Positions 1-34,007 of a DNA stretch of 34,007 bases are shown here, in pieces (the stretch's first letter is position 1; the number at the start of each line of letters is the position of its first letter). The notes under the pieces are model-generated. The model did not search any database and was not told where the DNA came from. It was given only the letters and a program-made list of their open reading frames with translations. The position numbers and the translations under genes were made by a program. This DNA is from Acidobacteriota bacterium (GTDB lineage Bacteria > Actinomycetota > Acidimicrobiia > Acidimicrobiales > RAAP-2): positions 1-34,007 of the forward strand of contig JABBNY010000004.1 of assembly GCA_019352095.1 (NCBI GenBank), given 5' to 3'.

Positions 1-903
1 GAGCGACGCAATGCCCGGCCCGTAGGCTTCGACGAATTTTCCAACGACACCGTGGCGTCGTAGCAGTTCGGTGATGGTGAGCACCACGTCGGTTGCGGTG
101 ACACCCTCGCGCGTTGCTCCCGAGAGGCGCAGGCCCACGACCGGGGGGATCAACATCGACGTGGGCTGTCCGAGCATGCCAGCCTCTGCCTCGATGCCAC
201 CTACGCCCCAACCGAGTACACCCAGACCGTTGACCATCGTGGTGTGCGAGTCGGTGCCGACAACCGTGTCCATGTACGCAACGCCGTCGAGGTCAAAGAC
301 CACGCGCGCCAGGTGCTCCAGGTTCACCTGGTGGCAGATGCCCATGCCCGGGGGTACGACCCGGAACTGCTTGAACGAGCTCTGGGCCCACTTCAAGAAC
401 GTGTAGCGCTCGACGTTGCGCTGGTACTCAATGGCGACGTTCTGCTCGAAGCTCTCGGGTGTGCCGGTGCGCTCGAGGATGACCGAGTGGTCGATGACCA
501 GCTCGACCGGCACTAGTGGGTTGATCTTCTCGGGGTCACCGCCGAGCGCGATGATGGCGTCGCGCATCGAGGCGAGGTCCACCACCGCCGGTACGCCCGT
601 GAGGTCTTGCATGAGCACTCGCGCGGGCGTGAAGGCGATCTCTTTCGCGTCGTCGCCCGCCGCTTCGCCGTGCCGGGTGGGTGTCTCGCTCCAGCGCGCG
701 AGGGCCTCGATGTCCGCGGCGCGAACCTTGTCGCCGTCTTCGTGACGAAGCAGATTCTCGAGCAGAACCTTGATTGAGTACGGAAGGGTGTCCACACCGA
801 GCTCACGCAGCGCGGGTGCTTTGAGCGAGAAGTAGGAGAGCGATTTTGCGCCGACGCTCAGAGTGTCCTTGGATCCGAATGAGTTAAGTGAGGGAGAGGT
901 CAT
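1..903 (-). CDS. acnA: Aconitate hydratase, N-terminal part (cut by window edge)
   Basis: Reading the minus strand from ATG at 903 gives 301 codons with no stop before the window edge, which is why the ORF track misses it. The translation begins [17 protein letters not shown] and contains [46 protein letters not shown] and [18 protein letters not shown]. These are typical of the AcnA/IRP1 type of aconitase, which interconverts citrate and isocitrate in the cytoplasmic TCA cycle. The cysteines that bind the 4Fe-4S cluster lie further along in this family (full length about 900 residues) and fall outside the window. The gene is divergent from argS, with about 80 bases between the start codons. 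Family assignment is secure; acnA versus acn is only naming. Confidence 0.95.
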
Positions 904-983
904 GACTCCATTCTGCCTCGTCGGCGCGGACCTCGTTGCAGGACCACCCACTCGCCGTGGAGCCTAGGTGCGAGACTGTGGAT

Positions 984-2702
984 ATGAACTCGACCTACGA
1001 CGTACTCCTTGATCGGCTCCAGGTCGCCTTCGAGCGAATAGCGCCGGGAAGTGACCCGGTGCTTCGTCACTCTGACCGCGGTGACTATCAGGCCAACGGC
1101 GTGATGGGCGTCGCGAAACGACTGGGTCGCCCCCCGCGTGAAGTCGCTGAAGAGCTGGTCAGCGCGCTTGAGATTGCAGATATTGCCGAGGTTGAGATCG
1201 CGGGACCGGGATTCCTCAATCTGACCCTGACCACGCACTTTCTCGAGCGTCAACTGCGCCAGGTCCTGCAAGACCCCCGCATGGGCGTCGCCAGTACTGC
1301 ACACCCGAAGAAGGTGGTCATTGACTACTCGGCGCCCAACGTCGCCAAAGAGATGCACGTTGGTCATCTGCGCTCCACGGTGATTGGTGACGCGTTGGCC
1401 CGGATGTACCGCTTCGCCGGACACCAGGTGATCGCCCGCAACCACGTAGGTGACTGGGGCACCAATTTTGGGATGTTGATCGAACATCTGATCGACCTGG
1501 GCGAGCACGCCGCAATGGCGTCGCTCTCCATTGGCGATCTGGATTCGTTCTACCGTGCCGCGCGTGCGAAGTTCGACTCGGACGACGAGTTCAAAGAGCG
1601 CAGCCGGACCCGTGTGGTGTCCTTGCAAGCGGGTGACCCCGAGACGCGACGGCTGTGGGCGATCCTGGTCGATGAGTCGGTGGCGTACTTCGCCGAGGTG
1701 TACGCCAAACTCGACGTCACCCTCGCTCCCGAGGACGTCGTCGGTGAGTCGTATTACAACGACATGCTGAGCGATGTCGTGGCCGACCTCGACCGGGCCG
1801 GTCTGCTCGTCGACAGCGGGGGCGCACTGTGCGTGTTCCCTCCGGGCTTCACCAACCGCGACGGTGACCCGATGCCCGTCATGGTCCAAAAGAGCGATGA
1901 GGGATACGGCTACGCGACGACCGACCTCGCCGCGGTACGTGACCGGGTGCGCACGCTCGGCGCCGACGAGATTCTGTACGTGGTGGGAGCCCCCCAGGGT
2001 CAGCACCTCGAGATGATCTATGCGGTGGCGCGGATGGCGGGGTGGCTACCCGACTCGGTGCGCGTTGAGCACGTGGCCTTTGGCAACGTGCTCGGTCCCG
2101 ACCGCAAGATGTTCAAGTCGCGCAGTGGTGAGACGGTGAAGTTGGTGGGGCTGCTCGACGAGGCGATCGAGCGCGCGGACGTGGCGCTCGCGTCGCGTCA
2201 AAGTGACCTGTCCCAGGCTGAACGCCAACACCTGGCGACCCAGATCGCCCGGGCCGCGGTCAAGTACGCCGACCTTTCCACCGAACGCCAACGGGACTAC
2301 ATCTTCGACCTCGATCGAATGATCGCCTTCGAGGGCGACACCGGTCCGTATCTGCAGTACGCGCACGCGCGGCTGCGTTCGATCTTTCGTCGCCTGGGCA
2401 CCCTCTGGGAGCCGACCGACGTGCATTTCGCCCTGGCCTCGGCGCCAGAGCGTGACGTGGCGCTCGGGGTGCTGGCCTTCCCCGAGGCATTCGCCAGTGC
2501 ATTGGCGGGCCTCCAGCCCCATCGCTTATGCGTGTATCTCTTCGATCTGGCGCAGCGTTTCACCACGTTCTACGAGGCGTGTCCGGTCTTGAGCGTCGAG
2601 CCACCCCTACGTGACGAACGGCTGGCGCTCTGTGAGGTAACGGCACGAACCCTCAGCCTCGGTCTTTCGCTGCTCGGCATCGAGGCGCCCGACCGGATGT
2701 AG
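984..2702 (+). CDS. argS: Arginyl-tRNA synthetase
   Basis: Class I aminoacyl-tRNA synthetase that charges tRNA-Arg with arginine in the cytoplasm. I chose ATG 984 (572 aa) over the TTG at 936 given by the ORF track, because MNSTYDVLLDRLQ matches the usual N-terminal additional domain start and the length fits the family. The HIGH-type motif is HVGH at about residues 125-128, within SAPNVAKEMHVGHLRSTVIGD. The KMSKS-loop equivalent is MFKSRSGE near residue 376. The C-terminal anticodon-binding domain includes FEGDTGPYLQYAHARLRSI. No strong Shine-Dalgarno precedes the start. It lies between divergent aconitase and the mycofactocin locus and is probably an unrelated housekeeping gene. Confidence 0.96.
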   Translation: MNSTYDVLLDRLQVAFERIAPGSDPVLRHSDRGDYQANGVMGVAKRLGRPPREVAEELVSALEIADIAEVEIAGPGFLNLTLTTHFLERQLRQVLQDPRMGVASTAHPKKVVIDYSAPNVAKEMHVGHLRSTVIGDALARMYRFAGHQVIARNHVGDWGTNFGMLIEHLIDLGEHAAMASLSIGDLDSFYRAARAKFDSDDEFKERSRTRVVSLQAGDPETRRLWAILVDESVAYFAEVYAKLDVTLAPEDVVGESYYNDMLSDVVADLDRAGLLVDSGGALCVFPPGFTNRDGDPMPVMVQKSDEGYGYATTDLAAVRDRVRTLGADEILYVVGAPQGQHLEMIYAVARMAGWLPDSVRVEHVAFGNVLGPDRKMFKSRSGETVKLVGLLDEAIERADVALASRQSDLSQAERQHLATQIARAAVKYADLSTERQRDYIFDLDRMIAFEGDTGPYLQYAHARLRSIFRRLGTLWEPTDVHFALASAPERDVALGVLAFPEAFASALAGLQPHRLCVYLFDLAQRFTTFYEACPVLSVEPPLRDERLALCEVTARTLSLGLSLLGIEAPDRM

Positions 2703-2780
2703 CCACGTCGCCGTCGTGGCGCTGTCTTCTGTAGAGTACGAAACGAGGCGCGACGCGTCCGTCAAGTATTGGGGGGAAGT

Positions 2781-3932
2781 ATGGAAGTCAAAGCCGCGAT
2801 CGTCACTGAGTTGCACGGACCCTGGCACACCGAGCTCATCGAGATTGACGAGCCGCACGCCAACGAAGTGAAGGTGAAGATGGCATTCGCCGGGATGTGC
2901 CATTCCGACGAGCATCTACGCACCGGCGACATGTCCCAAGACCCCGCGGTGCTCGAGTTCCTCTCGGGACGCAACACCATGTTCCCGCTCATCGGCGGCC
3001 ACGAAGGGTCGGGGGTCGTGGAATCAGTGGGTCCCAACGTGACATCGCTCAAGCCCGGCGATCACGTCGCAGTGTCGTTCGTGCCGTCGTGTGGAAAGTG
3101 TGAGTACTGCGCATCTGGTCGTCAGTACATCTGCGACCTGGGCGCGTCAACGTTGGCGGGTCCCATGATCTCAGACCAGACGTGGCGTCACCACTGGGGC
3201 GAAGAGAACCTCAACCGCATGGCGCAGCTGGGCACGTTCTCCGATTACATCGTGGTGCACGAGGCGTCATTGGTGCGCATTGAGCCGTGGTACGACCTGC
3301 GCGCCGCGGCGCTGATCTCGTGTGGGATCTCGACCGGTTTCGGCTCCGCGGTCAATCGAGGTGGCGTCAAGCCCGGTGACACGGTCGCCGTCATTGGATG
3401 TGGTGGCGTTGGTTCAGGTGCGATCCAGGGTGCGGTGCACGCGGGTGCACGAGCGGTTATCGCCATTGACACGAATCAATCGAAGGTTGACCGGGCACTC
3501 AAGATCGGTGCGACCCACGGGTGCGCGACGACGCTCGATGCGGCGTTCACGATCCTGCCCGAACTGACCATGGGCAAGAACTGTGACGTCACGATAATCA
3601 CGACCGGGGTCTTGACGAGTGAACTCGTCGAGCAAGCTCGAGCGATCACGGCCAAGGGTGGTGTCATCGTCGCTACGTCGATCGCGCCGTACAATCAACA
3701 AAGCGTGGAACTCAACATGTTCTTGTTGTCGATGTTCAACCAGGAGCTTCGTGGCACCGTCTTTGGCTCGGAGAGCCCTCGCGTGCAGGTGCCTCGATTG
3801 TTGCGTCTGCACCACGAGGGCAAACTGGTCATCGACGACCTGATCACCAAGGAGTACACGATCGATCAGGTCCAGAACGGTTACGACGACCTCGCCTCGG
3901 GCGACAACATTCGCGGCGTCGTTCGTTTTTAG
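2781..3932 (+). CDS. Zinc alcohol dehydrogenase, NDMA-dependent, mycofactocin-associated
   Basis: Medium-chain zinc alcohol dehydrogenase of 383 aa. ATG 2781 follows a purine-rich ribosome binding site (GGGGGGAAG); the upstream TTG at 2769 overlaps that site and is rejected. Visible landmarks are the catalytic-zinc region GMCHSDEHL, GGHEGSGVVE, the four-cysteine structural-zinc lobe CGKCEYCASGRQYIC and the Rossmann motif GCGGVGSGAIQGA. This type, seen in mycobacteria and Rhodococcus, keeps NAD(H) tightly bound, is assayed with N,N-dimethyl-4-nitrosoaniline as artificial acceptor, and is thought to use mycofactocin as its in vivo electron acceptor. Location next to mftF and mftABCD supports that reading. 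Its stop codon overlaps the tail of mftF on the other strand by 4 bases. Substrate is unknown. Confidence 0.9.
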   Translation: MEVKAAIVTELHGPWHTELIEIDEPHANEVKVKMAFAGMCHSDEHLRTGDMSQDPAVLEFLSGRNTMFPLIGGHEGSGVVESVGPNVTSLKPGDHVAVSFVPSCGKCEYCASGRQYICDLGASTLAGPMISDQTWRHHWGEENLNRMAQLGTFSDYIVVHEASLVRIEPWYDLRAAALISCGISTGFGSAVNRGGVKPGDTVAVIGCGGVGSGAIQGAVHAGARAVIAIDTNQSKVDRALKIGATHGCATTLDAAFTILPELTMGKNCDVTIITTGVLTSELVEQARAITAKGGVIVATSIAPYNQQSVELNMFLLSMFNQELRGTVFGSESPRVQVPRLLRLHHEGKLVIDDLITKEYTIDQVQNGYDDLASGDNIRGVVRF

Positions 3933-5374
3933 GGCGCGAGGCGGCCCTGGCCCGCGAAGAAGTCGCGCAGGCGAAGTGACGAAGGAATCACGCGTGGTGT
4001 GAGCGCCTGGAGCGATCGATGTTCGATGGCTCCCTTGGTGACTCCTACGCAGTACGCAGCGTCGTCGAGTATCCCCAGTGCAATGTCCGACGGGCGGGGT
4101 CGCTGGTGGCGAAAGCGCCACGCCGTGCCCAGCGCGCAGATCACGAGTGCGGGCCCTCGCGCGCGGGATTTCACTGCGAGCAACAAGAGCAGCGGGCCGA
4201 AGTTTCGAACGAGCGAACGCGCGAACGCGCCTCCCCCCGTCAACATGGCGCGCCCCACGATCTCGTTGGCGACTGCGTCGGGTTGGTCGCTCTCAGAAAC
4301 GCGTGATCTGATCTGTCGACGTACGACACTCGCAATCCGTGCCGCGATCATCGGGCGACCCGCGCTGAGCGATACCCAGGTGGCGAGTGACCATACGTCG
4401 AATCGAACGGGGGCGAGTCGCTCACCGTGACGCTCGGCGAGCGCACCCGCGGACGATCCGTAGCTCACGCGCTGGGCGAACCATGTTCGCCAGTTCGTTC
4501 GCGCGCGATGCTGCACGCACACCGCGGCGTGATAGCGCACGAGCCATCCCCGGTCGTGCAATCGCCACACCAGGTCGACGTCCTCACCGAGTCGGAGGGC
4601 TTCGTCGAAGCCGTCACCAAAGGCCACTCGTCGCACCATGAGACAGGCACTCGGCACGAAGTTGACGTCGCCACCGGGCATAACGAGGTCTTCGTGGGGA
4701 CCGAGGTCCAAGGGACTGTAGCGCTCTTCGAACCGATCACGGAGGGTTGCTCCCTTGGCGCCCACGACCCTTGGCGCGCACGCCCCGATCAGCGGGTCCT
4801 GGAACTGTGCACTCAGACGTTGCAGGACCCCTCGCGCGTCATCGATTTCGACGTCGGCGTCGACGAAGCACACCAGGGGACGCGACGTCGCGCGAGCGCC
4901 GGCATTGCGCGCGCCGCCTGGCCCGAGATTGACGTCGAGTCGGATGAGGCTCACGCCGAAGTTGTCGGCGATCTCGTTGAGCAAGAGCGGGTCACGTGAT
5001 GCATCGTCGACGACCGTGACGTGAAGACCACGCAACTGGGTGAGCAACGCTCGCAGTGTGGCGATATTGTCGCGCACCGGGATGATCACGTCAATGTCGT
5101 CGATCACGAGTGGTCCGTGCAGCACCGGACGCACGATGCCGCGCTGGACGAGCGTACGGGCAAAACGTTCCTCTCCCACCCGCACGTGGCCCCCTTCCTG
5201 CCAGCGCTTCACGACCTCGGCCGACCCGCCCGCCAGTCGTAACACTCGCCACGGCGACCCGCCGATGATGAAGTCCCGGTCGACGATTTTCGAGTTGTCC
5301 TGCATGACCACTGGCGTGCCACTCGCCACCGGTGCGTCGAGGGGATCAGGCGCGAGGATCGAGAGTTCGCTCAT
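3929..5374 (-). CDS. mftF: Mycofactocin glycosyltransferase MftF
   Basis: A 481-aa protein from ATG 5374 (MSELSILAPDPL). The ORF track extends it to 5665, but that extension runs antisense through mftA and mftB and is not protein-like. Residues from about 92 form a family 2 glycosyltransferase fold: DVIIPVRDN, VTVVDDASRD, the metal-binding FVDADVEID and GEDVDLVWRLHDRGW. MftF is known to add beta-1,4-linked glucoses to the mature mycofactocin core. The first 90 or so residues (FIIGGSPWRVLRLAGG, FARTLVQRGIV) resemble the PqqD/MftB-like peptide recognition fold in pattern; that is inference. The gene is on the opposite strand from the rest of the locus. It starts 75 bases from mftA and ends overlapping the alcohol dehydrogenase, so the two promoters share a short divergent region. 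Confidence 0.92.
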   Translation of the reverse strand: MSELSILAPDPLDAPVASGTPVVMQDNSKIVDRDFIIGGSPWRVLRLAGGSAEVVKRWQEGGHVRVGEERFARTLVQRGIVRPVLHGPLVIDDIDVIIPVRDNIATLRALLTQLRGLHVTVVDDASRDPLLLNEIADNFGVSLIRLDVNLGPGGARNAGARATSRPLVCFVDADVEIDDARGVLQRLSAQFQDPLIGACAPRVVGAKGATLRDRFEERYSPLDLGPHEDLVMPGGDVNFVPSACLMVRRVAFGDGFDEALRLGEDVDLVWRLHDRGWLVRYHAAVCVQHRARTNWRTWFAQRVSYGSSAGALAERHGERLAPVRFDVWSLATWVSLSAGRPMIAARIASVVRRQIRSRVSESDQPDAVANEIVGRAMLTGGGAFARSLVRNFGPLLLLLAVKSRARGPALVICALGTAWRFRHQRPRPSDIALGILDDAAYCVGVTKGAIEHRSLQALTPRVIPSSLRLRDFFAGQGRLAP

Positions 5375-5449
5375 GGGCCAGTTTCTCACGGCGTGTCGGC
5401 GCGTGCGTTCGCAACGAGACAGAATGGGAGGAGACAATGAGGAGGGTAC

Positions 5450-5557
5450 GTGTCGACAGAAACGCTCATAGCGGATGAAGAGGTGGCGCAGATTGGCGAG
5501 AGCGAGGAATTGCTCGTCGAGGAGGTCTCCATCGACGGACTCTGCGGGGTCTACTAA
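5450..5557 (+). CDS. mftA: Mycofactocin precursor peptide MftA
   Basis: A 35-aa peptide too short for the ORF track. GTG 5450 follows the ribosome binding site GAGGAGGG by about 4 bases. The peptide starts MSTETLIADEEVAQ and ends LLVEEVSIDGLCGVY. The acidic leader and the C-terminal block match the mycofactocin precursor family, whose canonical end is IDGMCGVY; here Met is replaced by Leu. In the known pathway MftC decarboxylates the terminal Tyr and cross-links it to the preceding Val, and the two-residue product is released and processed to mycofactocin. mftB begins 3 bases after the stop, so mftABC are surely co-transcribed. Confidence 0.95.
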   Translation: MSTETLIADEEVAQIGESEELLVEEVSIDGLCGVY

Positions 5558-5560
5558 ATC

Positions 5561-5842
5561 GTGACGTTGTCGACGACGGACGTTTTTGACGCATCGGCGT
5601 CGTGGCAGCTCAGCGAGCAAGTTTCGTTGCGCGACGAAGCCTTCGGTGCACTGGCGTACCACCACGGCAATCGCCGTCTCGTCTTTTTGAAGTCACCTGA
5701 ACTCGTCGCCATTGTTCGCGGCTTGTCGCAGTTCTCGAGTGCCCACGAGGCGATTGACGCCTTCGTCGAGCCGTCTCGTCACGAGCGCTACGTCGCAGCT
5801 CTCTCCTCACTTTTCGCGTCAGAGTTGCTCAGTGGGCGCTGA
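5561..5842 (+). CDS. mftB: Mycofactocin peptide chaperone MftB
   Basis: A 93-aa protein from GTG 5561, 3 bases after the mftA stop and overlapping mftC by 11 bases, so it is translationally coupled to both. MftB is a small PqqD-like recognition-element protein that binds the MftA leader and presents it to MftC. The sequence fits: RLVFLKSPELVAIVRG resembles the beta-hairpin and first helix of such winged-helix domains, and RHERYVAALSSLFASELL the C-terminal helix. The fold alone is weakly conserved, so the assignment leans on position between an unmistakable mftA and mftC. No other function is plausible here. Confidence 0.92.
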   Translation: MTLSTTDVFDASASWQLSEQVSLRDEAFGALAYHHGNRRLVFLKSPELVAIVRGLSQFSSAHEAIDAFVEPSRHERYVAALSSLFASELLSGR

Positions 5843-6959
5843 CACGACGCTTCGCGATCGCTTCGAGCACGGTCTGGCCGCGCCGATCTGTCTCACGTGG
5901 GAGCTCACCTACGCGTGCAATCTTGCGTGCACGCACTGCCTCTCGTCCTCGGGTCGACGTGATCCGCTCGAGCTCTCGACGAACGAAGCCAAGGCGCTGA
6001 TCGACGAGATCGCGGCGATGCAGATCTTCTACATCAACATTGGTGGTGGCGAGCCGATGATCCGACGAGATTTCTTTGAACTCGTCGAACATGCAGTGAA
6101 TCAGAAGGTTGGCGTCAAATTCTCTACAAACGGCACTCGCATCGACGCGGCTGCCGCTCGACGTCTTGCGGCGATTGACTATCTCGACATACAGATCTCG
6201 ATCGACGGTGCCGATGCCGAGACGAGTGACCGGATTCGCGGCGCGGGCAGTTACGCCCAGGCCCGTAGGGCCATGGATCATCTGAAGGACGCGAATTTCG
6301 GCGAGTTCAAGATCTCGGTCGTGATGACCCGCGACAACATCGAACAACTCGATGAGTTCCAAGCGCTCGCGGCACACTACGGTGCCCAGTTGCGCCTGAC
6401 ACGTCTTCGTCCGTCGGGTCGTGGCGTTGAGGTCTGGGAGTCTTTGCACCCTACGCGCGAGCAGAACCGTCGGCTCTACGAATGGTTGCTCGAGCACCCC
6501 CAGGTTTTGACGGGGGATTCGTTCTTTCATCTTTCGGCGCTCGGCGATCCTCTCGATGGGCTTAACTTGTGTGGCGCAGGTCGCGTGGTGTGTTTGATCG
6601 ACCCGATTGGCGAGGTGTACGCCTGTCCGTTCGTCATCCACGATGAGTTCAAGGCCGGCAACGTACGTGAGTCGGGCTTCGGTCGCGTGTGGCGCGAAAG
6701 TCCGCTGTTCAAGTCACTGCGTGAGCCTGGTAACCCGGGTGCGTGCGTGTCGTGTGGTTCCTACGACGCCTGTCGAGGAGGCTGCATGGCGGCAAAATTC
6801 TTCACCGGGCTCGAGCTCAGTGACCCGGACCCCGAGTGCGTCTTTGGCCACGGCGAAACCGCGCTTGATGCGCGTCGCATGGTCCTTCGCCCGACCCCTT
6901 CGCCCGACCATTCCAAGAGTGTTGCGGTGAGGTTGGGATCTCGGAAGTCTCTCGTCTAG
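5832..6959 (+). CDS. mftC: Mycofactocin radical SAM maturase MftC
   Basis: A 375-aa protein from GTG 5832 (MGADTTLRDRF). The ORF track starts 120 bases earlier inside mftB and is rejected. The radical SAM cluster motif CNLACTHC gives Cys 29, 33 and 36. GGGEPMIRRDFFELVEHA is the SAM-binding GGE region. The C-terminal SPASM region carries further cysteines for auxiliary iron-sulfur clusters (CGAGRVVCLIDPIGEVYACPF, and CVSCGSYDACRGGCMA). MftC is known to perform oxidative decarboxylation of the MftA C-terminal tyrosine and then form a carbon-carbon bond to the penultimate valine. It is the third gene of a tight mftABC cluster. About 250 bases separate it from mftD, unlike the overlaps before it. 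Confidence 0.97.
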   Translation: MGADTTLRDRFEHGLAAPICLTWELTYACNLACTHCLSSSGRRDPLELSTNEAKALIDEIAAMQIFYINIGGGEPMIRRDFFELVEHAVNQKVGVKFSTNGTRIDAAAARRLAAIDYLDIQISIDGADAETSDRIRGAGSYAQARRAMDHLKDANFGEFKISVVMTRDNIEQLDEFQALAAHYGAQLRLTRLRPSGRGVEVWESLHPTREQNRRLYEWLLEHPQVLTGDSFFHLSALGDPLDGLNLCGAGRVVCLIDPIGEVYACPFVIHDEFKAGNVRESGFGRVWRESPLFKSLREPGNPGACVSCGSYDACRGGCMAAKFFTGLELSDPDPECVFGHGETALDARRMVLRPTPSPDHSKSVAVRLGSRKSLV

Positions 6960-7019
6960 CGCACTTGATGTCGCCGGACGTGGTCCCTTGGGGACTGGCC
7001 ATGGTGTGACTCGGCGGCC

Positions 7020-7151
7020 GTGCCACAACGCACAGCATTCGTCGATGCCCTGGAAGCACTCGGTCCTGCGCGCTCGACGCACTTGGGGGCGAAGACGCGC
7101 CGTGGGATCGCTGGCAACCGGCTGATCGGGATTGGCATCGTCAAGTTCTGA
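7020..7151 (+). CDS. Possible small ORF or gene remnant between mftC and mftD
   Basis: The 247-base gap between mftC and mftD contains an open frame (60 codons without a stop) ending at 7151. The only in-frame start of use is GTG 7020, giving 43 aa. The translation reads FVDALEALGPARSTHL and ends GNRLIGIGIVKF, which looks more like the end of a real protein than random sequence, and third codon positions are mostly G or C. There is only a weak GGCGG upstream. I do not recognise the family. It may be a small gene, or the last exonic scrap of a deleted gene in the mycofactocin locus. It could also be chance coding-like sequence. Confidence 0.3.
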   Translation: MPQRTAFVDALEALGPARSTHLGAKTRRGIAGNRLIGIGIVKF

Positions 7152-7206
7152 CCTGAAATATCGAATCGTCCTCCTGTAGTGTCGCAATGAGTCTTCTGGG
7201 GGGCCT

Positions 7207-8379
7207 ATGGCGAGCAAGTGGTTTGAGACAGTGGCCGTGGCGCAGCGACGCGCGAAAAAGCGCCTGCCCCGGTCGGTGTATGGAGCACTGATTGCGGGTT
7301 CCGAGAAGGGTCTCTCATCGAGTGACAACCTGAATTCCTTTGATCAATTGGGCTTCGCACCGCACATCGCGGGCCTCACCAAGGCTCGCGAGCTTTCGAC
7401 CACCGTGATGGGTCAATCGATGTCGATGCCGGTGATCATCTCGCCTACCGGTGTCCAGGCGGTGCACCCCGAAGGTGAAGTCGCGGTCGCTCGGGCCGCG
7501 GCGAACCGTGGCGTAGCAATGGGGCTCAGCTCGTTCGCGAGTCGTTCCCTTGAAGACGTGTGCGCCGAGCACAACCAGGTCCTGTTCCAGATGTACTGGT
7601 CGGGCTCTCGCGATGTGATGGTCCAGCGACTCGAGCGCGCCAAGGCGGCCGGCGCCAAGGGGATCATCCTCACTCTCGATTGGACGTTTTCAAACGGGCG
7701 CGATTGGGGCAGTCCGTGGATACCCGAAAAGATCAATCTACGGAACGCCTTGAAGTTGTCACCCGAGGCGTTGACCCGACCAGCGTGGTTGTGGTCGTTC
7801 ATGCGCTCGGGCCATCTGCCGGACCTCACGACGCCCAACATGGCACCCGTTGGTACCGCGGCACCGACGTTCTTCGGCGCTTACTACGAGTGGATGCAGA
7901 GTGAACTGCCAAGTTGGGACGACGTAGCCTGGCTGCGTTCGCAGTGGGACGGCCCGTTCATGGTGAAGGGCGTGAGCCGCATCGACGATGCGCGGCGCGT
8001 CGTCGATCTCGGCGCAACCGCATTGTCGGTGTCCAATCACGGGGGAAACAATCTCGACGGTACGCCCGCACCCATTCGATCCGTCTCAGCGATCGTCGAC
8101 GCGGTCGGTGACCAGATCGAAGTGGTGCTCGACGGAGGCGTGCGCCGCGGAAGCGACGTCGTCAAGGCCCTCGCCCTCGGGGCACGGGCGGTGATGATTG
8201 GTCGCGCGTATCTGTGGGGACTCGCCGCCAACGGCCAAGCGGGCGTCGAGAACGTTCTCGACATCGTGCGTGGCGGAATGGAAGCGACGCTGCTCGGACT
8301 GGGTAAATCCAGCGTGCACGACCTCGATCGCAACGACGTGGTGGCACCACCTGACTTCTTTCGAAAGTTGGGCGGATGA
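7207..8379 (+). CDS. mftD: Mycofactocin flavoprotein oxidase/dehydrogenase MftD
   Basis: A 390-aa protein from ATG 7207, preceded by GGGGGG at a usable distance. It belongs to the FMN-dependent alpha-hydroxy acid dehydrogenase family. VIISPTGVQAVHPEGEVAVAR, VMVQRLERAKAAGAKGIILTLD, the active-site region SNHGGNNLDGTPAPI (about residues 275-290) and VVLDGGVRRGSDVVKALALGA are visible. In mycofactocin biosynthesis MftD oxidatively deaminates the released aminated dipeptide-derived core to give the redox-active keto form. Position within the locus separates it from lactate dehydrogenases of the same fold. Its stop codon overlaps the ATG of the next gene (ATGA), so the SDR is co-expressed. It probably has its own promoter in the gap after mftC. 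Confidence 0.95.
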   Translation: MASKWFETVAVAQRRAKKRLPRSVYGALIAGSEKGLSSSDNLNSFDQLGFAPHIAGLTKARELSTTVMGQSMSMPVIISPTGVQAVHPEGEVAVARAAANRGVAMGLSSFASRSLEDVCAEHNQVLFQMYWSGSRDVMVQRLERAKAAGAKGIILTLDWTFSNGRDWGSPWIPEKINLRNALKLSPEALTRPAWLWSFMRSGHLPDLTTPNMAPVGTAAPTFFGAYYEWMQSELPSWDDVAWLRSQWDGPFMVKGVSRIDDARRVVDLGATALSVSNHGGNNLDGTPAPIRSVSAIVDAVGDQIEVVLDGGVRRGSDVVKALALGARAVMIGRAYLWGLAANGQAGVENVLDIVRGGMEATLLGLGKSSVHDLDRNDVVAPPDFFRKLGG

Positions 8380-9161
8380 AGCGCGTCGCCATTGTCACGG
8401 GCGCGGCGCGCGGTATAGGAGCTGCGACCGTCGACGCACTGGTCAACGATGACTACCAGATCGTGGCCGTTGACCGATGTCGCGACATACCAGAGGTCCC
8501 CTACGCCTTGGCCACGCCCGCAGACCTCGACGCGGTCGTAGCCCGCCACGGCGACGCCGTCCTAGGGCTCGTGGGAGACGTACGAAGTGCGAGCGACATG
8601 GCGCTCGCCGTGGAGACCGCGACTCGTCACTTCGGTCGTCTCGACGCGGTCGTGGCGTGCGCGGGAGTCATCGCCGCCGCCGGGCCGTCGTGGGAGATCA
8701 CCGATGCCGCCTGGGACGCGGTCTGGTCGGTCAACGTGCTGGGCACCCGACGTCTCTTACAAGCGGCGACGCCGACACTCATCTCGAACGGTCCCGATGC
8801 GCACAGCCGCATGGTCGCCGTGGCGTCCGCGGCGGGCAGCTCGGGTCTCTATCACCTTGCCGCGTATTCAGCCGCGAAGCACGCGGTGGTTGGCTTGGTG
8901 CGCGGGGTCGCGATGGACTTGGCCGAACACGGGATCACCGTGAATGCGGTGAGCCCCGGTTCGACCCGGACCGCCATTCTTCAGGCCTCCGCACAGGTCT
9001 ACGAACTCGAGAGTGAAGAGGACTTTGCAAAACATCAACCAATCGGACGCTTGATCGAGCCAAGTGAGGTGGCTGCCGCAATCGCGTGGCTGTGCTCGCC
9101 CGCGGCCTCGGCGATCACTGGTGCGGACGTGGCCGTTGATGGGGGCATGACCGTCTCGTAG
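8376..9161 (+). CDS. Mycofactocin-coupled short-chain dehydrogenase (SDR)
   Basis: A 261-aa short-chain dehydrogenase/reductase overlapping mftD by 4 bases. The cofactor motif TGAARGIG sits at residues 8-15 and the catalytic pair at Tyr164 and Lys168 (YSAAKHA). Between the second strand and the DVR motif there is an insertion, VPYALATPADLDAVV, of the kind that marks SDRs dependent on mycofactocin. In those enzymes the extra segment covers a nicotinamide cofactor that does not leave, so electrons must go to mycofactocin. The ending VDGGMTVS is normal for the family. Substrate is not predictable. This is the last gene of the mycofactocin locus in this window. Confidence 0.93.
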   Translation: MKRVAIVTGAARGIGAATVDALVNDDYQIVAVDRCRDIPEVPYALATPADLDAVVARHGDAVLGLVGDVRSASDMALAVETATRHFGRLDAVVACAGVIAAAGPSWEITDAAWDAVWSVNVLGTRRLLQAATPTLISNGPDAHSRMVAVASAAGSSGLYHLAAYSAAKHAVVGLVRGVAMDLAEHGITVNAVSPGSTRTAILQASAQVYELESEEDFAKHQPIGRLIEPSEVAAAIAWLCSPAASAITGADVAVDGGMTVS

Positions 9162-9581
9162 GGCTGGGCGGGTGTTTGTCGAGCACCGAGTCGCTTCGGC
9201 GGACTCGTGGCGTGTCGCTACGTCGCATGAGAGAGAAGAGGGGTTCAAATTGAACGAACCTCACGAGCCCGCACTCGTTGTACTACAGGGGTGCGTGCAC
9301 GTGGCCCAGTGACCGATACTTTCGCCGCTCGACCGTTGCGAACTCGAAGTCGGTTCGATCACGGTCATTGTCCCTCGAGGAGATCGAGAACCGAAGCGTC
9401 CTCGCTGGACTGAGGAGTCTGCCAGCTCCGCACTCATCACTCGTCGAGCGCCTCACCCCTTGCCGCATGAATTCCATGGTCTCGTCACTGCCGCGCGAAG
9501 ATCCAAGCAACCGGCACTAGAGCCCCTCTGTTGTTCATAGCCGTGATCAGTATTTTTAAATTATTAGAAAAAACTCAGGAT
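9162..9581. other. Noncoding stretch between SDR and MMPL transporter
   Basis: About 420 bases with no supported gene. The ORF at 9278-9520 has no ribosome binding site and a composition (many Arg and Ser) typical of shadow frames. One frame over 9330-9530 reads CELEVGSITVIVPRGD but is broken by a stop just upstream and matches nothing I recognise. The last 60 bases become clearly AT-rich (TATTTTTAAATTATTAG near 9551), which fits an upstream promoter element for the following gene. I see no clear terminator hairpin after the SDR stop. Confidence 0.5.
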
Positions 9582-9610
9582 TTCAACTCTCAAGTGACTC
9601 TATATACCCT
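9582..9610 (+). promoter_or_regulatory. Putative promoter of the MMPL gene, -10 overlapping the operator
   Basis: TTCAAC at 9582-9587 and TACCCT at 9605-9610 are separated by 17 bases and follow an AT-rich stretch. The -10 candidate lies inside the left half of the CstR-type operator. The same geometry (TTGCGG, 17 bases, TACCCT) occurs at the sulfide:quinone oxidoreductase gene, which strengthens both calls. A start near 9617 would leave a leader of about 16 bases. Confidence 0.4.
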
Positions 9611-9632
9611 ATGGGGTATATAGAGTCACTTG
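9591..9632. promoter_or_regulatory. Perfect 19-4-19 palindrome with CstR/CsoR-type operator core
   Basis: The left arm CAAGTGACTCTATATACCC (9591-9609) and the right arm (9614-9632) are exact reverse complements around TATG. The core is ATACCC-TATG-GGGTAT, the layout of CsoR/CstR-family operators, and it matches the site at 12928-12943 exactly outside the spacer. The right arm ends on the base before ATG 9633, so a bound repressor would block the promoter. If transcribed, the palindrome could also fold over the start region. The arms extend well past the usual operator length. Confidence 0.7.
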
Positions 9633-11801
9633 ATGACTTTTCTCAAAGCCCCTACACCCGTACCCGAAAACATGGTCTACGACGACCCCGAACCAAATCC
9701 GGGTCCGCTCGGCAAGCTCGGCATGTGGTCGGTGAGCCACCGAAGGACGGTGTTCCTGGCCTGGATGGTTGTGGTCATCGTTCTCGGTATCTTCGCCCCC
9801 AATGTCGAAAAGGCCCTGAGCGGGGCAGGTTGGCAAGCCAACGGCACCCAGTCCGTCGCGGTACGGAACTTGGCCCAAGCCGACTTCCAGGGTCAGGCCA
9901 GTTCTTCGATTGAGGTCGTCATCAAGTCGACCCAGTCACTCAGCTCGGCGTCGGGTCAGGCGACCCTGCACCGAGTTGAGGTATTACTGAAGAAGGACCC
10001 CCGGATCAGCAAGGTCATCGCCCCCGTGCGCGGAGTGACGTTGAGTGCCAACGGCAAGACGGGTATCGTGCTCGCCGGTGCTGGCGCCGATCCGAACACG
10101 ATGGTGCGTGCGGCCGACGACCTGAAAGGTCCGCTCGCCAAGCTCGGTTCTTCGGGCACTACCGTCACCGCGACGGGCGCCTCGGTGCTGTGGTCGGACT
10201 TCAATACCGCTAACCGCACGGCCATGATGAAGTCAGAGATGTTCTCCTGGCCGGTGACCCTGGCAATCCTCGTGCTGGCCTTCGGGTCACTCGTTGCGGC
10301 GGGCTTGCCGTTGCTGTTGACCATGGCGGGACTGCTCAGCGCGGCCGGCATGCTCGACTTGTTGACCAAATTAACGCCCATCTCGATCTGGGCCATGAAC
10401 TTCGCGTTGATGTTCGCGCTGGCCCTCGGCATTGACTACGCGCTGTTCATTGTGGTCCGATTCCGTGGCGCGCACTTCGGTCGTCACCGTGACGTTCGAC
10501 ATTCAGTTGCTGAAACAATGGACTCCGCTGGCAAGGCTGTGCTGTTCTCGGGCATCACGGTACTGATCTCACTCTCGAGTGTGATGGTCGTGCCGTCGCC
10601 CGCATTTCAGTCCATGGCCGGAGGCATCATGCTGGCGGTGACGTTCGTACTCGCGGCGTCTCTCACGCTGTTGCCCGCCGTGCTCGGAAAACTCGGTGAC
10701 CGCGTCGACGCGCTCTCCCTGCCCTGGGTTCACGCCGGTGAGCACCGTTCGAAGCGTTTCGCCGCGTGGGGTGAACTCTTGTGGCGTCGACCGTTGGTCT
10801 TTGGTTCGTTGGCGCTGGTTGCTCTGCTGGCCCTCGCGATTCCAGTCATTGGACTTAAAACGGCCATGCCCTCGATCAAGGTGGTTCCCGCCACTGACGC
10901 GTCGCGCATGGGGTACGAGCAGGTCCAAAGGGCGTTCGGTATCGGCGCTCCTGGTCAACTCCAGATCATCGTGCCGGCCACCGAGTCGAGTGCCGCTCGT
11001 CAAGTACTCCAGCACGACAAGGGCGTCGCTGGGGTCATGCCGACCCAGTTCTCGACGAACGGCACCCACCTCGCACTTCTCGAGGTCGTGCCTACGGTTG
11101 ACCCGTCGAACCCCGCACTCGGCGTGACCATTGCGCGTCTACGCGTGGAACTGCCCTCGGGCAGTCTGGTCGGTGGCGCACCGGCGGAGAACTACGACCT
11201 GCAAAGGGCCCTGGCGGCAAAGACACCGGTCGTCATCGGCATGGTCCTGCTGCTCGGCTTCTTGCTGCTCGTCGTCGCGCTACGAGCTCTGCTGATCGCG
11301 GCGATCGGCGTCGTGACGAGTCTGCTCGCGACGGGGGGAGCCTTTGGGGTAGCGCGACTGGTGTTCCAGAACGGTGACGGCCACACGCTGCTCGGTTTTG
11401 TACCGCAGGGTTTCCTTGACGCGTGGGGGCCAGTGTTCTTTTTCGCCATGATCTTTGCGATCTCGATGGATTACACGGTGTTCCTGCTCTCGAGTGCCAA
11501 GGAGCACTATGAGGTATCCGGCGACGCCAAGGACGCCATGGTCAATGGCGTGGCGCACTCGGGTCGAGTCATCTTCTCGGCCGCCGCGGTGATGATCGCG
11601 GTGTTCTTCACCTTTGCGCTCTCGGGCCCGCTGCCCCCAAAGGAAATGGGCATCATTCTCGGCGTTGCGGTCTTTCTCGATGCATTCTTGGTCCGATTGG
11701 TTTTGGTACCGGTGCTGTTACGCCTGACTGGCAACGCCGCTTGGTGGCTACCGAGGTGGTTGGACAGGATCCTGCCGCGAGTGAGTTTCGCGCACGGTTG
11801 A
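9633..11801 (+). CDS. MMPL/RND-family membrane transporter
   Basis: A 722-aa membrane protein from ATG 9633; the ORF track uses the TTG 3 bases earlier. Later starts at 9672 or 9723 are possible because no clear Shine-Dalgarno is visible. The layout is classic MMPL: one N-terminal helix (TVFLAWMVVVIVLGIF), an extracytoplasmic domain and five helices with the proton-relay-like ALALGIDYALFIVVRFRG. A second extracytoplasmic domain and five helices with FAISMDYTVFLLSSAKE follow. Such transporters export lipids, siderophores or drugs using the proton gradient. The substrate is unknown. The operator palindrome at its start suggests control by the CstR-like repressor encoded 3 kb downstream, so a role in sulfur or redox stress is inferred. 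Confidence 0.9.
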   Translation: MTFLKAPTPVPENMVYDDPEPNPGPLGKLGMWSVSHRRTVFLAWMVVVIVLGIFAPNVEKALSGAGWQANGTQSVAVRNLAQADFQGQASSSIEVVIKSTQSLSSASGQATLHRVEVLLKKDPRISKVIAPVRGVTLSANGKTGIVLAGAGADPNTMVRAADDLKGPLAKLGSSGTTVTATGASVLWSDFNTANRTAMMKSEMFSWPVTLAILVLAFGSLVAAGLPLLLTMAGLLSAAGMLDLLTKLTPISIWAMNFALMFALALGIDYALFIVVRFRGAHFGRHRDVRHSVAETMDSAGKAVLFSGITVLISLSSVMVVPSPAFQSMAGGIMLAVTFVLAASLTLLPAVLGKLGDRVDALSLPWVHAGEHRSKRFAAWGELLWRRPLVFGSLALVALLALAIPVIGLKTAMPSIKVVPATDASRMGYEQVQRAFGIGAPGQLQIIVPATESSAARQVLQHDKGVAGVMPTQFSTNGTHLALLEVVPTVDPSNPALGVTIARLRVELPSGSLVGGAPAENYDLQRALAAKTPVVIGMVLLLGFLLLVVALRALLIAAIGVVTSLLATGGAFGVARLVFQNGDGHTLLGFVPQGFLDAWGPVFFFAMIFAISMDYTVFLLSSAKEHYEVSGDAKDAMVNGVAHSGRVIFSAAAVMIAVFFTFALSGPLPPKEMGIILGVAVFLDAFLVRLVLVPVLLRLTGNAAWWLPRWLDRILPRVSFAHG

Positions 11802-11812
11802 TCGGGATTCGA

Positions 11813-11851
11813 GCGGACCTCCTTGGGCAGGTGACACCCGAGGGGGTCCGC
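11813..11851. terminator. Stem-loop after MMPL gene (first of two)
   Basis: GCGGACCTCC at 11813-11822 pairs with GGGGGTCCGC at 11842-11851 with one mismatch and a 19-base loop. It lies 12 bases after the transporter stop, between convergent genes. There is no T run, so intrinsic termination is uncertain. Confidence 0.35.
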
Positions 11852-11871
11852 AAGAATGATGCTGGCCTAGT

Positions 11872-11915
11872 GGTGTTCCCTCTGATATTGAGGCGCAAGT
11901 GCCAGAGGGAACACC
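11872..11915. terminator. Perfect 13-bp stem-loop between convergent genes (second of two)
   Basis: GGTGTTCCCTCTG at 11872-11884 is exactly reverse-complementary to 11903-11915, with an 18-base loop. It lies midway between the convergent transporter and methyltransferase genes and could stop transcription or RNA decay from both sides. No flanking T or A run is present. Confidence 0.45.
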
Positions 11916-11943
11916 TCCGTCAGGCCGGGCAGCGAAGTGGTTT

Positions 11944-12651
11944 CTAGACTCGTGTGCCAACGCCGAACTGGAAATAGTCCTTGGTTTCGTGCACGCTGAC
12001 CTCGAGTCCGGCGTGGCGGCACTTCTCTTCGAGCACAGGCCCATCCCAGAAGTTCTTGTAGATACTGAACTCTCGACCGTCGTCGAGACGGCGGGTCATT
12101 ATTTCTTGATCGTCGAAAGGAAGGACGTGATCTGACGCGGTGCTCGTTGGTTCTCTACGAGCGTCGAGGAAGAACACCGCGCCGCCGAGGGTGAGCATCG
12201 TCGCGACCCTTGAGAGAAATTCATCAATGCGACGCGTTGGAATATGGCTGAGCCAGAAGCAAAAGACGACTGCATCGAATTCCTCGGTCGGGAGCCACTC
12301 GAACAGGTCGGCCTCAACGAAGGTCACCTTGCCCGCGCGCGCACCGAGTCGCTCGCGATTCAGCGCGATCATCTCGCTTGAGGCGTCGACTGCCGTGAGG
12401 TGAGCGACTCGATCACAGAGTGCCTCGGTCCAAATTCCGGTGCCCGGCGCCAACTCGAGCACGTTCTTGTCGTCGAGTGGGAGGCTGCTCAGGACGTCGC
12501 GGACTTCTTCTATCTGCGCAAACCAGCGCTGAGTAGCGTCTTCACCTCGGTCGTAGCGTCCAAGGCGCAAGAACCAATCGTCATACTCGTTCGCGCGCGC
12601 TCGGTAGTACAGGATCTGCCCTTCCAGCACGCTGGCTTCGTCGTCAGTCAT
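11944..12651 (-). CDS. Class I SAM-dependent methyltransferase
   Basis: A 235-aa protein from ATG 12651 (MTDDEASVLEGQILYYRARA). The ORF track extends 49 codons upstream into noncoding sequence. The SAM-binding motif I is NVLELAPGTGIW (about residues 63-74), followed by LTAVDASSEMIALNRERL as the acidic second motif and FDAVVFCFWLSHIP as motif IV. The N-terminal YYRARANEYDDWF is common in small-molecule methyltransferases of this type. The target is unknown. It sits inside the sulfide/persulfide island, convergent with the transporter and divergent from the oxidoreductase. A thiol or other small sulfur substrate is possible but unproven. Confidence 0.85.
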   Translation of the reverse strand: MTDDEASVLEGQILYYRARANEYDDWFLRLGRYDRGEDATQRWFAQIEEVRDVLSSLPLDDKNVLELAPGTGIWTEALCDRVAHLTAVDASSEMIALNRERLGARAGKVTFVEADLFEWLPTEEFDAVVFCFWLSHIPTRRIDEFLSRVATMLTLGGAVFFLDARREPTSTASDHVLPFDDQEIMTRRLDDGREFSIYKNFWDGPVLEEKCRHAGLEVSVHETKDYFQFGVGTRV

Positions 12652-12905
12652 GCTCGCCACCGTACCTGAAGCCGGGTCAAAGACTCTTCTGTGGCGCGCA
12701 CGACATGCGGACTGCTGGTGATGGCGAGCTGTAACACAGAACGGGTCGTGTCCTTGGAGGGAGGTGACTGTCGAGCGGCTCTTCAGTGGCATTCCCAAGA
12801 GTGCTGGGTGGGCGTTGTTTCACCGGGCACGAAATCGCTCGAGATTCCTGATGGAGCTGCGTTTGCGGGTTGCAGGCGTTCGTCACACGTTTGAGCACAA
12901 ACGAC
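12652..12905. other. Noncoding region between methyltransferase and SQR-like gene
   Basis: With the operator and leader that follow, the divergent gap is about 350 bases. Apart from the promoter and operator near 12906-12944 I see no gene or strong hairpin. The very long minus-strand ORF 12677-14443 that covers it is a shadow of the oxidoreductase gene. Confidence 0.5.
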
Positions 12906-12934
12906 TTGCGGACCCGCCGAGTTAGTGATACCCT
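12906..12934 (+). promoter_or_regulatory. Putative promoter of the SQR-like gene
   Basis: TTGCGG at 12906-12911 and TACCCT at 12929-12934 are spaced by 17 bases, with the -10 hexamer inside the CstR-type operator. The arrangement is identical to that at 9582-9610. Repressor binding would occlude the -10 region. Confidence 0.45.
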
Positions 12935-12944
12935 AGGGGGTATC
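12927..12944. promoter_or_regulatory. CstR/CsoR-type operator at SQR-like gene
   Basis: GATACCC-TAGG-GGGTATC is a perfect 7-4-7 inverted repeat and shares the ATACCC-N4-GGGTAT core with the palindrome at 9604-9619. It lies 60 bases before the ATG of the oxidoreductase gene. Confidence 0.75.
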
Positions 12945-13003
12945 CAAAAAGGGGTCGTCGAGATGACGTGAGTACCCGTACTTGGAAGAGAAAGAGGTTT
13001 GCG

Positions 13004-14458
13004 ATGGCACGAGTAGTGGTCTTGGGGGCAGGCATCTCTGGTCACACCGCGGCGCTGCACCTTCGCCGACTGCTCTCCAAAGAGCACGAGGTCGTCGTCG
13101 TGTCTCCTAATTCGAAGTGGAACTGGATTCCATCGAACATCTGGGTGGGCGTCGGCAAGATGAGCACCAAACAGGTCACCTTTCCCTTGGCACCGATCTA
13201 CAAGCGCAAGGGGATCGTGTTCCACCAGGCCCTGGGCATCGAGCTTCACCCGGAGGGCACTGCAGATGGGTCGCACCCCTACGTTCGAGTGCGCTACACG
13301 GACCCCACACGGGTTGGTGAAGAGGCCAACCTCGAGTACGACTACTTGATCAACGCCACTGGTCCAAAGTTGAACTTCGCCGCCACGCCTGGTCTCGGCC
13401 CTGACGCCAACACCGTCTCGGTGTGCACGGCGGGCCATGCGGTTGAGGCCTCCAAGGCACTCGACGAGGTCATTGAGAAGATGAAGAAGGGCGAACGCCA
13501 GAAGCTCGTCGTCGGCGTCGGCCACGGTACGTGTACCTGTGAAGGTGCGGCCTTTGAGTACACGTTTAACGTCGAGCACGAACTTCGCGCCGCGGGCGTG
13601 CGCGATATGGCGGACCTGACGTACCTGACCAACGAATACGAGTTGGGAGATTTCGGTGTCGGCGGTATGACCTTCAGCCAAGGCGGGCTCGAGACGAGCA
13701 GCAAACTCTGGACCGAGTCGCTCTTTCGCGAACGCGGGGTGAAGGCCGTCCTGCAGTCCCACGTGGAGAAGGTTGAGCCGGGTGAGATTCACTACGAACA
13801 ACTCGACGGTTCCAAGAACACGCTGTCGTTCGATTTCGCAATGTTGCTCCCACCATTTCGTGGTGCTGACATGAAGGCCTTCAACAACGCCGGCGAGGAC
13901 ATCACCGCGGACGTCTTCGCACCCAACGGGTTCATGCGTGTTGACGCTGACTACACCGCCAAGCCCTACGACGAGTGGCGCGCCGCTGACTGGCCGCACA
14001 CCTACGAGAGCGCGCACTATGCGAACGTCTTCGGGGTGGGCATCGCCTTCGCGCCGCCTCACCCGATCTCGCGGCCGCGCACGAGTCCCAACGGCACCGT
14101 GATCTCCCCGGCGCCACCGCGCACGGGCATGCCCTCTGGCGTGATGGGCAAGACCGTGGCGTTGACCATTGTCTCGCGCATCAAGTTGGGTACGACGACA
14201 GCGTCGCACCGCGCCTCGATGGCCGATATGGGCGCATCGTGCGTGGCGTCGGCCGGCACCGGGCTCTTGCACGGTTCGGCCGCGGCGATGACGATGTACC
14301 CGATTGTGCCCGATTTCGAGAAGTACCCCACGGGCCGCAGCCAGAAGGACACCTTCGGTGAAATCGGTTTGGCCGGGCACTGGATCAAGTTCATGTTGCA
14401 TTTCTTGTTCATCTACAAGGCCAAGGCTCGCCCCTTTTGGCACTTGATCCCCGAATAG
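13004..14458 (+). CDS. Sulfide:quinone oxidoreductase-like flavoprotein
   Basis: A 484-aa FAD protein of the SQR/flavocytochrome c family. ATG 13004 follows GAAAGAGG; the ORF track start at 12968 is too early. The FAD motif VVVLGAGISGHTAALHL is at the N-terminus. Three cysteine positions match the SQR catalytic set by context: Cys141 (SVCTAGHA), Cys177/Cys179 (HGTCTCEGAAFEY) and Cys413 (GASCVASAGTG). The C-terminal HWIKFMLHFLFIYKAKARPFW looks like the amphipathic membrane-docking helices of SQR. The enzyme would oxidise sulfide at the inner face of the membrane, pass electrons to quinone and yield persulfide or polysulfide. An operator for a persulfide sensor precedes it and persulfide-processing genes follow. 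The exact SQR type is not assigned. Confidence 0.82.
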   Translation: MARVVVLGAGISGHTAALHLRRLLSKEHEVVVVSPNSKWNWIPSNIWVGVGKMSTKQVTFPLAPIYKRKGIVFHQALGIELHPEGTADGSHPYVRVRYTDPTRVGEEANLEYDYLINATGPKLNFAATPGLGPDANTVSVCTAGHAVEASKALDEVIEKMKKGERQKLVVGVGHGTCTCEGAAFEYTFNVEHELRAAGVRDMADLTYLTNEYELGDFGVGGMTFSQGGLETSSKLWTESLFRERGVKAVLQSHVEKVEPGEIHYEQLDGSKNTLSFDFAMLLPPFRGADMKAFNNAGEDITADVFAPNGFMRVDADYTAKPYDEWRAADWPHTYESAHYANVFGVGIAFAPPHPISRPRTSPNGTVISPAPPRTGMPSGVMGKTVALTIVSRIKLGTTTASHRASMADMGASCVASAGTGLLHGSAAAMTMYPIVPDFEKYPTGRSQKDTFGEIGLAGHWIKFMLHFLFIYKAKARPFWHLIPE

Positions 14459-14483
14459 TCAGCCCGAGCAGAAAGGACATCAC

Positions 14484-14630
14484 ATGGACAACGCCGAAGC
14501 CAGTATCGCCAGCGCTCCGCTCCCGACTCTCGCGACCTCGCGCCGTCGTAACAACCTGTTTTTTCAGTTGTGGCGGTTCATCGCACTCAACGTTCGCATG
14601 GCCTCAATGATCTTGAAGGGTGATCACTGA
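14484..14630 (+). CDS. Small 48-aa protein downstream of SQR-like gene
   Basis: An unlisted ORF from ATG 14484, with the ribosome binding site GAAAGGA 7 bases upstream and 25 bases after the oxidoreductase stop. The product begins MDNAEASIASAPLPTLATS, then RRRNN, then a hydrophobic and amphipathic stretch LFFQLWRFIALNVRMASMIL and the end KGDH. One membrane-associated helix is likely. I do not know a named family. Position and spacing suggest co-expression with the oxidoreductase, perhaps as an accessory or membrane-anchoring peptide. Confidence 0.65.
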   Translation: MDNAEASIASAPLPTLATSRRRNNLFFQLWRFIALNVRMASMILKGDH

Positions 14631-14644
14631 TGGCATCGTGCGCT

Positions 14645-14660
14645 ACACCCCGGGGGGTAC
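14645..14660. promoter_or_regulatory. Degenerate CstR/CsoR-type operator before the repressor gene
   Basis: ACACCC-CGGG-GGGTAC has the same 6-4-6 layout as the other two sites, with one change in each half. It lies 32 bases before the repressor ATG, which suggests weaker autoregulation. Confidence 0.6.
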
Positions 14661-14692
14661 CTAGCATTATTGGACCCGACGAAAGGCAACCA

Positions 14693-14980
14693 ATGAACGA
14701 TGCAACCACCACCCACGCCCTCAACGACGAGCAGCAACTCAACGCCATCGTGAAACGCGTGAAGCGCGCCCACGGACAAATGGGTGCAGTCGTACGAATG
14801 CTCGAAGAGGGCCGCTCCTGCGAGGAAGTCGTCACCCAGATGGCCGCAGTCAGTAAGGCCATCAACACAGCGGCATTCACATTGATCTCATCGAGTCTGA
14901 AGGAATGCATCTCAGACCCGACGTCTAACAGTGACGAAGTCACACAGAAGCTACAGAAGCTCTTCTTGAGCCTGGCGTAA
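14693..14980 (+). CDS. cstR: CsoR/CstR-family repressor, probably persulfide-sensing
   Basis: A 95-aa all-helical repressor of the CsoR/RcnR family. ATG 14693 follows GAAAGG; starting at 14630 would translate the operator. The family core is visible: IVKRVKRAHGQMGAVVRMLEEGRSC, then EVVTQMAAVSKAINTAAFTL. Two cysteines, Cys43 and Cys72, have the 29-residue spacing of the paired cysteines in both CsoR and CstR. The histidine that completes the copper site of CsoR (four residues before the second Cys) is Ser68 here, so copper sensing is unlikely. A Cys-Cys pair that reacts with persulfides, as in CstR, is the better model. The neighbours (SQR-like and rhodanese genes) agree. The next gene starts 8 bases downstream. 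Confidence 0.85.
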   Translation: MNDATTTHALNDEQQLNAIVKRVKRAHGQMGAVVRMLEEGRSCEEVVTQMAAVSKAINTAAFTLISSSLKECISDPTSNSDEVTQKLQKLFLSLA

Positions 14981-14988
14981 GGAGAAGT

Positions 14989-16644
14989 ATGAAAGTCATC
15001 ATTATTGAGGGCGTAGCGGGGGGCATGTCTACCGCAACTCGACTTCGACGTCTGATGGATGATGCGGAGATTGTCGTCTACGAAAAGAGCGGCTTCGTGT
15101 CGTACGCGAACTGCGGTCTGCCCTACTTCGTGGGTGGCGTGATCCAAGACGAGGCGTCATTGCTCTTGCAGACGCCGACGTCGCTCTACGAGCGGTTTCG
15201 AATCGACGTCCGCGTGAATCACGAGGTGACGTCGATCAACGCCGAAGAACGCACGGTGACGGTGATCGACCACACGACGGGTCACGGCGAGACAACGGGG
15301 TATGACGTCCTGGTCTTGAGCCCTGGTGCGTCCGCGGTGGTGCCACCGATTGAGGGTATCGAGCGGGCGATGGCGCTGCGCACGGTCGAAGACGTCGAGA
15401 AGATCGTCGCGGTTACGGATGAGAACCCCGCGAACGCGGTTGTGATCGGGGGCGGCTTCATTGGCGTGGAGATCGCCGAGAACTTGGTGCACCGCGGTAT
15501 TTCGACCAGCGTCGTCGAAGCCTCGGGACAAGTCCTCGCACCACTCGACCTCGAAATGGCGGAGCTGGTCGCGGACGAAATGCGCCGAAAGGGCGTGTCA
15601 CTCTTTTTGAACGAGTCGGTAGTGCGCATTGACGAACGGGGTGTTGAACTCTCCTCGGGTGACTTTGTCGCGGGTGATCTCGTGATCGTCGCTATTGGCG
15701 TGCGCCCCGAGACCGGCCTGGCCCGGGGTGCGGGACTCGCCATTGGCGAGCGCGGCGGTATCGCCGTCGACGAATTCAATCGCACGAGTGTTGCCAACAT
15801 CTACGCGATCGGTGACGCAGCAGAAAAGCGTGACGCGCTCGACTCGAGCGCGACACTGGTGCCGCTCGCCAACATCGCAAATCGACAGGGCCGCGTCGTG
15901 GCGGACCACATCGCGGGACTCGAAGTGCGACCCCTCGCTACCATCGGGACCGCAATTGTGAAGGTGTTCGACCTCACGATCGCCGCGACCGGCTGGAACG
16001 AAAAGCGTCTGCGCGCGATGGGCCACTCGCCACTCATCATCCACACGCACCCCTCGTCGCACGCGGGCTATTTCCCCGGCGCGAAGCAGATGGCACTCAA
16101 GTTACTGATCAATCGTTCGACCGGCGCCATCTACGGCGCCCAGGGTGTTGGTACCGAGGGCGTCGACAAGCGCATCGACGTGCTCGCGACCGCCATACGA
16201 GCCGGCATCACCGCCCCCGAGTTGGCTGACCTCGAGCTGGCGTACGCGCCGCCCTTTGGATCGGCGAAGGACCCGGTGAACATGCTCGGCTACATCGCCG
16301 AGAACCTGCTGAGCGGACTTGAAGAGAACGTCCAATGGTACGAACTCGACGAATACCGCGCCGAAGGCGTCGCCATGATTGATGTGCGCTCGGTGAGCGA
16401 GTTCGCTCGCGGTTCAATACCGGGCGCTTTGAATATCCCCTTGGACGAGTTGCGGGTTCGATTCGACGAGATCCTGACACGCGACGTCATCGTCAATTGT
16501 CAAGTGGGCCAGCGCGGTCACGTGGCCACCCAACTTCTCAACCAGAACGGCTTCAAGGCAAAGAATCTCGACGGTGGTTATCTGACCTGGAGCAAGTCTC
16601 CCGCGTCACGCCCACTCGAGCTCGCTGGCGCAAGCCACGACTGA
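14989..16644 (+). CDS. CoA-disulfide reductase with C-terminal rhodanese domain
   Basis: A 551-aa fusion protein starting at ATG 14989, with TAAGGAGAA just upstream overlapping the repressor stop. Residues 1 to about 450 form an NAD(P)H/FAD disulfide reductase of the CoADR family, with the single active-site cysteine Cys42 in SYANCGLPYFVGG, a second nucleotide motif VVIGGGFIGVEIAE, and FAD motif IYAIGDAAE. The last 100 residues are a rhodanese domain with MIDVRSVSEFARGSIPGA and the active-site loop NCQVGQRG (Cys504). Such fusions reduce CoA persulfide, CoA polysulfide or polysulfide. This fits downstream of a persulfide-generating SQR and next to a persulfide-sensing repressor. It shares a transcript with cstR. 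Confidence 0.93.
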   Translation: MKVIIIEGVAGGMSTATRLRRLMDDAEIVVYEKSGFVSYANCGLPYFVGGVIQDEASLLLQTPTSLYERFRIDVRVNHEVTSINAEERTVTVIDHTTGHGETTGYDVLVLSPGASAVVPPIEGIERAMALRTVEDVEKIVAVTDENPANAVVIGGGFIGVEIAENLVHRGISTSVVEASGQVLAPLDLEMAELVADEMRRKGVSLFLNESVVRIDERGVELSSGDFVAGDLVIVAIGVRPETGLARGAGLAIGERGGIAVDEFNRTSVANIYAIGDAAEKRDALDSSATLVPLANIANRQGRVVADHIAGLEVRPLATIGTAIVKVFDLTIAATGWNEKRLRAMGHSPLIIHTHPSSHAGYFPGAKQMALKLLINRSTGAIYGAQGVGTEGVDKRIDVLATAIRAGITAPELADLELAYAPPFGSAKDPVNMLGYIAENLLSGLEENVQWYELDEYRAEGVAMIDVRSVSEFARGSIPGALNIPLDELRVRFDEILTRDVIVNCQVGQRGHVATQLLNQNGFKAKNLDGGYLTWSKSPASRPLELAGASHD

Positions 16645-16674
16645 TCCAACCAAACAAAGAGAAAGGCAGTAACC

Positions 16675-16854
16675 ATGTGCAGTAGAGCAACATGCAAGAA
16701 GTGCGGCAAGCCGACCTGGCGAGGCTGTGGTAACCACATCGAGCAGGCCCTTGCAGGCGTGCCGAAGAACCAGCGTTGCACCTGTGCGTCGAATCCTCCC
16801 GCCGAGAGTGCCGACAGCGGCGGCGGCTTCTTCGCACGGATGCGCGGCCGTTAA
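16675..16854 (+). CDS. Small Cys-rich zinc-ribbon-like protein
   Basis: A 59-aa ORF just below the track cutoff, with ATG 16675 after GAAAGGCAG. It begins MCSRATCKKCGKPTWRGCG, followed by HIEQALAGVPKNQRC and a Gly-rich tail ending FFARMRGR. The Cys spacing (C2, C7, C10, C18, then CTC near 36-38) suggests a small zinc ribbon. I recall short conserved proteins of this CGK-GCG-VPKNQRC type in many bacteria, but no function is known to me. It lies 30 bases after the CoADR-rhodanese gene and 2 bases before the next methyltransferase, so it is probably in that operon. Confidence 0.8.
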   Translation: MCSRATCKKCGKPTWRGCGNHIEQALAGVPKNQRCTCASNPPAESADSGGGFFARMRGR

Positions 16855-16856
16855 CC

Positions 16857-17642
16857 ATGGCTTCGCACGTAGAGCAGTGGTCTCAGGCACTGAAGGAATG
16901 GGCACTCCCGAGCGAGATTGAGAACAGCGCCGAGGAGAGCCCGTGGATTCATCCACCTCAGATGTTCACGGTGCCAGAGCACATTGCATCTACGCCCTCG
17001 CACGATCGCGCCCGTGAGGTGCTTCGAGCGGGTGACACGGTTCTTGACGTGGGGTGCGGAGGGGGTATCGCGGCATTCGCGTTGACCCCTCCGGCCACGT
17101 CAGTGATCGGTGTCGATCATCAACCAGAGATGCTCGCCATGTTCGAGCGCAATGCGACGATGCGTCACCTGGAGGTCCAGACCTTCGAAGGGTTCTGGCC
17201 CGCAGTTGCCCACGACGTCCCTCGAGGTGATGTCGTGACCGCTCACCACGTGGCCTACAACGTCAGTGACATCGAACCATTTATTCGCGCCCTCGACAAC
17301 CACGCTCGTGCGCGCGTGGTACTCGAGATACCCGACCACCATCCGCTCTCGGACATGTCCGAAGCGTGGCGACATTTTTGGGATCTGGAGCGCCCGAGCA
17401 ATCCAACATCCCAGGACCTCTACGAGGTGCTGCTCGAGCTAGGACTCGACGCCCACCTCGAACACTGGACAGGTGAACTGCGGCGTGAGCTCGACCCAGA
17501 GCTCGCGGCCCACTTCCTTCGAATTCGACTCTGCCTGCCCGCGTCACGACTCGGCGAGGTCCGCGAGTTCCTCGACGCACAACCACCTCACTCGGGTCGT
17601 GCCCTCTCCACGTTGTGGTGGGACACCGTGTCAACGAAGTAG
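16857..17642 (+). CDS. Class I SAM-dependent methyltransferase
   Basis: A 261-aa protein from ATG 16857, 2 bases after the Cys-rich gene. The ORF track starts 27 codons earlier inside that gene. Motif I is TVLDVGCGGGIAAFAL (about residues 61-76), motif II SVIGVDHQPEMLAMFER, motif IV GDVVTAHHVAYNV. The rest is helical, with LEIPDHHPLSDMSEAWRHFWDLERP near the substrate region. The target is unknown. The tight spacing to the persulfide-processing genes suggests co-expression with them, and a sulfur-containing small substrate is conceivable. Confidence 0.83.
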   Translation: MASHVEQWSQALKEWALPSEIENSAEESPWIHPPQMFTVPEHIASTPSHDRAREVLRAGDTVLDVGCGGGIAAFALTPPATSVIGVDHQPEMLAMFERNATMRHLEVQTFEGFWPAVAHDVPRGDVVTAHHVAYNVSDIEPFIRALDNHARARVVLEIPDHHPLSDMSEAWRHFWDLERPSNPTSQDLYEVLLELGLDAHLEHWTGELRRELDPELAAHFLRIRLCLPASRLGEVREFLDAQPPHSGRALSTLWWDTVSTK

Positions 17643-17700
17643 TGACCTAAGACCCCATTTCTTGCGGGTTGTCGTCGCACCTGATTTCTAAGGTGAGTTT

Positions 17701-19098
17701 ATGAACTCACTAGTCGCTGGCATTTCAACCTTGTCACTCGCGCGTTGGCAGTTCGCGGTGACGACGGTGTTTCACTTCTTGTTCGTTCCACTCACCATCG
17801 GCCTCGGCTTGTTGGTGGCTGTTCTGCAGACCGCGGCGTATAGGACCAAGGACTTGGCCTACGACCGCATGACCAAATTCTTCGGGAAACTCTTTCTCGT
17901 CAACTTCGCCATCGGGGTGGTCACCGGTATCGTTCAGGAATTCCAGTTCGGCATGGACTGGTCGCGCTACTCAGTGTTCGTAGGCAACATCTTTGGAGCG
18001 CCTCTCGCGATCGAGGGGCTGCTGGCATTCTTCATGGAGTCCACCTTCCTCGGGATTTGGATCTTCGGCCGAGGTCGCGTGAGTGCGCGCATCCACCTCT
18101 TGTCGATCTGGCTGGCCAGTCTGGGCACGATCCTGTCGGCCGCATTCATCGTGGCGGCGAACTCCTGGATGCAACACCCGGTTGGCTACACCATCGATCC
18201 GAAGACCCACCAGGCGGTCATGACGAACTTCTGGGCCGTGATGACCAATTCGACGTTCATCGCGGCCTACGGTCACGTGCTGGCGTCCGCATTCCTCACG
18301 GGGGCGGTCTTCATGCTCGCTATCGCAGCGTGGCACCTGCGCAAAGGGCACGACCTCGCGGGTTTCGCGAAGGCGGCTCGCATCGCGATCGTGGTGACCG
18401 TGCTGGCGGCGGTAGCGACGATGTTCCTTGGCGACACTCAGGCGAAGCAGATGACGAAGCAGCAGCCCATGAAGATGGCCGCCGCCGAGGCGCTCTACAA
18501 CACGTCGACCGGCGCGAGTTTCTCACTGCTCACCATTGGTGATCTCTCGGGCAACGCGCTCTTCCAGATTCGCCTGCCGCACCTCTTGAGCGTGCTGGCC
18601 ACCAACTCATGGAACGGAAAGGTCGAGGGAATCAATCAACTGCAAAAGCAGTACGAGCAGCAGTACGGCCCGGGCAGTTACGTGCCGATGATATGGCTCA
18701 CGTATTGGTCGTTTCGCATCATGGTCGGGTTGGGCATCTTGCTCTTTGCCCTCGGTGGTGTTGCCCTCTGGCTGGTACGCAAGCGTCGTCTTGAGAAGTC
18801 GCCACGATTCTTGCGCTTCGCGACCTGGATGGTGCTGGCGCCGTTCCTCGCCAATAGTTTCGGCTGGATCTTCACCGAAATCGGTCGCCAGCCGTGGGTG
18901 GTGTACGGACTCTTGAAGACGTCGAACGCCACGTCACCCATCGCACCGGGCTACGTCGCAACGAGTCTCATTGGCTTCACGGCGATCTACTCGTTGCTCG
19001 CCGTCGTGGAGATCGGACTGATGCTTCGCATCGCCAAAGTTCCGCCGGCCATTGAAACACCCGAGGAAGCCGAACGCGCTCCTGAGCTCATCTACTAG
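17701..19098 (+). CDS. cydA: Cytochrome bd oxidase subunit I
   Basis: A 465-aa integral membrane protein from ATG 17701 with AAGGTGAG upstream. His25 in TVFHFLFVPLTIG corresponds to the heme b595 ligand region of CydA, AYGHVLASAFLTGAVF to the second conserved His region, and EIGRQPWVVYGLLKT is the diagnostic GRQPW motif. The quinol-binding loop between TM6 and TM7 is of the short type (GDTQAKQMTKQQPMKMAAAEALY). The enzyme oxidises quinol and reduces oxygen to water with high affinity. It heads a cydABDC cluster and lies just after the sulfide island. No operator of the CstR type is visible in the 58-base gap before it. Confidence 0.97.
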   Translation: MNSLVAGISTLSLARWQFAVTTVFHFLFVPLTIGLGLLVAVLQTAAYRTKDLAYDRMTKFFGKLFLVNFAIGVVTGIVQEFQFGMDWSRYSVFVGNIFGAPLAIEGLLAFFMESTFLGIWIFGRGRVSARIHLLSIWLASLGTILSAAFIVAANSWMQHPVGYTIDPKTHQAVMTNFWAVMTNSTFIAAYGHVLASAFLTGAVFMLAIAAWHLRKGHDLAGFAKAARIAIVVTVLAAVATMFLGDTQAKQMTKQQPMKMAAAEALYNTSTGASFSLLTIGDLSGNALFQIRLPHLLSVLATNSWNGKVEGINQLQKQYEQQYGPGSYVPMIWLTYWSFRIMVGLGILLFALGGVALWLVRKRRLEKSPRFLRFATWMVLAPFLANSFGWIFTEIGRQPWVVYGLLKTSNATSPIAPGYVATSLIGFTAIYSLLAVVEIGLMLRIAKVPPAIETPEEAERAPELIY

Positions 19099-19109
19099 GA
19101 GGACCGGAC

Positions 19110-20174
19110 ATGCTCGCCATCCAACAACTTTCGCCCAGTGGCCTTGATCAATTGTGGTTCTATCTGATCGGCGTGCTCTGGCTCGGGTACTTCTTCCTCG
19201 AGGGATTCGATTTCGGAGTCGGGACGCTGTTGCCCTTCGTGTCACGCGACGATATTGATCGTCGCGTGGTGATCAACACCATTGGTCCAGTGTGGGACGG
19301 CAACGAAGTGTGGTTGCTGACCGCGGGCGGCGCCACGTTCGCGGCCTTCCCGCAGTGGTACGCGACGGTGTTCAGTGGTTTTTACCTCGCGCTGTTTCTG
19401 ATCTTGGCCGCTCTCATCTTTCGAGGTATGGCCTTTGAGTTCCGCCACCGCAGCGACGACCCGGGCTGGATTCGCTGGTGGGATCGGGCGCTCTTTTGGG
19501 GCTCGGCGTTGCCGGCACTGCTCTGGGGTGTGGCCTTCGCGGATTTCGTTCACGGGGTGCCGATTGGGGCGAACTACGTATGGACCGGGACCTTCTTCGA
19601 TCTGGTGAAGCCCTACGCCCTGCTCGGAGGGCTGAGCACACTGCTGCTCTTCACGCTCCATGGAGCGACGTATCTCGGTCTTAAATCCGACGGTGACGTG
19701 CGCGTTCGCGCGCAGGCCATGGCGACGCGACTCGCCCCGTTGACGTTCGTGGTCGTGACGGCTTTTCTCGCGTGGACGTACCAGACTGCTCACACGAACC
19801 ATCAAGTGGGCCTCGTGCCACCGCTCCTTCCCATCATTGGTCTGCTCGCGCTCGCCGCGGTGGGCTGGCTGGCGCGAGACCTTCTCGAGGGCTGGGCGTT
19901 CATTGCGACCGCCGTCGTCATCGTCGCGTTCTTTGCAACCTTGCTCTTGAACCTTTACCCGAACGTGCTCGTCTCATCGATCGGGCCGAACTACAACCTC
20001 ACGATCGCCGCGGCGGCGTCACATCGGTACACACTCGAGGTGATGAGTTGGGTGGCGTTGGCTTTCACGCCGTTCGTGCTGCTCTACCAGAGTTGGACGT
20101 ATTGGATCTTCAAGAAGCGCGTGAGCCGCCCGGGCGCTGAACCGGTGACTGAATCCAGTACCACGCGCACGTGA
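19110..20174 (+). CDS. cydB: Cytochrome bd oxidase subunit II
   Basis: A 354-aa membrane protein from ATG 19110 with an AGGAGGACC ribosome binding site 11 bases after cydA. The N-terminal FYLIGVLWLGYFFLEGFDFGVGTLLPF and the following GPVWDGNEVWLLTAGGATFAAFP are characteristic of CydB. About eight or nine hydrophobic segments follow. It forms the heterodimer with CydA. The stop codon overlaps the GTG of cydD by 4 bases. Confidence 0.96.
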   Translation: MLAIQQLSPSGLDQLWFYLIGVLWLGYFFLEGFDFGVGTLLPFVSRDDIDRRVVINTIGPVWDGNEVWLLTAGGATFAAFPQWYATVFSGFYLALFLILAALIFRGMAFEFRHRSDDPGWIRWWDRALFWGSALPALLWGVAFADFVHGVPIGANYVWTGTFFDLVKPYALLGGLSTLLLFTLHGATYLGLKSDGDVRVRAQAMATRLAPLTFVVVTAFLAWTYQTAHTNHQVGLVPPLLPIIGLLALAAVGWLARDLLEGWAFIATAVVIVAFFATLLLNLYPNVLVSSIGPNYNLTIAAAASHRYTLEVMSWVALAFTPFVLLYQSWTYWIFKKRVSRPGAEPVTESSTTRT

Positions 20175-21790
20175 GTGCGCGCGCGACGGAACGACCCTCG
20201 GCGCTCTTAGGACGGCTACGTCGAAGTTCACCCTTCGTGACGAGGGCGCTCGTGCTCTCGGTCGCTCTCGGCCTCGTGAGCACCGCGGCCATTATTGGCC
20301 AGGCCGTCGCGCTGGCCACGATGCTTGGAGCACTCTTTGCGAGGTCGAACGCGGGCCTCGCACACGAGGCCGGGTTGTTCATTCTCTCGAGCCTCGTGCG
20401 GGTTCTCGCGGTGGCCTTGGGCACACCGATGACCCAACGAATCGCGGCGCCGTTGAGACGTGACCTTCGTGGGCGCGCGTTAGAGCGCGTGCTCGACGCG
20501 GGGCCACTGCGAAGTGTTGACGCCACTGTCCAGTTGTGTACCCGCGGTATCGACGCGATCGAGTCGTACGTGTCGACCTACGTTCCCTCACTGGTGCTCG
20601 CGACGCTCGCACCGATGGTGCTCGTGGGGTGGTTGGCCCTGCACGACGTGCTGAGCGGCGTCATCGTGCTCGTCAGCGTGCTGCTGCTCCCGGTGTTCAT
20701 GGTGCTGCTCGGCCTCGAAGCCAAGGAGAAGATGGAGCAACGCTGGCGCGAGCAGCAGTCGCTGGCGGGTTACTTCGGCGACGTGGTGCGCGGTATGACG
20801 GTGCTCAAGTCGTTCAACCGTTCACAGGATGCGGTGGCGAACCTGGACGAAGTCGGCGCGGCGCTGCAACGTACCACCATGGGGACGCTGCGGGTCGCCT
20901 TTCTGTCGAGCTTCGCTCTCGAGTTGCTGTCCTCGCTCGCGACGGCGCTCGTGGCCCTCGTACTGGGTCTTCGTCTGCTCAACGGTTCGCTGAACTTGAC
21001 GACGGCGCTCGTGGTGCTGTTGTTGACGCCCGAAGTCTTCTTGCCGCTTCGACGTTCATCGGCGCAGTTCCACGCGTCGGCGAGTGGGATCGCCGCGGCC
21101 ACAGAGTTACTCGACTACCTCGAGCCTGTGGCGCGCCCTGGGTCGAACCCCGCGCCAACGCAGCCGCCGTCACTGGAGCTGCGTGACGTCACGCTCGTGA
21201 AGTCTTCGCGCTACCAGGTTGGTGGGAGCGCCGTGAGCGCGTACGTGCCCGCACGAAGTCTCGTGAGCGTTACCGGCCCCTCGGGTTCTGGCAAGTCCAC
21301 GCTGCTTCGCGCGCTGTGTGGTCTGGGTGAAGCGGGCGGTGGTGAGATCCTCGTGGACGGCGCACCCCTGGCCTCGATTGAGCGAAGGGCGTGGCAGCGA
21401 CGCGTTGCGTGGATGCCCCAGGATCCGACGTTGCCCGGCGACACGGTGCGAGATGCGGTGACCATGGGTGAGCGCTCGATTGACGACCAGCACATTCGAC
21501 GGGCCATGGCCGAGGTCGATCTTGACCTCGATCTCGATCGAGCGCTTGGCGAAGGTTCGCTGGAACTCTCGGCCGGCCAGCGACGTCGACTCGCACTGGT
21601 GCGCTGTCTCGTGCGCGATCCGCTGGTGTTGGTGTTGGACGAGCCGCTGGCCCACCTCGACTCCGAGTCCGCCGCCCTGGTGGAGGCGGCAATCGACCGA
21701 CTGACCATGACTCGGGTGGTGGCCACGCACCGCCCACTGCACGCGAATCAGACGATCACGCTTACATCGTTCCAGGTGACCAGTGCGTAA
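20171..21790 (+). CDS. cydD: ABC transporter subunit for cytochrome bd assembly, CydD type
   Basis: A 539-aa ABC exporter half: an N-terminal six-helix transmembrane domain, then a nucleotide-binding domain. Walker A is GPSGSGKSTLLRAL (near residue 370), signature LSAGQRRRLALVRCL (SAGQ in place of SGGQ), and Walker B VLVLDEPLAHLD. CydDC exports reduced thiols (cysteine, glutathione in E. coli) or binds heme and is required for bd oxidase assembly. The start GTG 20171 overlaps the cydB stop; the next GTG 6 bases later is also possible. Which of the two ABC genes is CydD and which CydC is assigned by order only. Confidence 0.93.
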   Translation: MSARATERPSALLGRLRRSSPFVTRALVLSVALGLVSTAAIIGQAVALATMLGALFARSNAGLAHEAGLFILSSLVRVLAVALGTPMTQRIAAPLRRDLRGRALERVLDAGPLRSVDATVQLCTRGIDAIESYVSTYVPSLVLATLAPMVLVGWLALHDVLSGVIVLVSVLLLPVFMVLLGLEAKEKMEQRWREQQSLAGYFGDVVRGMTVLKSFNRSQDAVANLDEVGAALQRTTMGTLRVAFLSSFALELLSSLATALVALVLGLRLLNGSLNLTTALVVLLLTPEVFLPLRRSSAQFHASASGIAAATELLDYLEPVARPGSNPAPTQPPSLELRDVTLVKSSRYQVGGSAVSAYVPARSLVSVTGPSGSGKSTLLRALCGLGEAGGGEILVDGAPLASIERRAWQRRVAWMPQDPTLPGDTVRDAVTMGERSIDDQHIRRAMAEVDLDLDLDRALGEGSLELSAGQRRRLALVRCLVRDPLVLVLDEPLAHLDSESAALVEAAIDRLTMTRVVATHRPLHANQTITLTSFQVTSA

Positions 21791-23444
21791 GGGGCTCGTC
21801 GCCGACGCCCTGGTGCGAGAGGGTCCGTCGGTGCGTCGCGCTCTCTATGCGGGCCTCCTCGTCGGGCTCGCGACCGTTGGCCTCGCGGGAACCTCCGCGT
21901 GGCTCATAGTTCGATCCGCCCAGCGTCCGGCCGTGCTCTCACTGAGCGTGCCGATGGGTCTGGTGCAGTTGTTCGCACTGGCCAAGGCCGCTGGTCGCTA
22001 CGTCGAGCGAACCCAGACTCATCGCGCCGCGCTCGGGGTGATGGGTCACGTCCGCGCCTCAGTGGCGCGCTTGCTCGAACCCCTCATTCCCGCGGGCCTC
22101 GGCCCACGCAGCTCTGAGGTCGTTGACGTGGTACTCGGTGACGTCGAGCGCGTCCAGGACCTTCTCACTGCGGTCGCCGGGCCTCTGATAACGAGCGCGC
22201 TCGCCGGTCTCGCCACAGTGGTCGTGGTGGGCTTCATCGTTCCCTCGGCGGCGCTGGTGCTACTCGCCGGTCTCGTCGTGAGCGTCCTCGCGCTGCCGTG
22301 GATGGCGTCGCAGTGGGGGGAGCGTGGTGAGAACGAGATCGAAGCGGTGCGCGCTGATATGACGTCACTCATCGATCGCGCCGCTCAGAGCGGTGACGAG
22401 TACGTGATGGCGGGTGCCTCGGAGATGCTCGCGCACGAATTGAGCGCGCTCGAGGACCGTCTGGACCGCGCACTCGCGCGCCGTAGTGCACTGAAGGGAG
22501 CGATCAACGCCCTTTCGACGTTGGTGGCCGCCGGAACCTCCGTGGGCGTCGTGGCGCTCACGGCCGTCGCGCGCCGAGAAGGTGTAGTGGGGGTCGCCCT
22601 CGTTGCGGTCCCCGCACTTCTGAGCGGGGCCATCCTCGAGTTGGTGGGTGCCACGGCACCGTCGATCGTTGGCCTCAATGGTGATCGCGCGGCGCTCGAG
22701 CGGCTCGAGCGACTGCGTTCGTTTCGAGCGCCCGTCACCGAACCAGGTGCGTCGGTGTCCCTCGACCCTCGCGACCGCGAGGTCGTGGCGAGCGGGGTGA
22801 ACCAACGCTTTGGTGAGGTGACCGTCCTCTCAGACGTCAGTGCTCGCATCGGCGCTGGGGACTTCGTGGTGCTCGCGGGTCCGAGCGGGGGAGGAAAGTC
22901 GACGCTCGTGCGACTCTTCGCCAAGTTCCTCGATCCAGATGCGGGGTCCCTCTCGCTCGGCGTGAGTGACTATGCGGCACTCTCGTCGCACCAGGTGCGT
23001 GAGCGCGTTGGTTTTGTCGACGATGCGCCGCACGTGTTCGCGACTTCGCTCGCGGGTAATCTGCGAGTCGCCAAACCCACCGCGACCGATGACGAGATCG
23101 TGAGTGCTCTCGCGCGCGCGGGGTTGCGATCACTCGTCGAGAGTATGCCCGAGGGCCTTGACACGCCACTGGGGGGTGCGACGACCGGTTTGTCGGGCGG
23201 TGAGCAACGACGACTCGGCGTGGCGCGTGAACTGCTGGTTGATCGACCAGTCGCCATCTTCGATGAACCGACCGAAGGACTGGACGAGGCGTCGGCCGCT
23301 GCGGTCATGGCGTCACTTCGACACCACTACGCCGCGGGGTCGGTGGTGGTGATCTCGCATCACGAATCTGATCGAGCCGCCGCCACACGCGTGTGGCAAC
23401 TGAGCGACGCGACGCTGAGTGAACGCGCTGAAGTGCCATTGTGA
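21783..23444 (+). CDS. cydC: ABC transporter subunit for cytochrome bd assembly, CydC type
   Basis: A 553-aa ABC exporter half overlapping cydD by 8 bases from GTG 21783. The N-terminal membrane domain includes AGLLVGLATVGLAGTSAWLIVRSAQRP, a segment typical of CydC. The nucleotide-binding domain has Walker A GPSGGGKSTLVRLF, signature LSGGEQRRLGVARELL and Walker B VAIFDEPTEGLD. It would pair with the preceding gene product as a heterodimer. The cobalamin riboswitch begins only about 20 bases after its stop. Confidence 0.93.
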   Translation: MRKGLVADALVREGPSVRRALYAGLLVGLATVGLAGTSAWLIVRSAQRPAVLSLSVPMGLVQLFALAKAAGRYVERTQTHRAALGVMGHVRASVARLLEPLIPAGLGPRSSEVVDVVLGDVERVQDLLTAVAGPLITSALAGLATVVVVGFIVPSAALVLLAGLVVSVLALPWMASQWGERGENEIEAVRADMTSLIDRAAQSGDEYVMAGASEMLAHELSALEDRLDRALARRSALKGAINALSTLVAAGTSVGVVALTAVARREGVVGVALVAVPALLSGAILELVGATAPSIVGLNGDRAALERLERLRSFRAPVTEPGASVSLDPRDREVVASGVNQRFGEVTVLSDVSARIGAGDFVVLAGPSGGGKSTLVRLFAKFLDPDAGSLSLGVSDYAALSSHQVRERVGFVDDAPHVFATSLAGNLRVAKPTATDDEIVSALARAGLRSLVESMPEGLDTPLGGATTGLSGGEQRRLGVARELLVDRPVAIFDEPTEGLDEASAAAVMASLRHHYAAGSVVVISHHESDRAAATRVWQLSDATLSERAEVPL

Positions 23445-23462
23445 TGGACGCCACGGCGAACG

Positions 23463-23575
23463 TGCGCTAAGGTCACAGTGCCTCGCGGCAGCGAAGTTGG
23501 TGTGATTCCAACGCTGTCCCGCAACTGTAAGTGGCCTTCGTGAGAAGCCCGCAAAGCCAGGTCGCCTTCCGCGAG
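23463..23575 (+). ncRNA. Cobalamin riboswitch aptamer
   Basis: The conserved core is plain: TTGGTGTGATTCCAACGCTG, then TCCCGCAACTGTAA, then GAAGCCCGCAAAGCCAGGTCGCC. These match the central helices and the CCGC-ACTGT element of adenosylcobalamin-type riboswitches. It stands directly before a BtuF-type gene and a cobalamin operon. Boundaries are approximate. No promoter is obvious in the 20 bases after cydC, so the transcript may start inside cydC or read through from it. Confidence 0.93.
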
Positions 23576-23615
23576 GAGATGTGAAGACAGCTCTCGAGGT
23601 AAGGGGCGGTCGTTC

Positions 23616-23666
23616 GGATATCTCTCCGTCGTCCAAATCTGACTCGACGGACACAAGGAGATATCC
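23616..23666 (+). promoter_or_regulatory. Ribosome-binding-site sequestering hairpin of the riboswitch
   Basis: GGATATCTC (23616-23624) pairs exactly with GAGATATCC (23658-23666), and TCCGTCG (23625-23631) with CGACGGA (23645-23651). This leaves a CACAAG bulge and a 13-base loop. The Shine-Dalgarno AAGGAG (23655-23660) spans the bulge and the outer stem, and the stem ends on the base before ATG 23667. This is the shape of a translational expression platform. Confidence 0.75.
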
Positions 23667-24587
23667 ATGAAGAAATCCCTCCGGTTCGTCGTTGCACTGA
23701 TAATCAGTGCACTGGCGTTTCCACTAAGCAGTGTCGCCGCAGCGTCCGCATCGACAGCGCCACAGTGCATTGTCTCGCTGTCGCCGAGCGCTACCGAGAC
23801 GCTTTACGCCATTGGCGCGGGCGCCCAGGTGCAGGCCGTCGACCAGGATTCGAACTTCCCCGCCCAGGCCAAGCGCCTCGCGGCGCTGCACAAGATCAAC
23901 CCTCTGAGCCCGAGCGTCGAGGCCGTGCTCGGCATCTGCGCAGTGACGCCAACGCACCCTTCGAGCAAACCGGACCTGGTGGTGATCTCCTACAACGCGA
24001 ACTCGATCCAACAGCAGCTCACCGCCCAAGGTGTCAAGGTCGTCATGCAGGACGCGCCGACATCCGTGAGCGGCGCGCTCGCCCAGATTCGCCAGCTGGG
24101 CCAACTCACGGGTCACGCCGCCCGCGCTGACGCCCTGGCGGCATCGATGCAGCGTCGCATCCGCGCCGACATCGCGTCGGTGCCCGCACATCCGTCGAAG
24201 AAGATCTCGGTCTATTACGAGATCTCGGCCAACCCGTACTACTCGCTCACCAGTTCGACCTTCGTGGGCACGCTGCTCAAGTCCGTTGGACTTGTGAACA
24301 TCGCCGACGCCGACGCCACGACCGCTGACGCGGGGTACCCCCAACTGAACGCCGAGTACATCGCGAGCTCGAACCCCACGTTGATCTTTCTCTCGGGTGA
24401 CGCCACGGTCGCCAGTGTCCCAGCGCGCCCTGGGTTCTCCAGGATCAGTGCCGTCGTGCACCACAACGTGGTTGGCTTGAGCGCGGACATCGCTTCTCGA
24501 TGGGGACCACGACTCACGGTGCTGATGAATGAGATCACGTCGTCGGTCAAGCGGGTTCTGAACGAGAAGAATCTCTGGACCAAATAG
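23667..24587 (+). CDS. btuF: Cobalamin/corrinoid substrate-binding protein
   Basis: A 306-aa exported binding protein of the BtuF/FecB type. The N-terminus has an Sec signal peptide, KK then FVVALIISALAFPLSSVAAASA, with a likely signal peptidase I site after AAASA. No lipobox cysteine is visible there, which is unusual for a binding protein in a Gram-positive. The mature part begins CIVSLSPSATETLYAIGAG, the family hallmark, and has PDLVVISYN and IADADATTADAGYPQLNAEYI. The riboswitch upstream and cob genes downstream make corrinoid the ligand. The next gene overlaps by one base. Confidence 0.88.
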   Translation: MKKSLRFVVALIISALAFPLSSVAAASASTAPQCIVSLSPSATETLYAIGAGAQVQAVDQDSNFPAQAKRLAALHKINPLSPSVEAVLGICAVTPTHPSSKPDLVVISYNANSIQQQLTAQGVKVVMQDAPTSVSGALAQIRQLGQLTGHAARADALAASMQRRIRADIASVPAHPSKKISVYYEISANPYYSLTSSTFVGTLLKSVGLVNIADADATTADAGYPQLNAEYIASSNPTLIFLSGDATVASVPARPGFSRISAVVHHNVVGLSADIASRWGPRLTVLMNEITSSVKRVLNEKNLWTK

Positions 24588-25630
24588 TGCTGAGCGCCCA
24601 ACCGCCGACCACTCGTCGTGTCGCGACGGTGACACTGCTCTGCGTGGTGGCCCTGATTGGTGCGATCGTCGCGGGCTTGGGTGTCGGCCCGACCTCAATC
24701 TCGACGACCCGCATCATCGGTGCGCTTGCGAGCGGTCTCGGTTTGGGCCACAGCACCCTGACGCCGCTGCAGGCGACGATTGTGTGGCAGTTGCGCGCGC
24801 CTCGTCTCGTCCTCGGGCTCGTCACCGGCGCGATGTTGTCGGTCGCGGGCGGCGCTTACCAGGGTGTGTTCCGTAACCCTCTGGCGGATCCGTATCTCTT
24901 GGGCGTTGCCTCAGGGGCGGGGCTGGGCGCGACGTTCGCGATCGTGTACGTGGGTCACGGCCTCACGACGCCGTCGTGGACGCCGGTGCTCGCCTTCGCC
25001 GGTGCGACGATCGCGGTACTTCTCACCTGGGGACTCGGGGGTCGCGGGTTGCGAGCCACCGCATCCACACTGATCCTCGCGGGTGTCGCCATTTCCGCGC
25101 TCCTCACGAGTCTGCAGACCTTCTTTCAACAGCAGTCCTCGATCGACTCGATCGCCCGGGTCTACATATGGCTCTTGGGCTCGCTCGCGACGGCGAGTTG
25201 GTCATCGGTGTGGATGGTCCTGCCGTACGCGATTGTGTGCGTGATCATCTGTGTTGCGGCGGGTGGGGCGCTCGACGTGATGAGCGTGGGCGACGAAGAG
25301 GCACGGACACTCGGACTACCGGTTCGAAAGGTGCGCCTCGTGGTCGTGGCCGCCTCGTCGCTCGGCACCGCGGCGGTGGTGTCGGCGGTCGGACTCATAG
25401 GCTTTGTCGGAATCATCGTGCCGCACATCCTTCGCCTCCTCGTTGGCACGTCATACCGCAGGATTCTCCCGCTGAGCGTGCTCTTCGGCGCGGCTTTCCT
25501 GGTTCTCGCCGACACCGTCGCGCGCACGATCATGGCGCCGACGGAACTTCCGATTGGCGTGGTGACGGCGATCCTTGGCGCACCGGCCTTTGCGCTGATC
25601 TTGATCTTTCGAAGGCAGCTCACGACATGA
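24587..25630 (+). CDS. btuC: Corrinoid ABC transporter permease (FecCD family)
   Basis: A 347-aa membrane protein from GTG 24587, whose first base is the last base of the btuF stop. It has about ten hydrophobic segments and family landmarks: LRAPRLVLGLVTGAMLSVAGGAYQGVFRNPLADP near the N-terminus, and GFVGIIVPHILRLLVGTSYRRILPLS in the region contacting the ATPase. It would form the homodimeric channel of the importer. The gene's operon position, not its sequence alone, separates it from siderophore permeases. Confidence 0.92.
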   Translation: MLSAQPPTTRRVATVTLLCVVALIGAIVAGLGVGPTSISTTRIIGALASGLGLGHSTLTPLQATIVWQLRAPRLVLGLVTGAMLSVAGGAYQGVFRNPLADPYLLGVASGAGLGATFAIVYVGHGLTTPSWTPVLAFAGATIAVLLTWGLGGRGLRATASTLILAGVAISALLTSLQTFFQQQSSIDSIARVYIWLLGSLATASWSSVWMVLPYAIVCVIICVAAGGALDVMSVGDEEARTLGLPVRKVRLVVVAASSLGTAAVVSAVGLIGFVGIIVPHILRLLVGTSYRRILPLSVLFGAAFLVLADTVARTIMAPTELPIGVVTAILGAPAFALILIFRRQLTT

Positions 25631-26409
25631 ACGCCGTTGAAATCAATGAGCTGAGCGTGCGCGCCGACGCGCGAGAGTTGGTGGCGGACGTGACGCTGCA
25701 CGTTGAGGCGGGGACGTGGCTCACGGTGATCGGGCCCAACGGCGCAGGTAAGACGTCGTTGGTCGAGTCGGTTGTGGGCCTTCGGAGAATTGCGCACGGT
25801 TCGATCTCGATATCGGGACAACCGCTCGCATCTTTGAACGAGCGTGAGCGGGCCAAGCTCGTGGCCCTCGTCCCCCAACGTCCTTCAGTCCCCAACGGTA
25901 TGAACGTGCGCGATTACGTCGCCCTGGGGCGCACCGCGTATCACGGACTGCTGCGCGCGCCTAGTGCCGGCGATCGTGCGATCGTCGAGTCGGTCTTGGA
26001 ACGTTTGTCACTCCAGGACTTCTGTGAACGAGACGTCGCGACGCTCTCGGGAGGCGAGCGTCAGCGCATGGTGCTCGCTCGTGCGCTCGCCCAGTCGACA
26101 ATGGTGATCGTTCTCGATGAACCAACGACCGGTCTCGACCTTCATCATCAGATGGATCTGCTCGAACTACTGCGACGAGAAGTCAACGATTGTGGACTGA
26201 CAATCGTGGCGACGCTGCACGATCTCACCCTCGCGGGTCAGTTCGCTGATCGTCTCGTCTTGCTCGAGGCGGGCAAGGTGATCCTCGATGGGCCGGCGCA
26301 CGACGTCATCCGACGCGAGGAACTCAGCCGTTGCTATCAGATGGACCTTCGCGTTATCGACATTGACGGTGCTGATGTGATCGTCCCCGTTCGCGGTGTC
26401 AGTGAATGA
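25627..26409 (+). CDS. btuD: Corrinoid ABC transporter ATP-binding protein
   Basis: A 260-aa ATPase from ATG 25627, overlapping the permease stop as ATGA. The long ORF track entry from 24976 runs through the permease gene in another frame and is not real before this start. Walker A is IGPNGAGKTSLVESV, the Q loop is in VPQRPSVPNGMN, the signature is LSGGERQRMVLARAL, Walker B VIVLDEPTTGLDLHHQ and the switch His is in ATLHDLTLA. It drives corrinoid import with BtuC and BtuF. Confidence 0.93.
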   Translation: MNAVEINELSVRADARELVADVTLHVEAGTWLTVIGPNGAGKTSLVESVVGLRRIAHGSISISGQPLASLNERERAKLVALVPQRPSVPNGMNVRDYVALGRTAYHGLLRAPSAGDRAIVESVLERLSLQDFCERDVATLSGGERQRMVLARALAQSTMVIVLDEPTTGLDLHHQMDLLELLRREVNDCGLTIVATLHDLTLAGQFADRLVLLEAGKVILDGPAHDVIRREELSRCYQMDLRVIDIDGADVIVPVRGVSE

Positions 26410-27014
26410 CCGAGCAGTCAAAAGGAGACCCCACGGTGACCGAGCGTGTCCAACCCCCCAAGGAGGTTCCGACCAAGATCCTTACCTCAACGACGAGAGC
26501 GCCGTCGCTGATCATTGTCAATACCGGCAACGGTAAGGGTAAGTCCACGGCGGCGTTCGGCATGGTGATGCGCGCCGTTGCTCGCGGGTGGAAGGTCGGC
26601 GTGATCCAGTTCATCAAATCCGGCAAATGGCAGGTTGGCGAAGAGAAGGTCTGCCGGGACCTCGGCGTGTCGTGGATGAAAGGCGGCGATGGATTCACCT
26701 GGGAGTCAGACGACATCGACCGCACTCGAGAGATCGCAGTGGCGTCGTGGGCCCTGGCTCGTGCGAGTATCGAGGGCGGTGCGTTCGACGTCATCGTGCT
26801 GGACGAGCTTACGTATTTGATGACGTGGGGTTGGATCGACACCGGTGAGGTAGTCACGTGCTTGCGCGCGCGCCCTCAGCACGTGACCGTCATAGTGACC
26901 GGTCGAGATGCGCCGCAGGCTGTGATCGATGTCGCCGACACCGTCACTGAGATGCGCAACATTCGTCATGCGTTCGATCAAGGCGTGCGAGCGCGGCGGG
27001 GTATTGATTTCTGA
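26406..27014 (+). CDS. cobO: Corrinoid adenosyltransferase, CobO/CobA type
   Basis: A 202-aa P-loop protein from ATG 26406, overlapping btuD by 4 bases. The ATP-binding loop GNGKGKST sits at residues 41-48, followed by VGVIQFIKSGKWQVGEEK, VIVLDELTYLMTWGWID and VIVTGRDAPQAVIDVADTVTEM, all standard for this family. It transfers the 5'-deoxyadenosyl group from ATP to the reduced cobalt of cobinamide, cobyrinate diamide or cobalamin. In this operon it would adenosylate imported corrinoids before the lower-ligand steps. Confidence 0.95.
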   Translation: MTEQSKGDPTVTERVQPPKEVPTKILTSTTRAPSLIIVNTGNGKGKSTAAFGMVMRAVARGWKVGVIQFIKSGKWQVGEEKVCRDLGVSWMKGGDGFTWESDDIDRTREIAVASWALARASIEGGAFDVIVLDELTYLMTWGWIDTGEVVTCLRARPQHVTVIVTGRDAPQAVIDVADTVTEMRNIRHAFDQGVRARRGIDF

Positions 27015-27538
27015 TGGGCGTGACGTTGATCGTTGGTGGAGCGCGAAGCGGAAAATCCTCCAAGGCGCTCGAACTCGCCCGACGCCATGGCGATCACGTG
27101 AGTTTCATCGCCACGGGCCAGGCGCGCGACGCGGAGATGGCTGCGCGCATCGACCGACACCGTCGCGAGCGACCCGAAGCGTGGAACACGATTGAGGCAC
27201 CGATCGAGGTGGTGAGTGCGCTGGCGCGCGTGACGTCCGGAGACTGCCTCATCATTGACTGTATGACGCTGTGGGTGTCGAACTGTCTCGAGGTGATGTC
27301 CGTCACGGATATTGAACAGCGCGCGGTCGATCTCGCCACAGCGGCCGCGCGACGCGACGGGTTGACCATAGTGGTCAGCAACGAAGTGGGATCGGGCGTG
27401 GTGCCCGTCAACCGGCTCGCGCGCACCTACGTCGACCTCATGGGTCGCGTCAATGCGATCTGGAGCGAAGTTGCGGCGACCATGCTGGTCATGGTCGCCG
27501 GTCGTGCCCTCGAGTTCCCGGCCCCCACGGTGAAGTAG
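27014..27538 (+). CDS. cobU: Adenosylcobinamide kinase/guanylyltransferase
   Basis: A 174-aa protein from ATG 27014, sharing one base with the cobO stop. LIVGGARSGKSSKALELA holds the P-loop (residues 8-15), and RIDRHRRERPEAWNTIEAP contains the histidine that is guanylylated in CobU. DCLIIDCMTLWVSNCL and VVSNEVGSGVVPVNRLARTYVDLMGRVN complete the family pattern. It phosphorylates adenosylcobinamide and attaches GMP, the activation step before CobS. Confidence 0.96.
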   Translation: MGVTLIVGGARSGKSSKALELARRHGDHVSFIATGQARDAEMAARIDRHRRERPEAWNTIEAPIEVVSALARVTSGDCLIIDCMTLWVSNCLEVMSVTDIEQRAVDLATAAARRDGLTIVVSNEVGSGVVPVNRLARTYVDLMGRVNAIWSEVAATMLVMVAGRALEFPAPTVK

Positions 27539-27545
27539 TGCGCTC

Positions 27546-28334
27546 ATGAGTACCCCAGCCTCTTCCCTAGGCGCGTTTTCACGGCGGGAGTTCCGCACTC
27601 TCGTGGCGAGTGTGAGTTTTCTCACCAGAGTGCCCGTTCGTGCGCGTGCGACGAACGACGGTGACGATCTCGTGAGGTCAATGGCGTGGTTCCCGTTCGT
27701 GGGGCTTTTGGTCGGTACCGCCGTCGGCGCCGTAGCGCAGTTGCTCGCGCTCGTCGTCACTCCCGTTCTCGGATCGGTACTCGCGGTGATTGTGGGCGTG
27801 CTGCTCACTGGAGCGTTGCACGTCGACGCCCTGGCGGATACATGTGACGCACTTGGCGCGCGATCTCGTGAGAGAGCGCTCGAAGTCATGCGCGAGTCAA
27901 CGCTGGGCACTTATGGCGTCGTCGCGATCGTCCTTGACCTACTCGTGCGCGTTGGCGCCCTCGACATCTTGGTCGAGCACCATGCCGCAATGGCCTACGC
28001 GGCTCTCGCGGGGGTGCTCTCACGATTGGCGCCGGTGGTGCTCGCGGGGTCACTCGAGTACGCCCGCATCGGTCCGGGTGTCGGTCGAGCCTTTACACGA
28101 GTGCCACGGCATCGGGTGCTGATCGCGCTCGCGTTCGCTCTCGGCCTCGCGCTGATCCTCAAAGGGGTGCGAGGCGCCTTGGTGCTGGTGGTGGTTCTCG
28201 TGCTCTGTGGTGTGTCCGGGGCGTTCTACCGGCGCTGGCTCGGTGGCGTCACGGGTGACACGTTGGGTGCGACGTGCGAGATAAGCGAAGTACTCGTGCT
28301 CGTGATGGGCGTCGCATTCGTGGGGCACACGTGA
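27546..28334 (+). CDS. cobS: Adenosylcobinamide-GDP ribazoletransferase (cobalamin synthase)
   Basis: A 262-aa membrane enzyme from ATG 27546, 7 bases after cobU. FLTRVPV near the N-terminus and HVDALADTCDALGARSRERALEVMRESTLGTYG match the conserved cytoplasmic metal-binding loop of CobS, with VDALAD in place of the more usual LDGLAD. Several hydrophobic helices follow. It joins adenosylcobinamide-GDP to alpha-ribazole (phosphate) at the membrane. The stop overlaps the next gene as GTGA. Confidence 0.94.
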   Translation: MSTPASSLGAFSRREFRTLVASVSFLTRVPVRARATNDGDDLVRSMAWFPFVGLLVGTAVGAVAQLLALVVTPVLGSVLAVIVGVLLTGALHVDALADTCDALGARSRERALEVMRESTLGTYGVVAIVLDLLVRVGALDILVEHHAAMAYAALAGVLSRLAPVVLAGSLEYARIGPGVGRAFTRVPRHRVLIALAFALGLALILKGVRGALVLVVVLVLCGVSGAFYRRWLGGVTGDTLGATCEISEVLVLVMGVAFVGHT

Positions 28335-28999
28335 GTCGCCCGACCCGTCTGGTCCTCGTTCGCCACACCGAGACCGCCGTGGAGGCCGATGGCCGTTGTT
28401 ATGGTCGAACGGACATTGAACTCTCGAACGACGGCATGTCGCACGCGCATCGTATTGCCGAGGTACTGCAGGCCGCTCCCGTCGCGGCGACGTACGCGAG
28501 TCCTCTGAGGCGATCACGACAACTGGCCGAACTCATTGCGCGAACACACGACCATGGTGTGCGGATCGACCCTCGCCTCCAAGAGATCGACTTCGGCGAC
28601 TTCGAGGGCCGTCGCTACAGCGACATTGAACGCGAGGCGCCAGCTGCGTACGCGACATGGATGGCGGTACCGACGTCACTTCGGTTCCCTAATGGTGAGG
28701 ACTTCGCCGACCTGAGGAACAGGGTTAGCGAGTGTGCGACCCAGATCGTAGATCGGCACGAGGGTGAGACAGTGGTCATTGTCAGTCACGCGGGCGCCAT
28801 TCGGGCGCTGCTCGTCCACGTACTCTCCATGCCTGACGCCAGCGCGTTTCGATTGGCGCAGCGTTATGGCTCGATCAACGTGATCGAGTTCGGCGATGGT
28901 TGGCCCATTCTTCGCGTGATGAATGCGGTCGTCGGACCGGGCATTGAGCGCGCAACCGCGCGCGCCATCATCGGAGTCGATGAGTGGGGTCAACGGTGA
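28331..28999 (+). CDS. cobC: Histidine phosphatase, probable alpha-ribazole phosphatase
   Basis: A 222-aa phosphoglycerate mutase-family phosphatase. GTG 28331 overlaps the cobS stop; the ORF track start at 28274 is inside cobS. The catalytic LVRHTET is near residue 12, YASPLRRSRQLAELI and LQEIDFGDFEGRRYSDIE follow, and VVIVSHAGAIRALLVHVLSM carries the second catalytic His. In cobalamin synthesis CobC removes the 5'-phosphate from alpha-ribazole phosphate or cobalamin phosphate. The fold is promiscuous, so the role rests on operon position. Confidence 0.85.
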   Translation: MSRPTRLVLVRHTETAVEADGRCYGRTDIELSNDGMSHAHRIAEVLQAAPVAATYASPLRRSRQLAELIARTHDHGVRIDPRLQEIDFGDFEGRRYSDIEREAPAAYATWMAVPTSLRFPNGEDFADLRNRVSECATQIVDRHEGETVVIVSHAGAIRALLVHVLSMPDASAFRLAQRYGSINVIEFGDGWPILRVMNAVVGPGIERATARAIIGVDEWGQR

Positions 29000-30825
29000 A
29001 CACGCGCAACGAGCGACCGATCGTGCCCGAAGGTTTTGACGGATCACGCGCGACTCATCGTCGCGAACACCCCGACGACTGGCGCTTTTCCGATGTTGAA
29101 CGCCAGGCGGTGTGGCGAGCAATCGAAGAACGTCGCGACATTCGCAAGTTTCGACCCGACTCGATTCCTGATGAACTCTTGTCACGACTCTTAGGAGCCG
29201 CACACGCAGCACCGTCGGTCGGGCTCAGTCAACCGTGGCGATTCATTGTGGTGCGTGACGAGGCGACGCGAAGTGTGATGCAGGCCGCGGCGCAACGAGA
29301 GCGTATGAACCAGTCGAGGTACTTCAGCGGTCGTTCGACGCAGTTCCTCGACCTCAAGATCGAAGGGATTCGTGAGGCGCCCGTCAGTATCTGCGTGTGC
29401 TGTGACCGAGGGGATCCCGATGTGGAGGTGCTGGGCCGCCACACCGTTCGTGATGCTGATATCTACAGCACGTGTCTGGCGATCGAGAACTTCTGGTTGG
29501 CCGCACGCGCCGAGGGTGTCGGTGTGGGGTGGGTGTCGTTCTACGAGCCTGCTGAGCTCAGTGAACTCCTTTCCCTGCCAGCGAACGTGGTACCCATTGC
29601 GTGGCTGTGTGTGGGTTACCCCGACGAACGACCGTCTCGACCGGGTCTTGAGTCCAATGGCTGGGATCGTCGCAGTGCCGTGGGGCAGGTGATCTTCTCC
29701 GAGCGTTGGGGTCACGTCGAACGGGACGATTCAGAAGCACCCGTCGGCGTGAAGATGGCGTTGCAATCAAATGTCGCGCCGTGGTGCGCGCAACTACTAG
29801 AGCGGGTGCGACCCGGTGAGGTCGCCGCAGGGATTACGGTGCGCGACGTCGAGGACGAATTGGTGAAGCCGCTCGGCAGCCTCGGGGTCCTGGAAGGTGT
29901 GGTTCAACAATGGGCGGTGGCGACCGGCGCCCCACCGCCGCGTGACATGAAGCCCGCCATTCTCGTCTTCGCGGGCGACCATGGCGTGAGCACGCATCAG
30001 GTGAGTCTCTTCGAGTCCCGCGTGAGCAGCCAGATAGCGGTCGCAGCCGCGAGAGGGGCCACCGCCATAGGGGTCTTGGCGCGTTCGCACGATGCCGCAT
30101 TGTCGGTAGTCGACGTCGGTCTCAGTGGCGAGCGCGCCCCGGGCGTGATCGACAGACGGGTCGCGTGCGCGACGTCGGACATATCACGTGGCGCCGCGAT
30201 GACCCACGATGAACTTCGCCGAGCGGTTCAGACCGGCTACGTCGAAGCGAGAGCGATGGTTCGTGACTGCGACGTACTTATCGTGGGGGAGATTGGCATT
30301 GGTAACACCACGGTCGCGGCAGCGTTGCTAGCGGCATTGACACGAAGTTCGGCCCGCGACGTGTGCGGTCGTGGCACCGGGCTCGATGCCCAGGGCCTCG
30401 ATCGCAAGCGCGCCATTGTCGAAGAGGCGCTTCGCATCAATACCCCCGACGCTGGCGACGCACTTGAATGTCTTCGCCGTGTTGGGGGTTTCGAGTTCGC
30501 GGCGCTCGTGGGTGCCATGTTCGCCGCCGGTGAAGCACGTCGACCAATTCTGCTCGACGGATTCGCGACGGGTGTCGCCGCCCTGGCGGCGTGCCGCCTC
30601 CAACCTGCGTTGCGCGACTACCTCATCGCTGGTCATCGTTCTGCGGAGCTCGCACACGCCAGGGTGCTCGACGAGTTGGGTCTGGAACCCCTCTTGGACT
30701 TGCGGTTGCGACTCGGCGAGGCGAGCGGTGCGGCCTTGGCCTTTCCACTCGTGAAGCTCGCGGCCACGCTGCACGCTGAGATGGAAAGTTTCGACGATGC
30801 GCGCGTGGACAAAGCGCGCACGTGA
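28996..30825 (+). CDS. BluB-CobT fusion: DMB synthase / nucleotide-DMB phosphoribosyltransferase
   Basis: A 609-aa two-domain protein. GTG 28996 overlaps the previous stop as GTGA, with GAGTGGGG upstream; GTG 28984 is the alternative. Residues to about 235 are BluB, a nitroreductase-fold flavoenzyme that fragments FMN to 5,6-dimethylbenzimidazole: RRDIRKFRPDSIPDE, GAAHAAPSVGLSQPWRF, ARAEGVGVGWVSFYEP. From about 260 onward it is CobT, which makes alpha-ribazole phosphate from DMB and nicotinate mononucleotide: ILVFAGDHGVSTHQV, GEIGIGNTTVAAAL, GRGTGLDAQGLDRK and the C-terminal HAEMESFDDARV with the catalytic Glu region. Both domains look complete, so one polypeptide makes and activates the lower ligand. 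Confidence 0.93.
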   Translation: MNTRNERPIVPEGFDGSRATHRREHPDDWRFSDVERQAVWRAIEERRDIRKFRPDSIPDELLSRLLGAAHAAPSVGLSQPWRFIVVRDEATRSVMQAAAQRERMNQSRYFSGRSTQFLDLKIEGIREAPVSICVCCDRGDPDVEVLGRHTVRDADIYSTCLAIENFWLAARAEGVGVGWVSFYEPAELSELLSLPANVVPIAWLCVGYPDERPSRPGLESNGWDRRSAVGQVIFSERWGHVERDDSEAPVGVKMALQSNVAPWCAQLLERVRPGEVAAGITVRDVEDELVKPLGSLGVLEGVVQQWAVATGAPPPRDMKPAILVFAGDHGVSTHQVSLFESRVSSQIAVAAARGATAIGVLARSHDAALSVVDVGLSGERAPGVIDRRVACATSDISRGAAMTHDELRRAVQTGYVEARAMVRDCDVLIVGEIGIGNTTVAAALLAALTRSSARDVCGRGTGLDAQGLDRKRAIVEEALRINTPDAGDALECLRRVGGFEFAALVGAMFAAGEARRPILLDGFATGVAALAACRLQPALRDYLIAGHRSAELAHARVLDELGLEPLLDLRLRLGEASGAALAFPLVKLAATLHAEMESFDDARVDKART

Positions 30826-31185
30826 GGACAGTGCTGTCTCTCGTGGTCGTGGGGCGTTCGACATCGGCCGGCAAGAATCTGCTGGTGACCGGACTCGCAC
30901 GATGGTTCGCTCGTCACGGGTGAACGTAGCGCCGGTCAAGGCCCTCACTATGTTTAATAACGCGCGTGGTGCAAGGTGGCGAGCAAGGCGCCGCTGGTGT
31001 GGGGTCATGACGCCGTGTTGACGACGACCGTGCATGGAGTGTTTGAGGACCAAGACGTCATCGAGGTGTTCTGCGCCGTACGCCCTCAGTCCGTACTCGA
31101 CACCACGTTCGACGCATTCGCTGACGCTATAGAAGAGCACCTCGACACGCAACTGCTTCGTTCGATGGTCGAGCTGAGACCCTAG
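30822..31185 (+). pseudogene. cobQ: Decayed cobyric acid synthase gene (cobQ remnant)
   Basis: Three pieces in three frames resemble CobQ in order. Piece one, from GTG 30822 overlapping the bluB-cobT stop as GTGA, reads VVVGRSTSAGKNLLVTGLAR and stops at 30923. This is the P-loop end of CobQ, where an AGK-type motif followed by LVTGL-R is normal. Piece two, shifted one base, reads VAPVKALTMFNNAR (from 30926), like the conserved VAPFKAQNMSNN of CobQ. Piece three, in the third frame, ends TTVHGVFEDQD and FADAIEEHLDTQLLRSMVE, like the CobQ C-terminus with its HG-F motif. Roughly 400 internal residues are missing. It cannot encode a working enzyme. Confidence 0.8.
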
Positions 31186-31317
31186 AGCACGTGCGACCCA
31201 CGTCGGGGCTTACTCTCGGGTACCTCACGGCGCGGCGTTCGACGCTTCGTGTGCAGGTGCGGGAGAGGCCGGGGTGACCTTTCCCATAGACTTAGTAAAA
31301 GCAGCGAAGGGAAAACC

Positions 31318-32736
31318 GTGCGACGCACGCGAATCGTAGCCACTATCGGGCCGGCCTCGGATAGTGATGAAGTTCTATTGAAGCTCGTCGATGCAGGCGT
31401 TGACGTGTTTCGTCTCTCGTTTGCCCACGGCGACATTCCATCGGGTATCGAGCGCCTTCGCCGCGTTCGCGCGCTGGTGCCGCACCTGGGCATCATGGTC
31501 GACATCCCCGGCCCCAAGATTCGCGCCGGTTCATTCGGCACGTCCCCGGTCGCGTTGACGATTGGGAGCACGATTGAGCTGTTTGAGGCTTTTGGAGAGG
31601 CCTCCACTGCCGAGCGCATCGCCATCGAGCGCCACGACATCCTGGCGCAATTGAAGCCGGGCGATCGTATTCACATCGGTGATGGCGGCGTCTCGCTCCA
31701 GGTGACGTCCTCGGGTAAGCACACCAAGACCGTCGTTACCTCGGGTGGTGCGGTGATGGGCAAGCCCGGTCTTTCGCTACCGACGTCGATCTTGAACGAC
31801 CGACTACCCACCGAAGAGGATCGAGCGCGCCTCGAGGCACTTCGCACCGAGGAGTTCGAGATCCTCGCGGTCTCGTTCGTGCGCTCGGCGTTCGACATGG
31901 TGTCGGTACGTACGGTGTTGTCTCGCGACGACGTCATGATGATGGCGAAGATCGAGACCGGCGAGGGTGTCGAGAATCTCGACGAGATCATTGCGGTCTC
32001 TGACGCGATCATGGTCGCTCGAGGCGACCTCGGTGTTCGCATGCCCATCGAAGAAGTGCCCCACCTGCAGAAGCTGATCGTGCGACACGGCATTCGTTAC
32101 GCCCGACCCGTGGTGGTCGCGACTCAGATGCTCGAATCCATGACGCACTCCCAGGTGCCAACGCGCGCCGAGGTCACTGACGTCGCCAACGCCGTCCTCG
32201 ACGGCGCCAGCGCCGTCATGTTGAGTGGTGAAACCGCGATTGGCGACGATCCTGTCGGGACCGTGAGGACGATGGACCGCATCGTGACCCGCGCCGAAGA
32301 GTCGTTCGATTACGCGAAGTGGGGCTCATCGCTCGGCGTGCAGCAGATCGTCGGCACCGGCACCCAATCCACGCGCATCACCGCCGCGATCACGGGAGCC
32401 GCGTGGCGAGCGGCGATGGAAGAAAAGGCAGTCGCGATTGTCGCGTGTACTCGTTCGGGTATGACCGCACGCGCGATCTCGCGTTTTCGTCCGCCGATGC
32501 CCATCATCGCCATCACGCCCAGTGAGTCAACGGCGCGCCAACTCACCAGCTCGTGGGGCGTGCAAGATGTCTTCATGTCACCCTCGACCGATATTGACGA
32601 ACTCTGCGACTTCGCGGTTGAGCAGGTGGTGAAGGCGGGGATTGCCCAATCTGGCGACCCGATCGTGATCATGGCCGGTTCCCAGTCTGGTGGTACCGCC
32701 GTCACCGACACCGTTCGAATGGTGATTGTTCCTTGA
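31318..32736 (+). CDS. pyk: Pyruvate kinase with altered potassium site
   Basis: A 472-aa protein from GTG 31318 preceded by GCGAAGGG; the ORF track start at 31249 is too early. It converts phosphoenolpyruvate and ADP to pyruvate and ATP. VATIGPASDSD, MMAKIETGEGVENLDEI (catalytic Lys and metal-binding Glu), AIMVARGDLGVRMPIEEVPHLQK and VATQMLESM are clear. Two motifs are unusual: RLSFAHG where most have RLNFSHG, and VDIPGPKIRAG where many have DTKGPEIRTG. The changes fall on residues that bind potassium in the muscle enzyme. Lys67 in place of Glu is the known mark of potassium-independent pyruvate kinases. It stands alone after the cobalamin operon. Confidence 0.94.
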   Translation: MRRTRIVATIGPASDSDEVLLKLVDAGVDVFRLSFAHGDIPSGIERLRRVRALVPHLGIMVDIPGPKIRAGSFGTSPVALTIGSTIELFEAFGEASTAERIAIERHDILAQLKPGDRIHIGDGGVSLQVTSSGKHTKTVVTSGGAVMGKPGLSLPTSILNDRLPTEEDRARLEALRTEEFEILAVSFVRSAFDMVSVRTVLSRDDVMMMAKIETGEGVENLDEIIAVSDAIMVARGDLGVRMPIEEVPHLQKLIVRHGIRYARPVVVATQMLESMTHSQVPTRAEVTDVANAVLDGASAVMLSGETAIGDDPVGTVRTMDRIVTRAEESFDYAKWGSSLGVQQIVGTGTQSTRITAAITGAAWRAAMEEKAVAIVACTRSGMTARAISRFRPPMPIIAITPSESTARQLTSSWGVQDVFMSPSTDIDELCDFAVEQVVKAGIAQSGDPIVIMAGSQSGGTAVTDTVRMVIVP

Positions 32737-32906
32737 GCATCCTGGCGGGTTAGTGACAGAAATCGTTGATCAGCACTTTCGCAACCACTTTTTGGGTTCA
32801 TTCCCAGTCTGAGGATCTGGTTGTCCCAGCTCGAAGTAGTTCTATGTACCCCACTCTTCTCACGGAAGTCCTATCGCGTGGTTCCAGATACGCCGAGGAG
32901 CACCCT
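32737..32906. other. Short convergent gap between pyk and the minus-strand gene
   Basis: About 170 bases between convergent genes. I see no clean terminator. TTTGGGTTCATTCCCAGT near 32791 is a small hairpin (TGGG/CCCA) and the only secondary-structure candidate. The overlapping short ORFs look like shadows. Confidence 0.3.
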
Positions 32907-33650
32907 TCAGACGCGCCGCCGGCGGGGCTCACGGCTTCCATCCTTGATTGCGCTGACGATGTCAAAGTCCAGCGACGGATACCGAGTGTGCGCCAAAAGT
33001 TCGTCGATTCCGATCTCCTCGCCGGGAAAGGCACACGACACCATCCCCGCAACGCTCAGCGCCGCATTCAAGACTGAATCAATCGCGTAGCCAGGCTCCA
33101 TCGTCGGACTGGTCAACGCAAAGAGCGCAGTGCATTGTCGATTCATGGCGGCATTGATGATTGTGAGGCCGAGCCGCAGTTGGCGCACTCCGGCTTCTCC
33201 AATTACTGCGGCGAGCTCGGGTCGGCGCAACTGAGCGGAGATGGAGACGAGTACTTGTTGCGCCACGTCGGTGGCAAGATTTCGGTCGCCTTCCTCGTCA
33301 TCAATCAGCCACTGCGCTACCGCAAAGTTGCCGTCTAATTCCTCGAACGCCGAAGCGAACTCGGTGAGCAACGCCACGGCGAACATCACGGGTCCGGCGA
33401 ACTGATACACGGGCGTGAGCCTCGATTGCTGGGCGCTGAGTCGCTGCAGCAGGAGTATGTCGCCCGAGTCGGATTGATTCATAACACGCAGCCGTTCGCG
33501 AGCAATCTCAAAACTCCTGCGAAGTTCGTTCTCAGATACCACATCGACTTGGTCGTCGGGGCTGTCCTCTTGGCACAGTGCCCTCGTCGAACTGCGTCGC
33601 CACGGGTCAGGTCCATTACCACCAAGCCCGGTGGATTCTTCGTTCCCCAT
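32907..33650 (-). CDS. Hypothetical protein, 247 aa
   Basis: An ORF with a strong ribosome binding site on the minus strand (AAGGAG 5 bases before ATG 33650). The product begins MGNEESTGLGGNGPDPWRRS with a polar, probably disordered N-terminus of about 35 residues. A helical body follows with ELRRSFEIARERLRVMNQ, LLLQRLSAQQSRLTPVYQF and FAGPVMFAVALLTEFASAF. It continues with QWLIDDEEGDRNLATDVAQQVLV and LGLTIINAAMNRQCTALFAL, and has a basic end REPRRRRV. It seems soluble and alpha-helical. I do not recognise the family, and neighbours give no hint because pyk is convergent. Confidence 0.65.
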   Translation of the reverse strand: MGNEESTGLGGNGPDPWRRSSTRALCQEDSPDDQVDVVSENELRRSFEIARERLRVMNQSDSGDILLLQRLSAQQSRLTPVYQFAGPVMFAVALLTEFASAFEELDGNFAVAQWLIDDEEGDRNLATDVAQQVLVSISAQLRRPELAAVIGEAGVRQLRLGLTIINAAMNRQCTALFALTSPTMEPGYAIDSVLNAALSVAGMVSCAFPGEEIGIDELLAHTRYPSLDFDIVSAIKDGSREPRRRRV

Positions 33651-34007
33651 GGTTGCTCCTTGTCTCTTCTTACTCGCTACCTAGCCCCATCTGTCCCACT
33701 TCAGCTCACGATGGACATCGTCAATTCATCGCGCCAATGTGCCGGCACGTGACGGTCAGCGTTGGGAGTTGACTGGACTGACCCTCTTGCAGAGCGGGTC
33801 GTTGCGAGTGACCGGTTGGTGTTCGAGTGAGACTCTCGGTGGCGCGGCTCGTGCGAAGTGGCTCCATTGAAGAGGTGCTGAGGAAACCGAGAGATAATAG
33901 GAGGCGGAGGAAACAGCCCCCTCTTCGATAACGGCCACGTTTGCTGGGGATTAGTGGATATTTTACTGGGTTCCCATGATCAAAAATATGTGGGGATTTT
34001 GTCGGCG
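33651..34007. other. Noncoding right end of the window
   Basis: About 350 bases upstream of the minus-strand gene with no supported ORF. GATAAT at 33893-33898 is a possible -10 box, but the nearest -35-like TTGAAG is 20 bases away. The last 60 bases are AT-rich and contain ATGATCAAAAATATG at about 33977, which could open a gene running off the edge but lacks a clear ribosome binding site. Confidence 0.35.

What the first reader, a model, noticed from the sequence alone, without database searches (positions are those of the whole stretch)
9604..14660. Three-site regulon joining an MMPL transporter to sulfide oxidation
ATACCC-N4-GGGTAT occurs exactly at 9604-9619 and 12928-12943, and in degenerate form at 14645-14660, in front of the transporter, the SQR-like gene and the repressor itself. 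Two share the same -35/-10 geometry. An RND-type transporter under a persulfide-sensing repressor would suggest export of a sulfur compound or a lipid in response to sulfide, which I have not seen described.
Basis: partly seen in the sequence, partly recalled or inferred. Interest (0 to 1): 0.65.

Follow-up and report, generated by a model that had tools for sequence, protein, structure and literature searches.

The report
Persulfide-regulated, cysteine-free MMPL transporter in Actinomycetota
A membrane pump of the family that exports lipids in tuberculosis bacteria is, across a large part of the Actinomycetota, wired into the genetic circuit that detoxifies hydrogen sulfide, and it has almost completely lost the sulfur amino acid cysteine; this points to an undescribed export arm of bacterial sulfide defence whose cargo can now be tested.

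Summary
The motif is real and not chance. ATACCC-N4-GGGTAT occurs six times in the 2.87 Mb genome (about 0.1 expected), always before a sulfur/thiol gene, the repressor or the MMPL gene; in nine related genomes 32 exact sites against 0 for the reversed pattern. It equals the operator of the proven persulfide sensor of Streptomyces coelicolor (ATACC-N6-GGTAT). The repressor is CstR-type: two cysteines, no copper-binding histidine.

The MMPL link holds far beyond this window. Of 80 named orthologues (Acidimicrobiia, Nocardioides, Streptomyces/Kitasatospora, Actinomadura, Nocardia, Solirubrobacterales) 35 carry the operator (0-1 mismatch) upstream, 50 lie near a CsoR-family gene (nearly all CstR-type), and many share operons with persulfide dioxygenase, rhodanese, TauE or SQR. 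MMPL paralogues: 0 of 28 operators, 0 of 20 CstR neighbours.

Unexpected: the clade is practically cysteine-free (74 of 80 have none; paralogues average 3), while both proton-relay Asp-Tyr pairs are invariant.

Most likely: a proton-driven, MmpL3-like exporter, repressed by CstR and induced by persulfide, clearing a reactive sulfur species (or sulfur-damaged lipid) from the membrane. Regulation is well supported by comparison; cargo is inferred; nothing was measured. Not described in the open literature searched. New variant of a known kind.

The parts
9604..9619 (.). CstR-type operator 1 (ATACCCTATGGGGTAT), 13 bp before the MMPL start codon
   Evidence: exact match; exact or 1-mismatch site at the same place before orthologues
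9590..9633 (.). 44-bp perfect palindrome (20-bp arms, 4-bp centre) around operator 1, reaching into the ATG of the MMPL gene
   Evidence: the repeat finder; not shared by the closest relative, L062
9633..11801 (+). MMPL/RND transporter, 722 aa, no cysteine, invariant D268-Y269 and D613-Y614
   Evidence: Pfam MMPL E=4e-58; AF2 model pLDDT 87, best PDB match MmpL3 7nvh TM 0.85; alignment A2
12928..12943 (.). CstR-type operator 2 (ATACCCTAGGGGGTAT), before SQR
   Evidence: exact match; conserved in L062
13004..14458 (+). sulfide:quinone oxidoreductase, 484 aa, with cysteines 141, 177, 179 and 413
   Evidence: best PDB matches are SQRs 3hyv 2e-35 and 3sz0 1e-33; cysteines
14645..14660 (.). degenerate operator 3 (ACACCCCGGGGGGTAC), 32 bp before the repressor gene
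   Evidence: 2 mismatches; identical in L062
14693..14980 (+). CstR-type repressor, 95 aa, CsoR/RcnR family
   Evidence: Pfam Trns_repr_metal 6e-21; best PDB hit 7mq1; Cys/Ser/Cys at the Cu-CsoR Cys/His/Cys positions
14989..16644 (+). CoA-disulfide/persulfide reductase fused to rhodanese, downstream of cstR
   Evidence: PDB 3icr 3e-166 and 8a56 'Coenzyme A-persulfide reductase' 4e-163; Pfam rhodanese

Best explanation
The window holds the core of a CstR-type persulfide regulon. In the resting cell the reduced repressor (14693-14980) sits on ATACCC-N4-GGGTAT and keeps the MMPL gene, SQR, the CoA-persulfide reductase/rhodanese and, elsewhere in the genome, a second CstR-reductase operon, a rhodanese, a thioredoxin and a TlpA-CcdA pair shut. 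Sulfide is oxidised to persulfide/polysulfide, this modifies the two repressor cysteines, the repressor leaves, and all units are switched on together. The MMPL protein is a proton-driven, MmpL3-like exporter that works as the efflux arm of this response and most likely removes a sulfane-sulfur-bearing hydrophobic compound (polysulfane or elemental sulfur, a persulfidated thiol conjugate or a sulfur-damaged lipid) from the inner membrane. Shown by comparison: operator, regulon, CstR-type sensor residues, conserved linkage, conserved proton-relay residues, cysteine exclusion. Inferred: derepression by persulfide in this organism, direction of transport, cargo. My estimates: MMPL is a CstR-regulon member 0.92; proton-driven exporter 0.8; cargo contains sulfur 0.45.
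For: Genome-wide: 6 exact sites, all before the repressor/reductase, SQR, MMPL, rhodanese, thioredoxin or TlpA-CcdA; 32 exact sites in nine genomes against 0 reversed, by inspection all next to MMPL, SQR, CstR/reductase, thioredoxin, rhodanese, DUF302, TlpA-CcdA, and in one case a PIG-L deacetylase. Conservation: exact or 1-mismatch sites near all 11 relatives' orthologues at 38-83% identity, in one of them before the cstR-MMPL pair; 26 exact + 9 one-mismatch before 80 named orthologues, with 31 exact sites in 40 kb upstream against 19 in 1.18 Mb elsewhere, p=2e-33. Linkage: CsoR-family gene near 50 of 80, persulfide dioxygenase 17, TauE 19, rhodanese 17, YgaP-like 40, DUF302 35; paralogue control 0 of 20 for CsoR. 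Sensor: 57 of 59 linked repressors have Cys/non-His/Cys. Operator equals S. coelicolor ScCsoR's ATACC-N6-GGTAT, released by polysulfide (PMC7533328). Transporter: Asp-Tyr pairs in 80 of 80, MmpL3 fold. Cysteine: 7 Cys in about 70,000 aa of 100 orthologues against 3.0 per protein in 28 paralogues and 0.6 per 100 aa in 94 neighbouring membrane proteins. Tree: clade separate from paralogues, support 99.
Against: No expression, binding or transport data. 17 of 80 orthologue loci have an ArsR regulator instead and no CstR operator, so CstR control is not universal. Some orthologue loci in Nocardioides lack a site close to the MMPL gene (it sits in a longer operon or none was seen). Characterised MmpL proteins carry lipids and siderophores, not small sulfur species (established knowledge). 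Cysteine absence could be inherited or reflect exposure rather than cargo; 5 of 28 paralogue stretches also have none. The 80 orthologues are related to each other, so the p-values overstate independence.
Confidence: 0.7

Rival explanations
1. Same regulon, but the cargo is an ordinary envelope lipid: persulfide stress induces an MmpL3-like lipid flippase/exporter that remodels or repairs the envelope, and cysteine loss merely protects the pump in a persulfide-rich setting.
For: Closest fold is MmpL3, a lipid exporter; MMPL proteins mostly carry lipidic cargo (established knowledge).
Against: No lipid-synthesis gene recurs beside the orthologues; the recurrent partners are persulfide dioxygenase, TauE, rhodanese, YgaP, SQR and DsrE/DsrC. 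Lineages with very different envelopes share it.
Confidence: 0.35
2. The sites are copper CsoR operators and the MMPL belongs to copper homeostasis.
For: The S. lividans Cu-CsoR operator ATATACCCCTNAGGGGTATAT is nearly the same (PMC3902906); four His-type CsoR paralogues exist in this genome.
Against: Spacing: S. lividans Cu-CsoR sites are described as TAC-X9-GTA, while these are X8, the width of the sulfane-sulfur sensor site. In this genome the X8 form occurs only at sulfur/thiol genes, repressor or MMPL, and an X9 form lies before a His-type CsoR gene on C134. The linked repressors lack the copper histidine. No copper ATPase family recurs in the orthologue neighbourhoods.
Confidence: 0.04
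3. The MMPL belongs with the mycofactocin genes directly upstream, for example as their exporter, and the operator is incidental.
For: MftC, MftD and a mycofactocin-coupled SDR lie directly upstream in the window; MftD/SDR also lie upstream in G001, G004, L068, L071 and L079.
Against: Only 3 of 80 named orthologue loci have MftD/SDR, all close relatives; in G017 and G003 the mft genes sit beside CstR genes instead. The operator follows the MMPL gene in lineages without them.
Confidence: 0.03
4. Chance or passive linkage: the motif near MMPL is coincidental.
For: Two-mismatch matches are common.
Against: Exact sites are not expected by chance, are enriched about 48-fold upstream of orthologues, and 0 of 28 paralogues have one.
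Confidence: 0.01

Closest known systems
Streptomyces coelicolor ScCsoR sulfane-sulfur circuit (PMC7533328)
   Same: CsoR-family persulfide sensor with two cysteines, operator ATACC-N6-GGTAT, controls persulfide dioxygenase, rhodanese, TauE and itself
   Different: No MMPL transporter; here SQR, CoA-persulfide reductase, thioredoxin and an MMPL gene join the regulon
Staphylococcus aureus CstR / cst operon
   Same: Per/polysulfide sensor controlling sulfurtransferase, persulfide dioxygenase and SQR (PMC5480029)
   Different: No RND/MMPL pump found in that paper's account of it
Mycobacterial MmpL3 (trehalose monomycolate exporter)
   Same: Fold (TM 0.85 to 7nvh), aligned Asp-Tyr proton-relay positions
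   Different: About 22-24% identity; no C-terminal extension; cysteine-free; persulfide regulon; scores 197 bits against an equivalog cut-off of 1400 for MmpL3
RND pumps noted near ArsR-type sulfane-sulfur repressors (sHdrR relatives, PMC12423496)
   Same: RND efflux genes named among likely targets of sulfane-sulfur repressors
   Different: ArsR not CstR; RND in general, no MMPL named; no function shown

Membership tests
CstR-type persulfide sensor (CsoR/RcnR family) | CsoR/RcnR (DUF156) domain | tested here: met
   Pfam PF02583 6e-21; PDB 7mq1 1.9e-10
CstR-type persulfide sensor (CsoR/RcnR family) | two conserved cysteines, no histidine at the Cu-CsoR position | tested here: met
   Cys/Ser/Cys in the window; 57 of 59 repressors linked to orthologues are Cys/G,S,N/Cys
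CstR-type persulfide sensor (CsoR/RcnR family) | operator ATACC-N6-GGTAT before sulfur genes | tested here: met
   reference operator
CstR-type persulfide sensor (CsoR/RcnR family) | release from DNA by per/polysulfide | not testable with these tools
   needs a binding assay
copper-sensing CsoR | Cys-His-Cys copper site | tested here: not met
   Ser in place of His
copper-sensing CsoR | operator with TAC-X9-GTA spacing | tested here: not met
   X8 at both exact sites; an X9 site lies at another CsoR gene, C134
MMPL/RND transporter | MMPL domain and RND fold | tested here: met
   4.1e-58; MmpL3 TM 0.85
MMPL/RND transporter | Asp-Tyr proton-relay pairs in the transmembrane core | tested here: met
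   GIDY and MDY in 80 of 80, aligned with MmpL3 DY positions
MmpL3 trehalose monomycolate exporter | NCBIfam equivalog score | tested here: not met
   197 bits against cut-off 1400
sulfide:quinone oxidoreductase | homology to solved SQRs with redox cysteines | tested here: met
   3hyv 2e-35; two of the window's cysteines (C141 and the C177/C179 pair) align at or next to SQR cysteines, the third (C413) lies outside the alignment

The most novel reading that the evidence does not exclude
The clade is a dedicated, cysteine-free RND exporter of sulfane sulfur (polysulfane, elemental sulfur or persulfidated thiol/lipid) in Actinomycetota, the missing efflux arm of persulfide homeostasis, run by CstR in most lineages and by a C-X3-C ArsR repressor in others.
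Probability: 0.4. Interest if true: 0.8.

Novelty: new variant of a known kind. Interest (0 to 1): 0.66.

Why it matters
Bacterial persulfide regulons are known for enzymes that oxidise or reduce sulfane sulfur and for a sulfite exporter; an RND pump conserved across a phylum in the same regulon, stripped of cysteine, implies that a reactive or sulfur-damaged product is also exported. It gives a family of unassigned MMPL transporters a physiological context and a short list of candidate cargos. It occurs in culturable genera (Nocardioides, Streptomyces, Kitasatospora, Actinomadura), so the idea can be tested directly.

Tried and rejected
Copper CsoR control (sensor residues, operator spacing, regulon content against it). 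Mycofactocin link (limited to close relatives). Chance. Sigma-70 promoter geometry (nothing at the sites). Reading the 44-bp palindrome as part of the operator: not shared by the 91% identical relative. It also scores as a terminator-like hairpin, but it runs into the start codon, so I do not read it as one. Literature: CstR+MMPL, MMPL+sulfane sulfur, MMPL+persulfide dioxygenase, MmpL+CsoR+sulfide gave no relevant paper; the library holds open papers only, so an undetected description is possible.

Full report
Observation. The claimed common -35/-10 geometry was not reproduced.

Is it chance? In the whole assembly (2.87 Mb, 308 contigs, 89% complete) there are six exact sites; base composition predicts about 0.13 and the reversed pattern gives none. 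The four outside the window lie before a second CstR-type repressor/reductase operon (C38), a TlpA/CcdA pair (C119), a rhodanese (C173) and a thioredoxin (C262). In nine genomes of the genus there are 32 exact sites against 0 for the reversed pattern. By my reading of the neighbourhoods all lie next to MMPL, SQR, CstR/reductase, thioredoxin, rhodanese, DUF302 or TlpA-CcdA genes, and one next to a PIG-L deacetylase. These nine genomes were chosen because they carry the MMPL gene.

Which sensor? Seven CsoR-family genes lie in the genome. The window's repressor and that on C38 have two cysteines and Ser or Gly at the position of the copper histidine; those on C28, C144, C188 (one of two) and C134 have His there. 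The N4 (X8) spacing equals the ATACC-N6-GGTAT site of S. coelicolor ScCsoR, which polysulfide removes from DNA through two cysteines (PMC7533328), while the S. lividans copper CsoR sites are described as TAC-X9-GTA (PMC3902906). Here the X8 form is confined to sulfur/thiol genes, the repressor and MMPL, and an X9 form lies before the His-type gene on C134. Best PDB match of the repressor is 7mq1, filed as csoR; I recall it as a streptococcal CstR, which is memory and not a test.

Does the link with MMPL hold elsewhere? All eleven relatives with an orthologue (38-83% identity) have an exact or one-mismatch site nearby, in G028 before the cstR-MMPL pair; in G005 the MMPL gene is followed by cstR, in G027 it is divergent from it. 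Twenty-six have an exact and nine a one-mismatch site within 450 bp upstream; 31 exact sites fall in 40 kb of upstream sequence against 19 in 1.18 Mb elsewhere, p=2e-33, not corrected for relatedness. Within 6.5 kb, 50 of 80 have a CsoR-family gene, 40 a YgaP-like gene, 35 DUF302, 24 an ArsR regulator, 19 TauE, 17 persulfide dioxygenase with rhodanese, 17 a separate rhodanese, 9 SQR and 7 DsrE with DsrC (families by Pfam; the persulfide dioxygenase label rests on the rhodanese domain plus a metallo-beta-lactamase-like sequence read by eye). In several Nocardioides, rhodanese, persulfide dioxygenase, TauE, MMPL and YgaP run in one direction. Of 59 linked CsoR-family proteins in the combined set, 57 have the CstR residue pattern. 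Controls: 28 MMPL paralogue loci have no site even with two mismatches, and around 20 paralogues there is no CsoR-family gene and hardly any sulfur gene. An even sample of the phylum finds the orthologue in 31 of 391 good genomes, and its neighbourhoods show the same two regulators. A maximum-likelihood tree separates the clade from the paralogues (support 99; one partial paralogue sits on a long branch beside it).

Two regulators. Where no CstR is found, an ArsR protein with VFxLCExVCGG (C-X3-C) often takes its place: 17 of 80 loci have ArsR only and none of these has a CstR operator. It is not tested whether that ArsR senses persulfide.

An unexpected feature. The orthologues are practically cysteine-free: 74 of 80 have none and six have one; in the phylum sample 19 of 20 have none; 28 paralogue stretches average 3.0 (0.43 per 100 aa, five with none); 94 other membrane-like neighbours have 0.60 per 100 aa. 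The five deeper relatives that also carry the operator have 0, 0, 0, 0 and 1. At 65% median pairwise identity sequence divergence would easily have admitted cysteines, so I read this as selection against them, as expected for a pump that meets persulfide or polysulfide. Relatedness among the sequences weakens any formal p-value.

What the protein is. An AlphaFold2 model (pLDDT 87) matches MmpL3 best (7nvh, TM 0.85, 24% identity). The Asp-Tyr pairs that align with the MmpL3 proton relay (D268-Y269, D613-Y614) are present in all 80. It is not an MmpL3 by NCBIfam cut-off.

Mechanism. CstR represses by sitting on, or next to, the start region of each unit (inference from position). Sulfide is turned by SQR into persulfide or polysulfide, which modifies the repressor and opens all units; reductase, rhodanese, thioredoxin and dioxygenase handle the soluble pool, TauE exports sulfite, and the MMPL pump is best explained as the exit for a membrane-soluble product. 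Lipid cargo is the main rival. A glutathione polysulfide exporter is known in mitochondria (ABC type, PMC4156053, abstract), so export of bound sulfane sulfur has a precedent in another family.

Novelty. No paper in the open library links MMPL with CstR, persulfide dioxygenase or sulfane sulfur. The nearest is a remark that RND pumps occur among likely targets of ArsR-type sulfane-sulfur repressors (PMC12423496). The regulon type and the transporter family are known; their conserved union and the cysteine exclusion appear to be new.

Limits. The window is from a fragmented draft assembly; gene calls and neighbour profiles are my own scripts with profiles built from the loci themselves; subscription literature was not searched; nothing was measured.

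Noticed in passing
window 9590-9633; L058 1199-1214 (G000:C38); L049 9137-9152 (G017): Three operators of this genus are the centres of long perfect palindromes (20-, 23- and 24-bp arms) with unrelated arm sequences; at the MMPL site the closest orthologue (L062) lacks it. Recent template-switch copying of a quasipalindrome would explain it; assembly artefact is not excluded.
   Followed up: partly
L099, L093, L087, L109, L139 and others, beside MMPL: An ArsR subfamily with a conserved C-X3-C near the C-terminus (VFxLCExVCGG) replaces CstR beside the MMPL gene in Solirubrobacterales/Thermoleophilia and other lineages; possible thiol or persulfide sensor.
   Followed up: partly
window 5712-9161: Mycofactocin genes (MftC, MftD, mycofactocin-coupled SDR) lie directly before the MMPL gene, an NDMA-dependent alcohol dehydrogenase at 2769-3932 and a probable glycosyltransferase on the minus strand at 3929-5665. 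In relatives G017 and G003 MftD-SDR adjoin CstR genes instead.
   Followed up: partly
35 of 80 orthologue loci, e.g. L100 7379-7819: DUF302 proteins of unknown function recur in this regulon's neighbourhoods.
   Followed up: no
L203 5494-6189 (G005) and L204 349-1680 (G004): A PIG-L type deacetylase follows an exact operator in G005; a similar protein lies downstream of thioredoxin in G004. It could be a low-molecular-weight thiol enzyme of the regulon.
   Followed up: no
window 14484-14630: A 48-codon ORF between SQR and the repressor gene, not analysed further.
   Followed up: no
window 17701-23444 and 23667-30825: A cydABDC-like run and an apparent cobalamin uptake/salvage run (read by eye only) follow the sulfur genes.
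   Followed up: no
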